Shown here: positions 1 through 60,701 of the stretch, piece after piece | How positions within the stretch are numbered: the first letter of the stretch is position 1 | Layout of the letters: each line of letters begins with the position of its first letter | From: Candidatus Gastranaerophilales bacterium | GTDB taxonomy: Bacteria; Cyanobacteriota; Vampirovibrionia; Gastranaerophilales; Gastranaerophilaceae | Assembly (NCBI GenBank): GCA_944325005.1 | Contig: CALUYO010000009.1 | Span: forward strand, 1-60,701 | Reading direction: 5' to 3' | DNA length: 60,701 nucleotides | The notes under the pieces: generated by a model | The model's input: the letters and a program-made list of their open reading frames with translations, nothing else | Databases searched by the model: none | What the model was told of the DNA's origin: nothing | Made by a program: the position numbers and the translations under genes

Positions 1-72
1 GTCGTAAAGACTCACCTCGGTGACAATACTTGGCGGGCCACCGCCCGGGAAGATAACTCGCTGCCAGCTCCT
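1..72 (+). rRNA. rrf: 5S ribosomal RNA, 3' part (truncated by window start)
   Basis: The first 72 bases read like the 3' half of a bacterial 5S rRNA: a GGTGACAATACTTGG-type loop E/helix IV region, a GC-rich hairpin around 32-50, and the terminal GCTGCCAGCTCC strand that would pair with the missing 5' end. A Rho-independent terminator follows at once, as expected at the end of an rRNA operon. The 5' part, and presumably 23S and 16S, lie upstream of the window. I considered tmRNA and SRP RNA; neither fits as well. Confidence 0.8.
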
Positions 73-77
73 TGTTT

Positions 78-129
78 AAAAAAGAAGAATTTGATTTGTT
101 TTACTTAATCAAGTTCTTCTTTTTTTTTT
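78..129 (+). terminator. Rho-independent terminator of the rRNA operon
   Basis: An inverted repeat (AAGAAGAA-TTTGAT with ATCAAG-TTCTTCTT) is followed by an unbroken T run. It lies a few bases past the 5S 3' end. Confidence 0.85.
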
Positions 130-161
130 GACTTTTATCTGCTTATCATTAAAACTTTAGT

Positions 162-545
162 ATGTTTATATTGGAGTTTTTTAAAAGAAATAAGATTTGT
201 TCACATTTGAATGTCCCACCAGATGTTGATTTTGCGTATTGTCCGGATTGTGGCGAATTAGTTGAAAATCAGTGGTATATTATAAGATGTGCTTGCTGTG
301 ATGTTAAACTAAAAGGTGTTATAAAAAATGGGGAAATTGTTCCGGAGAAGCATTTTTGTCATAACTGCGGCTCAAAGGATTATGTTATAGAGAGAATTTC
401 GAAAATTAATTTTATTGATATTAGTTATGCTGTACTTGTAAAATCTGTTGTAAAAAATAAAGCATATCAATTTACCCAAAGTTGGATTGAGACTGATTTT
501 AGAACATCAAATTACAGACCGAGACTGCTGCAACAATTCCTATAA
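162..545 (+). CDS. Small zinc-ribbon protein, function unknown
   Basis: A 127-residue protein with three CxxC-type pairs (CPDC near residue 27, CACC near 44, CHNC near 67), which suggests one or two zinc ribbons. No signal peptide or membrane segment is seen. Its last 47 bases overlap the end of the convergent spmB gene, so the two 3' ends are interlocked. There is no clear ribosome-binding site before the ATG, so the start is uncertain. I do not recognise a family. Confidence 0.55.
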   Translation: MFILEFFKRNKICSHLNVPPDVDFAYCPDCGELVENQWYIIRCACCDVKLKGVIKNGEIVPEKHFCHNCGSKDYVIERISKINFIDISYAVLVKSVVKNKAYQFTQSWIETDFRTSNYRPRLLQQFL

Positions 546-1032
546 GATCTGCCAGAAGGCCAACGATAAGTGCGTATCGTAGTTTGGAGATACCAACGGC
601 CCCAAAATAAACTGCAAGAACATAAAAAGTTGTCTCACTTGAGCCTACCATTACAGCTGCAACTTTAGTAGCATACTCATTTGGACCAAGGTTATGAGCT
701 ATATCTGAAAAAACACCGAGCGCTGCTGAGCCTGAGAGTGAACGAACAAACATAATAGGAATTGTGTCTGCGGGAATATTAAAATGTGCTAGAATTGGAT
801 TTAGGCTTCGGGCAAGCATTTCGATTATTCCGCTGGCTCTGAACATCGAAATTCCAATAATAATTGCAACAAGATAGGGAATAATATTTATGGCAACTTT
901 AAAACCGTCTTTGGCTCCATCTGTAAAAGTTTCATATAAAGGTACCTTACGGCCAAGTCCGAGTGTTAAAATTATTATAATTATAGCAGGTAGTGCCCAG
1001 AGTGATATTATGTTCATTATTAGCTGAAACAT
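499..1032 (-). CDS. spmB: Spore maturation protein B-like membrane protein
   Basis: A 177-residue polytopic membrane protein of the nucleoside-recognition (Gate) family. It has the SpmB features: N-terminal hydrophobic helices, a GAKDGFKVAINIIPYLVAI-type amphipathic stretch, then the conserved RSLSGSAALGVF and GSSETTFYVLAVYFG segments. In Bacillus SpmA and SpmB help dehydrate the spore core, but homologues are common in non-sporing bacteria, where the role is unknown. The start codon overlaps the spmA stop by one base (TAATG), with GGAGGAT upstream, so the pair is translationally coupled. Confidence 0.85.
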   Translation of the reverse strand: MFQLIMNIISLWALPAIIIIILTLGLGRKVPLYETFTDGAKDGFKVAINIIPYLVAIIIGISMFRASGIIEMLARSLNPILAHFNIPADTIPIMFVRSLSGSAALGVFSDIAHNLGPNEYATKVAAVMVGSSETTFYVLAVYFGAVGISKLRYALIVGLLADLIGIVAAVSVCNLMF

Positions 1033-1634
1033 TATTTATCCTCCTTATTCGGGAACTGTGGCTTCCAGAATTTTTGAAATATTCTTGCCATTATTATTGC
1101 GCTTAAAAATGTTATTGATGTAACTAAAAGTGTCGGGGCAATAATTTCTGTGGGATTTTTGTAGCCTATACCTATAAGTACGGCAATGACTGTTGCCGGA
1201 ACTAATTGAAATCCGGCCGTACTCATTGCCAGAAACATACACATTGCATTTGATGCGGAAGTTTTATCTATATTGTTTTTTTGCAATTCTTCCATAGCCT
1301 TTATTCCTATTGGTGTGGCTGCATTTGCAAGTCCGAATGCATTTGCGCTGAAAGACATGGCAATATCCCCTATTGCAGGGGAGTTTTCAGGAATTTCATT
1401 AAACAGTCTTTTAGTTATAGGTTTGATTATTTTGGAAATAAATACAATTAATCCGCATTTATCTGCTATTTTCATCATTCCAAGCCAGAATGCCATAATT
1501 CCTATTAAGGAAAATGCAACTTTGACAGACAGTTCAGCCCCTATAAGAATTGAATTAACAACGTCGTTTAGTTTGCCGTTTATTGCACCAACTATTATTG
1601 AAATTACTATTAGAAAATAGAATATGTAATTCAT
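1032..1634 (-). CDS. spmA: Spore maturation protein A-like membrane protein
   Basis: A 200-residue membrane protein with the SpmA pattern: an N-terminal helix, the GIMAFWLGMMKIADKCGL segment, then SFSANAFGLANAATPIGIKAM and the MCMFLAMSTAGFQLVP core typical of the Gate domain. It is the promoter-proximal gene of the spmA-spmB pair, read on the minus strand. Nothing nearby suggests sporulation, so a general membrane transport or envelope role is more likely than a spore role. Confidence 0.85.
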   Translation of the reverse strand: MNYIFYFLIVISIIVGAINGKLNDVVNSILIGAELSVKVAFSLIGIMAFWLGMMKIADKCGLIVFISKIIKPITKRLFNEIPENSPAIGDIAMSFSANAFGLANAATPIGIKAMEELQKNNIDKTSASNAMCMFLAMSTAGFQLVPATVIAVLIGIGYKNPTEIIAPTLLVTSITFLSAIIMARIFQKFWKPQFPNKEDK

Positions 1635-1661
1635 ATAAAAATTATAGCATAAATTTAAATT

Positions 1662-2434
1662 CTAATTGTGCATTTCTCTCCACATTTCTCTGGAAGATAT
1701 TCCTCCTTTTTCATAAGAATCTACGCCACATCCTTCTGGTAACAGTTTATAGTTGTTCCCTTCTTTGGAAAAAGCTAATTTGAATAAATCGTGGCCCCAT
1801 TTATTTGGACCTTTTTGGCCGTTAACATCTATAAGCATTGAAATAGGAACATTATCGACTGTATAAGATATTACTAATGAACCGTCATTTAGTACGTAAA
1901 CAAGATTTCGGTTATTGACAGTATTCTTGTTTAATCCTCCGCAGTTCTTATTATTATTTTCAAGTTCGTCTTCTGTGTAATCAGGATTGTCTGTTATAAG
2001 GGTATCCAGTCCTTTATATTGATCTTGCTGTAGACAGCCGTTATCTGCTCCATTCGATGTACAGATTTTTGATATTCGTAAATTCCTTTCTACAGCTTCC
2101 CGAAAATCTTTACAAATATTTTTATCGTTCCATTTACCTTGTACTCTTGTAGTTACATCTATGTGGTAACAATCTGTTATACCGCCAACGTCATAAACAG
2201 ATTTATTGTAAGCTTGATATAATGTGGAATATAGTTTTTTATACTGGTTTTTCAAAACTATTTTTTTATGATGGCTAACTAATGCAGGCATAGTTAATGC
2301 TGCAACAATACCAATAATCCCCAGAGTAATTAAAACTTCAGCAAAAGTAAATGCAAAATGTTTAAAGTTTTCAAACTCCTTGTTTACCTTAGATTTTGCG
2401 GGGGGGGGGCAATCCTAAATGCTTGTCTTACCAT
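1662..2434 (-). CDS. Phase-variable prepilin-like protein, locus 1 (out of frame as assembled)
   Basis: A ribosome site (GGAGG at 2443-2447) and ATG at 2434-2432 open a leader starting MVRQAFRI, followed by a run of ten C on the coding strand. With ten, translation stops after about 16 codons; with eleven (or eight) the frame continues through an A-FTFAEVLITLGII prepilin segment to the stop at 1662, giving about 257 residues. The predicted leader is 28 residues and contains the tract, so it would be removed by prepilin peptidase. The mature part has the DVNGQKGPNKWGHDLF motif shared by the other prepilin-like proteins here, probably a calcium or fold motif as in GspG. A start at 2291 would drop the prepilin helix and is unlikely to be real. 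Confidence 0.75.
2400..2409. repeat. Ten-G homopolymer tract (locus 1)
   Basis: Ten consecutive G on the plus strand (C on the coding strand) sit nine codons after the start of a prepilin-like gene. The length puts the gene one base short of frame. In this AT-rich sequence such a run is very unlikely by chance. Confidence 0.95.
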
Positions 2435-2458
2435 AATTTCAGCCTCCTTTTTAAATAT

Positions 2459-2487
2459 ATTATCTACTATTATTTGAATTTTGTCAA
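2459..2487 (-). promoter_or_regulatory. Sigma70-type promoter of prepilin locus 1
   Basis: On the minus strand TTGACA (2487-2482), a 17-base spacer and GATAAT (2464-2459) lie just before the ribosome site. The region 2475-2493 matches 4113-4131, upstream of the prepilin at 3265-4053, at 17 of 19 positions, including the -35 box. Confidence 0.65.
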
Positions 2488-2519
2488 TAGTAATTAATAT
2501 GCACATTTATAAAGCCATA

Positions 2520-3182
2520 TTAATGTCTGTGGTGTCTCGGCGGTGGCGGTGCATCATGTCTATGACGCGGAGAGTAGTAGTGGTGATGATGTGGCGGCGG
2601 TGGAGGAGGATACATGATGCCGGGAAGTGTAAATAAGTTTATAAAATCTGCAACTTTTTTAGCTTCCATGTAATCCTTCATTATGGCTTTGTATTCATTA
2701 TAATTAATGGTTTTAGGATTAGAATCTTCTTCGTTATATGTTTCGGCAAGTGCATTAAATTTTGCCTGTGTTTGTAGAGCCTGTGTTTGTGTAAACGGAC
2801 AATATATACTATATCTATTCCAGTTTTGGCGTTCTGTTTTTAATACCTCACTTGCAGAAATTACACCATTTTCATTACCATTGGCATCTATTTCATTGAA
2901 AACCTGACGCATTGATTTGTTATAGTCAACATTACTATTATCTCCGACAATAAAGCAATTCGGAACAGGATTTAATGACGGAGGAGCTGTTATTGTCGGA
3001 TAAACAGGAGGGTATACAGGAGGATAAAGTATCTGTGCATCTGCATCGTCAGCAGGTATTGCTGCTGCAATTGCAACTGCTGCAGCTGCGGCTGCATTTT
3101 TTAATCTGTTTGTTTTACCAGATGAATTATCTCCATGAAAATTTGGATTAGTTTGATAACTTTTAATTGCTGAAATTCTCAT
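2520..3182 (-). CDS. EF-hand-like, His/Pro-rich protein with F-x-G N-terminus
   Basis: A 220-residue protein starting MRISAIKSYQTNPNFHG, followed by an Ala-rich hydrophobic stretch ending near DDADA that could act as a membrane segment or signal. A Pro/Tyr-rich linker leads to an EF-hand-like loop (NGNENGVISASE, near residue 100) and a weaker second one near 155. The tail is a run of Pro followed by His/Arg/Tyr-rich sequence, likely to bind metal. AAGGGG stands before the ATG. I do not recognise a family; calcium or metal binding is inferred from motifs only. Confidence 0.6.
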   Translation of the reverse strand: MRISAIKSYQTNPNFHGDNSSGKTNRLKNAAAAAAVAIAAAIPADDADAQILYPPVYPPVYPTITAPPSLNPVPNCFIVGDNSNVDYNKSMRQVFNEIDANGNENGVISASEVLKTERQNWNRYSIYCPFTQTQALQTQAKFNALAETYNEEDSNPKTINYNEYKAIMKDYMEAKKVADFINLFTLPGIMYPPPPPPHHHHYYSPRHRHDAPPPPRHHRH

Positions 3183-3264
3183 AAGTACCCCTTATATTTA
3201 GACCACATAATTTATAATATGCAATAAAAAATTTTTTTGTTTATTCATTAAGAAATTTTTACAA

Positions 3265-4053
3265 TTATCTGTGATATACTTCTCCTAAAAAATCATTCCA
3301 ATAATCTTTTCCTTTTTTTGTGGGGTGAGTATTTGTTAATGCATAGTAAGCGCAAGATGTATTTTGTGAAATATTGGAATTTGTTGTTGAGCAATATTCA
3401 GCACCTATATTATTAAAGTTTGCGCAAGCGCCGTAGCTGCTGTTACATGATGAAGGGTTATTTTTATGCTCTTGTCCTACAGGTAAAACCTTGCCATCCA
3501 CTGTGAATATAAACATAAAATAATCTACACCGTAGCGATTGGGTCGTTTTTTGCCGTTGATATCAACACAAATCACAGGGCCGTTGTCACCTGGTTTGGG
3601 GGCATCATTTAAAATTAATATTGTACCGGATGATGTTCCTTTAAAGCCCGTATTATCACATAGAAATGAGGAGTTTTTGCATGAATTGTTTGCACCCCCC
3701 GAATATAATTTCCCGTTTAAATAATGTATATCGTAAAAAGCGATAAAATTACCGTCAGCATCTTCTGAACCCTGACCTGAAGATGTTAAAGATGATGCAC
3801 TGTTGTAATAGCTAAAAATTAAGTTTGCTGCGGATTGTGAAATTCCGTTGTTGTTACTCGCTGTGTACTCGGGAATTGTAACTCCTTCTTTTGCTGTAAA
3901 TAAGAGAAATTCCGAATAAGTTTTTAAAAAGGCTGTTTGAAGTTCTTTATTTCTGGTTTTATTAATCAGTACCGGCATTGTCATTGCTGAGACTACTCCA
4001 ATTATGCCGAGAGTTATCAATATTTCTGCGAGAGTAAAAACGTTTCTTTTCAT
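3265..4053 (-). CDS. Prepilin-like (type II/IV pseudopilin) protein without tract
   Basis: A 262-residue protein with a very short leader (MKRNV) before FTLAEILITLGIIGVVSAM, the classic N-terminal helix of type IV pilins and type II pseudopilins, with Glu near +5. The mature domain carries DINGKKRPNRYGVDYF and several Cys. The start at 4053 is chosen over an in-frame one at 4125 because the latter would put 24 residues before a normal leader and lies inside the promoter. It diverges from an HTH regulator across an 89-base region with twin palindromes. Unlike four other prepilin genes in the window it has no G tract and is in frame. Confidence 0.85.
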   Translation of the reverse strand: MKRNVFTLAEILITLGIIGVVSAMTMPVLINKTRNKELQTAFLKTYSEFLLFTAKEGVTIPEYTASNNNGISQSAANLIFSYYNSASSLTSSGQGSEDADGNFIAFYDIHYLNGKLYSGGANNSCKNSSFLCDNTGFKGTSSGTILILNDAPKPGDNGPVICVDINGKKRPNRYGVDYFMFIFTVDGKVLPVGQEHKNNPSSCNSSYGACANFNNIGAEYCSTTNSNISQNTSCAYYALTNTHPTKKGKDYWNDFLGEVYHR

Positions 4054-4072
4054 TTTTTTTCTTTTCAAATGC

Positions 4073-4134
4073 ACTATTATAATACTGTATATACTATTAT
4101 AATAGTATAGAATGAACATTGTCAATAGTATAAA
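4073..4134. promoter_or_regulatory. Divergent promoter region with twin operators
   Basis: Two 14-base elements, ACTATTATAATACT (4073-4086) and ACTATTATAATAGT (4093-4106), lie 20 bases apart on the same face of the helix; the second extends to a perfect 20-base palindrome (4090-4109). On the minus strand TTGACA (4125-4120), an 18-base spacer and TATAAT (4101-4096) form the prepilin promoter, so the palindrome covers its -10. On the plus strand TATAAA (4129-4134) sits 8 bases before the regulator ATG, with no good -35 box. Likely the binding site of the adjacent HTH protein. Confidence 0.65.
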
Positions 4135-4142
4135 ATTTTATT

Positions 4143-4364
4143 ATGACAGATTATAAAGATGTTCTTAGAAAAATCGGCTTAAATTTCAGGGTAGAAAGAA
4201 CCAAACAACGTTTGTCTCAAGAACAATTTGCCGAATTGGCAAATGTTCATACAAATTACATAGGAAAAGTCGAACGCGGTGAACAAAATTTGACTGTCAG
4301 GAAAATTGTGGAACTTACTAATGCTCTTGGTTTAACGGTTGATAAAATTATAAATATAAATTAG
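4143..4364 (+). CDS. Small Cro/C1-type HTH regulator (R-M controller-like)
   Basis: A 73-residue protein that is essentially one helix-turn-helix domain: RTKQRLSQEQFAELANVHTNYIGKVERGEQNLT covers helices 2 to 4. The HTNYIGKVERGE core resembles restriction-modification controller (C) proteins. No ribosome-binding site is visible and the -10 lies just before the ATG, so the message may be leaderless, as C-protein messages often are. There is no restriction or methylase gene nearby; instead it faces a prepilin gene across twin palindromes. I infer autoregulation and control of that prepilin. Confidence 0.8.
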   Translation: MTDYKDVLRKIGLNFRVERTKQRLSQEQFAELANVHTNYIGKVERGEQNLTVRKIVELTNALGLTVDKIININ

Positions 4365-4419
4365 ATATTACTTGCACAAAGATATTTTTTTGTATAGAAT
4401 ATTTTTTAGAGATTTAATT

Positions 4420-4506
4420 ATGAACAATATTACAAACGCAATGATGATGAATATGATGATGCAAGGCTCCGGTTACGGCAGTTTGTATTTTTTGTTGCGA
4501 ATGTGA
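4420..4506 (+). CDS. 28-residue Met-rich micro-ORF
   Basis: ATG at 4420 opens a 28-codon frame with ten Met, mostly clustered (NAMMMNMMMQ), then SGYGSLYFLLRM and a stop. A terminator follows 22 bases later, so the reading frame fits a short transcript, perhaps read through from the HTH gene. No strong ribosome site is visible. Translation is unproven; it could be a spurious frame. Confidence 0.3.
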   Translation: MNNITNAMMMNMMMQGSGYGSLYFLLRM

Positions 4507-4528
4507 TGCTTTCAAATAAAAAATTTTA

Positions 4529-4555
4529 AAACTGCCTCAAAAGGGCAGTTTTTTT
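4529..4555 (+). terminator. Rho-independent terminator
   Basis: AAACTGCC and GGCAGTTT flank a 7-base loop, followed by a T run. It ends the HTH/micro-ORF unit. Confidence 0.85.
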
Positions 4556-4582
4556 GTTTGCAGTTATTTGAAAGGAATTGTT

Positions 4583-5899
4583 ATGATTAATAAAGTTAAT
4601 AATTTTGAGCAGAACACTTTATATAAAAATTTGAAAAAATCTGTTAAACCCCTTGATAAATTTATTCAATCTCAGGAAAATTTATCTCATACAAGATTTA
4701 TTCAGGATACTGTTACAAATTGGGTTCCGAAAGCTTTGTTTGCACGAAGTGTGGCAGATTTTGGAGATATGAGTTTTCTTGAATTTCTGGAGTCAGGAAT
4801 TTTTTACTTTGCCCCTCCTTTAATCGGTGAACATCTTTTGAGAAAAAAACTTTTACCTGCTGTTATTCCTGATAAAACTATAAAAAATCCTGCGTTGACA
4901 GATTCTTTATCAAGTATTTTGAAAAATAAAGAACTTCAAAAAGGAGGACTTGATAAAAGGATTATTGCTGCAAAGACAGCCCTTGTTGTTGGATGTTTAT
5001 GCGTGCCTGTTGCCGAATATATGCTTAGTTTTGCCAAAAATCTTTTTACATTAAAGGTTTTTAAAAAAAGCAACTTTGATAATATAGCAAATCTGGATAA
5101 AACTAATAAAGAGGATGCTGAGCAGCAGAAAAAGGTTGAGCAGAATGCAAAGAAAAATTTGAAAAAAGGAGCTCTGCTTTCTCTCGGAGGTTTGTGGGCT
5201 TCTGTTTTAATTGCCCGTTACGGACATAAATCGGATACTGCTCAAAAATTATTTAAGACAATTTTAGAGCCGGCTGATCTGGTTACAAAATTATTTCCGA
5301 AGATTAAAAACTCAAAATTCGATAAATTTTTGCATGAATATACAAAACTTGATTTTGACAGCAAAGACGGAAAGCTCGCATTGAGCAAAGGTCAGCTTGC
5401 CCTGACTGCAATAAGCGGATTATTCGGTTATAGTGCTGCTGCAAAAGATAGAGGGACACTTGATTTTCTTGAAGTTTGGACACGTGTTCCGCTGGTCGTT
5501 TTCTATACGATTTTTGGAAGCTCATTATTTGATTACGGCTTTAAGAAATATCTTATAAAAAATAATAAATATCCTGATTTACTTCAAAAAACATCAGCAG
5601 GCGATATACATATTCCTTCGCGTAAAGAGCTGCCGGAAATTGCTCAAAGAATTGCAAAAAATAAAAATTTAAATGCACAGGATGTAATGAATAAGCTTGT
5701 TAAGCAAAAAGCAATTATAACAGGCATTCCTTACGCATTTTCTCTATTATTTATGGGATTTACGCTTGCAGGTATAACACGTTTGTGGACACAGTATAGA
5801 TATAATCAGCAGGTTAAAAAAAAGCGTAATGAAACTCCTCAGTCGTTTATAAAACCTTCGTTTACTGCATTTTATAATAATAAGAACGGGATTAATTAA
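4583..5899 (+). CDS. Multi-pass membrane protein, function unknown
   Basis: A 438-residue protein with about five hydrophobic segments (around residues 70-90, 130-160, 200-215, 305-325 and 390-410) separated by Lys-rich loops. The start at 4583 has AAGGAATT in front; an upstream TTG at 4568 lies inside that site. The layout (Lys-rich N-terminus, RS-x-A-rich first helix, charged loops, last helix followed by a short tail) recalls the protein at 9232-10803, so they may be distant paralogues. The stop codon lies in a strong hairpin. I do not recognise the family. Confidence 0.65.
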   Translation: MINKVNNFEQNTLYKNLKKSVKPLDKFIQSQENLSHTRFIQDTVTNWVPKALFARSVADFGDMSFLEFLESGIFYFAPPLIGEHLLRKKLLPAVIPDKTIKNPALTDSLSSILKNKELQKGGLDKRIIAAKTALVVGCLCVPVAEYMLSFAKNLFTLKVFKKSNFDNIANLDKTNKEDAEQQKKVEQNAKKNLKKGALLSLGGLWASVLIARYGHKSDTAQKLFKTILEPADLVTKLFPKIKNSKFDKFLHEYTKLDFDSKDGKLALSKGQLALTAISGLFGYSAAAKDRGTLDFLEVWTRVPLVVFYTIFGSSLFDYGFKKYLIKNNKYPDLLQKTSAGDIHIPSRKELPEIAQRIAKNKNLNAQDVMNKLVKQKAIITGIPYAFSLLFMGFTLAGITRLWTQYRYNQQVKKKRNETPQSFIKPSFTAFYNNKNGIN

Positions 5900-5915
5900 T
5901 AATCCCGTTCTTATT
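5879..5915. terminator. Long-stem terminator-like hairpin between convergent genes
   Basis: A perfect 16-base inverted repeat (AATAAGAACGGGATTA) with a 5-base loop, spanning the stop of the upstream gene. The T run is short, so ending efficiency is uncertain. Confidence 0.6.
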
Positions 5916-5937
5916 CATCTTAATTAATGTAAGAATA

Positions 5938-8097
5938 TTAGTGGCAGCATGAGCATTCAGAGCAAGTGCATCCTAAAGCTTCTTTTGCTTCTTCTAATCT
6001 TACTTTGATACGACCGTCAACAGCGATGCCTTCACCTGTAGATTCAGAAATTAACAACGGGTTAATATCTAATTCATCAATGAATTTGAAATCGTTTACA
6101 AGCTGTGACAATCTCAATAATGTTTCTTGAATTTGCTCAATTTGTGCTGGTTTTGTACCTCTTGCACCTTCAAGAAGTTTGTATGCCTTAACTGATTTAA
6201 TCATATCCATAGCATCAACATCTGTTAAAGGAGCAATTCTGAATGTTACGTCTTTCATAACTTCAACGAATACACCGCCTAAACCGAACATCATCATAGG
6301 ACCGTATTGAGGATCTGTCGCAATACCGCAAACCATTTCACGGTTGCCTTTTACCATTTCCTGAATGATTACACCTTCAAGACCGTCTAACAATCCTTTT
6401 GCTTCAAGTCTTTCAAGCAGTCCTTTGTATTCTTTTCTCAATTGTTCTTCTGATTTGATGTTAACAACAACACCGCCTACATCTGTTTTGTGAGATGTTG
6501 TTTTTGAAGTCATTTTCATTACGACAGGATAGCCGATTGAGTTGCCGAGTTCAACAACTTCTTCTTCATTTGTTGCTAAACCGTATTTGCAAGCTCTGAT
6601 ACCGTATGCCTGAAGTACGTCAATTGATTCAAGAGTTGTAAGCTGTGCTCTGCCTTCTTTGATAGAGTTTGCAATAATTTTTTCTACTTTAGCTCTGTCA
6701 ACGTCGTAGCATGGAATTTTGCCTTCCGGTCTTTCCATCCACAATCTCTGCTGATTTAATCTGTTCAAACCATCAGCAGCTTCTTCAGCATACATAAAGA
6801 ATGGCATATTTACATCCATATCTGAAAGTTTTGTGAAGAATTCATTTTTAGTCATAAATACACCAATAATTGGTTTTTGAGGATTTTTGGCCTTAATTTC
6901 CATTAGAGCTTCTGCAACGTCAATATCTTTCAGGCCTAAGAACGGCAGGTAGATTGTGATAATCATATCAACATTTTCATCAGCAATAACTGTTTCAAGT
7001 GTTTGTTTGTAGTGTTCGATAGGTGCTGATGCAATCATATCTATCGGGTTTTTAACAGATGCTGCTGCCGGTAAAAAGCTTCTTAATTTTTCTTTTGTTG
7101 CATCTGAAATTTTAGCCATTTGCATACCGTATTCGCAAACAGCGTCTGTTGCCATAATTCCAGGGCCGCCTGAGTTTGTAATAATTGCTACTCTGTCGCC
7201 TTTTGGAATCGGGCAGTTTGCAAATACTTTTGCTGTCGCAAACAAGTTTTTCAAAGAAAATTCTCTGATAACACCTGATTGATGCAATAATGCTGCTGCT
7301 GCTTTGTCAGCACCGGCTAATGAACCAGTGTGAGATGATGCTGCTGATGCGCCTGCTGCTGAACGACCTGATTTTAAAGCTAAAATCGGTTTCTTTTTAG
7401 TAATTCTTGATGCTAATTTTCTGAAGTTAGCAGGGTTTTGAATTGATTCCATATAAAGAAGAATTTGTTCAACATCTTCATCATTTTCCCAGTATTCAAT
7501 AGCTGTTTCAGCGTTTACATCAGCCTGGTTACCGATTGAGATGAATTGTGCAAAACCTAAGTTAAGGTCTTTTAAAATATTTAAAATACCGCCGCCTAAA
7601 GCGCCTGATTGAGAAACAAAACCGATGTTTCCGCGTTCAGGTAAAGATTCTGCGAAGCATCCGTCCATTCTTATTTCAGGGTTAGTGTTTACAACACCTA
7701 AGCAGTTTGGACCTACACATCTCATACCATATTCTTTAATTTTTTCAACTAATTGTTTTTCTAATTCAGCACCTTCAGCACCAGTTTCTTTGAAGCCTGC
7801 TGTAATTATACATAAACCTTTGATGCCTTTTTCGTGACACTGGTCGATTGTTGATAATACAAATTTAGCGTTTACAACGATAATTGCAAGATCAACTTCT
7901 CCGGGAACTTCTGTAACTGATGTGTATGCCTGCAGACCTTCAATTATACCGCCTTTAGGGTTTACAGGATAAATTTTTCCGTTAAACTTGTATTCCTGTA
8001 ATCTTTTCATAATATCCGAACCAATGGTGTGTTCTTTTGTTGACGCACCAATAACCGCTATTGATTTCGGTTTCATGATTTTGTCTAAAATGTTCAT
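5938..8097 (-). CDS. Acetate/acyl-CoA ligase (ADP-forming), fused alpha-beta
   Basis: About 719 residues with the domains of NDP-forming acyl-CoA synthetase in order: CoA-binding Rossmann domain (KPKSIAVIGAST near 10), succinyl-CoA-ligase-like domains with the catalytic His in SSHTGSLAGAD (about residue 257), then a C-terminal ATP-grasp domain (from about 490). It converts acetyl-CoA (or other acyl-CoA), ADP and phosphate to acid, CoA and ATP, which suits a fermentative anaerobe. The ATG at 8097 has AAAGGA upstream; a TTG one codon earlier is less likely. The last residues are Cys-rich (CTCSECSCCH), which is unusual for the family. Confidence 0.9.
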   Translation of the reverse strand: MNILDKIMKPKSIAVIGASTKEHTIGSDIMKRLQEYKFNGKIYPVNPKGGIIEGLQAYTSVTEVPGEVDLAIIVVNAKFVLSTIDQCHEKGIKGLCIITAGFKETGAEGAELEKQLVEKIKEYGMRCVGPNCLGVVNTNPEIRMDGCFAESLPERGNIGFVSQSGALGGGILNILKDLNLGFAQFISIGNQADVNAETAIEYWENDEDVEQILLYMESIQNPANFRKLASRITKKKPILALKSGRSAAGASAASSHTGSLAGADKAAAALLHQSGVIREFSLKNLFATAKVFANCPIPKGDRVAIITNSGGPGIMATDAVCEYGMQMAKISDATKEKLRSFLPAAASVKNPIDMIASAPIEHYKQTLETVIADENVDMIITIYLPFLGLKDIDVAEALMEIKAKNPQKPIIGVFMTKNEFFTKLSDMDVNMPFFMYAEEAADGLNRLNQQRLWMERPEGKIPCYDVDRAKVEKIIANSIKEGRAQLTTLESIDVLQAYGIRACKYGLATNEEEVVELGNSIGYPVVMKMTSKTTSHKTDVGGVVVNIKSEEQLRKEYKGLLERLEAKGLLDGLEGVIIQEMVKGNREMVCGIATDPQYGPMMMFGLGGVFVEVMKDVTFRIAPLTDVDAMDMIKSVKAYKLLEGARGTKPAQIEQIQETLLRLSQLVNDFKFIDELDINPLLISESTGEGIAVDGRIKVRLEEAKEALGCTCSECSCCH

Positions 8098-8127
8098 CAA
8101 TTTTCCTTTCTTTTCTTCTTATTTAAC

Positions 8128-8526
8128 TTAATTATCTTGTGTTAATTTTTGACCTAATTTATTAAAAAATTGTTTACATTTATCTGTAAAAGTCGGTTTA
8201 GCAATATTCATTTTTTCTTCATACTGTTGAATAAGGCTTAAAGCAACTGCTTCGTACACATCCGCCTGATCCGCAACCAGAACTTCTTCTTTAAGTCCTT
8301 TATTTCTCATCCAGTCTTTTTCCTTTTGTGCGGTAACTGTAACATTATGTTTTCCGTGATTTTGTCTGATAAACAAGTCAAAAGGTTTATCTTTAATTTT
8401 TTCTTCAATTGCAGAATAGGCTTTTCTTACATATTTAGCCGGAGTATAACTTAAGTCTCCCGGCATAATATCTATTTTACCTTGAAAATTTTGTTTGTTT
8501 TGATTTGAGATAGATTGAATTAACAT
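8128..8526 (-). CDS. Small protein with N-terminal F-x-G tag, function unknown
   Basis: A 132-residue soluble protein starting MLIQSISNQNKQNFQGKI. The rest is mixed alpha/beta and charged, with no family I recognise. AAGGAG precedes the ATG at good spacing. It lies between a radical SAM gene (13 bases upstream) and the acyl-CoA ligase gene (30 bases downstream), all on the minus strand, so the three probably form one operon. Confidence 0.6.
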   Translation of the reverse strand: MLIQSISNQNKQNFQGKIDIMPGDLSYTPAKYVRKAYSAIEEKIKDKPFDLFIRQNHGKHNVTVTAQKEKDWMRNKGLKEEVLVADQADVYEAVALSLIQQYEEKMNIAKPTFTDKCKQFFNKLGQKLTQDN

Positions 8527-8539
8527 ATTTTACTCCTTA

Positions 8540-9169
8540 TTAATAGCCATTTGGTATCCATTCCCTTACGCGAAATTTTGCTCCTAAATTTTTTGCAATA
8601 TTTTCGCACTCTGTAAGGTCAAGATGTCTTCCTTTGTAACCTTCAACAACGCTTGCAACGACGGAAATATTTTCGTCAGCACAAGCTTTTATAAATTTTT
8701 TTACTTCTTCATATGCTTCACTAAATTTCGGCTGAGAAAGTTCATTATATTCATCTTTAGATGAAGCATTAAGACTGACTGAAAATTCATCAATCAAGCC
8801 TTTTAATTCAGGAACAATATTTTTTTTGTATACAAAATTCGCATGTCCATTTGTGTTTACGCGAATTTTTGTATCAGGATAATTAGCTTTAATATATTCC
8901 GCAACTTCTTTAAGTTCATTGAATTTTAGTAAAGGCTCTCCGTATCCGCAAAAAATAACTTCCGGCTTATTAGTTTGAACTTGCTTTAAAATTGTTTCAA
9001 ATTGCTTAATAACATCTTTTGATGTTGATAGTTCATTATCCAGCCATAGTTCTTGTCCTTTTACATCACTTTTATCGTTTCTAAGGCAGAAAATACAGTC
9101 ATTTGTACACCTGTTAGTAAGATTAATATAAATTTTTTCATTAAGTAAATATACTAAAGTGTTTGACAT
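8540..9169 (-). CDS. Radical SAM protein, TatD-associated type
   Basis: About 209 residues with the radical SAM cluster motif CTNDCIFC (Cys at about 21, 25 and 28) preceded by KIYINLTNR, then the glycine-rich FCGYGEPLLKF SAM-binding motif and VNTNGH. This is the small single-domain type often found next to or fused to TatD nucleases, but no tatD is in the window. The ATG at 9169 is chosen because AAAGG lies in front of it; an upstream TTG overlaps that site. The substrate is unknown. Confidence 0.8.
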   Translation of the reverse strand: MSNTLVYLLNEKIYINLTNRCTNDCIFCLRNDKSDVKGQELWLDNELSTSKDVIKQFETILKQVQTNKPEVIFCGYGEPLLKFNELKEVAEYIKANYPDTKIRVNTNGHANFVYKKNIVPELKGLIDEFSVSLNASSKDEYNELSQPKFSEAYEEVKKFIKACADENISVVASVVEGYKGRHLDLTECENIAKNLGAKFRVREWIPNGY

Positions 9170-9231
9170 TGTAGGGCCTTTCAATACTAGAATTATTGCA
9201 CGCGCAAAAATATTTTACAAGTAAATATTAA

Positions 9232-10803
9232 CTACTTTTTCGCTTTTTTCTCCTGCGAGTAATCAGCTGTTCCGGGGAATTTATTTTGACCTGTTGTCAT
9301 TTTTGTTATCCAGTATTGCATTTTAGGAATGAGAGTTGATAAAAACAATGCCGAAACTGCAAAACCTATACCCCAGTTGAATGTATTTTTAATAAAGTTT
9401 TCCCTGCAGAATTTTTTCAATGTGTCTGAAGTTATATCTTTACTGTGTTTTTCAGCTCTGTTAACGAGTTTTGTTACATAATGAACGATATCTTCTTTTA
9501 ACTCTTTAAGATCTTCATAATTTACATATTTATATTTATCAGTAGATGCATTTTGAGTAGAGACGCTGAATATATTCTGCAGGAATTCCGGCATGTTAAT
9601 AGCACCTTCTCTAAATATGTCTTTGATTTGATCTTTTGTCAATACTGCAACGCCTTCAACTTCCGGTTGAAGTTTTGACATACGTTCTGCAAGGTTTGAG
9701 TATTTTTTTATAGCATCAGCTGAGAAAGTTTTGTGGTTTTTCAGATATTCTTTGAAAGTATCAAGGGTAACAACTTTATGTTCATTGAACTTCTGCAGCA
9801 GGTCTTTATCTATATAACCCACATTCGCATTGTCACCGAATACTTGTTTAGAGAATTGTTCAACACTCATTTTCCCGCCGTTTTCGTCTAAAACAGCCTG
9901 CAAGTGATCTGTAACCTGTTTTGCAGCAACAGGGTCAAGTCTTGTTTTTCTTCCATCTTCAAGCTGGTTCAACCACCTGTTGATATTAGGCATGCTAAAC
10001 ATATAGAAATATATTGAAGTTAAATCTCTGAATAGAATCTCAGTTCTTTCATGGTTATTTCTTGAACTGACAGCACGCCCGCCGGCAATACCTGCATCCG
10101 TAGAAAGAAGCTGGTATGTCGGATCATTTTCAAATTTATTTGCAACAGATAAAAGCGTATTGTAATTCATACCGAAAGAAACTTTTTTATTTTCTTCTGA
10201 TTTTATGAATTTATCCATTGATAATTTTTGTTCAGATGTATTTACAGCTGGTTTAACCGGTTGTTTGTCCGGATTATTAAAGTGTTTTTCATGGTAAACA
10301 GCTGTAATATGCTGATTAATTTTCGGTACAACAAAGCCTACAAGTACGTTTGCAAGCAGAATGCTTGATGCAATTTTCAGGAATTTGAATTTTGCAATTT
10401 GTTCTTTTGTTAATTCTTTTATAAATTTACCGGTTTTACCTTCAAGTTTTGCTTGTGCTTTAATTGCTTTATCATCATATAAGAAGTTTTTAAGCGGTTT
10501 TCTAACCCCGTCCTCCTGAGCATCAAAATCGTATGTATGCAGATTTAGAACTTTTTTGCCTATATGGTCATTCATTTTATTAAACATTTTGACGCCGGCA
10601 AACCAGAAAGCTGCACCGATTGATTCTTCAGTAAATCTTTCTCTTGCTTCTTCAAATCCGCCTCTTTTATATGCCTGTAAAGTCCTTCCGCCGGTTACAA
10701 AACATTCAAGCAGAATTAACGGGGCAAGACTTCTGCTTGCAATACCGCGGACAAATCTGCGGGGATAACTGAAATTAGAAATTGTTTGAGGGGTTACATT
10801 CAT
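9232..10803 (-). CDS. Large membrane protein, function unknown
   Basis: A 523-residue protein with hydrophobic segments near residues 27-45, 75-90, 140-160 and 475-495, and a long charged, helical central part (about 190-470) likely to be cytoplasmic. It has no signal peptide and no recognised domain. The layout resembles the protein at 4583-5899. It diverges from the membrane protein at 10998 across about 190 bases of AT-rich sequence. Confidence 0.65.
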   Translation of the reverse strand: MNVTPQTISNFSYPRRFVRGIASRSLAPLILLECFVTGGRTLQAYKRGGFEEARERFTEESIGAAFWFAGVKMFNKMNDHIGKKVLNLHTYDFDAQEDGVRKPLKNFLYDDKAIKAQAKLEGKTGKFIKELTKEQIAKFKFLKIASSILLANVLVGFVVPKINQHITAVYHEKHFNNPDKQPVKPAVNTSEQKLSMDKFIKSEENKKVSFGMNYNTLLSVANKFENDPTYQLLSTDAGIAGGRAVSSRNNHERTEILFRDLTSIYFYMFSMPNINRWLNQLEDGRKTRLDPVAAKQVTDHLQAVLDENGGKMSVEQFSKQVFGDNANVGYIDKDLLQKFNEHKVVTLDTFKEYLKNHKTFSADAIKKYSNLAERMSKLQPEVEGVAVLTKDQIKDIFREGAINMPEFLQNIFSVSTQNASTDKYKYVNYEDLKELKEDIVHYVTKLVNRAEKHSKDITSDTLKKFCRENFIKNTFNWGIGFAVSALFLSTLIPKMQYWITKMTTGQNKFPGTADYSQEKKAKK

Positions 10804-10997
10804 AATTTTTTACCGTTCGAACAGTTTATTTAATATTCCTGAAAAAATTTTTTTGCTTGATAAGAATATTTTTTTAATATTTTGTTACACGACAAATGTA
10901 ACATGAACACTAATTAAGTTTTGTTAATTTTGTTAAATAATGTAGCAATGTTTTTTCTTTATTGTTTTTGTTACAATGTGAATAGAAGGTGTGTAAT

Positions 10998-11774
10998 ATG
11001 CAAGTAACTCCTGTAAGCAATAATTTAAACCAGACTGAAATAAATAAGAAAAAAGACAGAAGAATGAAAGCCGGAGTAATTGCAGCATCAGCTCTGGGGG
11101 TCGGTGCAGCGTTAGCGCATGTTGCCAAAAGACAGGGCTTTTCTTTATCTCCTTCTGCAATTAAAAAAACTCCTGTTAAAGATTGGGCAATTTTTGGGAT
11201 GTATAATAAAAATCAGCCCGGTAAAAGAGTTTTAGAGCTTGATGATCCGCTAGACATTATTGAATTGGCTGCAGCTTCTGTTGCAGGAGGTACCGCAGGA
11301 GGGGCTGTTTTAGATGATAAAAAATATTTAAAAGCTAAATTTAAAGAAGCGGTTAATCAGCTTTTGGGTAACGTTTTAGTTCCGATTGCATGTGTAGGTG
11401 CCGCATCAAAGTTGTACAGCAAACATAAAGAGAAAATTTTAAATTTTGTACCGCAAATTGCAGAAAAGGGCAAAGCTTCAATTGTTTTTAATAAAGCTTT
11501 AAAAGCACTTCCTGCATCAATAGCAACTGTTGCATCATTAGGTATCGGGATATTTACTGGTAACAGAGTTTCAAATATTTTAAACGAAAAAATATTCCAT
11601 AAAAAAGTTAAAAGAGATATTAAAGGTTCTGATTTTGCCCCGCACGTTGATGATTTGGGTATGGCAATATCTTTGATGTCAGAAAAATCTAAATTCTCAT
11701 CATTTGTACAAAGAATAGTTCCGCTGTTCTTATGTGTTCCGGGAATTGAAGCAGGTACACACAGAGAAGAATAA
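10998..11774 (+). CDS. Membrane protein, function unknown
   Basis: A 258-residue protein starting MQVTPVSNNLNQTEIN, an Asn/Gln-rich head, then Gly/Ala-rich hydrophobic segments (about residues 25-40, 90-105, 125-140 and 170-190). The ATG at 10998 has AGAAGG upstream; a GTG nine bases earlier overlaps the ribosome site. It is convergent with the glucanotransferase gene, ten bases away. No family recognised. Confidence 0.6.
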   Translation: MQVTPVSNNLNQTEINKKKDRRMKAGVIAASALGVGAALAHVAKRQGFSLSPSAIKKTPVKDWAIFGMYNKNQPGKRVLELDDPLDIIELAAASVAGGTAGGAVLDDKKYLKAKFKEAVNQLLGNVLVPIACVGAASKLYSKHKEKILNFVPQIAEKGKASIVFNKALKALPASIATVASLGIGIFTGNRVSNILNEKIFHKKVKRDIKGSDFAPHVDDLGMAISLMSEKSKFSSFVQRIVPLFLCVPGIEAGTHREE

Positions 11775-11784
11775 TAAAAATATT

Positions 11785-13806
11785 TTACTCTTCAGGTTCT
11801 TTTAATATATCTGCATATTTTTGCAAGTCATCAAGGAGCGGTTTGTATTTTTCATTAAGCTCTGTTCTTGTTTTATCTCTATCTTTTTCTTCTGTGTTCA
11901 TAACTTTCATATCAATTTTTGCCTGAAGTGCTTTTTTCAATAACTCAGGTATATTTAAAGCAGTCGGATTTTCGCTTGCAAGATTTTCGTAATATTTGTC
12001 AAGATAGTCAGAGCTTATACGTTCTTTCCAGTTTTCTTCACGTTTGGAACCGCCAATATTATATGTAACATCAGTAATTCCTAAAAGGTCTGCGAATGAT
12101 ATCTGGAATTTAGGTGTTGTCATAAGTTCTGCAAATTTTGCACGAACACGTTCTCTATCATTTGTTCTATATAATTCTTTAAGTTCATTTCTTATTTGCC
12201 CGATATTTTCTCTGCCGTCATCCATGTTCAGATATCCTGCAAGATATTCCGGACTCCACTGGTCTTTTTCTCTTGTAAATTCACCTTTTGATCCGTCTTT
12301 CATATCGCCTATACGCTTCATATAAGTCATTGCCGGTTCGTTATCATGTGAACCTACCAGATACCAATCATCTTTTCTTCCGTCTCTATATAATTTGTCC
12401 TGAGCTTTATCCCAGTCAATATTTTGAATTTTGGGCAAATTAAGTTTTTTTTCGTAAATTTGGACAAATCTTGCAGGATAGCTGCATATATCTTCCCAGA
12501 CCGGTTTATCAGGCGTAATTCCTTTTTCTTCTAATGCCGGCAGTATTAGGTTTGTTAGTAGTTTAGGATAATCCCAGTATTTATCATATTCTTTTCCATT
12601 TTTATCTTTTAGTTCGGAAATGTATTTTTCTACATCAGGATCTTTTTCATTTCCTTCTACAAAATCCTCATCCGGTGCATTTTTCGATAAAATATAAGGT
12701 TCTATAAGTCCCATTGCATGATCAATTCTTATATTTTCACAAAACTCAAGTGCAAAATCAATTTTTTCTTTTAAGAATTTGCCTCCGCTATTTAACTCAT
12801 AAGAGTTATTTTTAAATATTTTTTTAGGATCAATTACAGGGATAAACCATCTTTGTGATTTGCCTCCGCTTTCTCTTGCACCCATTTCCCAGTCTTGCAA
12901 AAATGCGTCCTGATAACGCCATTTATCCATTTTTGAGCATCCTACAAGAAAGTCATTTATATATGTAAATCCCTGTTTATCACGCCAGTCCTTATTTTCT
13001 TTAATTTGTTTTGTTGCTATAAATTGTTCAAATTTGTACTGATTTATTTCATGTTCATTTGCATCAATGATTTCATTATATTTTTCTATTGTATCTATGT
13101 CACCTTTCTGTACATCCCTGATTATATTTCGGGCCGTTTCATCAGGCCATTCTTCAAATCTGTCAGTACCGTATTTGCGTGAATAAATATGGAAAAGACC
13201 CTCTTCTGTTAATCTTGCATCGTGTTTTTCCAGAAATTTATCATACTCTTTTTTTAATGCCAGTGCTTCCGGCTGGCCTTTTGACACTTTTGCCTTGAAA
13301 TTATTATAACTTTCTGTCAGTGCAGTGTTATAGCTTTTATAAGCTTCATTAAAATCTGTCATATCATAATTTTTATCATTGATTTCAGGAAGCTTAGTGA
13401 CATTTTTAAATGTTTCTTCTGAAAGAATTTTCCCGTATTTATCTTTAGTCAGCTCTTCAAGATCAATAAATAATTTATTTTTTGCAAAAGCGGATGAATT
13501 ATACGGCGAGGGTTGTACTTTGCCGTCTATGACTTCAAGTTCTCCTCCTGGTCCAAGCTGGTTTCCGTTAAAACCATACAATGTTAAGAACTTAATATAT
13601 TCTTTTGCTGCATTACCGTAAGGAGACCCTATATAGGAATCTCTGCCTGATGCAGGAAAGCATGAACCATGAGTAATTACAACTCTTTCTTTGGCACCTA
13701 TTTCATTAAATGCTTTATTACATGCCGCTTTTAATTCCGGCTCTTCCTCTTTTGTAGGACGTCTTTGAAATGTTAATTGATTATTATTTATCCCTAATAC
13801 ACGCAT
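11785..13806 (-). CDS. malQ: 4-alpha-glucanotransferase (GH77)
   Basis: A 673-residue amylomaltase. Family motifs: GSPYGNAAKEYIKFLTLYGF near the N-terminus, GARESGG-RWFIPVIDP in the middle, the nucleophile Asp in RIDHAMGL (about residue 362), EDICSYPARF around the likely acid/base region, and SHDNEPAM. It transfers maltosyl and longer alpha-1,4 glucan chains and would act in cytoplasmic glycogen or maltodextrin use, together with the GH13 protein at 51756. The N-terminus (MRVLGINNNQLTFQRR) resembles the N/Q-rich F-x-G heads of other proteins here, but with F-x-R. Confidence 0.9.
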   Translation of the reverse strand: MRVLGINNNQLTFQRRPTKEEEPELKAACNKAFNEIGAKERVVITHGSCFPASGRDSYIGSPYGNAAKEYIKFLTLYGFNGNQLGPGGELEVIDGKVQPSPYNSSAFAKNKLFIDLEELTKDKYGKILSEETFKNVTKLPEINDKNYDMTDFNEAYKSYNTALTESYNNFKAKVSKGQPEALALKKEYDKFLEKHDARLTEEGLFHIYSRKYGTDRFEEWPDETARNIIRDVQKGDIDTIEKYNEIIDANEHEINQYKFEQFIATKQIKENKDWRDKQGFTYINDFLVGCSKMDKWRYQDAFLQDWEMGARESGGKSQRWFIPVIDPKKIFKNNSYELNSGGKFLKEKIDFALEFCENIRIDHAMGLIEPYILSKNAPDEDFVEGNEKDPDVEKYISELKDKNGKEYDKYWDYPKLLTNLILPALEEKGITPDKPVWEDICSYPARFVQIYEKKLNLPKIQNIDWDKAQDKLYRDGRKDDWYLVGSHDNEPAMTYMKRIGDMKDGSKGEFTREKDQWSPEYLAGYLNMDDGRENIGQIRNELKELYRTNDRERVRAKFAELMTTPKFQISFADLLGITDVTYNIGGSKREENWKERISSDYLDKYYENLASENPTALNIPELLKKALQAKIDMKVMNTEEKDRDKTRTELNEKYKPLLDDLQKYADILKEPEE

Positions 13807-13856
13807 ACTTGTTCAAAACCCCGATAAAATTTTTTTTGCTAATTTGTTACATATTG

Positions 13857-15335
13857 TTAAATTTCGGAGATAACTTCTATTTGAGCGTTACATCCGATTT
13901 CTTCCCTTGAGAGCACTGTTATATTATTCATGTAGTTACTTAAAAGTGTAAATATTAAATGTCTGAATTCAAGAGGTACAATCAATTTGGGATTATCAAT
14001 ATTTAGCTGTACCATTTTTTTTGTAAGTTTTTCTGCTAATTGTTCTGCAAAACCGGCGTCTATTCGTATAATTGCATCATCACTTTCGTCAAAATTCGGC
14101 ATGAATTTATCAAGTGTTTTGTCTGAGATTTCAAAAGCACTTATTATCCCTTCTGGATTACTGTTATATTTGCAAATCTGGCGGGATAGCGAAAGACGTA
14201 TTTTTTTTATTAAATCTGATTTTGTACTTTCTTGTGCAAAATCATTGATTTTTTCAAAGATATATGTAATATCTTTTATCGAAATTTTTTCTCTGATTAA
14301 ACTGGTTAGAATAAAACGTAAATCAGAAAGGGATATAAAATCCGGAATTATATTCGACACAAGAAAATCATTCGTATCATTTACGATATTAATATATTTA
14401 TCAAGTTCTTCATAATCCAAAAGTTCTTCTACATATTTAACTGCACAGAATTCTAATGCTCGTGCAATAAATTCGGAACCGGACATGCCTTTTTGCCAGA
14501 AATCTTTTGTTATATCTTTTTCTATCCAGATAATTTGGCGCCCTGTTATTTTATCAATATCAGAAACAGAGTTTTTAATTTTTTTTTCAAGATGCAAGTC
14601 TTCTGCAAAAAACATTAAATATCCTGGATAAACGCAGGATTTTAAAACATCTAAACCGCGGATTCTGATTGTAAATTCATAAGGATTAAGGCTTTCGTCA
14701 TCCTGAAAAACTATTTTCGGAATAACATAGCCTAGTTCTTCCGTGAGTTTTAAGCGCGATTTTACAGTTTCTGCAACAAGTTCTTCTTCATTAATATCAT
14801 TATCAGTATCAATATATCCTAAAATTTCTTCACTTAGATGGACAGACAATTTTTCTTCTTTTAATTTTGTATACATTGTATCGGGAGATGTTGCTCTGGC
14901 AAGTTTTAATTTTAGTTCTTCGAGTTCTTTCAAACCGGCGGAAATTTTATCATTTAGCTTTTTTCTACTGACCGAGGCTGGAGCTTCGCCTTCAAGTTCT
15001 TTTTTTATTTTTGCAATTTTTGCTTTTTGATCGCGAATTTTGCTTTGAATATCCAGACAAATTTCATAGGGAGATAGTTCGGGAGAAAGCATTTTTTCCA
15101 TCTGGCTCTTAAATGTAGAAATGTTTATTGTATCTGCATTGATTTCGTCTGTGGATGATGATGCTTCACGCATAAAAATGCAGTGGCACAGAACCTGTCC
15201 ATCCTCGTTTTCAACTTCCTGCATACTATATAATTCCCAGTCATTCATAGACATTTCGTTTAAGAGATTTTGAAGTTCCTGAGTATTGTCGCTCGGGCAG
15301 GTTTTGATAACGTACTGCATTTTTTTATTGTACAT
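13857..15335 (-). CDS. Orphan cytosolic FlhA/SctV C-terminal domain protein
   Basis: A 492-residue soluble protein. Residues 1-55 look like a DUF4177 small domain (NDWELYSMQEVE), residues 105-150 form a coiled coil, and from about 185 to the end it follows the cytosolic domain of flagellar FlhA / type III SctV: GYVIPKIVFQDDESLNPYEF, IRGLDVLKSCVYPGYLM, then the DLRFILTSLIREKISIKDITYIFEKI and IRLSLSRQICKYN blocks. The membrane domain of FlhA is missing altogether. Its ATG has AAGGAG in front and lies 9 bases after udp, so it ends a bamA-skp-udp operon. Family assignment is by motif pattern. Confidence 0.7.
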   Translation of the reverse strand: MYNKKMQYVIKTCPSDNTQELQNLLNEMSMNDWELYSMQEVENEDGQVLCHCIFMREASSSTDEINADTINISTFKSQMEKMLSPELSPYEICLDIQSKIRDQKAKIAKIKKELEGEAPASVSRKKLNDKISAGLKELEELKLKLARATSPDTMYTKLKEEKLSVHLSEEILGYIDTDNDINEEELVAETVKSRLKLTEELGYVIPKIVFQDDESLNPYEFTIRIRGLDVLKSCVYPGYLMFFAEDLHLEKKIKNSVSDIDKITGRQIIWIEKDITKDFWQKGMSGSEFIARALEFCAVKYVEELLDYEELDKYINIVNDTNDFLVSNIIPDFISLSDLRFILTSLIREKISIKDITYIFEKINDFAQESTKSDLIKKIRLSLSRQICKYNSNPEGIISAFEISDKTLDKFMPNFDESDDAIIRIDAGFAEQLAEKLTKKMVQLNIDNPKLIVPLEFRHLIFTLLSNYMNNITVLSREEIGCNAQIEVISEI

Positions 15336-15344
15336 AATTACTCC

Positions 15345-16115
15345 TTAGTGTTTGTCATTTGCAATTAAGATTTTTAATGCTTCTATTGCTGTTTTTATTG
15401 CTTTATCTGTATCATGAACTACCGGATTTTCAAGGTTCAGTTTTTCTCTTTCCTGATTTGCAACAGTTAAAAATACTGAACCAACACGGACTTTAAGAAA
15501 ACTCCCTGCAATAAAAAGTGCGGCTGATTCCATTTCGGAAGCCAGACATCCCATTTTTTTCCATGCTTCCCATTTATTTATAAGTTCATAATTAACGGGC
15601 ATTTTTTCTGGGTTGTGCTGGCCGTAGAAAGAATCTTTGCACTGAACAACTCCCGTGTGGTGTTTATATCCCAGATTTTTTGAAGCCTGAACTAAAGAAT
15701 TTACTACATCCAGATTTGCAACAGCAGGAAATTCTATCGGAGCATACTCTTTAGAAGTCCCTTCCATGCGAATCGCACCTGTTGCTATTACTATATCACC
15801 GCCCTTTACATCAATATCCATTCCTCCGCATGTACCGACACGTATAAATGTTTTTGCACCGACATTTACAAGTTCTTCCAGCGCAATTGATGCGGAAGAA
15901 CCGCCTATACCGGTTGATGTTACGCTGACTTTTGTCCCGTCTAGATAGCCGGTATAGGTTGTAAATTCTCTTCTGTCTGCAACTATTTTTGCATTTTCAA
16001 AATATGCCGCTATTTTTTCGCATCTTTTAGGATCACCGGGCAAAATTACGTATTCGCCGGCATCACCTTTATTAAGGCCGATATGATATTGTTCTCCATG
16101 TTCAGAATATTTCAT
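15345..16115 (-). CDS. udp: Uridine phosphorylase
   Basis: A 256-residue nucleoside phosphorylase of the NP-I family, the length expected for Udp. Motifs: [38 protein letters not shown] for phosphate and ribose binding, and EMESAALF near the C-terminus. It splits uridine to uracil and ribose-1-phosphate in pyrimidine salvage. CGGAG lies before the ATG. It is 13 bases downstream of skp and 9 bases upstream of the FlhA-like gene. Purine specificity cannot be fully excluded. Confidence 0.85.
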
Positions 16116-16128
16116 TTATTCTCCGATA

Positions 16129-16587
16129 TTAAAACTGTCCGCTTTTTAACTTTTGAATAACAAGATCTGAAATATCAACACCGCCAACAAAGATTACTCT
16201 GTAATCAACAATGGCATCAAGTTTCTGTTCTACAAGAACCTGTTTTGTTGCTGCTTGAATTTTATTGTACACCTGTTCTTCTTTTTGAGCTTTTAGTTTC
16301 ATGTAAGCTTCTTCTTTAAGTTTAAATTCTCTTGCGGTTTGAGCTTCAAAATTTTGTTTTTTTAGCGGAGTATCTAAAGATTTATACTGTTTTTCTTTAT
16401 CAACCATATATTGTTGCATTTCAAGGGCTTTTGCATCTATTTCTTTTATTGCCTGTTGTGCAAACGGAAAGCCATCTTGAACTTTTTGATAATCAATGTA
16501 TCCTACTCCTGCTGCATTTGCCTGATTACCAAGAGTAATGAATAATCCTGCTGTCATTAAAAGTGCTGCTAATTTGAATTTTTTCAT
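16129..16587 (-). CDS. skp: Periplasmic OmpH/Skp-family chaperone
   Basis: A 152-residue protein with a clear signal peptide (cleavage expected after about residue 25, ANA) and a long Lys/Glu/Gln-rich helical hairpin (about 45-125), the tentacle of Skp. The ending DISDLVIQKLKS is typical of the family (usually a D-I-T pattern). It follows bamA by 30 bases, the usual arrangement, and would hold outer-membrane proteins in the periplasm for BamA. Confidence 0.85.
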   Translation of the reverse strand: MKKFKLAALLMTAGLFITLGNQANAAGVGYIDYQKVQDGFPFAQQAIKEIDAKALEMQQYMVDKEKQYKSLDTPLKKQNFEAQTAREFKLKEEAYMKLKAQKEEQVYNKIQAATKQVLVEQKLDAIVDYRVIFVGGVDISDLVIQKLKSGQF

Positions 16588-16617
16588 TTGTCATACCCTC
16601 CTAAGGAATTTATTATA

Positions 16618-18591
16618 TTAATACATTATGTCGCCTACACCAAAAGTAAAGTATCCGCCTCTATTGCCATTATCACCCGGATTGGTGAGCGGAATACCGT
16701 AATCGATTGAAAGCGGTCCCATTCCGGGAATATATAATTTCAAACCTATACCTGCAGATACTGCATAAAGAGGTCTGTCGTATATCTGGTCTGTAATTGA
16801 CGGGTTAAAGATTTTACCTGCATCAGCCCATACAGTAAATCTCAGATTGTTTAAGAAGTTGATACGTGTCCTGTCAAGAAAAGGAATAGGTGTTGCAAAT
16901 TCTGCACTACCCATAATGAATGCATCACCTGTACCTACACCGCTCATTTTAAAACCTCTGATGGTATAAGGTCCGCCTAATCTATATGCCATTACTTCAG
17001 GCATGTTGTCGCCGTGTATCTTTCCGCCGCCCTTTGCGGTGAATGATAATGATGATTTCTTTCCTACAGGAATATATTGTTTAACCATACCGGTCAGCTT
17101 ACCGTGGGTTTTGTCAAAATCTATAACGCCGATTTCTTCATCAAATCTTAAACTTGCCATTGTCCCTTTTCGTGTAACGGTAGCATTGTCGCGTGTATCA
17201 TACAGCAATGCGGGACTTAATGACAGGAATAAGCCGCCCTCAAGTTGTTTTGCACGTTCAGAAATAGGGATATTATATCTTGAATAAAGGTTGCTGATTT
17301 TTCTTCCGTCACCTTCTGAAACATCTATGTTTTCTATACCGAGAGAGAATGTACCGGTTACATGTTTATTGTGTTTCATCCTGTGTGCAACAGTCGCTTC
17401 AGCACCTACTCTTCTTTCAATTGCAAGCGGAACCTGGTATGAGCCGAAATCTCTGTAGAATACTTTACTCATTAATGAGGTATCTGCATTGTAGAAGTAT
17501 GGTTTAAAATAGCTTAATTCAGCCTGCAGATTCATTCTTCTTTTGATTGATGAATCGTTTAAAATAACACCGGTACCCGCGATACCGTTTAAGGATAGTC
17601 TTTCGTTTCTCCCAAGGAAGTTGTTATCTGAAATTCCTACTGATCCGAACACACCGGTAACAGAATCAATACCGCCGCCTACAGATATGCTTGCAGTCCT
17701 TTGCTCTTCAATATTAATTGTAATGTCATATTTATCCGGATCATCGGTCGGTTCAATCTCTCTTGTTACATCTTTAAAAGCCTGTGTTGCATAAAGCCTT
17801 ACGAGATCTTCTTTTAACAAATTTTCATTATAAACCTGCCCGGGTTCTGTGAGAATGTTTCTTTCAATAACGTAATCTTTTGTTTTTTCGTTGCCAGAAA
17901 TCAGTATCCTGTTAATTGTTCCTTCTTTAATACTGATATTTACTGTTCCGTCGGGGTCATCGTACGCATCATCTATTCGCGCAAGTATATAGCCTTTCGA
18001 ACTGTAACAATCCTGAATTTTTGCAATAGCCTCATTTATTTCGGCAATATTCTGGGGTTTACCTTTCATAGGCAAAAGATAGGTTAGTATTTCATCGGTA
18101 GAGATTACGGTATTACCTTCTATGGTAAAGTCAGTTACCGGAGCATTTTCTTCAAGAACAATTTTTAACGTAATTGTTCCGTCAGTATTATTTATGGGGA
18201 TAGCTCTCATATTTTCCGTAAAATACCCGAGCTGGTAGATAGATTTTAAATCACGCTGTACTAATTCTCTGTTATATATATCTCCTTGTTGAAGCTTCAT
18301 TTGCTGTAGGATTAAAGAGGTATCAATTACGTTATTTCCCAAAATTTCAATATTTTTAATTGTTCGTTTATCAGTTTTTTCGGTAGAGGAAGTTGTTTTG
18401 TGGACAGCTCCGGATGCTGTGGGTGTCTCTGTTTCAGAGGTTGTTTGTGCCGCAGAAGGAGGCTGGAGGTCACGTACTTCTGTTTCGGTTTTATCTCCCC
18501 AAAAATTTACTTTCGCAACACTCTGAAGCGGGCACATTAAAACCAACATCAGGGCTATTAAAGATATATATAATTTATTCTGTGAATTCAA
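16618..18591 (-). CDS. bamA: Outer membrane assembly factor BamA (Omp85)
   Basis: A 657-residue Omp85 protein: signal peptide (1-26), a Thr/Ser/Glu-rich linker to about 80, three POTRA domains (about 80-150, 153-230, 232-306), then the 16-strand barrel, with the GGPYTIRGF-type loop 6 motif near residue 545 and the end FTFGVGDIMY. Three POTRAs fit cyanobacterial-type Omp85. It starts at TTG (18591), the only start that keeps the charged signal-peptide N-terminus; AGGTAGAG lies upstream. A promoter (TTTCAC, 16-base spacer, TATAAT) lies in the 75 bases between this gene and rsmI. Confidence 0.9.
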   Translation of the reverse strand: MNSQNKLYISLIALMLVLMCPLQSVAKVNFWGDKTETEVRDLQPPSAAQTTSETETPTASGAVHKTTSSTEKTDKRTIKNIEILGNNVIDTSLILQQMKLQQGDIYNRELVQRDLKSIYQLGYFTENMRAIPINNTDGTITLKIVLEENAPVTDFTIEGNTVISTDEILTYLLPMKGKPQNIAEINEAIAKIQDCYSSKGYILARIDDAYDDPDGTVNISIKEGTINRILISGNEKTKDYVIERNILTEPGQVYNENLLKEDLVRLYATQAFKDVTREIEPTDDPDKYDITINIEEQRTASISVGGGIDSVTGVFGSVGISDNNFLGRNERLSLNGIAGTGVILNDSSIKRRMNLQAELSYFKPYFYNADTSLMSKVFYRDFGSYQVPLAIERRVGAEATVAHRMKHNKHVTGTFSLGIENIDVSEGDGRKISNLYSRYNIPISERAKQLEGGLFLSLSPALLYDTRDNATVTRKGTMASLRFDEEIGVIDFDKTHGKLTGMVKQYIPVGKKSSLSFTAKGGGKIHGDNMPEVMAYRLGGPYTIRGFKMSGVGTGDAFIMGSAEFATPIPFLDRTRINFLNNLRFTVWADAGKIFNPSITDQIYDRPLYAVSAGIGLKLYIPGMGPLSIDYGIPLTNPGDNGNRGGYFTFGVGDIMY

Positions 18592-18666
18592 AAAATCTCT
18601 ACCTTAAAAACTTCAATTATACTATCCTAAAAATATTATATCATAAATTAAAAAAAGTGAAACATG

Positions 18667-19479
18667 TTAATTATTTAAACATCTTTTGTAAATATCGTTT
18701 TTATTGAGGTTATAAAGTTCAGACAGGATTACTGAAATTTCTTTTGCTTTAAAATTTTTTGATTTTAAAAGAGAAATTTTTTCGTCAATATTTATTTCTT
18801 CGTGATTATTGTTTTCTCTGAAAATCAATGCAACAATTTCACCTTTCAGTGTATTATTTTGAAAATGTTCAATAACTTTTTCAGTATCATCAATAACTAT
18901 TTCTTCAAAGATTTTCGTGAGTTCTCTGCCTATTGCAACACGTGAATAAGGTCTGATTTCTTTTATTATCTTCAGAGTATTTAAAATTCTGTTCGGAGAC
19001 TCGTAGAAAATCAGATCTGTTGATTTGTACTTTTTTAATAAATCTTCAATGTGTGATTTTGTTTTGGGTAAAAAACCTGCAAATGTAAAATCTTCATCTC
19101 CTCTTGGAAGCTGGGAAAGAAATGTTGCAACAGCATTAGCACCGGCAAGTGCAGTAACAGTGTAATGTTTTTTGCGCAATTCATCTACTATGACAGCTCC
19201 GGGATCGCAGAATAATGGAGTGCCTGCATCAGAGACAAGGGCAATCTTTTTCCCTTCTGCCAGCATATTAAGAAAATAATTTATACGTTCTTTCTCATTA
19301 AATTTGTGGTATGAGATACATTTTGTTTTGATGTCAAAATGATTTAGCAGTTTCTGAGTGACTCTCATATCTTCACATGCTATAATATCAACGAATTTTA
19401 AAGTCTCTATTGCTCTTTGAGTTATGTCTCCAAGATTTCCTATTGGAGTTGGTACTATGTAAAAATCATATTCTTTCAT
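18667..19479 (-). CDS. rsmI: 16S rRNA (cytidine-1402 2'-O) methyltransferase
   Basis: A 270-residue tetrapyrrole-methylase-fold enzyme with the RsmI signature: YIVPTPIGNLGDITQRAIETL at the start, CEDMRVTQKLL, SDAGTPLFCDPG, LPRGDEDFTFAGFLP and FYESPNRI. It methylates C1402 in the ribosomal P site. It begins three bases after the stop of the upstream solute-binding lipoprotein gene without its own clear ribosome site, so translation is probably coupled. Confidence 0.92.
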   Translation of the reverse strand: MKEYDFYIVPTPIGNLGDITQRAIETLKFVDIIACEDMRVTQKLLNHFDIKTKCISYHKFNEKERINYFLNMLAEGKKIALVSDAGTPLFCDPGAVIVDELRKKHYTVTALAGANAVATFLSQLPRGDEDFTFAGFLPKTKSHIEDLLKKYKSTDLIFYESPNRILNTLKIIKEIRPYSRVAIGRELTKIFEEIVIDDTEKVIEHFQNNTLKGEIVALIFRENNNHEEINIDEKISLLKSKNFKAKEISVILSELYNLNKNDIYKRCLNN

Positions 19480-19482
19480 TAT

Positions 19483-20616
19483 TTAATTAAATCTCGCTTC
19501 CGTATCTTTTTTCAATTTGTCGGTAATTTCCCTGTAATCAGTTGTTACAGGTGTAGGTTTTGAGGTCTTTATTATATCTAAAAATATTTTTGAATGCTCC
19601 GGTTTCTGACCGTCTAAAAAATATTCTGAATTTGCCGCATCCTCACGTGCCGGAACAATTAATCCGCTTTGAGCAAATTTTTCACTGCTTTCTTTTGAAG
19701 ATAAAAATTTAACGAGTTTTTTTGCTTCTTCCTTATGTTTTGACGATTTTGAAACAGCCCAGCCTGATGCGTCCAATTGTACAATACTTCCTTTAGTTCC
19801 TTTTGGAAACTCTGTGATATCCCAGTCGAATTCCGCTTCTTCCCGTAATTTAGGCACCATCCATCTTCCTGATAAGTACATTCCTATGCGCTGTTGAAGA
19901 AACATTTGGGCCATTGTAGCACTTGCAATTTCAGATTTTAAAGGAGCAACGTGATATTTTTTTCTTAAATCTGCATAAAAATTTAGAGCTTGTTGACTCT
20001 CTTCTTTATCTATGTCATACGGTAAGATGCCGCCTCCGTTGCTCATAAGATAAGGAAGCCAGAACAGTGGATCTTCTTCAAAACTTATTCCGAAAGTATT
20101 TTTATCTGTCAATTTTTTTGCGGTTGTCAGAAAATCGTCAAATGTCCAACCCTTATCAGGATATGCAATATTTTTTTTATCAAATAAATCTTTATTATAA
20201 AAGATTACAAGATTTGAAACGTCACGCGGAATCGCATAAAGTTTTCCATTAAGGCTTAGTGCCTCAAGAGCCTGAGGGTAAAATCCGTTTTCCGGTTCTA
20301 ATTCTTCCAGAACTCCTGCATTAGCATAAACCGGTAAATATAAGTTATTAATGAATATTACATCGGGGGCAGTGTTGGAAGCAAAAAGTAAATGAATTTT
20401 TTGAAAATAATTCTGAGGGATATGCATAAAATCCACTTTTATATCAGGATTTTCTTTTTCAAACTCTGATATAAGAGGTTTTAGAATATCTGTTTCTGAC
20501 TTTGAGCCCCAGCTTGCAAATTCTATAGTTGTATATGTTTCTTTTTTTGCACATCCGCACAAGAAAATACAGCATGTCAAAATTGTGAAAAATATTAATC
20601 TAAAGCTTGTTCTCAC
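19483..20616 (-). CDS. Sugar ABC transporter substrate-binding lipoprotein (orphan)
   Basis: A 377-residue family 1 extracellular solute-binding protein. Lipobox LCGC (Cys about 22), then EFASWGS, LISEFEKENPDIKVDF, APDVIFINN and the GRWMVPKLREEAEFDWDITEFPKG block, all typical of maltose/sn-glycerol-3-phosphate-type binding proteins. No permease or ATPase gene is next to it, so it must use components encoded elsewhere. It lies 13 bases after the AMIN-like gene in a minus-strand unit that ends with rsmI. Confidence 0.85.
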   Translation of the reverse strand: MRTSFRLIFFTILTCCIFLCGCAKKETYTTIEFASWGSKSETDILKPLISEFEKENPDIKVDFMHIPQNYFQKIHLLFASNTAPDVIFINNLYLPVYANAGVLEELEPENGFYPQALEALSLNGKLYAIPRDVSNLVIFYNKDLFDKKNIAYPDKGWTFDDFLTTAKKLTDKNTFGISFEEDPLFWLPYLMSNGGGILPYDIDKEESQQALNFYADLRKKYHVAPLKSEIASATMAQMFLQQRIGMYLSGRWMVPKLREEAEFDWDITEFPKGTKGSIVQLDASGWAVSKSSKHKEEAKKLVKFLSSKESSEKFAQSGLIVPAREDAANSEYFLDGQKPEHSKIFLDIIKTSKPTPVTTDYREITDKLKKDTEARFN

Positions 20617-20629
20617 AATTTTTTACCTG

Positions 20630-22630
20630 TTATAATTCTATGAGTACACCCATTTTGTCATCGTTAACTTCTACAAGTGACTTAAATCCGCCGGCTTTGA
20701 CCATATAAACATTAGCGTTATCATGTCTTACCTGAATAGGATTTGTTACGTTTGTATCAAATTTTTTCAATACAAATACTTCATCATTTACTTTGCCTAT
20801 TAAAGCTGATTTGCCGTCAAGATTTACTATATAGAAACCTTTATTATCATCTATATTAAAACCGGATTTTACTATTAGCCCGTTAATATATGATGATTTT
20901 GTCTCATTACGCAATTTTGTAATAGGATTTGTTTGCGAAACCGGATTTTTTGCGTTTACAGACGGCTTTGTCGTAAGTTGAGCTGCGTTTTTTTCTTTAT
21001 CAATAATTGAGAAAAATTCATCAATGGATGACATAATGTATTCTGTAGGTTTAAATTTCATACGTATACCTCTGTTTTCTACATCAGCTAAATCTAAATT
21101 TGCGTCTTTTAACCTTCTTGTATTTGAATGAAGAATAGAGTCTCCCAGTTCAACAGTTTTCTGTTCTCTAAGAGGAATTTCGTTTTCATATTTTTTAAAT
21201 CTGCTTCTGATTTTATCACGGTTCGTTATGCTAAGAGATGTTCTGCGTGTATCAAAAGCTTTAAGTTTAATTGTTCTCTGTATGGCATCTTCTTCGCTAT
21301 GAACTTCAACAATTTCCGGAACTGAATTTTTGATGTTTTGAGGCTCTGCTTCAGAGAACATTTTTTCCAGTTCTTGCCGTTTAGCTTCGATATTAACATC
21401 GGGTTGTTGTAACGGTTCTTCTGCAGGAGTTTTAATAAATGTATAATGCCCTTTATTATCAGCACGTGGAACCGGTTTTGCAGAGGCGTCAAGATAACGC
21501 TGGTATTTCTGCTGCCATGATAATTCATCATTATTGACGATATTATTATATTTAACGGTATTAAGTATTGGCGGTCTTTTGGAGAGATTATCAATAAAAG
21601 ATTCTCTCAATTCTTTTGACTTTCTTATGGATGTTTTTATAAATTTTGAAATAAAAATTAATGCCAGCAATGGTAATAATGCATATTTTACGGGCTTAGG
21701 TAAATTATTAATATTTATATTACTTAGCTTATTTTTTATTGAAGATAGAATAGAGACTTTTTCTGCGGGTGGAAGTTCTTTAATATCTTTAATTGGGGCA
21801 TCAAACGTTGTTCCTGCAATAGTATTAACTTGAGAAATAGTCTCCTGTGGAGCCATTTCTGCTTGTTTTTCTTTTTTTACTTCTTCGATAAGTTCTGCAA
21901 GCTGTTCTTTTCTTGTTTTTCTCTCATCCTGAGGATTAATTTCCTCAAGCTTGATTTTCGGAACTTTAGGCTCTTGTTTCACATCTGTTTTTGACGGGGT
22001 TTTTATTGCAATAGGTTTTATATTTTTAGATGGATCCGGTTTTGAGGAGTTAACTGCAGGTTTTGCTTTGACAACAGTTTTTTGAGAGACTTTTGGCGCT
22101 GCAGGTGCTTTATTAACAGTAACTTCTGTTTTAGGTGGCTGCTGTTTTTTTGCCGGTTCTTGTTTTGATATATTATTTTTTACGGCATTTGCCTGTGCAA
22201 TAAGGGTTTTATATTCCTTTTGTTCTGCTGTTACCGGAGCACTTTTCTGAGTAGTTGTTTTAATATCAAGCGGTTTAGTTGTAATAAGTGTAACTTTCGT
22301 ATATCCTCCGCTTGTATCATTGACGGTTTTTACATCAATATTTGAAACTAAATCTTTTACCCCGTAAAGGCTGGAGTTACTATAACCGTTACTTTGAACT
22401 TTAGGTATAAGGATTACATATTTATTGTCTGATTTTTTTCTTACAAGAACATTATCGTTGTATGTATTTGAGGTAAATAAAGTTACATTAACAGAATTAT
22501 CTGAAGCTCGTTTCAAATCGAGCTGTACAAGGTTATTATTTTCGGCATTTGCAAACGTCTCTGATACAGGTATAACTGTTAGAGCAAGCAAGAGTGCCAT
22601 AGCTGCTATATTAGATTTTTTTACTGCCAT
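20630..22630 (-). CDS. Envelope protein with AMIN-like N-terminus and Pro/Lys-rich linker
   Basis: A 666-residue protein with a signal peptide or anchor (1-27), an AMIN-like beta domain (about 28-135: VNVTLFTSNTYND, KYVILIPKVQS, TKVTLITTKPL), a long Lys/Pro/Gln-rich linker (about 140-290), a membrane helix near 308-328 (YALLPLLALIFISKF) and a cytoplasmic-looking second half ending in a beta-rich domain. AMIN domains usually target proteins to peptidoglycan or secretins in cyanobacteria. Function unknown; the domain call is by eye. Confidence 0.6.
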   Translation of the reverse strand: MAVKKSNIAAMALLLALTVIPVSETFANAENNNLVQLDLKRASDNSVNVTLFTSNTYNDNVLVRKKSDNKYVILIPKVQSNGYSNSSLYGVKDLVSNIDVKTVNDTSGGYTKVTLITTKPLDIKTTTQKSAPVTAEQKEYKTLIAQANAVKNNISKQEPAKKQQPPKTEVTVNKAPAAPKVSQKTVVKAKPAVNSSKPDPSKNIKPIAIKTPSKTDVKQEPKVPKIKLEEINPQDERKTRKEQLAELIEEVKKEKQAEMAPQETISQVNTIAGTTFDAPIKDIKELPPAEKVSILSSIKNKLSNININNLPKPVKYALLPLLALIFISKFIKTSIRKSKELRESFIDNLSKRPPILNTVKYNNIVNNDELSWQQKYQRYLDASAKPVPRADNKGHYTFIKTPAEEPLQQPDVNIEAKRQELEKMFSEAEPQNIKNSVPEIVEVHSEEDAIQRTIKLKAFDTRRTSLSITNRDKIRSRFKKYENEIPLREQKTVELGDSILHSNTRRLKDANLDLADVENRGIRMKFKPTEYIMSSIDEFFSIIDKEKNAAQLTTKPSVNAKNPVSQTNPITKLRNETKSSYINGLIVKSGFNIDDNKGFYIVNLDGKSALIGKVNDEVFVLKKFDTNVTNPIQVRHDNANVYMVKAGGFKSLVEVNDDKMGVLIEL

Positions 22631-22766
22631 TTTCTACCGTTAAATTTTCCCTTATACATTTATATAATACTTTGAGATAAAAAAAATTGCCACTTTGTTA
22701 AAATTTTAGACTTTTATGTTACAATTTATGAACAAATTATATCACAAATTACAGGAAATATATCGT

Positions 22767-23657
22767 ATGAAAAGCGGATTCACAGCAATAATAGGAAGAC
22801 CCAATGTCGGAAAATCTACTCTTTTAAATCAAATTTTAGGACAGAAAATTGTTATAGCAACTGATAAAGCACAGACTACACGCAAAAGAATTAAGGGTAT
22901 TTATACGACAGATAAAGGTCAGATTGTTTTTATAGATACCCCCGGTGTTCATAAACCTTTAAATAAGCTTGGAGAATTTCTTCTTGATGAATCTAAAATG
23001 GCTGTTCCTGATGCTGATTTGATTTTATTTCTTGTAGACGGATCTGAACCTGCCGGAAAGGGGGATAGATGGATTGCGGAAAATATTTTACAGACTGAAA
23101 TACCTCTAGTTATTGTGATGAACAAGGTTGATAAACTCAAAAAATTAAATAAAGTTGACGAAAATCTGTTATCATATAAACTTTTATTTGAAAAGAATTA
23201 TCCTGTTGTAAAAATTTCAGCTAAGACCGGAAGAAACATTGATACTCTCATTAAAAATATATATAAATACTTGCCAGAAGGTGGGTTACTTTATCCGGAA
23301 GATGTTGTGACAGAAGAAACCATGCGTGATGTGACGGAAGAAATTATTCGTGAAAAAATTCTTATTAATACATCTGATGAAATTCCGCATTCGGTTGCTG
23401 TTAAGATTGAAAGTTATACAGAAAGTGAAGATATAGACAGAATTTATGCAGCAATATACTGTGAAACAAAAAGCCAGAAGGGGATATTAATCGGCAAGGG
23501 CGGGAATCTTCTTAAAAAAATAGGTATGCAAGCCCGTGAGGATCTGGAAAAAATTGTTGAAAAAAAGGTTTTTCTAGGACTTGAAGTTAAGGTTGAAAAA
23601 GACTGGAGAAAAAAACAAACTTCCCTAAAAAATTTCGGGTATGAGCAGGAAAAATAA
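22767..23657 (+). CDS. era: GTPase Era
   Basis: A 296-residue GTPase. The G domain has GRPNVGKST, the Era switch AQTTRKRIKGIYT, DTPG and NKVD, followed by the KH domain with ILIGKGGNLLKKIG. Era binds the 3' end of 16S rRNA and aids 30S assembly. The ATG at 22767 is preferred over the frame start at 22716 because it has AGGAAAT in front and gives the normal N-terminus. It is convergent with the acetyltransferase gene, two bases apart. Confidence 0.93.
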   Translation: MKSGFTAIIGRPNVGKSTLLNQILGQKIVIATDKAQTTRKRIKGIYTTDKGQIVFIDTPGVHKPLNKLGEFLLDESKMAVPDADLILFLVDGSEPAGKGDRWIAENILQTEIPLVIVMNKVDKLKKLNKVDENLLSYKLLFEKNYPVVKISAKTGRNIDTLIKNIYKYLPEGGLLYPEDVVTEETMRDVTEEIIREKILINTSDEIPHSVAVKIESYTESEDIDRIYAAIYCETKSQKGILIGKGGNLLKKIGMQAREDLEKIVEKKVFLGLEVKVEKDWRKKQTSLKNFGYEQEK

Positions 23658-23659
23658 GT

Positions 23660-24328
23660 TTATAATTCTAATTTCTCCGTAAGGTTAATATCTTCATTAG
23701 TTTTTGTTTGAATTGTATTTATTATATCGTCAAGGTGCTTCATTGTTTTTTCTGTGGTGTTTCTGTTTGTCCTCATTGTAACAAGCCAGTTTTCTCCGCC
23801 GGTTTGTTTAAAACCAAGTCTTGTATATTTTGACACTGTGTCAAAAGGTCCGTTTAATATTGCAGTTAGATCTATAAAATTTGCTCTGCTGTTTAAAAAA
23901 TCTGTAAACATTTGTTTAAATAATGTTTGACCGGCAAGTGCCACTTTCTTGCCGGTTTCTGCCGGCCATGTACAAATGCAATCTAAATAGTATTTATTTT
24001 TACCTGGTTGAAATGTTATAATACCGCATGGTTTATTCTTTTGGGCTGCTATAATACATTTTCTATCATTAAGCTGACCTTTATCCAGTGCCAGATTAAG
24101 CATTTCCTGCCATCGTTCAAACTCATCTTTTGTAATTTTTGTACCGGGCATAAGTTCATTCATTTTAACTCTTTCGCGAAGATTTTTCAAAAAAAATTTG
24201 TCTTTTGGGGTTATTTGAAATAAATCAATGCTGGTTTCAACATTTTTGATACAATTTGTTGAATTTGCGATATGTATGCCTCTGAATTTCTGTTGATGTG
24301 CTGTATTGAAGCTTTTTTGTATTTGCAT
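23660..24328 (-). CDS. GNAT-like acetyltransferase with N-terminal F-x-G tag
   Basis: A 222-residue protein. The head MQIQKSFNTAHQQKFRGIH is the F-x-G type seen on several proteins here. From about residue 90 it looks like a GNAT fold: KPCGIITFQ, CTWPAETGKKVALAGQTLFKQM (acetyl-CoA binding helix region) and SKYTRLGFKQTGG, typical of the last GNAT strands. The substrate is unknown. Its ribosome site lies in a small hairpin (24336-24354). Confidence 0.6.
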   Translation of the reverse strand: MQIQKSFNTAHQQKFRGIHIANSTNCIKNVETSIDLFQITPKDKFFLKNLRERVKMNELMPGTKITKDEFERWQEMLNLALDKGQLNDRKCIIAAQKNKPCGIITFQPGKNKYYLDCICTWPAETGKKVALAGQTLFKQMFTDFLNSRANFIDLTAILNGPFDTVSKYTRLGFKQTGGENWLVTMRTNRNTTEKTMKHLDDIINTIQTKTNEDINLTEKLEL

Positions 24329-24335
24329 AAAATTC

Positions 24336-24354
24336 TTCCCTTTTTACAAGGGAA
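24336..24354 (-). promoter_or_regulatory. Hairpin covering the ribosome site of the GNAT gene
   Basis: TTCCCTT and AAGGGAA pair across a 5-base loop on the minus strand; the right arm is the AAGGGAA ribosome site, 7 bases before the ATG at 24328. It could limit translation. This is visible pairing only. Confidence 0.35.
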
Positions 24355-24451
24355 ATGTCGTAAATTTTTAAAATTGCCTTATCTTTAAGTTTTTTTAAGT
24401 TCTGTTTATTTTTAGAAATTCCTGACAATTATCCATATAAAAATAGAAAAC

Positions 24452-25147
24452 TTAAATATTCAGTTTGTATCCGCCTCCGTATATTGTTTCTATATATTTT
24501 TTACCGTCGGCTATTTTATCTATTTTGCTTCTCAAATGTCTTATATGAACTCTGATTGTTTCAATATCGTCATCAGGAGAATAACCCCAGATATCTTTTA
24601 AAAGTTGTGCAGAAGAAACCATATTGCCGTGGTTTTGGAAGAGAAGATTGAATATTTCAAATTCTATCGGAGTTAATTTTGCCTGTTTTTCTCCAATTTT
24701 AACACTGTAAAGCTCTGGTAGAAGCGTGATTTCTCCAAGTGTTAAAAGTTCTCTTGTTGATGCACTTTCAGGAATTTGGCGTGTCCTTTTTAAAAGAGCT
24801 CTTACACGAACCTGAAGTTCTTCCATTTCAAACGGTTTCACAAGATAATCGTCTACTCCGATATTAAAACCGTTAACTTTATCATTAATCTGTGATAATG
24901 CCGTGAGCATTAAAATCGGGATATCTTTTGTTGCATCATTTTTTCTAATTCTCTGTGCAACAGTAAAACCGTCAACATCAGGCATCATTACATCAAGAAT
25001 TACAAGTGATGGAAGCTCCTGTTTGCATAGGGCAAATCCCTTTACTCCGTCAAATGCCTGTATAATCTTATATCCGCATAATTCTAAGTTTACTTTTATA
25101 AGCTCGTTTATCGCCAAATCGTCATCTATAACAAGAATTTTATTCAT
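24452..25147 (-). CDS. OmpR/PhoB-family response regulator
   Basis: A 231-residue two-domain regulator. The receiver has the acidic pair in VIDDD, phospho-Asp in ILDVMMPDVDG (about residue 52), the TALS switch and Lys in LVKPFEMEEL. A winged helix follows from about 135 (LTPIEFEIFNLLFQNHG, DDDIETIRVHIRHLRSKI, ETIYGGGYKL). No histidine kinase is adjacent. A TATATA box lies about ten bases before the ATG with no ribosome site, so the message may be nearly leaderless. The target is unknown; it is not clearly RpaA or RpaB. Confidence 0.9.
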   Translation of the reverse strand: MNKILVIDDDLAINELIKVNLELCGYKIIQAFDGVKGFALCKQELPSLVILDVMMPDVDGFTVAQRIRKNDATKDIPILMLTALSQINDKVNGFNIGVDDYLVKPFEMEELQVRVRALLKRTRQIPESASTRELLTLGEITLLPELYSVKIGEKQAKLTPIEFEIFNLLFQNHGNMVSSAQLLKDIWGYSPDDDIETIRVHIRHLRSKIDKIADGKKYIETIYGGGYKLNI

Positions 25148-25297
25148 ATTTGAATTCTATATATAAAATACAAAAAAAACAACTCTGTTTGTTAAAAAAT
25201 ATTAATAAAAATAGCCTGTTTGAATGATACATTATGACTTATTTTTAGGCATATTTGTGTGAAAAGATATGTAAAAAATTTTTTTTTAAGTGTCAAT

Positions 25298-25326
25298 TTT
25301 ACAAATTTTCGAATTTTTATTGTAAT
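25298..25326 (+). promoter_or_regulatory. Likely promoter of speH in a 252-base intergenic region
   Basis: TTTACA, a 17-base spacer and TGTAAT lie about 75 bases before the speH start. The rest of 25148-25399 is very AT-rich and holds the divergent regulator promoter; nothing else is seen in it. Confidence 0.45.
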
Positions 25327-25399
25327 ATGTTTATTGCAATAACAAATTTGTAGTAATAGTTATTAAGTATACATTTATTTTAGATAGGAGGCACATGAA

Positions 25400-25855
25400 T
25401 TGGCAGTAACATCACCATTTACAGCGTTTAAGGAAAACGGTAAAAAAGAAATCCACTTAGGACAACACGTTTTAGCAGAATTTTTTGAATGTGATCCAAA
25501 CACATTAAATAGTTTAGATAAAGTAGAAAAATACATGGTGGATGCCGCCCTTGAATGTGGTGCTACTATTGTCCAAAAATGTTTTCATATGTTTAATCCC
25601 TATGGTGTTTCAGGTGTAGTAATTATCTCTGAAAGTCATCTTGCAATACATACCTGGCCGGAATTGGGCTATGCAGCAGTTGATTTGTTTACATGCGGTG
25701 ACAAATGCGACCCGAAAGTTTCTTATGAATTTTTGAAAAAGAAATTTAACTCTAAGAAAGCAACTTTCTCTGAATTAAAACGAGGAATTATAGATGAAGA
25801 AACTTTAAGAGTTGCAGAAAAACCTTTTGAAATTATGCAACAATTTGCTGACTAG
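25400..25855 (+). CDS. speH: S-adenosylmethionine decarboxylase proenzyme
   Basis: A 151-residue class 1B AdoMet decarboxylase. The self-cleavage site is in VVIISESHLAIHTWPE: cleavage between Glu78 and Ser79 would make the pyruvoyl group. The catalytic block GYAAVDLFTCGDKCDP follows. It supplies decarboxylated AdoMet for spermidine synthesis; no spermidine synthase is nearby. The start is TTG at 25400, with AGGAGG (25386-25391) 8 bases upstream. An ATG at 25395 in another frame gives only four codons before a stop. Confidence 0.92.
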   Translation: MAVTSPFTAFKENGKKEIHLGQHVLAEFFECDPNTLNSLDKVEKYMVDAALECGATIVQKCFHMFNPYGVSGVVIISESHLAIHTWPELGYAAVDLFTCGDKCDPKVSYEFLKKKFNSKKATFSELKRGIIDEETLRVAEKPFEIMQQFAD

Positions 25856-25887
25856 CCGGGCTTATTGGGTATTGTATAAGTTTTGAA

Positions 25888-25914
25888 GAACCCGCTTTAA
25901 AAGCGGGTTCTTTT
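25888..25914 (+). terminator. Rho-independent terminator of speH
   Basis: GAACCCGCTTT and AAGCGGGTTC form the stem, followed by TTTT. Confidence 0.88.
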
Positions 25915-26001
25915 ATATTTGTTAAATCATGTAAAAAATTTGCCTTCTTACCATGACAATACTCTGCTCTTTTTGTATGATTTCTATATCAGGGGGTAGA
26001 A

Positions 26002-26481
26002 ATGCCGGAAGATTTAATAGAAAAAAAGTCAAATTTTGATTTAACTTCAAGAAGTGCTTTTTCAAGAAATGAAGAAGTATTTACTTCACGTTCATATGCA
26101 GCACTTCTTGCAAAAAATATTATTCCGTATTCTCACCGCAAGCTTGCAGATAACTATGTTATAGTTAAAAAAGTTTTTAAATTTCAGGCTGTTATACCGA
26201 GAATTACTAATGCAGAAAAGGCTTTGCTTGCAAAATATGATTTTAATACTCTTGAATATACAACTGTTAAGCAGATGTATGAAGAACTTGCTCTTTTGCA
26301 AAAGTGGTCTGTTTCTGCAGATGAAGCTTTGAAGGCTGATGCTGATGCAATTCTTGAAATTAGAACTAAGGAATTAAAGTTTATAGTTGCAACAAGTTAT
26401 GCAAACATATCAAACGAGCTATATAAGGGATACTTAGCATTGGAAAATTATTTTGTTGAGATTAGTAAATATAATGATTAA
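26002..26481 (+). CDS. Helical protein of unknown function
   Basis: A 159-residue soluble, mostly helical protein. After a Ser/Arg/Glu-rich head (DLTSRSAFSRNEEVFTSRSY) come several amphipathic helices. No motif or family recognised. AGGGGG stands before the ATG. It is a single-gene unit, bounded by the speH terminator and a bidirectional terminator shared with rpsP. Confidence 0.6.
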   Translation: MPEDLIEKKSNFDLTSRSAFSRNEEVFTSRSYAALLAKNIIPYSHRKLADNYVIVKKVFKFQAVIPRITNAEKALLAKYDFNTLEYTTVKQMYEELALLQKWSVSADEALKADADAILEIRTKELKFIVATSYANISNELYKGYLALENYFVEISKYND

Positions 26482-26496
26482 TTATTTTAGTTATAA

Positions 26497-26529
26497 AAAA
26501 AAGACCGATTGAATAAATCGGTCTTTTTT
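26497..26529. terminator. Bidirectional terminator between 26481 and rpsP
   Basis: A 14-base perfect stem (AAAAAAGACCGATT) with a 5-base loop gives T runs on both strands, serving both convergent genes. Confidence 0.9.
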
Positions 26530-26545
26530 TTATTTTATAAATTCT

Positions 26546-26929
26546 TTATGCTTCAGCCGTTGCTTCTTCAGCCGGAGCTTCTGCGGCAGCCTTAGCTTCC
26601 TCTTCGGCTTTAGCTTTTGCTTCTGCTTCTGCAGCAGCTTTAGCTTGTGCTTTTTTAGAAAGTTTTACAGTTTCTTTCTTTACATAATTTAATGTACCGT
26701 CATCATTACAGTTTTTAATTAAATAAGCAACAGTTTCTGTAGGCTGTGCACCTTTTTTTATCCAATCTAAAGCTGAAACTTTATCCAATTTCATAACTTT
26801 AGTTTTTGGATTATAGTGACCTAATTCTTGAACAGGTCTTCCTTCACGTTTTGTAGTTGAATTAATTACAATAATTCTATATGATGGGTTCTTTTTTGCG
26901 CCCATTCTTTTTAATCTGATTTTTAACAT
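26546..26929 (-). CDS. rpsP: 30S ribosomal protein S16 with acidic Ala-rich extension
   Basis: A 127-residue S16. The core (1-82) has MLKIRLKRMGAKKNPSYRIIV, REGRPVQELGHYNPK and ALDWIKKGAQPTETVAYLIK. The remaining 40 or so residues are a low-complexity Ala/Glu/Lys tail, as in some cyanobacteria-related and Gram-positive S16 proteins. It stands alone, without the rimM-trmD partners often found beside it, and has a structured leader upstream. Confidence 0.93.
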   Translation of the reverse strand: MLKIRLKRMGAKKNPSYRIIVINSTTKREGRPVQELGHYNPKTKVMKLDKVSALDWIKKGAQPTETVAYLIKNCNDDGTLNYVKKETVKLSKKAQAKAAAEAEAKAKAEEEAKAAAEAPAEEATAEA

Positions 26930-27044
26930 TTTAGATTTTCCCTTATTTTCATATTTTTTATGTAACCGTCGGATCTTTCATCCAACGCAGCCGCCGCTTT
27001 GTCTGAATGATCCTTGAATAAGGTTAAGAGGAATTACCTTATTC
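26930..27044 (-). promoter_or_regulatory. Structured 5' leader of rpsP
   Basis: From the expected transcription start (about 27044) to the gene there are about 115 bases with two hairpins on the minus strand: GAATAAGGT with ACCTTATTC (27044-27016) at the very 5' end, and CGTTGGAT-GAAAG-ATCCGACG (26987-26967). Between them is a GCGGCGGCTGC stretch, strikingly GC-rich for this genome. A ribosomal-protein autoregulatory leader is possible; I recognise no known class. Confidence 0.4.
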
Positions 27045-27050
27045 CAATTT

Positions 27051-27080
27051 TATAAAATCACAAAAGCTTTATCTAATCAA
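27051..27080 (-). promoter_or_regulatory. Promoter of rpsP
   Basis: TTGATT (27080-27075), an 18-base spacer and TTTATA (27056-27051) on the minus strand. It stands back to back with the fliI-like promoter, about 17 bases apart. Confidence 0.5.
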
Positions 27081-27096
27081 GTATTTTGTTACAAAA

Positions 27097-27124
27097 TTGA
27101 AAAATAGTTATTAAACGTTATAAT
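27097..27124 (+). promoter_or_regulatory. Promoter of the FliI/YscN-like ATPase gene
   Basis: TTGAAA (27097-27102), a 16-base spacer and TATAAT (27119-27124). Only six bases separate the -10 from the ATG at 27131, so transcription would begin at or about the start codon (leaderless message). Confidence 0.65.
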
Positions 27125-27130
27125 AGTGGT

Positions 27131-28477
27131 ATGGAAGGTTTAGATACAAGCAGGCTTGATGATTTAAAACAAAGGGTTAAAAATAAGCTTGATGAAACCG
27201 AGTTATTTCGTTTTAAGGGGACTGTTTCGAAGCTTTTGGGTTTGACCGTTGAGGTAAAGCTGCCCGGATTGAAAATCGGTGATTTATGCTATATTGAAAC
27301 AAAAGACGGACGCAAAAAGCCGGCTGAGGTTCAGGCATTTAAAGGTGAAGCTGCGCAGTTGCTTTTACTTTATGATGGAGAAGGTATAGGGCAGGGCAGT
27401 CTTGTTACATCAACGGGGAAACCTATTATTATACCTGTAGGCGACTTTCTTCTCGGGAGACTTATTAATCCTATGGGTGAACCTATTGACGGTAAACCTC
27501 TTGATACAACGGGCGCGACATGGCGGCCGGTAGAGGGTCCTCCTCCCGGGCCTTTTGAGAGACCGATTATTACGGAGGTGTTTTCAACAGGTGTTAGAGC
27601 AATTGATAGTTGTATGACAATGGGATGCGGTCAGCGTCTTGGATTATTTGCGGGATCCGGTGTTGGAAAAAGTACGCTGCTAGGTATGATTGCAAGAAAT
27701 TCTGATGCTGATGTTAACGTTGTTGCATTGATTGGAGAACGAGGACGTGAGGTTAAAGAATTTGTAGAGGATGCACTTGGCGAAAAGGGTATGGCAAAAT
27801 CCGTTTTGGTCTGTTCAACAGGAGATCAGCCGCCTTTGATACGTCAAAAAGCTCTGTTAACAGCAACGGCGGTTTGTGAATATTTCAGAGATCAGGGAAA
27901 AAAAGTTTTCTTAATGACAGATACTGTCACTCGTTGTGCTATGGCAGGAAGAGAAGTCGGGCTGTCTCTTGGTGAACCTCCTACTATGAAAGGTTATCCG
28001 CCATCAATTTTTTCATGGCTTCAAAAGGTTCTTGAACGTGCCGGAAACAGTCCGAAGGGTTCTGTAACCGCTTTATATACAGTATTAATGGAAGGGGATG
28101 ATATTTCCGATCCTATTGTAGATATTGTAAGAGGGATTGTTGACGGGCATATTTTCTTGTCGAGAAAAGTTGCAGAAATGAACCATTATCCGGCAATTGA
28201 TGTTTTAGGAAGTATTTCAAGGCTTATGTCGTCAATTGTTACACCTGAGCACAGAGAAGCGGCGGGTAAAATGCGTACTATTATGTCCCTTTATCGTGAA
28301 AATAAAGACTTAATTGATGTTGGTATGTATCAGCCGGGGTCAAATCCTAAACTTGATATTGCAATTGAGATGATGCCTAAGATTAACGCATTTTTACAGC
28401 AGAGAACTTCTGATATTGTTAGTATGGAAACTACAATAAGCACGCTTGTTGATATGATGAAAGATGTTGATATTTAA
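27131..28477 (+). CDS. fliI: FliI/YscN-type secretion ATPase
   Basis: A 448-residue ATPase of the flagellar/type III export family, not an ATP synthase subunit: Walker A GLFAGSGVGKSTLLGMIAR, then GERGREVKEFVED, VCSTGDQPPLIRQKA, and the family block GEPPTMKGYPPSIFSWLQKVLERAG. It would form a hexamer driving unfolding and export of substrates. No fliH, fliJ or other export gene is adjacent. An orphan FlhA C-domain (13857) and an axial-like protein (43878) are elsewhere in the window. No ribosome site precedes the ATG. Confidence 0.88.
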   Translation: MEGLDTSRLDDLKQRVKNKLDETELFRFKGTVSKLLGLTVEVKLPGLKIGDLCYIETKDGRKKPAEVQAFKGEAAQLLLLYDGEGIGQGSLVTSTGKPIIIPVGDFLLGRLINPMGEPIDGKPLDTTGATWRPVEGPPPGPFERPIITEVFSTGVRAIDSCMTMGCGQRLGLFAGSGVGKSTLLGMIARNSDADVNVVALIGERGREVKEFVEDALGEKGMAKSVLVCSTGDQPPLIRQKALLTATAVCEYFRDQGKKVFLMTDTVTRCAMAGREVGLSLGEPPTMKGYPPSIFSWLQKVLERAGNSPKGSVTALYTVLMEGDDISDPIVDIVRGIVDGHIFLSRKVAEMNHYPAIDVLGSISRLMSSIVTPEHREAAGKMRTIMSLYRENKDLIDVGMYQPGSNPKLDIAIEMMPKINAFLQQRTSDIVSMETTISTLVDMMKDVDI

Positions 28478-28522
28478 ACTAATTTCTTTTGTGCTACAAT
28501 AATTCAGAAAGGAATTAATAAT

Positions 28523-29323
28523 ATGAATTTACCGCAAAATTTTGGCCCCGCAATGTTAATCACCCTGTTTGCAGGTTTATCTACCGCTATAGGTGGCGGA
28601 ATTGCATTTATTGTTAAAAAAGATAATTTGAAAGCTCTTTCTGTGGGGTTAGGATTTTCAGCAGGAGTTATGATATTTGTGTCGTTTATGGATATGCTTC
28701 CCGAGGCTGATAAACTGCTTTTTGCCAATTTCCCCAATAATCATCAATGGATTACTCTCATCGGATTTATTGCGGGGTTAATTGTGGCAATTTTAATAGA
28801 TTACTTTTTGCCAGATCATATTGATACTGATGATGTTTTACATCCTGATGCGCCAGCCCATAGAGATTACAAAATTAAGCGCGCAGGCTTGTTTACGGCA
28901 ATCGCGATTTGTGTTCACAATTTTCCTGAGGGTATGGCTACATTTTTCACTACTACACAGAATATTACTCTAGGTCTTTCTGTCGGAATAGCGATAGCTA
29001 TTCATAATATTCCCGAAGGTATTGCAGTTGCCTTGCCTATGTATCATGTTACGGGTAAAAAACGATATGCAATGCTTTATGCGGCACTGTCGGGTATAAC
29101 AGAACCGATAGGAGCATTGGTTGGAATGTTGATTTTTGGACTTTTCTTGCCACAGGTATTAATAGGTGCGTTAATGGCAGCTGTTGCCGGAATTATGATT
29201 TATATTTCGTTTGATACTCTGCTCCCGCTTGCAAAAGAATACGGGGACTGGCACCAGTCTATTGTAGGAATTTTATCGGGTATTCTTGTAATTTGGGTTA
29301 GCTTAATCTTAATTGGCGGTTAA
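28523..29323 (+). CDS. zupT: ZIP-family zinc transporter ZupT
   Basis: A 266-residue polytopic ZIP transporter with the metal-binding helix motifs HNFPEGMATF and HNIPEGIAVALP, the ZupT pattern. It would import zinc and other divalent metals across the inner membrane. AAAGGAATT precedes the ATG. The stop is one base before the ATG of the radical SAM gene, so the two are cotranscribed and probably coupled. Confidence 0.92.
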   Translation: MNLPQNFGPAMLITLFAGLSTAIGGGIAFIVKKDNLKALSVGLGFSAGVMIFVSFMDMLPEADKLLFANFPNNHQWITLIGFIAGLIVAILIDYFLPDHIDTDDVLHPDAPAHRDYKIKRAGLFTAIAICVHNFPEGMATFFTTTQNITLGLSVGIAIAIHNIPEGIAVALPMYHVTGKKRYAMLYAALSGITEPIGALVGMLIFGLFLPQVLIGALMAAVAGIMIYISFDTLLPLAKEYGDWHQSIVGILSGILVIWVSLILIGG

Positions 29324-29324
29324 T

Positions 29325-30395
29325 ATGGTAAATCTGTCAAATTTATTTGATTTAGGAAGAAATTTATATGCTATGCCTTGGTACAGCAGCAGAAGCGGTT
29401 TGGCTCCAATTCCTTTGAGATATTTCTTTGAACTGACTTATCGGTGCAATTTAAACTGTCCTTATTGCTATGTAGGTGAGGACAGAAAAAAGAATGAATT
29501 AACAACTGATGAATGGTTTAAAATTATTGATCAGATACCATGGTATTCATTCGTCACTCTTGTCGGCGGTGAACCTCTTATCAGAAAAGATTTTATAGAT
29601 ATTTTAATGAAAACAGCTAAAAAAACGTTTGGTAAACTTAATGTTGTATCAAACGGGATTTTGATTAATGAAGAAATTATTGATGCTTTTATTAAAAGTA
29701 AAATGATGTTGTTATCCGTATCGTTGGACGGTTATGGTGAAAACCATAATATAAACCGTAATAAAGCAAGAATTTGGGATAAGATTATGGATAATTTTGA
29801 TAATATGAATTCCAGAAAAAGACGTCCGATGATTGATATTAAAACTATTGTTCTGGAAAATAATCTTGATGATCTGGTGAAACTGTATAAAATGTGTGAT
29901 GAAAAGAAGTTTAACTTTTTATCTATTTCGTTTTTGCGAAATAATAATTTGAAACAAAATTCTGTATTATTTGAAAGCTTTGTTCCTGAATTTAATGCAA
30001 ATTATCCTATCGAAAAATATTTTGATATGGAACATTTTAAAGAAGTTTACCGTGAATTGGAAAGCTTGAGTAAAAAATCAAAGGTTAAAATAAGATTTTC
30101 TCCCAAGTTTGAATATTCAAAAGATCCGCTTGCAAAGATTGAAGAATTTTTTAATACACCGGCTGACAAACCTGTTTCAGAGATTTATAAACCATGTTTG
30201 TATCCTTATTCAAATATGATGATTACACCTGCCGGAGACGTTTATCCCTGCCTCTCTCAAAAAATCGGAAATGTAAAGGATATGAAACTGAAGGAGGTAT
30301 TTAATCTCCCTCATTACAGGTGTTTCAGAAAAAATTTAAAAGCTTCAAAAGTTTTTGGCGCCTGTCAAATGTGTTGTGAATTGTGCGTTAAATAA
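29325..30395 (+). CDS. Radical SAM protein with SPASM domain
   Basis: A 356-residue enzyme. The cluster motif CNLNCPYC is at residues 41-48, followed by VGGEPLIRKDF, VSNGI and VSLDG. The C-terminal SPASM region has the CLYPYSNMMITPAGDVYPCL block and a final Cys group (CQMCCELC) for auxiliary clusters. Such enzymes modify peptides or mature other proteins. No obvious precursor peptide is adjacent; upstream is zupT and downstream, convergent at two bases, is a tract-controlled prepilin. The ATG at 29325 directly follows the zupT stop. Confidence 0.85.
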   Translation: MVNLSNLFDLGRNLYAMPWYSSRSGLAPIPLRYFFELTYRCNLNCPYCYVGEDRKKNELTTDEWFKIIDQIPWYSFVTLVGGEPLIRKDFIDILMKTAKKTFGKLNVVSNGILINEEIIDAFIKSKMMLLSVSLDGYGENHNINRNKARIWDKIMDNFDNMNSRKRRPMIDIKTIVLENNLDDLVKLYKMCDEKKFNFLSISFLRNNNLKQNSVLFESFVPEFNANYPIEKYFDMEHFKEVYRELESLSKKSKVKIRFSPKFEYSKDPLAKIEEFFNTPADKPVSEIYKPCLYPYSNMMITPAGDVYPCLSQKIGNVKDMKLKEVFNLPHYRCFRKNLKASKVFGACQMCCELCVK

Positions 30396-30397
30396 TT

Positions 30398-31236
30398 TTA
30401 CCATGGATAATCTTTTGATATTTGCCAGCCGTCATACATAATAAGCAGTGCGCACGTATTTGAGGCGCCATTAGCATATTCCCCACAGAATTTAATCATT
30501 TTATCCCTATCATTGTAGACATAATTGTCAGACAGATCTTCATCTGGATTTCCTGCATTTGAGTAGGCCCATCCTGCCGGATAAAAGTGTCTTCCGGTTT
30601 TCATTCTGTATTCTGAGTCTGATAGCTCATAGTCAAGAAAGAAATAAAACCAGTCGCGTCCGGCCCTGTTGGGACCTTTGCTTCCATTAATATCATATAT
30701 CATGTGTATTTGATTATTATTATTAAAGGTTAAAGCACTGCCATCGGCAAGTATAAGTGTAGGATAAGAATCCTGGTTTGTATTAAATTGTTGGTTTGGA
30801 TTTGTGTCATAGATCTTTGCTCCGTTTAAGTATGGAACCAGAGCTGTATTCATCCATTCTATAAGAGCATCATTATCATATCTTTTGTCCGTTGGAGGTT
30901 GTGTCCAGGTATCATTGGCAATAGACATAGTAACGGCCTGATTCATAACAGAGTAAACTTTTTTTAATTTCGCAACTACTTCTGCTTTCTGGTGATTTGC
31001 AATAAGTGCAGGCATTGTTAATGCCGCAACAATACCTATAATTCCAAGTGTAATTAAAACTTCTGCAAGAGTGAATGCGAATTTGTGATTTTTTAAATAG
31101 CGATGTATAACATCATTATAACCTATTTTGAAATTATTGTAAAGTATAAAATCACATAAATTTTTGAAGTACCCAATCCTCTTATTTAATAAGCATTTTG
31201 TGGGGGGGGGGCAATTCTAAATGCTTGTGTTGCCAT
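30398..31236 (-). CDS. Phase-variable prepilin-like protein, locus 2 (out of frame as assembled)
   Basis: AAGGAGG and ATG at 31236-31234 open a leader MATQAFRI, nearly the same as locus 1, followed by ten C on the coding strand. Ten gives a stop five codons on; eleven gives an open frame of about 279 residues through A-FTLAEVLITLGII to the stop at 30398. The predicted leader is unusually long (about 54 residues) because some 100 bases lie between tract and prepilin helix. The mature part has DINGSKGPNRAGRDWFYF and a Trp-rich end (YDGWQISKDYPW). A start at 31015 would lose the pilin helix. Confidence 0.75.
31115..31143 (-). promoter_or_regulatory. Promoter-like sequence inside the locus 2 leader
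   Basis: On the minus strand TTTACA (31143-31138), a 17-base spacer and TATAAT (31120-31115) lie between the C tract and the prepilin helix, a better match than the upstream promoter. A transcript from here would skip the tract, but no start codon keeping the prepilin helix is evident. Confidence 0.4.
31202..31211. repeat. Ten-G homopolymer tract (locus 2)
   Basis: Ten consecutive G on the plus strand, nine codons into the prepilin leader of locus 2 (C on the coding strand). The surrounding leader is homologous to that of locus 1. Confidence 0.95.
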
Positions 31237-31270
31237 AATTTTGACCTCCTTGCTTTCTTTTATTAACCTT

Positions 31271-31299
31271 ATTATTTACGATTTTGCGTGGTTTGTCAA
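31271..31299 (-). promoter_or_regulatory. Promoter of prepilin locus 2
   Basis: TTGACA (31299-31294), a 17-base spacer and AATAAT (31276-31271) on the minus strand, upstream of the AAGGAGG ribosome site. Confidence 0.55.
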
Positions 31300-31388
31300 G
31301 TTAAATTTCTCCATGAAATCATGGACACAGTTACATTAATATATAAGCACTGACTTTTAAATTTTCGGAAATACGTTATACTAAAAAT

Positions 31389-31835
31389 GTGGTTAAGGTT
31401 CACGCCCGTCAGATGGCAAAATCGTTTACCACAAGGGTTATAGGGGATAGTAGTATGGGATATATTCACTGCTGCGGTGCCTTGCATAAGACCAGAACTT
31501 ATCGTCTTGTGCCTGAGGACAACTTTATGCTGTGCGAATTGGATTATCTGTTGAAATGCCCTGTATGCGGTCATACTGTCGTACAGCTTACAAGAGTTGA
31601 TAATAATGATAATATTTCTATTGTCAGGAAAGTTAACAAAAAAGCAAAAGAATTTATAAAAAAATTAAAAAATTTCATTTTGTATGAAGTTCGCCCGATA
31701 GATTACAGTAAAAGAAGCTATGGAAGATTTTATCTGAATTATAACGAATTTGGTGTTAAAAAAAGATGTTATTCTAATCTCAGAACATTAAAAATCGGAT
31801 TAACAGAAAATAGAGATTTAAAAATCAATCCTTAA
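31389..31835 (+). CDS. Cys-containing small protein at the head of the virion cluster
   Basis: A 148-residue protein with Cys pairs (HCCG near residue 27, CPVCGH near 56) that suggest a zinc ribbon, then a Lys-rich helix and a basic, Tyr-rich end. GTG at 31389 is six bases after a TATACT box (31377-31382) with no ribosome site, so the message may be leaderless. A start at an in-frame ATG further in (about 31413 or 31455) is also possible. Function unknown; DNA binding is a guess. Confidence 0.5.
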   Translation: MVKVHARQMAKSFTTRVIGDSSMGYIHCCGALHKTRTYRLVPEDNFMLCELDYLLKCPVCGHTVVQLTRVDNNDNISIVRKVNKKAKEFIKKLKNFILYEVRPIDYSKRSYGRFYLNYNEFGVKKRCYSNLRTLKIGLTENRDLKINP

Positions 31836-31850
31836 AATTATCTTACTCTC

Positions 31851-31876
31851 AGGGCGGATTACCCGCCCTTTTTTTT
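31851..31876 (+). terminator. Rho-independent terminator
   Basis: AGGGCGG and CCGCCCT flank a short loop, followed by a T run. It separates the first gene from the rest of the virion cluster. Confidence 0.85.
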
Positions 31877-31889
31877 GAACGGAAATATT

Positions 31890-32213
31890 ATGAATGAAAT
31901 TTGCCTATTTTTTTATATGCTGAGTGTAAATAATAAAGTAAAGGAATTAGGAAAAATGGCACTATCTCCAAAGGAACTTCAAGTATTAACTTTGGTTGCA
32001 ATGGGCTATTCCGATAAACAAATCGGAGTCGAATTAAAAATAGCGTATGGGACTGTCAGAAACCATATTGATAAGGCTGTTTTGAAGTTGAATGCCCAGA
32101 ACAGAACGCATGCAGCCATAATTTATAAACTAATGAATAAAGATTGGTTAGAGGATATTTATTATGAAAAGAATAATAGTACACTGGACCGCAGGAGGAT
32201 ATTATCCGACTGA
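31890..32213 (+). CDS. LuxR/GerE-type HTH protein
   Basis: A 107-residue protein whose centre is a LuxR-type helix-turn-helix (LSPKELQVLTLVAMGYSDKQIGVELKIAYGTVRNHIDKAV split over helices 1-4). It has no receiver or ligand domain. Its end overlaps the amidase gene by 50 bases. ATG at 31890 is chosen over an upstream TTG. As the only DNA-binding regulator in the cluster, it may control its expression. Confidence 0.75.
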   Translation: MNEICLFFYMLSVNNKVKELGKMALSPKELQVLTLVAMGYSDKQIGVELKIAYGTVRNHIDKAVLKLNAQNRTHAAIIYKLMNKDWLEDIYYEKNNSTLDRRRILSD

Positions 32214-32667
32214 TTATGAAAAAGAACATTACCATTTTCTTATAGATAAGGATGGAATAGTTTATAGCGGGAAATTTAAACCTGAAGATAATGAATTTTG
32301 CAGAGCAGGAAAATATGCAGCTCATACAGGCGGAGGTAATACCGGCAGTATAGGTGTTTCTATGTGCGCTATGGCTGGGTTTAAAAGCAAGACTAATGCC
32401 GGTAACTATCCAATTTTGAAAAAACAATTTGAAAGTACTATGGAACTCTGTGCAAAACTTACTAATAAATATAATCTTGATATTACCCCGCATACAGTGA
32501 TGACACATTATGAATTTGGTATTAAAAATCCGAGAACTACATCAGCGGGCAAAATTGATATTATTTATCTTCCCCCATACCCGTGGGTGGCAAAAGATGA
32601 AATTGGCAGTTTCATACGTTCAAAAATAAAGTGGTATAAACAAAAACTTTGTGAGTATAAAAGTTAA
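32164..32667 (+). CDS. N-acetylmuramoyl-L-alanine amidase (phage lysin type)
   Basis: A 167-residue Amidase_2/PGRP-fold enzyme. It starts MKRIIVHWTAGG, with the zinc His in VHWTAG, then HYHFLIDKDG, AAHTGGGNTGSIGVSM and THYEFG (second zinc His region). It has no signal peptide or binding domain, so it fits a phage endolysin that needs a holin. It overlaps the LuxR-type gene. The family cleaves the lactyl-amide bond of peptidoglycan. Confidence 0.85.
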   Translation: MKRIIVHWTAGGYYPTDYEKEHYHFLIDKDGIVYSGKFKPEDNEFCRAGKYAAHTGGGNTGSIGVSMCAMAGFKSKTNAGNYPILKKQFESTMELCAKLTNKYNLDITPHTVMTHYEFGIKNPRTTSAGKIDIIYLPPYPWVAKDEIGSFIRSKIKWYKQKLCEYKS

Positions 32668-32705
32668 GGTATAAGGTTTATTATTAAAAACTACAGGAGA
32701 AAACA

Positions 32706-34214
32706 ATGGAAGTCGAATATTACGATCTGTCAGGTGGGATTAATCAGGCTTTAACTAAAACTGAATTAGGGCTTGATACAAAAAAGATTTTCTGGTCAGA
32801 TGCCGAAAATGTTGAAATTCTGCAAAACAGAGGAGTTGTTAAACAGAAAGGAAACTCTTTATTTCTGGAAATGGATGAAGAAATTACCGGAATGGCTGAA
32901 ATAAATTCTTATGATGTCAGCAAACTTGTTATAACAACCGTATCAGGTAAAATTTATATCTATGATGAAAATCATTTAACCAAAACTCAGGTTGATAAAA
33001 CTCTTACCGGTAAAAAACCGGTATTTCTTAATTTTTTAACCGGTATTCTCATAATGACGGAATCAGATGGATTATTTTATATAAAAAACAATTTAACTTA
33101 TGATGTTGTTGACTGCGGATTAAAGGATCTCGAAGGAGAAGTTCTTACCGGTGGGACTATGGCTGTTTATAAGGGAAGAATATGGATAGCAAAAGATGCA
33201 ACTGTATATTATTCAGCACTTGGAACTTATGATGACTTTGAGACGGAAAATGATGCGGGGTATATTAACGAGTTTTACACTGATACGGGCTCAATTACTG
33301 CCTTAAAACCGTATAAAGATTATCTCGCTATTTATAAGAATAATAGTGTTTATCTTTTAACCGGTACAAGTCCTGATGATTTTGCCATAATTTTATTTGC
33401 AAGTAAAGGTGCTGTGGGTGCAAATTCTATTGTTAATGTTGAAAATAAACAGTATTTTTTAAGCAACGGTATCTTTGCTCTTGAGCAGGTCGGTGAATTA
33501 AACCAAATTCAGCTTGGAGGAGAAATTTCTTCTAAAATTAAAAACGAATTTTCTCTTTTTGTGAATTTGGAAAATACTATATGTCTGCATTATGAAGCAA
33601 AAAGCCAGATGTGGTTCTTTATGCCTTATGCGGATGATGAATATTTTCATACAGTCTGGATAAATGATTATGTTAATAAAGCATGGTATAAACGTGTTAT
33701 TCCCCAGGATATTGTTACGGCCTGTGTGTATAAAGGATTAATATATACAGCTGACAAAGATGGAAATATATATAAAGAAGATTTTGGTACGACATTTAAC
33801 GGAAGTGCAATTAAGTTTATGTGGAAGTCCCCGTTTCTGGCACTGTCTAATCCGCATCACAGAAAAATGATTGACGAATTTTATTTTCTTCTTGATACAG
33901 AATATGATAATGATTTTTATTTTTCTGTTTATAAAGATTATGACAGTGAATATTCTGATGATCTCGAACGAATATATTCTATCCATCAGGATCATTTGAT
34001 ATGGGCGGGAGATGATACATCAGACAGTTTGCCATGCCACTGGGCAGAAGAAGATGCTGTGGTGCCTGTCTGGTCGATAAATAAAGATACATTAGAAAAA
34101 GCCGAAATCTCTGAAGCAAATTATGCGGTCCAGCTTTGTGTGTCCGGAGATGGTATTACACAATCATGCGCAATTATCGGACTGCAGTTTAGAGAAGTTT
34201 ATATGGATGATTAA
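32706..34214 (+). CDS. Phage tail/stabilisation structural protein
   Basis: A 502-residue beta-rich protein that begins DLSGGINQALTKTELGLD, then a SDAENVEI..GVVKQKGN pattern seen at the start of podovirus tail-hub or stabilisation proteins. Repeated Y-K-G-x-I and W-x-A motifs suggest a propeller-like fold. AGGAGAAAAC lies before the ATG. The exact role (tail tube, hub or needle anchor) cannot be told from sequence. Confidence 0.6.
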   Translation: MEVEYYDLSGGINQALTKTELGLDTKKIFWSDAENVEILQNRGVVKQKGNSLFLEMDEEITGMAEINSYDVSKLVITTVSGKIYIYDENHLTKTQVDKTLTGKKPVFLNFLTGILIMTESDGLFYIKNNLTYDVVDCGLKDLEGEVLTGGTMAVYKGRIWIAKDATVYYSALGTYDDFETENDAGYINEFYTDTGSITALKPYKDYLAIYKNNSVYLLTGTSPDDFAIILFASKGAVGANSIVNVENKQYFLSNGIFALEQVGELNQIQLGGEISSKIKNEFSLFVNLENTICLHYEAKSQMWFFMPYADDEYFHTVWINDYVNKAWYKRVIPQDIVTACVYKGLIYTADKDGNIYKEDFGTTFNGSAIKFMWKSPFLALSNPHHRKMIDEFYFLLDTEYDNDFYFSVYKDYDSEYSDDLERIYSIHQDHLIWAGDDTSDSLPCHWAEEDAVVPVWSINKDTLEKAEISEANYAVQLCVSGDGITQSCAIIGLQFREVYMDD

Positions 34215-34271
34215 TTTTTGAATACCGCCGCTCAAGTTTTATGTAGTTAGAAAAAGAAAGGAAACAAAAAA

Positions 34272-35174
34272 ATGACTGACAATGCTTATTCTGCATTTAT
34301 CCCTGAAATATGGAGCCAGAAGTTAAATTACATGCTTTCAAAAGAATGTGTAATGCTCCAGTGTGTGAACAGAAATTGGGAAGGTGAAATTAAAAATCAG
34401 GGTGATAAAGTTAAAATTATTACTCCTGCAGATGTTGCAATTTCAACTTTAAGTTCTTCAAATATTACTTATTCGGAATTGGAACCTACTTCTCAAGAAC
34501 TTTTAATTGATCAAAAGAAATTTTTTGCCTTTAAAATCAATGATGTCGCACAGGTTCAGGCTAATGCTGATATTATGGAAGCTCATTTGAAAAATGCTAA
34601 GAAAGCTATTGAAGAAGTTCAGGATGCATACATTTTATCTCTGCATACCGGCGTAGATTCTGCAAATATTGTAGGAAGTGAGGATGCTGCTGTTACTCTT
34701 GATAAAACAACAGTTTATTCAAAATTCGTAGAACTTGCATTATGTTTAAAAAATTCAAATGCAGTAACTTCCGGAGTAAGACCATGGGTTGTTATTAACC
34801 CTACAATTGAATCTTATCTGCTTCAAAGTTCTGAGTTCATTGGTGCACATAATGTTGCTGATGAAACTTTAAGAGAAGGTGCTATTGGCAGAATTGCAGG
34901 CATGGATGTTCTCGTAAGCACTAATTTAACTGATGTATCCGGTAAATATTACGTGCTTGCCGGAACTAATGAAGCTATTACATTTGCTTCTCAATTGGCT
35001 AAAATTGAAAGTTTAAGAGATAAAGACAGTTTCTCTGATCTTGTTAGAGGTTTATATCTGTATGGCGCAAAAGTTGTTCAGCCGAAAGCTCTCGCAAAAA
35101 TGGTTGTTACAGCACCCTCTGCACCTTCAGTTCCAACAGAACCCGAGGACGATTTAGAAGATACAGGAGCATAG
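34272..35174 (+). CDS. Major capsid protein (HK97 fold, podovirus type)
   Basis: A 300-residue coat protein. It starts with AFIPEIWSQKLNYMLSKECV, then NRNWEGEIKNQGDKVKI and the IDQKKFFAFKINDVAQVQA spine region typical of P22/T7-like coat proteins; the second half has PWVVINPTIESYLL and GAIGRIAGMDVLVS. A Pro/Ser/Asp-rich tail follows. GAAAGGAAAC before the ATG fits high expression. An attenuator-like structure lies just after the stop. Confidence 0.85.
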   Translation: MTDNAYSAFIPEIWSQKLNYMLSKECVMLQCVNRNWEGEIKNQGDKVKIITPADVAISTLSSSNITYSELEPTSQELLIDQKKFFAFKINDVAQVQANADIMEAHLKNAKKAIEEVQDAYILSLHTGVDSANIVGSEDAAVTLDKTTVYSKFVELALCLKNSNAVTSGVRPWVVINPTIESYLLQSSEFIGAHNVADETLREGAIGRIAGMDVLVSTNLTDVSGKYYVLAGTNEAITFASQLAKIESLRDKDSFSDLVRGLYLYGAKVVQPKALAKMVVTAPSAPSVPTEPEDDLEDTGA

Positions 35175-35181
35175 TTCTGTC

Positions 35182-35234
35182 TTTTACCCCGGTAATGCAT
35201 CTCCGGTAAAAATTTTTTATTCCGGAGGTGCATT
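35182..35234 (+). terminator. Attenuator-like alternative hairpins after the capsid gene
   Basis: Structure A: TTTTACC..GG with CCGGTAAAA, then ATTTTTT, a terminator eight bases past the capsid stop. Structure B: AATGCATCTCCGG (35194-35206) with CCGGAGGTGCATT (35222-35234), 12 of 13 pairs plus one G-T. The two share the CTCCGG arm and cannot form together, so this can end or pass transcription, setting capsid to downstream protein ratio. Confidence 0.55.
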
Positions 35235-35259
35235 GTTTAAAAAAATAATGAGGTAGTTT

Positions 35260-35493
35260 ATGTTTGATAAGTTAAAAGAAACAATAAAAGAGCTTGCAAA
35301 AACCGCTGTTTTTAAAGCGGAAGAAGCTCTGGGAAGCAAAAAAGGGCAGGAAAAGAAGGAAATGGCAATTAAATATGTTATTGATAAAATTCCTTTGCCT
35401 GCTTTTTTAAAGCCGGTAATTTCAATTTTTTTGTCATCTTTTATAGATGACGCAGTTGAACTTGCGGTTGAATATATGAAAAGTGAGGAATAA
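35260..35493 (+). CDS. Small amphipathic protein in virion cluster, possibly holin-like
   Basis: A 77-residue protein with a charged N-terminal helix, a Lys-rich loop and a C-terminal hydrophobic stretch (LPAFLKPVISIFLSSFIDDAVELAV), a pattern similar to LLH-type phage holins. It follows the attenuator and precedes the scaffold-like gene. The holin role is a guess based on layout. Confidence 0.5.
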   Translation: MFDKLKETIKELAKTAVFKAEEALGSKKGQEKKEMAIKYVIDKIPLPAFLKPVISIFLSSFIDDAVELAVEYMKSEE

Positions 35494-35497
35494 TGTT

Positions 35498-36121
35498 ATG
35501 AATGGACAAAATATACAAAATATTTCATCCTATGCCGGTAATCAGCAAGCGGCGCAAGGAGTTCAACAGCCTTTGAATAACAATGCAGAAACATTTAAAC
35601 AGATGGCTGTTAATGATTTAAAAACGATAAAAAATCTTGTACAAACAGGTGTTATGACCCAGGAACAAGGACAAAATTTAATGAATTATGTTACTCAAAA
35701 GGCGTTTGAAAAGTATACATTAAGTCAACAGAACGGTCAGATACCTGCTGCAGGACAAATGCAAAACAGTGTTCCGCCTGAATTTTTTAATAGAGACGGA
35801 AGAATTGATGTTTTTGATTATTTAAGGAACTCAAATGTCGCATTTGATGAGGATGAACTCTCTAAAATATCTGCACTTATAGAAAAAATAGAAAATACGG
35901 CAGTTGAAAGATATTTGAGAGAATTGCAGCACGAAAAAACATTAAACAGCGAAAATGAAAGCGCAAAACAGAGATTGCGTGCAAATGCACAAAACTCCGG
36001 TTATGACGGCTTAAATAATTTGGTTTTTACTCGTGAACAAATCGGCAAAATGAGCGGCGCAGAATTTGCTAGACACGAACGTGCGATTATGGACCAATTA
36101 AAAAAAGGTCTTATAAAATAG
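35498..36121 (+). CDS. Scaffold-like phage protein
   Basis: A 207-residue protein, Gln/Asn-rich at the N-terminus and helical and charged elsewhere (EDELSKISALIEKIENTAVERYLRE), with the ending HERAIMDQLKKGLIK. A helical, hydrophilic protein next to the capsid gene is what a scaffold looks like, including a basic C-terminal helix. ATG at 35498 has AGGAAT upstream; a GTG at 35483 overlaps the previous gene. A terminator follows. Confidence 0.5.
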   Translation: MNGQNIQNISSYAGNQQAAQGVQQPLNNNAETFKQMAVNDLKTIKNLVQTGVMTQEQGQNLMNYVTQKAFEKYTLSQQNGQIPAAGQMQNSVPPEFFNRDGRIDVFDYLRNSNVAFDEDELSKISALIEKIENTAVERYLRELQHEKTLNSENESAKQRLRANAQNSGYDGLNNLVFTREQIGKMSGAEFARHERAIMDQLKKGLIK

Positions 36122-36146
36122 CAATATTCAAAAAATCTTTTAGGGA

Positions 36147-36176
36147 AAAACAGTCTTATTTTAAGACTGTTTTTTC
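36147..36176 (+). terminator. Rho-independent terminator
   Basis: ACAGTCTTA and TAAGACTGT flank a 3-base loop, with a T run after. Confidence 0.85.
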
Positions 36177-36199
36177 TTAAAAGCTTGGAAAGGAAGTTT

Positions 36200-36838
36200 A
36201 TGAACTATTTAGAACTTATAAATAAATGTCTTGTAGAATTAAATTATAAACAGGTTAATGCATTTTCGGAGCTTACAAAAAATGATCATAAGAAATTGAA
36301 AAATATTTTAAACATATTAAATTCGGAAATTTGCGGGTTTGACAGATGGAGTTTTCTTCTAAGAAAAGCGGAACTTGTTTTACCAGAAAATACAGGAGAA
36401 ATCGAAAATTCAATTGACGGCAGAATTGAAACCTTAATTGCAGATGGAGCTAAGTTTGATTATTATGACGATTTTGAAACGTTTTTTGTTAACTCTCAAC
36501 CTCAAAATACGTATAGTTTGTTTAATGATAAAATTTTGCTTCCGATTTTTAATAAAGACAAAAATATAGAAATTTTGTACTATACAAAAAATTGTGCAAA
36601 GAGTTCTGAAGGTGTTGAAAAATATTCAATGGAGTATGCAGACGATTCTTCTCTTATTCCTGATCCGTTTGCAGAGCCTTTGCTGGTGTATGGCGCCTGT
36701 ATGCGTTTGAAAGGCAACCCCCAGCATGTTCGTTTTAACTACTGGTACAGTATGTATAAGGAGGCTCTTGCAAACATGCGTGCAAGAATTTCAGCAAGTA
36801 TGGATGAGGCACCCTCAGTAAAATTGCATAGAAGGTAA
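36200..36838 (+). CDS. Phage head-tail adaptor / tail accessory protein
   Basis: A 212-residue protein of the P22 gp4 type: an N-terminal helix (LELINKCLVELNYKQV), KKLKNILNILNSEICGFDRWSFLLRKAEL and the C-terminal PLLVYGACMRLKGNPQHVRFNYWYSMYKEALANMR helix set, quoted in parts. Such proteins dock below the portal. ATG at 36200 has GGAAAGGAAG upstream; a TTG at 36185 overlaps that site. Confidence 0.65.
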   Translation: MNYLELINKCLVELNYKQVNAFSELTKNDHKKLKNILNILNSEICGFDRWSFLLRKAELVLPENTGEIENSIDGRIETLIADGAKFDYYDDFETFFVNSQPQNTYSLFNDKILLPIFNKDKNIEILYYTKNCAKSSEGVEKYSMEYADDSSLIPDPFAEPLLVYGACMRLKGNPQHVRFNYWYSMYKEALANMRARISASMDEAPSVKLHRR

Positions 36839-36885
36839 GAAGGTGTATTTCAATATTTTTTACAGGTTTGTGAAACTTAGTGCGT

Positions 36886-36927
36886 CTACATACGTAGCAT
36901 AAAAAAAACAGGAAGTTTAAAATTCAT
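36886..36927 (-). CDS. 13-codon micro-ORF (MNFKLPVFFMLRM) antisense in the virion cluster
   Basis: On the minus strand a strong promoter (37006-36978) leads to AGGAGG (36938-36933), a 5-base gap and ATG at 36927, encoding a hydrophobic 13-residue peptide ending at TAG. The reading frame runs through a terminator hairpin and its T run (36941-36901). It could be a leader peptide, a type I-like toxic peptide, or a short regulatory RNA whose coding is chance. The signals are strong; the function is unknown. Confidence 0.4.
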   Translation of the reverse strand: MNFKLPVFFMLRM

Positions 36928-36941
36928 TTTCCCCTCCTGTT
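36901..36941 (-). terminator. Minus-strand terminator overlapping the micro-ORF
   Basis: AACAGGA and TCCTGTT flank a 21-base loop, followed on the minus strand by eight T. Confidence 0.55.
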
Positions 36942-36977
36942 AAGATTTACACTAGCCGAAATATAAATAGCATGATT

Positions 36978-37006
36978 ATTATACAATTTTTTTTCAAAAA
37001 TTTCAA
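36978..37006 (-). promoter_or_regulatory. Strong minus-strand promoter in the virion cluster
   Basis: TTGAAA (37006-37001), exactly 17 bases, TATAAT (36983-36978) on the minus strand. Transcription would start near 36971 and give an RNA of about 70 bases up to the T run. Confidence 0.6.
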
Positions 37007-37057
37007 ATTATACAAAGATTTGTAAAGAAAAATACATAATTTATACCATACAGGACG

Positions 37058-37492
37058 ATGAAACAACTATCAAAACAACAAAAGAAATTTGTTACAGAAT
37101 ATATAAAATCTCTTAACGGAGAGCTTTCTGCCAGAAATGCAGGTTATAAATCTGCAGATCTGAAGGAAACCGCATCCAGACTTTTGTCGGAAGATTTAAT
37201 TATTAAAGAAATAAAATTTCAGTTAAAAAATCAAATATCTTCTTTAAGAGTCAATAAAGGATATGTGGTTCAAAAACTTTTACAAATTGCGGAATTTTCT
37301 CTTGAGGAAGAAGACATTCTTGATAAAGAGGGATGTGTCACTGGCAAAAAGAAACTCCGTGACACATCTGCAGGTTTGAAGGCTTTGGAAAGTCTGTGCA
37401 AATACTTGGGTTTCAGTTCCTCGCAGGATGAGGCTGAATATAAATCCGCAAAAATTATAACAATTTCAAACCTTGATGACAGCAAAATTTAA
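37058..37492 (+). CDS. terS: Terminase small subunit
   Basis: A 144-residue Terminase_2-type protein: LSKQQKKFVTEYIKSLNGELSARNAGYKS is the usual N-terminal HTH, then ETASRLLSEDLIIKEI and GYVVQKLLQIAEFS. It recognises the packaging site for TerL. It lies five genes and 4.7 kb before terL, an unusual separation for phages, where the two are normally adjacent. Confidence 0.8.
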   Translation: MKQLSKQQKKFVTEYIKSLNGELSARNAGYKSADLKETASRLLSEDLIIKEIKFQLKNQISSLRVNKGYVVQKLLQIAEFSLEEEDILDKEGCVTGKKKLRDTSAGLKALESLCKYLGFSSSQDEAEYKSAKIITISNLDDSKI

Positions 37493-37507
37493 AAAAGGAG
37501 AATTTTT

Positions 37508-37858
37508 ATGAAAAACAGTAATGCAGAAGAGAGACTTTTGAATAACGCCTCTCTGGAAGATCTTATAAAAATGAAGATTGAAAAAGAGTTTATGGAAGAT
37601 ATGAAAAAATCGAAAAATAAAACTATTCCTAAAATTTATACTAATATAAAAAATGTTCCTCCTGACAAAATTTTCTCTAAATATGCCATATTCAAATATT
37701 TTAACCGTCATACAAAATGCGAAACTTATGTTAACGGAGTTCAGGCAGACGGAATACTCGGGATTCAAAACAGCATAAGAGAAAAGATGCTTAAAGGTGA
37801 ATTAAATGCCTTTACTACCGATGATGCTTATGTGAAATTTGAGAAAGCGGTATTTTAA
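37508..37858 (+). CDS. Hypothetical protein in virion cluster
   Basis: A 116-residue charged, helical protein (Lys and Glu-rich head, then NVPPDKIFSKYAIFKYFNRHTKCETYVNG in part). A perfect AAGGAG ribosome site is present. The stop overlaps the next ATG by one base (TAATG), so it is coupled to the GNAT gene. It could bind DNA or the terminase; no family recognised. Confidence 0.55.
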   Translation: MKNSNAEERLLNNASLEDLIKMKIEKEFMEDMKKSKNKTIPKIYTNIKNVPPDKIFSKYAIFKYFNRHTKCETYVNGVQADGILGIQNSIREKMLKGELNAFTTDDAYVKFEKAVF

Positions 37859-38352
37859 TGGCTGAATTTAGAGATCCTTTTGATAGTCCTGCTTTTTTTG
37901 AGCAGGCTTTATTTTTATACACAAAATATTTGAAGTATCTTGAAGATGATTATGCATTGAACGGATTAACGGTTTACGATTATTTTTATAATCTTGTACA
38001 GAGAACTGCTCCTTTCTTTTTTGTCATAGTAGAAAGAGATACCGTAAGCGGTTTTGTATATCTTGATAATATTATCGGGAACTGTAATATGTTTCACAGT
38101 GCTGAGCTTACGACCTGTTTTGACAGGCGATTTTGGGGCGACTACACAAAAGAATGCGCTAAATTCTTTATAAATTACTGTTTTGAGAATTACGGCTTAA
38201 AAAAGATTAAGGCGCTTGTTTATCCGGATAATAATCGAGTGAAAACGCTTTTAAAGAAATCAGGTTTTGTAAAAGAAGCATTGCTCAAAAATGAAACTTT
38301 AAGAAATGGAAAGTTACAGGATATAGAAATATATTCGGTATTTAAAAAGTAG
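37858..38352 (+). CDS. GNAT-family acetyltransferase in virion cluster
   Basis: A 164-residue GNAT protein: FFFVIVERDTVSGFVYLDNII, FWGDYTKECAKFFINYCFENYGLKKIKALVYPDNNRVKTLLKKSGF (here split) follows the RimJ/phage GNAT pattern with the N-x-R-x-x-x-L-L-x-K-x-G-F ending. Such genes are common beside phage portal genes, but the substrate is unknown. It is coupled to the preceding gene. Confidence 0.75.
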   Translation: MAEFRDPFDSPAFFEQALFLYTKYLKYLEDDYALNGLTVYDYFYNLVQRTAPFFFVIVERDTVSGFVYLDNIIGNCNMFHSAELTTCFDRRFWGDYTKECAKFFINYCFENYGLKKIKALVYPDNNRVKTLLKKSGFVKEALLKNETLRNGKLQDIEIYSVFKK

Positions 38353-38383
38353 GTCTTAAAACAATTAGTAAAGGTGGTAAAAA

Positions 38384-40042
38384 ATGAAGATAGAAACAGA
38401 AGATTTAACACAGAAACTTTCTGATACGGAAGAGAAATTTTTATCTGCAAGTATAATAGATAAATATGACAGATTTAATGAACAGCGAAGCGCACAGCTC
38501 ACAGATATAAAGCTTGTTAGAGACGCAATATATAATTGCGATATTCCAAAAATAAACGGCTGGGATAACAGAGTAGAACTTCCTGATATTTATGAACTTG
38601 CTCAGACATTAAAATCACATATAAGTGAGAATTTGTATTCACACCCGGACGCAATGTTTGATGTATCCGGAACTACTCCGCAGACTCAAAGTTACGCAAA
38701 CAGGCAGAAAGCTATGCTTGTAAATACTTTTGAACAAATGAATATTGAAAATGAAATTGAGAAGGTTATTGACGGAATAGTTGAAACAGGCGAAGCTACT
38801 CTTTTTGTCGGCTGGGAAACAAAGATTAAATCTATAAGACGTGCTAAAACTATTGAAGAGCAAATTCTTACACCTGATAAAAAAAGTTTTACAATTGATG
38901 AAAAGATTATTTACGATAATGCAAAGGTTAAATATATCAAATCTGAAGACTTTGTTTTTGACAAATATAATCGAGATAATTGGGATAAGTGTGCAAAAAT
39001 TTACAGAACCTATTCAACAATAGATGAACTTTATTCAGATAAAGCAAATAACCTTTTGGATGACAGGAAGTTGGAAATATTGAAAGGAGTGGTGGCTTCA
39101 AGAAAATCGCAAAATAATGATGAAAACGCTGTGGAAGGCAAAAAAGTAGAAATTTTGGAATTCTGGGGAGATATTGAGTTATCAGACGGAACACTTTTGA
39201 AAAATTGGCTGATAGTTGTTGCAGCAAGACGTGAAATAATACGTTTTGAAAGCAATCCGTTTGTGATAAATCCGTTTATTCACGCAAATATTATAGAATC
39301 TCCTGTTACAGGCAGAGGGATTTCTCCTCTAAGAGTAGCCTTAATTCTGAATAGTCTTGCCTCAACTATATTGAATAAGCAGATAGATGCGCTTACTTTA
39401 ATGATGAATCCTCCTTATCTTGCTCCGAAAGGCTGTTTTAAAGGACAGCAGGATGTAAAACCCGGAAAAATTATAGAATACGATGCGGCATTAATGCCTA
39501 CAGCACCGACTCCGTTGTCATTTGACAAAGCTATGGTCGGCTGGGATTTCTTAAATTATTTTAAATCAACAATTGAAAGTGCAACGGGAATTTTTAAGAA
39601 TATGGCAGGAAACCTTCAGTCAGCAGAACGTACCGCAACGGAACTTAATTATTCTGTAAGCGGTCAGGAAGCACGATTAAATATGATGTTAGATGCAATC
39701 AACAGAAAAATAATTGTTCCTATGGTAGAAAAAACTGCTGAAATAATTTCGTATTTCAAACTTGGGAAAGAGCTTATCGGCGTTAATGACAGGGGTAAAA
39801 CAAGCTTTATGGAAATTGATGATAATGTCAGAAACGCAAACTATGTTTATCGATATGGAGATAGAAGGGCATCATTTGAGAGAAAATCCCGCTTAAAAGA
39901 GTTGTTTGAAGTAGTGAGTTCATTTGCTCAAGTGCCTGAGGTTGAGGAGAAAATTGATTGGCTTGAGTGTTTTAAATTTGCACTTGAACAATACGGGATA
40001 GAGAACGCAAATAATTTTTTACTTGAAGAGAATAAATCATAG
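38384..40042 (+). CDS. Phage portal protein (podovirus type)
   Basis: A 552-residue protein with the layout of short-tailed phage portals: a charged N-terminal wing (DKYDRFNEQRSAQLTDIK), the crown/clip region, VTGRGISPLRVALILNSL and TEL-rich stem-helix region (SAERTATELNYSVSGQEARL), and a helical C-terminus. AAAGGTGG precedes the ATG. It would form the dodecameric ring for DNA packaging. Confidence 0.75.
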   Translation: MKIETEDLTQKLSDTEEKFLSASIIDKYDRFNEQRSAQLTDIKLVRDAIYNCDIPKINGWDNRVELPDIYELAQTLKSHISENLYSHPDAMFDVSGTTPQTQSYANRQKAMLVNTFEQMNIENEIEKVIDGIVETGEATLFVGWETKIKSIRRAKTIEEQILTPDKKSFTIDEKIIYDNAKVKYIKSEDFVFDKYNRDNWDKCAKIYRTYSTIDELYSDKANNLLDDRKLEILKGVVASRKSQNNDENAVEGKKVEILEFWGDIELSDGTLLKNWLIVVAARREIIRFESNPFVINPFIHANIIESPVTGRGISPLRVALILNSLASTILNKQIDALTLMMNPPYLAPKGCFKGQQDVKPGKIIEYDAALMPTAPTPLSFDKAMVGWDFLNYFKSTIESATGIFKNMAGNLQSAERTATELNYSVSGQEARLNMMLDAINRKIIVPMVEKTAEIISYFKLGKELIGVNDRGKTSFMEIDDNVRNANYVYRYGDRRASFERKSRLKELFEVVSSFAQVPEVEEKIDWLECFKFALEQYGIENANNFLLEENKS

Positions 40043-40064
40043 TGCCGCATTAGCGGCACTTTCT
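40041..40064 (+). terminator. Rho-independent terminator after portal
   Basis: AGTGCCGC and GCGGCACT around an ATTA loop, then TTCT. The stem begins at the portal stop codon. Confidence 0.7.
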
Positions 40065-40127
40065 CCCTTAAATAAACACGACCAAAAGTATTATATACAA
40101 ATAAGAGTTTTTTAGTAGAATATAATT

Positions 40128-40586
40128 ATGAAAAAAATAATTTTAGTAATAATGTTAATACTCTTTCAAATACCTGTTTTCGGTGAAGATATTCCTCCAC
40201 GCGGAGTAGAGATGACAAAGGAAACTAATCCAATATTCTGGAGCTATTTGGAGGATTATAGTTGTGCATTAAAAGAAGCGTTTGAAGATGCAAAGATTTT
40301 TCACCTTCGGGGTTGGGGAGCTGCTTACGAATTTATAATAACCCGTAACGGTGAAATTAAAGACTTGAAGGGTTCTGTTTTCCAAAATGATTACTATAAC
40401 AAAAAAGTAAAAGATGTAATATTATCCGTAAAGCCCTCCCCGTTTTATGAAGGTATGAATGCAGAAGATATGCTGTTTGATGTTTATTTAGGTTATCAAA
40501 GTTATGAAGATATAGATATATATAATGGATTTCATATTAAATATAATAGAGATATTTTTGGAATAAGTATAGATCTAGACAAATAA
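40128..40586 (+). CDS. Secreted TonB-C-like protein, copy 1
   Basis: A 152-residue exported protein: signal peptide with cleavage after about residue 19 (VFG-ED), then a small alpha/beta domain where FIITRNGEIKDLKGSVFQND and KKVKDVILSVKPSPF resemble the TonB C-terminal fold. Copy 2 follows at 40615. It sits between portal and lipase genes as a cargo (moron) gene rather than a virion part. Function unknown. Confidence 0.6.
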   Translation: MKKIILVIMLILFQIPVFGEDIPPRGVEMTKETNPIFWSYLEDYSCALKEAFEDAKIFHLRGWGAAYEFIITRNGEIKDLKGSVFQNDYYNKKVKDVILSVKPSPFYEGMNAEDMLFDVYLGYQSYEDIDIYNGFHIKYNRDIFGISIDLDK

Positions 40587-40614
40587 AATTAAGAAATAGT
40601 TTGAAAGCATGATA

Positions 40615-41073
40615 ATGAAGAAACTAATTTTAGTAATAATGTTAATACTCTTTCAAATACCTGTTTTCGGTGAAGATATTCCTCCACGCGGAGTAGAGAT
40701 GACAAAGGAAACTAATCCTATATTCTGGAGTTATTTGGAAGATTATAGTATAGCATTAAAAGAAGCCTTTGAAGATGCAAAAATATTTCACCTTCGGGGT
40801 TGGGGTGCCGCTTATGAATTTATCTTAACGCGTAACGGTGAAATTAAAGACTTGAAGGGTTCTGTCTTTCAAAATGATTACTATGACAGAAAAGTAAAAG
40901 ATGTAATATTATCAGTAAAGCCCTCCCCGTTTTATGAAGGTATGAATGCTGAAGATATGCTGTTTAGAGTTTATTTAGGTTATCAAAATTATGATGATAT
41001 CTATATACATAGTGGATTTCATCTAAGATATGACCGAAAAATTTTTGGAATAAGTATAGATTTAGATAAATAA
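40615..41073 (+). CDS. Secreted TonB-C-like protein, copy 2
   Basis: The second copy of the preceding gene, 152 residues, with the same signal peptide and core. Changes cluster near the end (from about residue 118: D to R, D to Y, N to S, D to K), which suggests that the C-terminal face diversifies. The ATG at 40615 matches copy 1; an upstream ATG at 40609 is two codons earlier. A terminator follows. Confidence 0.6.
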   Translation: MKKLILVIMLILFQIPVFGEDIPPRGVEMTKETNPIFWSYLEDYSIALKEAFEDAKIFHLRGWGAAYEFILTRNGEIKDLKGSVFQNDYYDRKVKDVILSVKPSPFYEGMNAEDMLFRVYLGYQNYDDIYIHSGFHLRYDRKIFGISIDLDK

Positions 41074-41103
41074 TTAAGAATAGCTGAGAAGTATGATTTT
41101 TAC

Positions 41104-41131
41104 AAACCGCTGAGAACAGCGGTTTTATTTT
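41104..41131 (+). terminator. Rho-independent terminator
   Basis: AAACCGCTG and CAGCGGTTT with a GAGAA-type loop, then TTATTTT. Confidence 0.8.
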
Positions 41132-41160
41132 AATGTGAAAAAATAGAAAGGAAGGTAAAC

Positions 41161-42222
41161 ATGAACAAACATGCAATGGCTAATGAATACAAAATTTTAT
41201 GCTCGGAAGCAAACAAAATGGTGAAAATGAAAGATGGTGCCACTACATCAAACGGTTGGACAAAGATTGACGGTGATTATGACCGACGAAGCAATTTTAA
41301 AGCTGTTCTTTATGAAAAAGATGGACAATATGCTATTTGCTTTGTGGGAACAGACAGGTTCAGTGCAAAAGACTGGGGTGCAAATGCTAAAATGGCTTTG
41401 ACAGGTGAAAGTAAACAAATTAAACTAGCTCAAGAATTTGCAGAGAATATGCTAGATAAGCCATATGGCTTAAATTCTAAAAACACTGTTTCAATCGGAC
41501 ATTCTGAAGGCGGTACAGAGGCAACGGTTGTTGGTGTTCAATATGGACTTAAGACTACAACTTTTAACGCTTATGGTGTCGGCGGAGATTATGTTGATAA
41601 GAATAAAAATTATGACAATCTGGTGACAAATTACAGAGATCCGCATGATCCGGTTTCAAAACTAAAAGAAAATGTTGGAATAACTTATATTATACCTAAT
41701 ACCCAGAACTGGTTTATGGCAAAAACTCCGTTCGGCTCTGTTCAGTCCCATGGTATTGATAATATGGGAGATTGTACACAGTCTGTTCCGTTGAACGAGT
41801 ATAAAAAATCACATCCGTTCTTTATTAATAAAATTTCTGATGTTGATATTACAAGACAGGACATCGCAAATATGGAGCCTGACTTATTCAAAATATATGA
41901 AAGCGAGATTGATAATCGTCTTGCAAATAACCAAATAGGTGATTTGCAGCAGGAAAATACTCCTAACCCGTTTGGGAATTTGGGGAAAGAAACTTTTGAT
42001 GAAGCCGGTGGATTAATCGGAAATAATAATTATTCAGAGTTTAATAAGTATCTTATGGCAATGGCTTCTTCTCCAATGCAAGAACGTAAGCAAAATTCAG
42101 AAAACTCCGGAGAAAGCAGAGAGTCCGGGAAATCCAAATCTTCATCAGGAAAAAGTTCAGGCAGCTCATCAGAAGGTAAATGGGTTACTATTAACGGAAA
42201 TCACGTTTTAATTAAAGATTAG
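41161..42222 (+). CDS. Virion-associated lipase-like hydrolase
   Basis: A 353-residue protein with an alpha/beta hydrolase core: YAICFVGTDRFSAKDWGAN (oxyanion region) and the nucleophile elbow SIGHSEGGTEA (Ser about 115), with a likely acid in DPHDPVSK and His in QSHGIDNM. After a Ser/Gly/Lys-rich linker the end is GKWVTINGNHVLIKD, a short module often found at the C-termini of phage head-morphogenesis and MuF-type proteins. It may be carried in the virion. It has no signal peptide. Activity is inferred. Confidence 0.65.
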   Translation: MNKHAMANEYKILCSEANKMVKMKDGATTSNGWTKIDGDYDRRSNFKAVLYEKDGQYAICFVGTDRFSAKDWGANAKMALTGESKQIKLAQEFAENMLDKPYGLNSKNTVSIGHSEGGTEATVVGVQYGLKTTTFNAYGVGGDYVDKNKNYDNLVTNYRDPHDPVSKLKENVGITYIIPNTQNWFMAKTPFGSVQSHGIDNMGDCTQSVPLNEYKKSHPFFINKISDVDITRQDIANMEPDLFKIYESEIDNRLANNQIGDLQQENTPNPFGNLGKETFDEAGGLIGNNNYSEFNKYLMAMASSPMQERKQNSENSGESRESGKSKSSSGKSSGSSSEGKWVTINGNHVLIKD

Positions 42223-42228
42223 GGAATT

Positions 42229-43518
42229 ATGTTATACAAATTATTAAAAGCTCAGAGGGAATTTTTAGAAATTCCCCATGATTATACATTGGATGTTGCG
42301 GTTTATCAGGGTGGTTACGGTTCGGGAAAAACTTTTGCAGGTTCGCTTCTGGGAATTTTGCTTGCATTAAAATTCCCTGGCGTCCGCGGACTTGTAGGCG
42401 CCCAGACTTATACTCTTGTAAGAGATACGACATTACAAACTTACTTTGAACATTTAGAAAATTTCGGTTTTGTTGAAGGTTTAGACTACGAATGGTCATC
42501 AACTTTGCAGAAACTTTCTTTTAAAAATGGCTCAGAAATTCTTTTCAGACATTTTGACGAACCGAATAAATTAAAGTCTTTAAATCTGGGCTTTGTAGAA
42601 ATTGAGGAAATGTCTGATATTCCGTATGACACTTTTAAAATGCTTCTCGGGCGTATGAGGCAGAGGGTTAAAAAAGTATGGAAAAATTTCACATACCGTA
42701 TTTTCGGGCATACAAATCCAGAGATGCAAAGAGGGTGGATTTACAAAACTTTTGTGGAAAATCCGGCTCCGAATTACAGGCTGATTACGGCTCCGACAAC
42801 CCAGAATATTTATTTGCCCGAAGGCTTTTGTGATGAATTGAAAAAACTTTATGATGAACAGTATTACAATATTTTTGTTCTTGCTCAGAACGGGGAATAC
42901 AATAACGGACTTGTAATAAAAGATTTTACTGATGCAAATATAAAAGACATTACATATCAGCCGGATATGGATTTGCATATTTCTTGCGACTTTAATGTTG
43001 ATCCTATGTGCTGGGTTTTTGCGCATAAAACTGATGATAAAGTTTTTTATTTTGACGAAATTGCAATGGAAAATACAACAACCTCAAAAGCCTGTGATGA
43101 ATTTTACAGACGATACCCTAATCATAAAGGAAAAGTAATTGTTAACGGCGATGCATCAGGCGATAACAGAAGCTGTACAAGCGAATATACAAATTATGTA
43201 ATAATCAAGAAAAAGCTTCTGCAATACGGCTATGATGTAGAAATTCAGATAAAAGCATTTAATCCGCCTATAAAAAACAGAATTATGGCATTTAATGCAA
43301 AAGTCCGTTCCGCTGACGGCGAAATTTGTCTGTTTGTGGATAAAAAATGTGAGAAACTTCTTTATAACATTTATAACCTTAAATACAAAGAAGGTTCTTC
43401 CAAAATAGATATTCCGACTTACCAGCAGATTAAGCAGTCAAAAGAACTTAAATTTTTATCTCACCCTATGGATGCGGCATCATATCTTGTTGATTTTTAT
43501 TGGCCGATAACGCTTTAA
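42229..43518 (+). CDS. terL: Terminase large subunit
   Basis: A 429-residue packaging motor. Walker A GGYGSGKT is at residues 28-35, Walker B LGFVEIEEMSD near 120, then coupling GHTNPEM and a nuclease domain with SCDFNVDPMCWVFAH and NGDASGDNRSC acidic residues. Both ATPase and nuclease look intact. It follows the lipase gene by 6 bases. The position at the 3' end of the cluster, far from terS, is unusual. Confidence 0.88.
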   Translation: MLYKLLKAQREFLEIPHDYTLDVAVYQGGYGSGKTFAGSLLGILLALKFPGVRGLVGAQTYTLVRDTTLQTYFEHLENFGFVEGLDYEWSSTLQKLSFKNGSEILFRHFDEPNKLKSLNLGFVEIEEMSDIPYDTFKMLLGRMRQRVKKVWKNFTYRIFGHTNPEMQRGWIYKTFVENPAPNYRLITAPTTQNIYLPEGFCDELKKLYDEQYYNIFVLAQNGEYNNGLVIKDFTDANIKDITYQPDMDLHISCDFNVDPMCWVFAHKTDDKVFYFDEIAMENTTTSKACDEFYRRYPNHKGKVIVNGDASGDNRSCTSEYTNYVIIKKKLLQYGYDVEIQIKAFNPPIKNRIMAFNAKVRSADGEICLFVDKKCEKLLYNIYNLKYKEGSSKIDIPTYQQIKQSKELKFLSHPMDAASYLVDFYWPITL

Positions 43519-43530
43519 AGAAAGGAAATT

Positions 43531-43761
43531 ATGGAAAAAATTATAGAATATTCCCCAATAATAATTGTTGTTTTAATGTTTTTTGTGCAGCAGAAGATTT
43601 TCGTAACTCCGGAACAGCTAGAAAAGAAACATCGGGAAATTGTGGAAGAAATAGAAGAAAAATTTGTTACAATTCATAGTTTTGTAGATTTAAAAGATCA
43701 GTTTTCTGAGGTAAAAGATAAAATTGACAAAATGTATGATCTTTTAATAGATTTGAAGTAA
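43531..43761 (+). CDS. Small membrane/coiled-coil protein, possible spanin or holin
   Basis: A 76-residue protein with one N-terminal membrane helix (SPIIIVVLMFFVQQ) followed by a charged coiled coil to the end. This is the layout of phage i-spanins and of some small phage membrane proteins. It follows terL by 12 bases with AAAGGAAA upstream and is the last gene of the cluster. Confidence 0.6.
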   Translation: MEKIIEYSPIIIVVLMFFVQQKIFVTPEQLEKKHREIVEEIEEKFVTIHSFVDLKDQFSEVKDKIDKMYDLLIDLK

Positions 43762-43877
43762 TGTTAATAATTCGTTACATAAACCATATATTTTTTAAAG
43801 TTTTGCCGTAAAAAAGCCGTCAAACCGAATAACAGACATGTTGTTACTAAGATAATCGAAAGGAAAGCGTTACTGAA

Positions 43878-45554
43878 ATGGGATTGGCAGCTTCACAAGC
43901 AAGATTTTTGGCCATAACATCAAGAAAAATGAATTGCGAGTTTCAATCCATGCAAATTGCTCAGCAAAAACTTTCTGTTACGCGTGATTTACAAAGAGCG
44001 TCTGAGGAGTATCAAAGTTCTTTAAATGCTACAAAACTTGTGTGGGATACTGTTGATGATGATACATACGATTTATCTTATGACTTGTTGATGCAGCCTT
44101 CTGCTCTTAACGAGTATGATCCGTATTTGATTACTGATTCTCAGGGCAAAATTGTTTTATCTACAAGTATGTTTGAGGCTGCGGTTGCTGCCAAAGTTAT
44201 AGATGCAAAAACCGGCGACCCGATAGCGAAGCGCTCTATGGGAAATGATGATTCTACAACGGATGGTTCACGTAACGCATTTTTATATCAGCTTGGTGTC
44301 AGAAATCAGGCTGATGCATCTACTATTGAAGCAATAAAAGCATTAGGTGAAAAAGGTTATACAGCTTCAGGTGTTGGCGGAGAGATTATTGATAAAACAC
44401 TTGCCAACTCCTTTACAACAAATGCATTTATTAGTTATTTGAAAAATGCGACTTATGCAGAAGATGTGACCGGCTCAGACGGCTCAGTCGAACACAGTGC
44501 AGGTGATGCTATTTATGGTATCAATCTTGTCGATCTGATTGGATCTGATAAGATATGTACAACAACATCTCCTGATAAAAATGCTGATGCAGGTAAAGTT
44601 ATAATTACTAAAAACGGTGCGGCTATTACAGATACAAATGAATTATCTAAACTTACTCTTGGAGATATTGTGGACGGCAGTTATGAAATGTCCGGAGTAA
44701 TGAGCGCCTCAGATTTATCTGCTATTGCAGAGAAGATTTTAGGAAATATGGCAAATACATTAGGTATGAACAATGCCGCTAATGTTCAAGGTTTGAACGT
44801 GGATCAGGAGTCTCAAGATGCTTTGAACAATGCCTATGAATTTACAAAAGCATTGTTAAATGCTACTCAGACTTCATCTTCCGGAGGGGAAAATACATAT
44901 AATTCGGTGAAAAATGCAATCTCTACGGCACAGGGGACAAATAGTATTGTTCAAGGAACAAACAATATTTCTTCAATAAGTTTGTCAAATATGTTAAAGT
45001 CTTATCTCACATATTTTGCGATTTCTATGGAAGGGTATGAAAACGGCTTATATATCGATAGTGATTCAGCAAAAGACAGCAGCTATGTCACAGATGAAAT
45101 TGCATATAACTTTATTATAAAAAATGATAATGCTATGACAGAACAGGATGCATTAAATGCTGATTTTTATAATATGCTGTATAACCAGTTATGTATGAAC
45201 GGTGCTTGTACAGATACGATGAAGCAGCAGCAGGTAACAGATTCGGATTATTTAAATTTAGCATTGAAAAACGGGCAGTTGTTTTTATCAACACTCAATA
45301 ATGACGGGTATTATTATCAGGGACATTATACCGCCAGCGGGCATATCGCGGAAGTTCAGGACGAAGATGCAATTGCTCAGGCTGAGGCTGAATATAACGT
45401 CAAGAAAAACCAGTTAAACTATAAAGAACAATCACTTGAATTAAAGATGAAAAATATTGATACTGAACTTTCAGCATTAACAACTGAATATGACACTGTT
45501 AAAAACTTAATAAGCAAAAACGTAGAAAAAGTGTTCACGATGTTTAGTACATAA
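43878..45554 (+). CDS. Flagellar-axial-like / type III-like secreted protein
   Basis: A 558-residue protein without signal peptide. The N-terminus (MGLAASQARFLAITSRKM) and a following coiled coil (about 20-55), together with a C-terminal coiled coil (NQLNYKEQSLELKMKNIDTE and onward), recall the paired D0/D1 ends of hook, rod and flagellin-family proteins. The middle is Ser/Thr/Asp/Asn-rich and likely surface exposed. AAAGGAAAG precedes the ATG. It lies between the virion cluster and secA. Export by a FliI/FlhA-type system is an inference. Confidence 0.5.
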   Translation: MGLAASQARFLAITSRKMNCEFQSMQIAQQKLSVTRDLQRASEEYQSSLNATKLVWDTVDDDTYDLSYDLLMQPSALNEYDPYLITDSQGKIVLSTSMFEAAVAAKVIDAKTGDPIAKRSMGNDDSTTDGSRNAFLYQLGVRNQADASTIEAIKALGEKGYTASGVGGEIIDKTLANSFTTNAFISYLKNATYAEDVTGSDGSVEHSAGDAIYGINLVDLIGSDKICTTTSPDKNADAGKVIITKNGAAITDTNELSKLTLGDIVDGSYEMSGVMSASDLSAIAEKILGNMANTLGMNNAANVQGLNVDQESQDALNNAYEFTKALLNATQTSSSGGENTYNSVKNAISTAQGTNSIVQGTNNISSISLSNMLKSYLTYFAISMEGYENGLYIDSDSAKDSSYVTDEIAYNFIIKNDNAMTEQDALNADFYNMLYNQLCMNGACTDTMKQQQVTDSDYLNLALKNGQLFLSTLNNDGYYYQGHYTASGHIAEVQDEDAIAQAEAEYNVKKNQLNYKEQSLELKMKNIDTELSALTTEYDTVKNLISKNVEKVFTMFST

Positions 45555-45646
45555 TAATAAATTTTTCATTAAGATTTTAAACAAATTTTCCTTGTCCATG
45601 CTAGTATTAAAATAAGTAGTACCGGAATGGAGAGGAAAATTTTATA

Positions 45647-48283
45647 ATGTTAAGTTTTTTATTAAAGATGTTGGGTGATCCTAACGAAAAAAAAGTTAAA
45701 AGTATTATGGGCATCATTGACCATATTAATGCCCTTGAACCGCAGTTTGAGCAGTTGACTGATGCAGAATTGAGAGCAAAAACAGACGAGTTTAAAGAAA
45801 TTCTTGCCAAACGCCCGACATCTAAAGATTTTAAAACTGATAGAAAATTAGAAAAAGAAGCTCTGGATAAAATTTTACCTGAGGCTTTCGCAACTGTTAG
45901 AGAGGCCGGTAAACGTGTCTTAAATATGCGTCATTTTGATGTCCAGCTGATAGGCGGATATTTTCTTCATAACGGTCATATTGCAGAGATGAGAACCGGT
46001 GAAGGTAAAACTCTTGTTGCTACACTGCCGGCCTATTTGAATGCATTAACCGGCAAAGGTGTTCATGTAATTACGGTAAACGATTACCTCGCCAAACGTG
46101 ACAGTGAATGGATGGGGAAAATTTATAAATTTTTAGGGCTTTCTGTTGGTGTAATTCTTTCCGGCGGTAGAACAGCAGATGATTTTATGGCTAAAAAAGC
46201 TGCTTATGACTGCGATATTACTTATGGTACAAATAACGAATTTGGTTTTGATTATCTTCGTGACAATATGGCATCAAGTCTCGATATGCTTGTTCAAAGA
46301 CCTTATAATTACGCTATTATTGATGAAGTTGACAGTATCTTGATTGATGAAGCCAGAACTCCTTTGATTATAAGCGGTCGTCTTGAAAAATCCGCGGAAA
46401 CTTATCAATTAATGGCCAAAGTAGCTCCGCAGCTGGAAAAGGTTAAAGATTATGAGGTAGATGAAAAAAATAAAAATATTATTTTGACTGAAGACGGTAT
46501 TGACAGAGCTCAGGAAATCATAGGCGTTAAAGATTTGTTTGATATTAATACCCAGTATGCACATCATCTTCTGCAGGCTTTGAAAGCAAAAGAATTATTC
46601 GTGCGAGATACCGATTATGTAGTTAAAAACGGTGAAGTTGTTATTGTTGATGAATTTACCGGTCGTTTAATGGAGGGCAGACGCTGGTCTGACGGACTTC
46701 ATCAGGCGATTGAAGCTAAGGAAGGAGTAAAAATTCAGGATGAAACTCAGACTCTTGCAAGTATTACTTTCCAGAACTTGTTCAGATTATACCCGAAACT
46801 TTCAGGTATGACCGGTACTGCTATGACAGAAGAAGCTGAATTCGGCAAAATTTATAATCTTGAAGTTACAACAATACCGACAAATAAACCTGATATCAGA
46901 ATTAATTATCCTGATGTAATTTATAAAACAGAACGCGCGAAATTTAATGCTGTTGTTGAAGATATTATAAAAATGCATAAAATAGGGCGTCCGGTACTTG
47001 TCGGAACAATCAGTATTGAAAAATCCGAATACGTATCGGCTCTGTTGAAGCAAAAAGGCATTCCTCATCATGTATTAAATGCAAAACACCATGAAAAGGA
47101 AGCTTATATTATTGCACAGGCAGGGCGTGTAGGAGCTGTCACAATTGCAACTAATATGGCAGGACGCGGTACGGATATTCTGTTAGGCGGAAACGCAGAA
47201 TTTCTTGCAAAAGATATGCTTGATAATAAAGGGGTTACGCCTGAAAGTCCGAACTACGAAGAAGAAAAAGAAAAAGCGTTGAAAGAAGCCCGCTCAATTA
47301 CAGAAGCTGAACATGCTAAAGTTGTAGAAGCCGGCGGACTTCACGTTATTGGTACGGAACGCCACGAATCACGCCGTATTGATAATCAGCTGAGAGGTCG
47401 TGCGGCTCGTCAGGGTGATCCGGGTTCTACAAGATTTTTCTTATCTCTTGAAGATAATTTGATGAGAATTTTTGGCGGTGATAAGATTACTGCCCTTATG
47501 AATATGCTTAATGTAGAAGAGGATCTTGCAATTGAAAATACTCTTATAACAAAACAAATTCAGTCAGCACAGAAAAAAGTTGAAACTTATCATTTTGATA
47601 TAAGAAAGTCAGTTCTTGAATACGATGATGTAATGAATATTCAACGTGAAAAATTTTACGCACAGAGAAGAAAAGTTCTTGCAGGTAAAAATCTGTCAGA
47701 AGATATATATTACATGATTGAGAAAGAAATTGACAGATTGCTAAGAAGCTATATTGCTCCTGATTTGCATCCGGAAGAATATGTTTATGAAGATTTGCAG
47801 ACAATGATTAAAGAACTTCACTCTATTATTCCGCAGCTGTCAGGTGTTCAGGTTTCTGATGTTCAAAATTTAAGATTTGAACCTATTTATGATAAATTGA
47901 AAACGCTTGCAATTACTGCATACAGGCAGCATGAAGAAGAAGTTATTAATTTCTATAATCAGGTTATTTCTCAATACGATCCGGAGGCTGTTCCACAAGA
48001 GGCTTTTAGTGAAAATAATGTAATCAGAAATCTTGAAAAAGATATATTGCTCCGTGTAGTTGATAATAAATGGATTGATCATCTTCATAACATTGATATG
48101 TTGAGAGAAGGTATTGGCCTTAGAGCTTACGGTCAAAAGGATCCGCTAATTGAATACAAGCGTGAAGCTTATGATCTGTTTAATAAAATGATGTATGAAA
48201 TTCAGGGCGATACCGTAAAACACCTGTTTAGAACAAAATTCGGCATACAGGTTATCGGACCTTCTGATGAAGATGTAGCCTAA
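45647..48283 (+). CDS. secA: Preprotein translocase ATPase SecA
   Basis: An 878-residue SecA. Walker [13 protein letters not shown], Walker [22 protein letters not shown], the [11 protein letters not shown] and [15 protein letters not shown] blocks, and the second nucleotide domain ([34 protein letters not shown]) are all in place. The usual C-terminal Cys-x-Cys zinc motif is absent; it ends IGPSDEDVA. It powers export through SecYEG. GAGAGGAAAA lies before the ATG. Confidence 0.97.
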
Positions 48284-48296
48284 ATTATTTTTAAAC

Positions 48297-48342
48297 TTGA
48301 ATTTTAATAAAAAATAGCCTATAATTAGTATAGGTTATTTTT
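48297..48342 (+). promoter_or_regulatory. Promoter of prepilin locus 3 overlapping secA terminator-like hairpin
   Basis: TTGAAT (48297-48302), 17 bases, TATAAT (48320-48325). The -10 lies inside an inverted repeat, AATAGCCTATA with TATAGGTTATT (48313-48339), followed by T-rich sequence, which could end secA transcripts. Confidence 0.6.
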
Positions 48343-48361
48343 ATTATTGAAAGGAGCGATT

Positions 48362-49086
48362 ATGAGAAAATTATTAAATTTGTTAGCTCGGGGGGGGGGC
48401 GCTTTTTAGCTCTTTGCCTGAATTTTGAAAGTTTATTCAAACCTGCCATGCCGGTTCAAGTGTCACGCTTTGGATTTACTTTGGCTGAAGTGCTTGTAAC
48501 ATTGGGTATTATCGGTGTAGTTTCAGCGATGACAGTGCCGACATTAATGCAAAATCATCAGCGAAAAACTTATGTAACCCAGCTTCATAAGTCCTATAAT
48601 GAGCTCAGTCAGGCGCTTTTGCAATACCAAACTGATAAAAATGCAGTAAATCTAACAGAAGCAGGCCTTACTACTACTGCAGCAATTCAATCTTTTGTAA
48701 AAAATTATTATAAAATTGTGTCAGAATGTGATACAATGACATCACCATGTTTTGCGGACAGTTATAAAAATTTAAATGGCACTGTTGAAAATTCATTTGA
48801 TGCAACGCCGAAATCTTATGTTATAGCAAGCGGAGCAGCTATACGTCCTTTATATAGTAATGCTGACGGCAAAATTTTTAACATGGCCGTTGATATAAAC
48901 GGGCAGCAGGGGCCCAATATTGTCGGCAGAGATTTGTTTTTTATGGGCGTATATAATAACGGAACAATTGACACCTGGGTAAGCGGTAGTTCTGTTCCTT
49001 TAACTGATGAGCAACGTAGTAAGGCTTCAGGAAATTGGTTGCCTTTTGCCAATATATTGAATGACAATTGGGAAATGACATATTAA
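48362..49086 (+). CDS. Phase-variable prepilin-like protein, locus 3 (out of frame as assembled)
   Basis: AAAGGAG and ATG at 48362 open MRKLLNLLA, then a run of ten G; the frame ends at TAG five codons after the run begins. Eleven G would continue through an Arg/Phe-rich leader to G-FTLAEVLVTLGIIGVVSAM and the stop at 49086, about 241 residues with a 38-residue leader. The mature part has DINGQQGPNIVGRDLFF and ends NILNDNWEMTY. An ATG at 48448 is inside the leader and keeps the pilin helix, so weak translation from there is possible but lacks a ribosome site. Confidence 0.75.
48390..48399. repeat. Ten-G homopolymer tract (locus 3)
   Basis: Ten consecutive G on the coding strand, nine codons into the leader of the prepilin gene. 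It is unrelated in flanking sequence to the C tracts of loci 1 and 2, so arose separately. Confidence 0.95.
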
Positions 49087-49109
49087 ATTTTTTGTATATT
49101 TTTGATAAG

Positions 49110-49134
49110 GCGGGAAAATCTTCCCGCTTTTTTT
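49110..49134 (+). terminator. Rho-independent terminator of prepilin locus 3
   Basis: GCGGGAA and TTCCCGC around AATC, then a run of T. Confidence 0.9.
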
Positions 49135-49192
49135 GTATTTGTTTGCTGTAGAATTATAGTAGTGAAATATTAAGAAAAAGGAAATTTTTATA

Positions 49193-50290
49193 ATGCTCAG
49201 AACCGGAATTGTAGGCTTGCCGAATGTTGGAAAATCAACTTTATTTAACGCTTTAACCAGTGCAAAAAATGCGCAGAGCGCTAATTACCCGTTTTGTACT
49301 ATTGAACCTAATATCGGAGTTGTTAATGTCCCCGATGAAAGGTTGGAAATTCTTGCAAAATTTTGTAAAACAGATGTGATAATCCCGACAGCAATTGAAT
49401 TTGTGGATATTGCTGGTCTTGTGAAAGGTGCAAGCAAAGGAGAGGGATTGGGAAACCAGTTTTTACATAACATAAGAGAAGTTGATGCAATAATTCAGGT
49501 TGTAAGATGCTTTGATGATCCGAATACAATTCACGTTGCAGGAAAAGTTAATCCTCTGGATGATATCGAGGTTATCAATACGGAATTGGCTCTTGCAGAT
49601 ATGGCATCTGTTGAAAAACAGATTGCAAAAGTTTCTAAAACCGCAAAATCGGGCGATAAAAATGCAGTTTTGCTTCTTTCTGTTTTAGAAAAAATGCAAA
49701 AATTGCTGGAAGATGCAACATTTATCAATGTAAAAGAGCATTTTAACGAAGACGAAATTCCTGTTGTAAAACAGCTTAATTTAATGTCTACAAAACCGGT
49801 AATTTATGCTGCTAATGTTTCCGAATACGATTTGAAAGACGGTAATTCTTATACAGAGCAGGTTAAAGAATATGCCTCAAAGCATAGTGCAGAAGTTGTT
49901 TTGATTTCTGCAAAAATAGAAGAGGAACTTGCGGAACTCGGAGAAGAGGAAGCTAAAGAATACTTGAAAGAACTTGGTATTGAGGACAGCGGAATAAACA
50001 GAATGATAAAATCCGTTTATAAACTTTTGAATTTAAGAACTTTTATTACTGCCGGTGAAAAAGAAGTTCATGCATGGACAATCCCTGCAGGAGCCAAGGC
50101 TCCGCAGGCCGCAGGTGTTATACATACCGACTTTGAAAAAGGTTTTATAAGAGCAGAAATTACTCCTTATGAAGAGTTTGTAAAAAATGGTTCTTATGCT
50201 GCCTGCAAAGATAAAGGGGTTACACGCCTTGAAGGTAAAGATTATATTGTTCAGGATGGTGATCTTGTTCATTTTAGATTTTCAGTGTAA
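49193..50290 (+). CDS. ychF: Ribosome-associated ATPase YchF
   Basis: A 365-residue Obg-family protein with GIVGLPNVGKSTLFNALT, the YchF-specific Switch region NYPFCTIEPNIGVV, FVDIAGLVKGASKGEGLGN and the C-terminal TGS-like domain (HAWTIPAGAKAPQAAGVIH, DFEKGFIRAE). The G4 position reads NVSE-type, fitting ATP preference. A promoter (TTGTAT, 16 bases, TATAGT) lies upstream. Confidence 0.95.
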   Translation: MLRTGIVGLPNVGKSTLFNALTSAKNAQSANYPFCTIEPNIGVVNVPDERLEILAKFCKTDVIIPTAIEFVDIAGLVKGASKGEGLGNQFLHNIREVDAIIQVVRCFDDPNTIHVAGKVNPLDDIEVINTELALADMASVEKQIAKVSKTAKSGDKNAVLLLSVLEKMQKLLEDATFINVKEHFNEDEIPVVKQLNLMSTKPVIYAANVSEYDLKDGNSYTEQVKEYASKHSAEVVLISAKIEEELAELGEEEAKEYLKELGIEDSGINRMIKSVYKLLNLRTFITAGEKEVHAWTIPAGAKAPQAAGVIHTDFEKGFIRAEITPYEEFVKNGSYAACKDKGVTRLEGKDYIVQDGDLVHFRFSV

Positions 50291-50342
50291 TTAGCCCGAC
50301 CTGCTAATTTATTCTTTGTAATTTTAGGCTTTTAATAGTTTT

Positions 50343-51719
50343 ATGATGATTGATGATATAACAGCAAACCTGAAAGAGTTTTTCTATACAAATAGAACTA
50401 AAGATGTTAATTTTAGAATTAAGCAGCTAAAACTTTTGAAAGAAAACATAAAACATTATGAGCCGGAAATAGTTCAGGCTCTTCGCGATGATTTAAGAAA
50501 ATCTGATTTTGAAATATATACAACAGAAATTGGTTTTATTCTAAAGGAAATAGATTATGCCATAAAACATTTGAAAAAATGGACAAAAACGGAACGAGTA
50601 TCAACTCCTGTTTACCTGAAACCTTCAAATGGGTATATTTTAAAAGAACCATATGGTGTGATATTAATCATAGTTCCGTTTAATTATCCTTTTCAACTGG
50701 CATTTTTGCCTTTGATAGGTGCAATTTCTGCCGGAAACTGCGCGGTTGTTAAACCATCTAAACGGACACCTGCTTCTGCTCAGGTTATTTGCAGAATAAT
50801 AGCACAAACTTTCAGCGAAAATTATGTGAAATGTATTTTACCTGCTCAAATTCCGTCATCAGAAGTTTTGTCAGGAGATTTTAACTATATATTTTTTACA
50901 GGAAGCACTGAAACAGGTAAAAAAGTTGCAGAGACTGCTGCCCAAAAACTTATTCCGTATACTCTGGAACTTGGGGGAAAAAGCCCTGTAATTGTTGATA
51001 AAAATGTTAATATAGAACAGGCTGCCAGAAAAATTGCCTGGGGGAAATTTCTAAATGCAGGTCAAACCTGTATAGCTCCTGACTATGTTCTTGTACATGA
51101 GGATGTAAAACGGGAGCTTATAGATCTATTAATTGCATCAATAAAATCTTTTTACGGAGTTTTTGCTCAGGAAAGCAAGGATTACGGCCGCATTATTGAT
51201 ACTGATGCTTTTAGAAAACTTAAAGAGTTGATTTCTCAGGAGGTTCAAAATATTATTTATGGAGGGGAAACTGACGAATGCGGATTATATATTGAACCTA
51301 CACTTCTTAATATTCAGTCTTATGACGCTCCCTGCATGCAGGAAGAAATCTTTGGACCGATACTTCCGATAATTTCATACAGTAATATTGAAGAAGTAAT
51401 AGAAAACTTACGAGGAAAGCCGGAACCCTTAGCTTTATATGTTTTTTCAAAAGAAAAGGAATTTTATTGGAAGATTATAAAAAATCTTTCTTTTGGCGGA
51501 GGTGCGGTTAATGATACAATTCAGCATACATCCTGTGTTGAAATGCCGTTTGGCGGTTTTGGATATTCCGGAACAGGAAGGTATCATGGAAAATATACAT
51601 TTGATACTTTTACACATTTGAAAAGCATTATGGTAAAAAATCCGGATATTGATATGAATATAATGTATCCGCCGTATTCATCAGATACTGTAAAAAAGAT
51701 CAGAAAATTTTTTGGCTAA
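50343..51719 (+). CDS. NAD(P)-dependent aldehyde dehydrogenase (class 3-like)
   Basis: A 458-residue ALDH of the short class 3/fatty-aldehyde type. PFNYPFQLAFLPLIGAISAGN, FFTGSTETGKKV for cofactor, LELGGKSP with the general base Glu (about 209) and the catalytic Cys in NAGQTCIAPDY (about 243); EEIFGPILPI and MPFGGFGYSGTG follow. It oxidises an aldehyde to an acid. The substrate is unknown. It follows ychF by about 50 bases. Confidence 0.9.
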   Translation: MMIDDITANLKEFFYTNRTKDVNFRIKQLKLLKENIKHYEPEIVQALRDDLRKSDFEIYTTEIGFILKEIDYAIKHLKKWTKTERVSTPVYLKPSNGYILKEPYGVILIIVPFNYPFQLAFLPLIGAISAGNCAVVKPSKRTPASAQVICRIIAQTFSENYVKCILPAQIPSSEVLSGDFNYIFFTGSTETGKKVAETAAQKLIPYTLELGGKSPVIVDKNVNIEQAARKIAWGKFLNAGQTCIAPDYVLVHEDVKRELIDLLIASIKSFYGVFAQESKDYGRIIDTDAFRKLKELISQEVQNIIYGGETDECGLYIEPTLLNIQSYDAPCMQEEIFGPILPIISYSNIEEVIENLRGKPEPLALYVFSKEKEFYWKIIKNLSFGGGAVNDTIQHTSCVEMPFGGFGYSGTGRYHGKYTFDTFTHLKSIMVKNPDIDMNIMYPPYSSDTVKKIRKFFG

Positions 51720-51726
51720 TTGAATA

Positions 51727-51755
51727 AAAATGCCCGTTTTAAGCGGGCATTTTTA
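51727..51755. terminator. Terminator between convergent ALDH and GH13 genes
   Basis: AAAATGCCCG and CGGGCATTTT with a short loop give T runs on both strands; it ends next to the GH13 stop. Confidence 0.9.
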
Positions 51756-54700
51756 TTATTTACTTAAGATTGCAAGTTTTTCACCAATATTGTATTTTTC
51801 TTTATTAACCTGTGAATATGGATTTGAGACAATATTATATTGAGGGTTATACATTACCCTTCTTCCGGTGAAACTTGGCTCATGGTAAAGAATTAAAGTT
51901 GAATCTTTAAATTTAATCGGAGCCTGATCAGGCCCTGTTATCTGGTTTTTATCATTTACATAATATATTGTATGGTCGTTTTCATTTGCATTTCTAAATT
52001 TCATACCGGCTTTCAAACCGCCTTTGAGTCCTACTTTTCCGCCTCTGTCTTCATTCAGGTCAATACAGTTCAAAGTAAGTTCTGCAGGGTCATAATATTT
52101 GTCAAATGTATGGTTTAAACCTGCTGTATTGAATACTGAAATTGTCATGGCTCCGTTCGGGCTTTGTCTGAGCAACGCAGAGACCTGCGTATCACCTTCT
52201 ACGGTTTTTTCAAAGTTTTCTTGTGTTTTATTTGTATCATCTTTATAAACATCATACTTAAAGTGTGCATTTTGTTCTTTTAATGCAAATGGAGTACCGT
52301 CATTAAGAGGTTGAAGTTCAGGTCTTGTACGAAGTTTGAATGCGTTAAGCATATTATCTTTATGTTTTTTTACGAATGCTTTGAAACTTGAACTATCCTG
52401 ATCGGCCCAGTCCTCACGTATTACATTACGGTTTTGCAGATATATATTTTTGGTTGTAGTTTCATAACCTGTAGAACCGTATTCATCTCCTGCAAATAGC
52501 GTTGGATTTCCTAATAATGCAACAAGAAATTTTGTCTGTCCGAGAAGTCGTGACATTGCAGGATCAATAATTCTTTCCAAAGTCTGGTCTTTAAGTTTTT
52601 CCCTTTCTTCCGGTGTTAATCTTTTATTTGCATCATGTTCCAGGTAATCCATTTCATCGAGAACAATATCCAGTGCTATACTATAATCTTTTGATCCGAA
52701 ACCTTCTGCTTCAAATAATTTGCCTTTATAGTAACCGTTAGATATATTTTTTAAAGCCTGAATCATTTTGTCATATATATAGTCTTTTTTGTATTGGCTA
52801 AAACCGAGTTTTTCTTTTGCTTTACCCATTCCGCTGGCAATTGCCTCACATTTTGCAATAGTGAGATTGCTTACACGATTAAAATTATAGTTGTCAATAG
52901 AATCCTGATTTACATTTTCTCCGTATTTTACACCGTTAAGAATTCTATAGGCTCTTTCGCGGTAATGATTTCCTTTTTCTGTTAAATCTGTGTAAACCAG
53001 ATCCATATCCATTGAAAATCCGTCAAGAGCACGGCATTTATCATGGTTGCCTGCAAATGTATATGAATAAATTAACGATTCCAGTGAGCCGGAATTCAGG
53101 AAGTTATCACCGCCGACAAGTTTTTCAAGAATAGTTTTTCCCTGATCGTAACCCTTTTCGGGACTGCTGTTTCCGTCAAAGTCAAATAGTTTACCGAAGA
53201 TTTTAGTTATATCAGAAGAGAACCAGTCATAATTTGCAGTTGTTGTGAACCCTGCTTCATTAAGCAGTTTTCTCATTGCTTCTGTCTTTCCGGCAAATCT
53301 TTCTCCGGATTTGTCTCCGTATCCGTCAGTATATATATCGCCTAAGTCAGTAACTTCTGCTGCAATATATGCATCAGGGTGATATTCTTTAACTGCATCA
53401 GTAAATCGTGACCAGAATTCAATAATTTTATTCCATGTATATTGAAAATCGGTTTTCTTGTTTCTTAGCGATTCAATATCACCTATATCTTTTGTTGCAT
53501 CAATTCTCCAGTCCAAACCGGCTTCACTTCTGTCAACAATCATTTCCGCAAGCTTAAAACTGTCGAGATTTGTGCCCTTGATTGATTTTACTAAAGCGCT
53601 TGCCAGTTTTTCTTTATCAGCTGCCGGAATATTTCTTATGCCGCGTCTCAGGTGATTTACAAGTGAAATTGCTTCATCTTCCGGACTGTCTGCAATAATT
53701 CCCATTCCGGAAAGAGATGTATTTTTTAAAGTTTTGTAGTCATCATATGTAATTTCACCATTTTCTTTATCGTAGTAAAACATTATTTTGGGAGCTACTG
53801 CTTTTATAACTGCAAATCTTGCAATTTCGGAAGTCAAAAACGGGATTACATATTTACCATACGGAGTTGAATTACCATATTGGTCATGAAGTTTATTATC
53901 AGCCGGCAGTTTTGATTCTACAGCTGTTAATATTTCTTTTGCAAGTGCATACATCTCTTTTGAATACATTTTATCCGTAAGTTCATAAGCATCTTTATAT
54001 TCCGGTCTCAGGTGCATATTGCCGTTCTGATACATTTCGTATCTTGAAACACCTATTTGATCTTCTTTAGTTGCACGTTTTGAGATATATGGCGAAGCAA
54101 GTACAGATACAATATCATCCCCGACTTCAATTGAATCTAGAGGTACATCCATAAGTCCCTGAACGATATAGTCATTATATGATTCTACAGATTCAGCACC
54201 TGTAAGATTATATCGGTCTTTCAGGACATTTGCAATTACTTCTTTTGATATATTCAAATTTTTAGGGAATACTCTTCCGTTGGACTGGTCTTTAATTAAT
54301 TTATGAATATCATCAGCATTCATATTTTGAATATTACGTAAATGCTGGGCGACATTAAGATTTAATATCTGATTAGTTTTTTTTGTCCAGTACTGGGCAG
54401 AGCTGACTGCATAATCCTGTACTTCCATATTTTTACGTTTTAGCAGTGCAATTTTCTGGGATTTTTCTCTAGGGTCATCTATATTTTTTAAAGCCTGAGT
54501 ATCGCTGTGCGAATATACATAATTTAATTTCGCAATATCTGGGTTTGCGTCCCAGGTATAGAAACCGCTCTCATGTTTTCCGTCAAGTCCGAAATATTCA
54601 AATTGTGCAACTGTACGTGTACCTATACCGCTTTTTAAATCAATTCGTTTATTTTGAGGTGCAGTTTTATTGTAAGCACTAATTTTTTCTGCATTTTCTT

Positions 54701-55943
54701 TGTATGTTTCCGGATTAATCCTGAAATGATAAGGTATTACAGTATCATTATGGTTGTTTATATCCAGATAATTTTTATCAAATCGTTTATATGCATCAAT
54801 TAATTCTTTATTTGATAAATTATCAGCATGGACAAGTCTGTCATCATAAATTTGGATATATGTTGGTTTATTTTTATCGTATTTAACAGATTTAACACTT
54901 ATAGTTCCGTCATCTCTTTGTTTGAATTCATATGGAGAGTTTATTAATCTGTGTGTGACATGTTCTATGTTTTTGCCGAAAACGCCAAGGCTAAGCGGGC
55001 TGTCTTGAAGTCCCGAAATATTAAACCAGTAAAAATACGGGGACTGTTCTCCCCATTTTAATATGTGCTGGAAGTGAACACCTTCAAGACCTTCATTAAC
55101 ATAGGCTCCGTCGGAAACCAGATTCATTCCTTTGGCAAAAAGTTTTCTCTGGATAGAAGTATAGTTGTTTATATTTCCAAGACTCTGTGCCATTTGGAAG
55201 CAGTTTTTATTCCAGTAGGCATGGGCTGTTAAGCTATCGTCAGTAAATAGCGGAAGTGTAATGATTCTTGTAAAGTTATCAAGTTCGCCTTCTTCAAGTG
55301 ATCTTTCAATACCGGCAAGGGAACCGCCTATTTTATTGGCAAAGTTTTTAGAAGAACTTAGCAGATTTACTATTTCTTCAGGAGACTTCATTACAATATT
55401 ATTTTTATTGTCATATTTCCATATAACGTTGTGGCAATCCGGAACAATAAGTTTCATTGCTCCGCCTTTAGAAACAGTTGATGCTCTGTCCGTAACTATG
55501 TTATAAACATCATAAGCATTATGAGTATTAACTGACGGATTAATCATATTTCCGGGATCTAACACATACATTGGAGGGGCAGAGTGATTATCTTTCGGAT
55601 AAAGTTTATAATGATATGCAAAAGGTTCATCCGGTGCAATATCAAAATCGCCGGCTAAATCTATTTTAGTAGCTTTACCGCTTTCAAGCTTAATCCCGCG
55701 TTCTTTATTGGGGTTTTCGTCACGTATAGAATCTAATTTATCTAAAATTTTGACAATACTGTAATTATTATTTGCATCTTTTTTTACGGAATAAAGCTCA
55801 AGATAACAGTCGTATTTACTGTCATCATATACATAGTTAAATTCATATTCTTTATCACCGTATTCAGATTTTACAGGTTTGTAACCTTCAAATTTTACAT
55901 TATTTTTTACATTCGGTTGATTTAAATTTAGACTAACTTTCAC
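51756..55943 (-). CDS. Giant GH13 alpha-amylase-family protein with F-x-G N-terminus
   Basis: A 1395-residue protein. It begins MKVSLNLNQPNVKNNVKFEG and has no signal peptide, so it is probably cytoplasmic. An N-terminal beta domain (about 20-150) leads to a GH13 barrel: SDGAYVNEGLEGVHFQ (region I-like), nucleophile Asp in DWRIDATKDIG (about 815), acid/base Glu in AAEVTD (about 862) and FAGNHDKC (about 964). Large insertions separate regions I and II. The ending is a beta domain. It starts at GTG with AAGGAG in front. Probably acts on glycogen with MalQ; the subfamily (debranching, branching or other) is unclear. Confidence 0.8.
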   Translation of the reverse strand: MKVSLNLNQPNVKNNVKFEGYKPVKSEYGDKEYEFNYVYDDSKYDCYLELYSVKKDANNNYSIVKILDKLDSIRDENPNKERGIKLESGKATKIDLAGDFDIAPDEPFAYHYKLYPKDNHSAPPMYVLDPGNMINPSVNTHNAYDVYNIVTDRASTVSKGGAMKLIVPDCHNVIWKYDNKNNIVMKSPEEIVNLLSSSKNFANKIGGSLAGIERSLEEGELDNFTRIITLPLFTDDSLTAHAYWNKNCFQMAQSLGNINNYTSIQRKLFAKGMNLVSDGAYVNEGLEGVHFQHILKWGEQSPYFYWFNISGLQDSPLSLGVFGKNIEHVTHRLINSPYEFKQRDDGTISVKSVKYDKNKPTYIQIYDDRLVHADNLSNKELIDAYKRFDKNYLDINNHNDTVIPYHFRINPETYKENAEKISAYNKTAPQNKRIDLKSGIGTRTVAQFEYFGLDGKHESGFYTWDANPDIAKLNYVYSHSDTQALKNIDDPREKSQKIALLKRKNMEVQDYAVSSAQYWTKKTNQILNLNVAQHLRNIQNMNADDIHKLIKDQSNGRVFPKNLNISKEVIANVLKDRYNLTGAESVESYNDYIVQGLMDVPLDSIEVGDDIVSVLASPYISKRATKEDQIGVSRYEMYQNGNMHLRPEYKDAYELTDKMYSKEMYALAKEILTAVESKLPADNKLHDQYGNSTPYGKYVIPFLTSEIARFAVIKAVAPKIMFYYDKENGEITYDDYKTLKNTSLSGMGIIADSPEDEAISLVNHLRRGIRNIPAADKEKLASALVKSIKGTNLDSFKLAEMIVDRSEAGLDWRIDATKDIGDIESLRNKKTDFQYTWNKIIEFWSRFTDAVKEYHPDAYIAAEVTDLGDIYTDGYGDKSGERFAGKTEAMRKLLNEAGFTTTANYDWFSSDITKIFGKLFDFDGNSSPEKGYDQGKTILEKLVGGDNFLNSGSLESLIYSYTFAGNHDKCRALDGFSMDMDLVYTDLTEKGNHYRERAYRILNGVKYGENVNQDSIDNYNFNRVSNLTIAKCEAIASGMGKAKEKLGFSQYKKDYIYDKMIQALKNISNGYYKGKLFEAEGFGSKDYSIALDIVLDEMDYLEHDANKRLTPEEREKLKDQTLERIIDPAMSRLLGQTKFLVALLGNPTLFAGDEYGSTGYETTTKNIYLQNRNVIREDWADQDSSSFKAFVKKHKDNMLNAFKLRTRPELQPLNDGTPFALKEQNAHFKYDVYKDDTNKTQENFEKTVEGDTQVSALLRQSPNGAMTISVFNTAGLNHTFDKYYDPAELTLNCIDLNEDRGGKVGLKGGLKAGMKFRNANENDHTIYYVNDKNQITGPDQAPIKFKDSTLILYHEPSFTGRRVMYNPQYNIVSNPYSQVNKEKYNIGEKLAILSK

Positions 55944-56085
55944 GTGAAAACTCCTTACTACTAAATTTATAACTCAACTAAAGAAAATTTTTTGACATCA
56001 TGTATTATATTATTAAGAAATTTTTACAATAAAAGATTTAAGATGTCTTTCTTGTTATAATTCAGCTTAAAAAGGAGAAAATTAA

Positions 56086-57354
<1,269 letters not shown>

Positions 57355-57359
57355 TAAAC

Positions 57360-58238
57360 TTAAAATAAATATGAAAGAAGTACCGTTGAGATTAGCTTGA
57401 GGGTATTTCTTTTTCCGAGTTTGTTTCGCTCTTGCCATAGAAATCTTATTGTTTCGGGACGGATTTTTAAATTATTCTGTATATTTATTTTTGTAATATA
57501 GTCGCTGTGCAGTCTTTTATCCCCTGTTACCAGAGAGCAATTGCCTGCATTATTTTTGTGGCGCCTGTAACCTATAAGAGGGGTGAAAATTATTGCCGAA
57601 CCACCGATTAAATTTGCGAAATTGAACAAAAATTTATCGGGACAAATTTTCCACTTATCAGTATTTTTATAATCCGATATTAATTCTATGGATGCTTTTC
57701 TGAACATTGCAGAACTGTTAGGGGACCAGTACCAGCCTCCGAAACGTCTATTTTTTAATATTTTAAAATTGCTTTTTTCTCCTGCCAGCAAAGTCTCAAT
57801 TTTATCACAATGCGGAGATGCATTTGAATACATCGTGTGAATTTCGTCATCTTCTCCGATTTCAACAATCTGACAGGAGGTAAAAGAAACAGAAGTCTCA
57901 AGGTGAACTCTTATGTGGCTTTGAGTATATTCTGGTATAAGCACATCATCACTGTCTATAAAGCTTACAAACTGCCCTTTTGCGGCTTTAAATCCTGTTA
58001 TCATTGATGCCAGCTGTCCTAAATTTTTTTCATGCTTTATTAATGTAATTTTTAAATCCTGATTATAAGAAATAAATTCTTCTATAATCTCACAGGAATT
58101 ATCCGCAGAACAATCGTCGACAATTATTATCTCAAAGTTTTTATAAGTCTGTGCCTTAATACTTTCAAGCGTACTTGTGATAAATTTGCCGTAATTATAA
58201 GAGGTTACAACAAATGAAACAAGCGGAAGTTTAAGCAT
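57360..58238 (-). CDS. Family 2 glycosyltransferase
   Basis: About 292 residues with a GT-A fold: VSFVVTSYNYGKFITSTLESI, IIIVDDCSADNSCEIIEEF, GFKAAKGQFVSFIDSDDVL (DxD). The C-terminal part has several Trp and no membrane helix until a hydrophobic end (LISTVLLSYLF). It probably adds a sugar to a surface glycan. ATG at 58238 overlaps the stop of the upstream TerC-like gene by eight bases, with GGTGAAA in front, so a start at 58265 is unlikely. Confidence 0.85.
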   Translation of the reverse strand: MLKLPLVSFVVTSYNYGKFITSTLESIKAQTYKNFEIIIVDDCSADNSCEIIEEFISYNQDLKITLIKHEKNLGQLASMITGFKAAKGQFVSFIDSDDVLIPEYTQSHIRVHLETSVSFTSCQIVEIGEDDEIHTMYSNASPHCDKIETLLAGEKSNFKILKNRRFGGWYWSPNSSAMFRKASIELISDYKNTDKWKICPDKFLFNFANLIGGSAIIFTPLIGYRRHKNNAGNCSLVTGDKRLHSDYITKINIQNNLKIRPETIRFLWQERNKLGKRNTLKLISTVLLSYLF

Positions 58239-59307
58239 TTTCACCGTTATTTTTCCCTTCTGCAAGAAGTCTGTCCATTTTTCTGTTATGCATAATAGAA
58301 GAAATAAATGCGAGAACTATAAAGCCTAAACCTATACCACCGGTAACAACTTCCGGAATTTCTTTAACTGTAGATATCAGCATAAGACAGGCAAGAGCTC
58401 CGATAGCCCAGTGTGCACCGTGTTCAAGGTATAAAAACTGTTTTAATGTTTTCTTTTCTACAAGCATAATTGTTAAAGAACGAACAAACATAGCACCGAT
58501 TGCAAGACCGATTGAGATGATTATAATGTCTTTACTTAAGGCAAAAGCTCCCAGAACACCGTCTAAAGAGAATGATGCATCAATTAATTCAAGATAAATA
58601 AAGCTGATAAGTCCTGTGCATCCGGCCCCTTTTGCTGCACAGCTGGCAAGACGCATTTCTTCATGTTTTTCAAGATAATGAGTAAAGCCGTCTATGGCAA
58701 GATATGTTATAATCCCTGAAATACCTGCAATCATAACATGTATTTTTTGTTCTGCCGGAACAAAGTTTTGTGTTGCAATAAGCATCAAAAGAGAAAGAAT
58801 AACTTCAATACCTTTTATATGGTCAAAATGTGACAACCAGTTTTCAATCGGTTTAATCCAGTGAACTTCTTTCTCATGATTGAAAAAGTAATTAAGGAAG
58901 AGCATAATCAAAAACATCCCGCCAAAAGTAACAATAGGAGCATGGGTTTGATGCAGGTAATAAGCATATTTGTCAGCATTTGTCAGCGCAATTTTTGCAA
59001 CTTCTATCATACTTAATTTAGCAAAAATAGAAACAACTAATATTGGAAATACAAATCGCATCCCAAAAACAGCTATTATAATACCCCATGTTAAAAATCT
59101 ATGCCTCCATTTGTGGCTCATTTTTTCAAGTTTCATAGCATTAACTACAGCGTTATCAAAGGATAAACTAACTTCCAATATCCCAAGAACTATTGCAATA
59201 AATACACAGGTCAAACCTGTCCCGCTGTGAACGTGCTCACCCCATAAATATGCGCCGATTAAACCCGCTATTGTTACTATATATGAACCCAAAAAATATT
59301 CCAGCAT
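58231..59307 (-). CDS. TerC-superfamily membrane protein (DUF475)
   Basis: A 358-residue membrane protein with eight or so helices. LEVSLSFDNAVVNAMKL near the N-terminus and LELIDASFSLDGVLGAFALS in the second half are the paired acidic helices of the TerC/DUF475 group, linked to metal ion export or tellurite resistance. It is cotranscribed and coupled with the glycosyltransferase gene. The transported ion is not known; manganese is plausible for the superfamily. Confidence 0.85.
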   Translation of the reverse strand: MLEYFLGSYIVTIAGLIGAYLWGEHVHSGTGLTCVFIAIVLGILEVSLSFDNAVVNAMKLEKMSHKWRHRFLTWGIIIAVFGMRFVFPILVVSIFAKLSMIEVAKIALTNADKYAYYLHQTHAPIVTFGGMFLIMLFLNYFFNHEKEVHWIKPIENWLSHFDHIKGIEVILSLLMLIATQNFVPAEQKIHVMIAGISGIITYLAIDGFTHYLEKHEEMRLASCAAKGAGCTGLISFIYLELIDASFSLDGVLGAFALSKDIIIISIGLAIGAMFVRSLTIMLVEKKTLKQFLYLEHGAHWAIGALACLMLISTVKEIPEVVTGGIGLGFIVLAFISSIMHNRKMDRLLAEGKNNGENA

Positions 59308-59393
59308 TTCTTTTTCTCCTTATTTAATTATTTTGATTATACTTAATTATACTTAAAAATTTTTTTTCGTAATCATTCAATATTTGTATAAAC

Positions 59394-59422
59394 TTGAAAA
59401 AAGTAATAAATTAATATATAAT
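59394..59422 (+). promoter_or_regulatory. Promoter of prepilin locus 4
   Basis: TTGAAA (59394-59399), exactly 17 bases, TATAAT (59417-59422), followed by GGAG (59443-59446) and ATG at 59455. Confidence 0.7.
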
Positions 59423-59454
59423 TAATACTGTAGTAATAATTATGGAGCATAAAA

Positions 59455-60701
59455 ATGAAGAAGATTAATTTCCTTGAATTTATCGGGGGGGGGGCGATTT
59501 AAGGCCTTCCGGACGCGGGTTTTGGTCCTATACACTTGCCGAGATAGTAGTAGTAATGTTGATTATCGCTGTTGTTGTAGCAGTCAGTATCGGTATAACA
59601 AAAGCGAAATTAGATAATATCATCTCCTATACTTATTATTCAGCATATTCGTCCTTACGACAGATATCTACCGAGATGTTAATCAATTGGGATCCAAGCG
59701 ATCCTGAGTATAAACAGGCTTTACATAAGCAGGATTATAATTCTCTTTTAGCCTCTAAATTTCAACAATTTCATCTTAGTTATGCACGTATCAAATCATC
59801 TTTAGCAGATATTTATTATAATTATATATTGTCGTCAAATATGGTAAAAGCAGCATCGGGCGGTTCTTCCACCCATACTTTTTATGCGTGTGCAGGGAGG
59901 AAAAGCACCCATGATTATATAGGTAGATTTGGTGGGCCACTTTATCATAACCCTTATACAGGCGCATGTGAGGATTATCTTGCTTCAGATACATCGCAGA
60001 ATGGTGATGAACCTCTGGAAAAATGCCCTGGAACGATTAATGGTTATCCGACATTTGGTTACCCGGCTCTAAATGGTTGTAATAATCTTTGCGATAGCAA
60101 TGATATTTTTGATCCTGACAGAGTGAAGAATTGTGGATTCATTAGGTCATCGTGGTCATATGATTATACTCCTGGGTGCTATACCAACACTATTGATCTT
60201 ACTAGCATATGGAGTGATATAAACGAATATAAGGGATCTGAAGAACTTACCACAGATCATTCTGGCATGCGTCTTGTAAGCAGTTCATTGTCAGGTAATA
60301 ACTGTTCATATACAATACAATGCCCTAGTGGTAAAGTCTGGACTAATTCTTATTCTAATGTCTGGGCTTGTGAAAATCCTTGTCCGAGCAATTATAGTTA
60401 TGATGAGTCGAGCGGAAGTTGTGTTTGCAGTCGTAAGTGTTATCTAAGTGGTCAGGTATTAAATAAGGACACATGTGAGTGTGAGTATGAATGCTGGGAC
60501 GGCAGTACCGCTAAGTATCAATCACAATGTCCTGACTATGTAACTTGTTGGGACGGTAGTAAAGCTCATAGCCAAAGTGAATGTCCCGCTTGTACAAAAA
60601 GTTGTCCATCCGGCTATAAATTAAACGAGAGCACTTGTAGCTGTGTTGCTGATGGCGGCTCAAGCTGTAATAAGAGCTGCGGCAGTGGTTATACCTTGGA
60701 T
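59455..60701 (+). CDS. Phase-variable Cys-rich prepilin-like protein, locus 4 (out of frame as assembled; cut by window end)
   Basis: ATG at 59455 opens MKKINFLEFI and a run of ten G, and stops at TAA two codons later. Eleven G would give a frame open to the window end, at least 416 residues: a 25-residue leader, S-YTLAEIVVVMLIIAVVVAV pilin helix, a globular part, then a Cys-rich region (from about 60270) with repeated C-P-x-G-Y and C-W-D-G-S units. The Tyr at +1 and Ser at -1 are unusual for prepilin cleavage. The repeats resemble EGF-like or adhesin stalk modules. The open frame is over 1.2 kb without a stop, so it is real coding sequence. Confidence 0.75.
59485..59494. repeat. Ten-G homopolymer tract (locus 4)
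   Basis: Ten consecutive G on the coding strand, ten codons into the leader of the Cys-rich prepilin gene. Confidence 0.95.

What the first reader, a model, noticed from the sequence alone, without database searches (positions are those of the whole stretch)
31377..43761. Compact virion cluster without integrase, repressor or replication genes
In about 12.4 kb it encodes packaging, capsid, portal, adaptor and lysis functions, nearly all on one strand, but nothing for independent life, and the gene order is unusual (lysin first, terS and terL 4.7 kb apart, terL near the end). All main ORFs look intact, unlike a decaying prophage. This fits a gene-transfer-agent-like or otherwise kept particle, or a satellite.
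Basis: partly seen in the sequence, partly recalled or inferred. Interest (0 to 1): 0.62.

Follow-up and report, generated by a model that had tools for sequence, protein, structure and literature searches.

The report
Domesticated phage particle with toxin cargo
A family of uncultured gut bacteria has inherited, for longer than its genera have existed, a stripped-down set of short-tailed phage particle genes that appears to package DNA and is associated with exchangeable antibacterial enzymes bearing what looks like the particle's own inside-the-shell address label.

Summary
Window 31389-43761 (Candidatus Gastranaerophilales) encodes an intact podovirus-type particle: TerS, TerL, portal, capsid, probable scaffold, adaptor, nozzle, holin and amidase. 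There is no integrase, repressor or replication gene.

A closely similar cluster, same gene order, occurs once per genome in 62 of 146 family genomes (17 genera), often between the same host genes. All six testable genera are monophyletic in its tree, as in RpoB. TerL is as constrained as SecA (dN/dS 0.018 versus 0.024). One genome carries both this cluster and a related, complete ~36 kb temperate prophage.

New here: the portal-terL slot (window 40128-42222) is a swappable effector/candidate-immunity cassette (lipase; elsewhere GH108 muramidase beside a lysozyme inhibitor, DUF6973, PBECR nuclease). Many effectors carry a segment matching the scaffold's C-terminus, a predicted capsid-loading signal. 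Segment-bearing orphan cargo genes lie elsewhere in 25 of 34 cluster-bearing genomes and in 0 of 30 without it.

Best reading: a domesticated, DNA-packaging particle that also carries antibacterial cargo. Particle production, DNA content and cargo loading are untested, so "GTA-like", not "GTA".

The parts
31389..31835 (+). 148-aa protein with CxxC-type motif, function unknown; conserved first gene of the cluster in many genera
   Evidence: no confident family
31875..32213 (+). LuxR/GerE-type HTH regulator, only candidate regulator of the cluster
   Evidence: Pfam PF00196 E 4e-15; conserved in most loci
32164..32667 (+). N-acetylmuramoyl-L-alanine amidase (endolysin)
   Evidence: phrog_5867 E 6e-36; PF01510 E 1.5e-13
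32706..34214 (+). short-tail nozzle protein (P22 gp10 / T7 gp12 type)
   Evidence: AlphaFold pLDDT 83; Foldseek best 9nwi_Y E 1e-17, P22 gp10 8eap_D E 2e-13, T7 gp12 7boy_s
34272..35174 (+). major capsid protein
   Evidence: phrog_267 E 5e-49; weak N4-gp56 model match
35260..35493 (+). holin
   Evidence: phrog_6918 holin E 7e-7
35483..36121 (+). probable scaffolding protein; C-terminal 31 residues (36026-36118) define the segment shared with cargo
   Evidence: position after the capsid gene, conserved C-terminal block; scaffold function inferred, no family match
36200..36838 (+). head-tail adaptor (T7 gp11 type)
   Evidence: AlphaFold pLDDT 90.5; Foldseek best 9k09_d Cyanophage A4 portal-tail complex E 7.5e-10, T7 gp11 7box
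37058..37492 (+). terminase small subunit
   Evidence: phrog_51 E 5e-20
37508..37858 (+). 116-aa conserved protein, unknown
37858..38352 (+). GNAT acetyltransferase-like protein, conserved in the cluster
   Evidence: phrog_1249 E 4e-8
38384..40042 (+). portal protein (podovirus type)
   Evidence: phrog_332 E 4e-31; about 20-23% identity to portals of cyanopodoviruses Pf-WMP3 and A-4L
40128..40586 (+). candidate immunity protein 1 with signal-peptide-like N-terminus
   Evidence: tandem paralogue of the next; adjacent to the same lipase family in other loci; no family match
40609..41073 (+). candidate immunity protein 2 with signal-peptide-like N-terminus
   Evidence: as above; no Pfam match
41161..42222 (+). 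cargo effector: lipase/Mbeg1-like alpha/beta hydrolase (GHSEGG), degenerate scaffold-like segment near 41848, C-terminal tag GKWVTINGNHVLIKD
   Evidence: segment E 0.003 with second-round profile
42229..43518 (+). terminase large subunit with intact Walker A
   Evidence: phrog_2 E 1e-36; Walker A in 35 of 35 relatives; median dN/dS 0.018
43531..43761 (+). 76-aa membrane-anchored coiled-coil-like protein; conserved last gene of the cluster

Best explanation
The cluster is a domesticated, vertically inherited podovirus-derived particle (a GTA-like viriform) of a family of Candidatus Gastranaerophilales. Inferred working: under control of the host and the cluster's LuxR-type protein, a cell makes a short-tailed particle from capsid, scaffold, portal, adaptor and nozzle. 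TerS/TerL fill it with DNA which, with no replication or excision module, must be mainly chromosomal. Effector proteins encoded in the portal-terL slot, in other cluster gaps and at unlinked islands are drawn into the procapsid by a segment imitating the scaffold's C-terminal coat-binding end. Holin and amidase lyse the producer. On contact the particle delivers DNA and effector enzymes (lipase, muramidase, nuclease, DUF6973), and adjacent secreted or membrane immunity proteins protect kin. Shown here: anatomy, fold of the tail proteins, conservation, selection, vertical inheritance, effector/partner pairing, shared segment and its co-occurrence with the cluster. Inferred: particle production, DNA content, cargo loading, delivery, immunity.
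For: Single copy in 62 of 146 family genomes, 17 genera, capsid 73-100% identical; same order in 32 of 32 loci; shared neighbourhood FliI/ZIP/rSAM and the 558-aa gene/SecA in several genera. Six testable genera each monophyletic with full support in the cluster tree and monophyletic in RpoB; Mantel r 0.744, 0 of 5000 permutations as high. Median dN/dS: TerL 0.018, TerS 0.027, portal 0.034, capsid 0.037 versus SecA 0.024 and FliI 0.012. Tail folds. No nearby integrase among listed matches. In G101 a related prophage has integrase, CI-like repressor, exonuclease and helicase loader, while the cluster stays stripped. Cargo: scaffold-tail profile hits 31 non-scaffold ORFs among 19,964, one shuffled hit at E 0.5, sited in cluster gaps or beside the cluster. 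GH108 beside LprI lysozyme inhibitor in several loci. Unlinked cargo in 25 of 34 cluster-bearing genomes, 0 of 30 cluster-less, Fisher p 2e-10 without correction for kinship.
Against: No particle, packaged DNA or delivery has been observed; the host is uncultured. No tail fibre or receptor-binding gene was recognised. The scaffold role of the 212-aa protein rests on position and its C-terminal block only, with no family hit. In the window's own lipase the segment is degenerate and weak (E 0.003). Many loci have an empty portal-terL slot, so cargo is optional there. Partner genes called immunity, except LprI, have no family match. In genus g17 the nozzle is missing from its usual place.
Confidence: 0.62

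Rival explanations
1. A plain gene transfer agent: the particle packages random host DNA and moves it between kin; the cargo enzymes are entry aids that open the recipient envelope or incidental passenger genes, and delivery of toxins is not its function.
For: TerS and TerL are among the most constrained genes of the cluster; many loci have an empty cargo slot; lipase and muramidase could act on the recipient envelope.
Against: Effector types include a barnase/EndoU-like nuclease and come with dedicated partner genes, including a lysozyme inhibitor beside the muramidase; cargo is repeated in unlinked islands.
Confidence: 0.18
2. A headed bacteriocin like PBSX: it kills relatives, and packaged DNA is not productively transferred.
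For: Effector/immunity-like pairs; PBSX packages 13.4 kb chromosomal pieces (PMC12946183).
Against: TerS and TerL are kept as tightly as housekeeping genes, which a killer that does not need DNA transfer does not obviously require.
Confidence: 0.13
3. A defective or decaying prophage.
For: Lacks integrase, repressor and replication genes.
Against: Intact, syntenic and under strong purifying selection across 17 genera.
Confidence: 0.02
4. A phage satellite or capsid-encoding chromosomal island, or a mobile phage that borrows integration and replication functions.
For: Own packaging and capsid genes; a same-family relative exists as a full prophage in G101.
Against: No nearby integrase, no flanking repeat, genus-level vertical inheritance; IMG/VR matches at high identity are contigs of this same cluster, several with host flanks.
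Confidence: 0.05

Closest known systems
FpGTA of Faecalibacterium prausnitzii (PMC12946183)
   Same: Gut bacterium, compact ~10.5 kb podovirus-like operon with TerS, TerL, portal, scaffold and capsid, present across a genus, called GTA-like
   Different: Different phylum; sequence relationship not tested here; lysis and tail-fibre genes lie in a second operon; no effector/immunity cargo mentioned in the parts I read; there, particles and packaged DNA were observed
RcGTA and other alphaproteobacterial GTAs (PMC9662315)
   Same: Endogenized caudoviricete genes, vertical co-diversification with the host
   Different: RcGTA is siphovirus-like (own knowledge); host DNA packaging and transfer are experimentally shown there, not here
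PBSX of Bacillus subtilis
   Same: Kept phage-like particle packaging chromosomal DNA (13.4 kb, PMC12946183) and killing relatives (own knowledge)
   Different: PBSX is a larger long-tailed element (own knowledge); no scaffold-like cargo label known to me
MuF polymorphic toxins and polyvalent proteins of phages (PMC5512222)
   Same: Effector domains including PBECR predicted to be packaged in heads and injected; the WVTING tag also occurs in MuF-type phage proteins
   Different: Those are encoded by phages and mobile elements and use MuF or portal fusions; here cargo belongs to a vertically inherited cluster and shares a segment with the scaffold
P22 scaffold-fusion cargo loading (PMC9962691)
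   Same: Engineered cargo fused to the scaffold, whose C-terminal helix-turn-helix is essential for assembly, is loaded into capsids
   Different: Artificial; here the arrangement appears natural, and loading is predicted, not shown
Capsid cargo of crassviruses (PMC10172136)
   Same: Short-tailed gut phage carrying proteins in the capsid
   Different: Cargo serves infection by a virus; no immunity pairs

Membership tests
Gene transfer agent (definition in PMC9662315) | Caudoviricete-derived particle proteins | tested here: met
Gene transfer agent (definition in PMC9662315) | Fully endogenized in host genome, often at several loci | tested here: met
   single chromosomal copy, shared neighbourhoods; unlinked cargo islands
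Gene transfer agent (definition in PMC9662315) | Vertical inheritance and co-diversification with host | tested here: met
   one within-genus disagreement with RpoB (G138)
Gene transfer agent (definition in PMC9662315) | Encapsidates mostly random host DNA | not testable with these tools
   needs sequencing of capsid-protected DNA
Gene transfer agent (definition in PMC9662315) | Head too small for its own genome | not testable with these tools
   capsid size unknown
Gene transfer agent (definition in PMC9662315) | DNA delivered to other cells | not testable with these tools
   needs transfer assay
Temperate prophage | Integrase, repressor and replication genes, att repeats | tested here: not met
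   contrast with G101 prophage
Capsid-encoding phage satellite | Integrase and mobility between relatives | tested here: not met
Capsid-packaged polymorphic toxin system (MuF type) | MuF domain fused to toxin | tested here: not met
   no MuF family match in the cargo proteins scanned; targeting segment resembles the scaffold instead
Effector/immunity pair | Toxic enzyme with cognate adjacent inhibitor | tested here: inconclusive
   GH108 with LprI lysozyme inhibitor in several loci; lipase and DUF6973 partners inferred from adjacency only

The most novel reading that the evidence does not exclude
A capsid-based effector delivery system: a domesticated phage head used like a secretion machine, with in-cluster and orphan effector/immunity islands around the genome whose products are recruited through a natural imitation of the scaffold's coat-binding end.
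Probability: 0.5. Interest if true: 0.95.

Novelty: new variant of a known kind. Interest (0 to 1): 0.82.

Why it matters
It would be a further, independent domestication of a phage particle, in non-photosynthetic gut relatives of cyanobacteria, kept across 17 genera. If the cargo reading is right, it shows a kept phage head serving both gene packaging and antibacterial protein delivery, gives a natural capsid-loading label, and makes testable why hosts keep such particles: killing of non-kin, gene exchange, or both.

Tried and rejected
Decaying prophage: rejected by selection and intactness. Satellite or mobile phage: no integrase, no att, vertical inheritance. The 558-aa gene at 43878 as a cluster member: rejected, it belongs to a host family with 6-33 matches per genome. 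Clean empty site: looked for in genus g2, where the 558-aa gene and its two neighbours are reordered; neither supports nor refutes. The first scaffold-tail profile was contaminated by a mis-assigned tail (L139) and was rebuilt. Literature search for the WVTING motif: none found. Searches for a Gastranaerophilales GTA or prophage study: none found (library limited to open papers). Solved-structure sequence search gave only a weak adaptor hit, resolved by folds. Rfam found nothing in the region.
Full report
OBSERVATION. The region 31389-43761 is as described. ORF finding and PHROGs/Pfam/NCBIfam scans give, in order: a 148-aa unknown, a LuxR/GerE-type regulator, an amidase, a virion structural protein, a capsid protein, a holin, a 212-aa protein, an adaptor, TerS, a 116-aa unknown, a GNAT-like protein, a portal, two tandem secreted-type paralogues, a lipase-like protein, TerL and a 76-aa protein. 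GC and third-position GC are close to the rest of the window. The host is Candidatus Gastranaerophilales by record titles of the nearest loci.

PARTICLE TYPE. AlphaFold models built on 33 sequences each were compared with solved structures. The adaptor matches the adaptor ring of short-tailed phages (best Cyanophage A4 portal-tail complex, E 7.5e-10; also T7 gp11). The 502-aa protein matches tail nozzles (Pseudomonas phage Pa223 E 1e-17, P22 gp10 E 2e-13, T7 gp12). The portal resembles cyanopodovirus portals at about 20-23% identity. So the particle predicted is short-tailed. No fibre or receptor-binding gene was recognised.

KEPT BY THE HOST. A search of 146 family genomes found the capsid gene at 73-100% identity in 62 genomes of 17 genera, one canonical copy each (counts made by hand from the listing, one genome has the gene split over two contigs). 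Gene order is the same in 32 of 32 loci from whole genomes, 28 with all ten core genes; the other four lack one or two, three of them on stretches cut by a contig end. The neighbourhood (FliI-type ATPase, ZIP transporter, radical SAM gene on one side; the 558-aa gene and SecA on the other) is shared by several genera and differs in g7 and g9. The concatenated cluster tree recovers all six testable genera with 100% support; RpoB recovers them too, one at 77% support. Distances correlate (Mantel r 0.744, 0 of 5000; between eight genera r 0.653, 79 of 5000). There is one within-genus disagreement (G138). Median dN/dS is 0.018 for TerL, 0.027 TerS, 0.034 portal, 0.037 capsid, 0.041 nozzle, against 0.012-0.034 for FliI, SecA, YchF and ZIP. 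Several pairs are near saturation at dS, so the three closest pairs are the safest; they too stay far below 1. On the RpoB tree of 58 genomes the canonical cluster is confined to one clade of 41, with absences inside it that read as losses.

NOT A PROPHAGE. The genome's integrases are on other contigs. In 25 cluster-bearing genomes no listed integrase lies within 50 kb of the cluster (weakest matches not listed). G101 is instructive: besides the canonical cluster on contig 16 it carries, on contig 1, a related virion module (TerL 64%, capsid 42%, portal 29%) next to an integrase, CI-like repressor, exonuclease and DnaD-like helicase loader. That is what a complete relative looks like. High-identity IMG/VR hits are pieces of this same cluster, some with host flanks.

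CARGO. The stretch between portal and terL varies from a few bases to over 3 kb. The window's lipase-like protein ends in GKWVTINGNHVLIKD, a tag that recurs on other cargo in the same slot with different N-terminal domains and also in MuF-type and effector-type proteins of unrelated phages. The 212-aa protein downstream of the capsid gene, probably the scaffold, ends in FTREQIGKMSGAEFAK.E.AIM.QLRKGLI. A profile of 47 such tails finds 97 scaffold ORFs and 31 other ORFs among 19,964 six-frame ORFs. The non-scaffold hits with E below 0.02 lie in gaps of the cluster or beside it; shuffled ORFs give one hit at E 0.5. In the window's lipase the segment is degenerate (E 0.003 with the second-round profile), while its homologue in L134 carries an additional good copy. 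N-terminal domains of cargo are lipase/Mbeg1-like, GH108 muramidase, DUF6973 and a PBECR nuclease.

PARTNERS. Effector families sit beside matching small genes with a hydrophobic N-terminus: the lipase beside the family of window 40128-41073, DUF6973 beside another, GH108 beside LprI lysozyme-inhibitor-like proteins (Pfam E 3e-9 and 1e-9). A lysozyme inhibitor next to a muramidase is the strongest single hint of immunity. The lipase variants of g13, g17 and g22 had no detected partner of the known families.

CARGO IN TRANS. The segment also occurs at unlinked places: two in the window's genome (contigs 1 and 27), and in many relatives, often with two copies, often with one of two C-terminal tags (WVTINGNHV or YV.PYTRSDGTEV.GYYR) and with a membrane or secreted-type partner. 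At E 1e-5, 25 of 34 canonical-cluster genomes have at least one unlinked copy, and 0 of 30 genomes with neither the canonical nor a mid-diverged cluster have any (counts by hand; Fisher p 2e-10, without correction for kinship). Within-genus contrasts agree: G096 and G116 lack TerL and segment while G038 of the same genus has the cluster; G025 lacks both while G087 of its genus has both.

MECHANISM AND LIMITS. The best reading is a domesticated short-tailed particle that packages DNA and carries protein cargo recruited by imitation of the scaffold. The P22 scaffold's C-terminal helix-turn-helix is essential for assembly and scaffold fusions are used to load engineered cargo (PMC9962691), and capsid cargo exists in crassviruses (PMC10172136). 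Packaged effector domains in phages were predicted earlier (PMC5512222). Against the published GTA definition (PMC9662315), the three features that can be tested here are met and the three that need experiments are open, so I call it GTA-like. FpGTA of Faecalibacterium (PMC12946183), also podovirus-like, is the closest described parallel; whether the two are homologous was not tested.

Noticed in passing
L314 (MW495066.1 205000-225000): The record 'Microcystis phage MaAM05' (273.9 kb) carries lepA, phosphoglucomutase, a proton pump and a tRNA-Arg around a virion cluster with capsid 42%, nozzle 30%, portal 22% and the 76-aa gene 27% identical: it looks like bacterial chromosome with another compact virion cluster, mislabelled as a phage.
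   Followed up: partly
L116, L117, L118, L114, L115, L060: Diverged versions of the cluster (capsid 44-62%, TerL 64-67%) with altered gene order in genera g8, g36, g37 and one IMG/VR contig; possibly a sister domesticated lineage.
   Followed up: partly
L120, L309, L312, L313 (genera g24, g40): A further related element, usually single copy, with TerL about 57% and the 76-aa gene 36-45% identical, in the clade that lacks the canonical cluster.
   Followed up: partly
L098, L152, L183: In genus g17 and a relative the nozzle gene is absent from its place: amidase and capsid genes are only 114-155 bp apart.
   Followed up: no
window 43878-45554: The 558-aa protein belongs to a large host family (6-33 matches per genome) with a conserved MGLAASQARFL-type N-terminus; function unknown.
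   Followed up: partly
window 30398-31015 and 48448-49086: Pilin-like proteins (the second with a FTLAEVLVTLGIIGVV leader) flank the cluster on both sides, and a FliI/YscN-type ATPase lies at 27131-28477.
   Followed up: no
L302 10406-10777: In cluster-less G041, beside the 558-aa gene, an ORF resembles one found between adaptor and TerS in cluster-bearing loci (34-39%), possibly a remnant.
   Followed up: no

Follow-up and report, generated by a model that had tools for sequence, protein, structure and literature searches.

Phase variation has been described mostly in a few pathogens. In Campylobacter, poly-G tracts of about 9-10 nucleotides lie early in reading frames and the frame sets the ON or OFF state; according to one survey, 53% of tracts are 9 long and 26% are 10, strains carry 5-81 phase-variable genes each, and C lies on the coding strand in just 5% (PMC6321876). 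Neisseria pilC and other contingency genes hold a homopolymer inside a pilus-related gene and switch by frameshift, pilC comprising one or two genes with runs of 9-20 whose protein acts on pilus retraction (PMC5953494, PMC5084427). Neisseria also keeps several pilin copies, pilE and pilS, few of them expressed and with patchy similarity (PMC5953494), and in Helicobacter canadensis 29 loci are listed, with runs near the start codon, predicted translational switching and tract-length variability seen in reads (PMC2823697).

Here we describe a G10 run at the start of a prepilin-type gene in an uncultured gut lineage related to Cyanobacteria. The locus is like its Campylobacter counterparts in tract length, early position and frame logic. 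Unlike in Campylobacter, where 9 is commonest, 88 of 98 runs here are 10 long, a narrower spread; 30 of 86 genes are C-coding, the G strand follows replication, and nearly all loci belong to one gene class and have a common phase (PMC6321876). The homopolymer inside a pilus-related gene recalls pilC, but here some 86 prepilin-type genes share mostly one length and phase (PMC5953494, PMC5084427). Several pilin copies, few expressed as assembled and patchily similar, recall pilE/pilS, whereas here each copy has start signals of its own and a run that gates it (PMC5953494). The position near the start codon matches Helicobacter canadensis, although the length variation seen here is among assembled paralogues and species (PMC2823697). 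A literature search, with most subscription papers and all bioRxiv preprints outside its reach, found no paper on these runs.

A G10 run sets the reading frame of the target gene

The window, that is, the whole stretch of 60,701 nt that was analysed, is all of contig C9, and the 3′ end of the target gene is therefore absent from the assembly. It contains four G10 runs; overlapping G8 matches number 12, where shuffling gives a mean of 0.28. The features considered below are:

2400-2434 (-): leader of a pilin gene whose coding strand has C10; OFF as assembled, with 257 codons at 11
31202-31236 (-): leader of a pilin gene whose coding strand has C10; OFF as assembled, with 279 codons at 11
48362-49086 (+): second G-run pilin gene, run at 48390-48399, OFF at G10, 241 codons at 11
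59417-59422 (+): possible -10 element (TATAAT), read by eye
59444-59447 (+): Shine-Dalgarno-like GGAG; of the 56 G-coding genes, 50 have GGAGN ahead of the start
59455-59502 (+): open reading frame as assembled (G10), whose OFF product is a 15-residue peptide, then TAA
59485-59494 (+): G10 run between single Cs, the putative switch
59495-59509 (+): downstream flank CGATTTAAGGCCTTC, CRNTYTNAR-like, of the kind that adjoins runs
59496-60701 (+): ON-frame coding sequence, 402 codons, running off the contig
59529-59588 (+): prepilin-type helix after a cleavage-like site, S|YTLAEI; Pfam N_methyl 14.2 bits, below the curated cut-off of 21.2
59589-60302 (+): variable middle region, no family match, low model confidence
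60303-60701 (+): Cys-rich units, one short stretch of which matches Pfam CXCXC; predicted beta-hairpin ladder, block pLDDT up to 91
60612-60701 (+): 90-base repeat that the end of contig C8 shares at 99% identity

From the ATG at 59455-59457, ten codons lead into the run, which at ten Gs shifts the pilin frame out of step, and the ATG frame ends after 15 codons at the TAA at 59500-59502. With a run of 11, the same frame stays open for 416 codons up to the window end, and one extra G, or two fewer, opens the full protein frame. Two marks of a translational phase-variable locus are present: a homopolymer of at least 8 near the start codon (G10, 30 bases past the first base of the ATG), and a choice between early stop and full frame that depends on its length. 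The DNA from 59496 to 60701 has zero stops in this frame, which bears out the G tract and the corrected frame, more than 1.2 kb long and running off the window, that an earlier note had proposed from the sequence alone. Contigs C9 and C8 end in one and the same 90-base repeat (at 5810-5899 of locus L034 for C8), the likely cause of the contig break, and the ends of contigs C2, C5, C6, C10, C12 and C21 have G runs nearby too.

A prepilin-type helix joined to Cys-rich units

Read in the ON frame, the product consists of a type IV prepilin-like helix (SYTLAEIVVVMLIIAVVVAVSIG), the variable middle and the Cys-rich units. Its N-terminal sequence, WSYTLAEIVVVMLIIAVVVAVSIG, has the parts that define a prepilin-like protein, namely a leader and, after it, Gly, Ala or Ser preceding [FY]TL.E and the hydrophobic helix. 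While the N_methyl score of the target is below cut-off, that of a relative, L133, is above it (21.6 bits). The opposite holds for CXCXC (PF03128), which passes in the target (18.8 bits against a cut-off of 15, in one 12-residue stretch) and falls below cut-off in L133 (13.6). The units carry the C-P-x-G-Y and C-W-D-G-S patterns first reported in the earlier note. That note had also suggested that Ser-Tyr at -1/+1 implied different processing, an idea we set aside, as the residue preceding the Tyr-Thr-Leu-Ala-Glu common to the family can be Gly, Ala or Ser.

The units form a predicted beta-hairpin ladder; the model of the whole window protein has a pLDDT of 48, and that of a relative, L152, a pLDDT of 49. 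Nothing reached E 0.001 in a Foldseek search of the PDB, which gave weak EGF- and TNFR-like rows only, and a PDB sequence search with the complete paralogue on contig C1 gave no match. The Pfam, NCBIfam, PDB-sequence and Foldseek searches returned the short CXCXC match and none that assigns a function. The adhesin or decoy with ON/OFF control proposed in the earlier note finds its parts in the prepilin-type helix, the Cys-rich repeat body and a frame-setting G run whose off-by-one phase recurs in 81 of 86 pilin-type genes, but no database match assigns an adhesin or decoy role; an adhesin role for the Cys-rich protein is what we infer.

Most pilin-type genes share one run length and one phase

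The genome (2.0 Mb, Gastranaerophilales-type) contains 101 runs of at least 9 Gs. Lengths were read for 98, the other 3 never having been read: 88 are G10, 7 are G11, and one each is 9, 12 and 14 long. Prepilin-type leaders account for most of them, as 86 of the 98 precede a pilin-type motif; the remaining 12 showed no such motif downstream by the test used and are left out of the 86. For scale, a loose threshold finds 119 N_methyl-like sites genome-wide. The run reads as G on the coding strand of 56 of these 86 genes and as C on that of the other 30.

In 81 of the 86, the frame is off by the same one step at length 10 and comes right at 11 (or 8); with a chance of 1/3 per gene, the probability of such agreement is about 1e-32. 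The exceptions are the C1 paralogue (L037), L051, L055, L063 and L082. Median open frames over the 86 genes are 247-248 codons at a run of 11, 15-17 at 10 and 20-23 at 9, and as assembled 79 genes are OFF and 7 ON. Five of the six pilin genes with G11 are in frame, and one pair of leaders (L058 and L059) is identical over the 45 bases before the run, from the Shine-Dalgarno sequence on, and near-identical after it, with G11 in the one and G10 in the other. That most pilin-like genes have the same off-by-one lock suggests one switching scheme for the whole genome. In genomes of this kind, many pilins will be overlooked or cut short by gene callers.

The runs extend beyond pilins, since a GT-D glycosyltransferase gene (L079:775-1725, C5 near 42578; Pfam E 1e-75) has a G10 in frame. 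At L073:1517-1526 (C4 near 199916), a G10 lies early in a 410-codon frame and is out of frame by the usual step; the zinc metallopeptidase matches of that frame are weak and below cut-off.

The G strand follows replication, not gene orientation

Across the 100 listed runs of the genome, the G strand stays the same along every contig but two: on C2, 6 plus-strand runs are followed by 3 on the minus strand, and on C10, 2 minus-strand runs are followed by 1 on the plus strand. Between those runs the gene direction and the GC skew switch as well, from plus to minus near C2:121-123 kb and from minus to plus near C10:34 kb. In a sister species, G007, there are just two G-strand turns among the runs listed, and its 16S fragment is on the G strand. 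The G strand therefore follows replication polarity rather than gene orientation, with G on the leading strand as judged from GC skew, gene direction and one rRNA. Among runs of four to seven Gs, strict polarity is lacking (250 versus 223 at four, 51 versus 33 at five), and the stretches of this genome showed none of 8. Compared with the earlier note, these results add that the switch is genome-wide, OFF at its commonest length, and oriented by replication instead of by gene.

The flanks behave likewise. When the G-coding and C-coding classes are both oriented by their G strand, flank likeness peaks at shifts 0 to 1 (0.32 and 0.46, against at most 0.26 elsewhere), and single Cs border the run in 96-100%. 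In the coding sense this flank lies after the run in one class and before it in the other, so coding alone fails to explain it.

Two candidate explanations were discarded. An anti-ribosome-binding-site hairpin, in which GGAGC upstream of the start would pair with GCTCC downstream of the run, proved too weak: the two are exact complements in 18 of 50 G-coding genes (permutation mean 13.7, p 0.018) and in none of the 30 C-coding genes. Loss of mismatch repair as the cause of the runs is ruled out by MutS and MutL, present in 36 and 38, respectively, of the 39 genomes searched, this one included.

OFF copies of the Cys-rich gene show purifying selection

Paralogues of the target lie on C1 and C8. 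The one on C1 is complete, 817 aa long and in frame at G10; the one at the C8 end has the leader of the C9 target, with G10, and is OFF. Both the C8 and the C9 copy, on separate contigs, keep Shine-Dalgarno sequence, ATG and the whole N-terminus. Relatives were found in 3 of 38 other genomes searched (G004, G007 and G016). An early stop past 60701, or the absence of such a frame in relatives, had been named as grounds for rejecting the extended repeat protein; the length of the C1 paralogue and the relatives in other species point the other way. All members with an assembled end have the same C-terminal domain, which bears an FFF tail and follows a variable number of C-W-D-G-S and C-x-x-G-Y units. 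In G007 and G016 alike, one run-free member with an uninterrupted leader accompanies two G10 members that are out of frame (phases by eye), and in L152 a run of 10 is in frame. With run-free, OFF and in-frame members, the Cys-rich family mixes constant and switchable proteins.

Ka/Ks in the ON frame is 0.40 between the C9 and C8 copies (0.23 over the first 85 codons) and 0.45 between C9 and C1; for two OFF paralogues of G007 it is 0.42, and 0.08 when taken from their last 200 aligned codons. Judged by these ratios, the OFF genes are evidently under purifying selection, and values of 0.08-0.42 on OFF paralogues indicate that the OFF copies are not dead genes. Between C9 and C8, Ks is 0.32 for the first 85 codons and 0.79 for the rest, with the 90-base tail at 99% identity, a patchiness that hints at exchange between copies.

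The run and its phase recur in related species

A pattern of about 9-12 Gs matched in 23 of 24 genomes of the same genus, this genome counted, the exception being G013, and in 2 of 15 genomes of other genera, with 1 or 3 matches. Scanning a collection of species genomes for G10 plus flank gave 72 stretches: 48 from Gastranaerophilales, 2 from Melainabacteria, 4 from Fusobacterium sp. CAG:439 (taken for the lineage of G004), 14 from uncultured bacteria and 4 from other groups, in which no pilin motif with a start was found. The same phase held in 61 of 63 scored runs of 10; 29 of the 94 runs were unscored, and as the pattern was fixed at G10 this result bears on phase, not length.

Length was addressed in a set from sister genomes, picked mostly for odd lengths, in which runs of 9, 10 and 11 obeyed the usual phase rule in 15 of 16 scored genes, L285 breaking it (8 of 24 runs were unscored, 7 lacking a pilin motif and 1 a start). 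Lengths of 9, 10, 11 and 12 all occur among paralogues and species, and G10 is commonest in sister genomes from different projects, with 9, 11 and 12 also called.

A proposed switch and its alternatives

Alongside the frame logic, shared phase, length variants, selection and polarity observed above, we consider reversible slipped-strand phase variation, with OFF as the resting state and ON at G11, the probable explanation, the switching itself being our inference. The G10 would turn the translation of a large, Cys-rich surface protein with a prepilin anchor ON or OFF. Replication slippage would add or remove a G in the run, such that a small share of cells might read the gene at any time; the ON protein would be processed and displayed through the type IV pilin machinery, and may act as a binding or surface-variation module. 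With about 86 pilin-type genes under one switch, nearly all resting OFF at 10 and ON at 11, each cell would display a small, shifting subset of a large pilin repertoire. This lineage seems to hold a very large single-class set, nearly all pilins and resting OFF at one length, which raises the questions of how many pilins a single cell displays and why a homopolymer keeps to one length.

The best rival to slippage is recoding at the run, in which the DNA would stay at G10 and a -1 ribosome slip, or G addition by RNA polymerase, would let every locus always make a little full-length protein. One length (88 of 98 at 10), one phase (81 of 86) and selection on OFF copies suit a fixed slip site, which would work on G10 and C10 alike; but G11 copies need no slip, G9 copies need a different one, and the tracking of replication instead of the gene by the G strand is left unexplained, and we judge this reading unlikely. 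That length is so uniform also counts against plain slippage. Uniform length, flank motif and strand polarity go beyond what plain slippage explains, a gap to which the presence of MutS and MutL adds, leaving room for a dedicated length-setting factor. In a speculative version, to which we give somewhat less credence than to recoding, C-G10-C with its flank would be a dedicated, replication-oriented DNA element at which a genus-specific factor sets or resets the run to ten, and about 100 loci, mostly pilins, would be actively kept OFF and released one G at a time, not by chance slippage alone.

The C8 and C9 copies could be a silent archive donating by recombination to the expressed C1 copy, as pilS does to pilE. 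C1 is indeed in frame at G10 and the other two are not, C9-C8 similarity is patchy, and G007 and G016 each pair one run-free member with two OFF ones (by eye). Silent copies of a pilE/pilS-type archive are, however, truncated and without start signals, whereas C8 and C9 retain theirs together with a full N-terminus, on separate contigs, which makes an archive improbable. We regard it as still less probable that assembly called true runs of 11 as 10: such an error would produce a uniform length, but G10 prevails across projects that also called other lengths, and genes in frame at 10 exist (L037, L082 and L152). Least credible of all is decay, by which the genes would be frameshifted relics; out of frame as assembled they are, but Ka/Ks well under 1 between OFF copies, open frames, a common phase and selection on the ON frame contradict it.

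Leader variants and other loci

In at least 6 run-bearing genes, a Met just ahead of FTLAEV is a possible second start (by eye), and there the run may not be the sole gate. L070, L077, L098, L109 and similar loci have, by eye, a TTGCAA/TATAAT-like promoter after the run and then a Met before FTLAEV, and their pilins may be made regardless of the run. Run-free leaders such as MKKAFTLAEV occurred at 30 pilin loci of this genome and its relatives, where an empty-site search for insertion gave no clean before-and-after pair; of 12 runs scored in that set, 9 were G10 with the usual phase, and of the other three, a G12 and a G10 kept the frame and a C11 broke it. In G000, given as 99.95% complete, no 16S rRNA was found, probably through assembly loss. 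In a second leader type (L133, L173, L178 and L104), a stretch with Cys residues, such as C-x-E-V-S-T-C, immediately precedes the run, and some of the DNA there forms a CTACG..CGTAG inverted repeat (by eye). Finally, one leader of G004 (L290, C70 near 15761) carries two tandem runs, 9 and 10 long.
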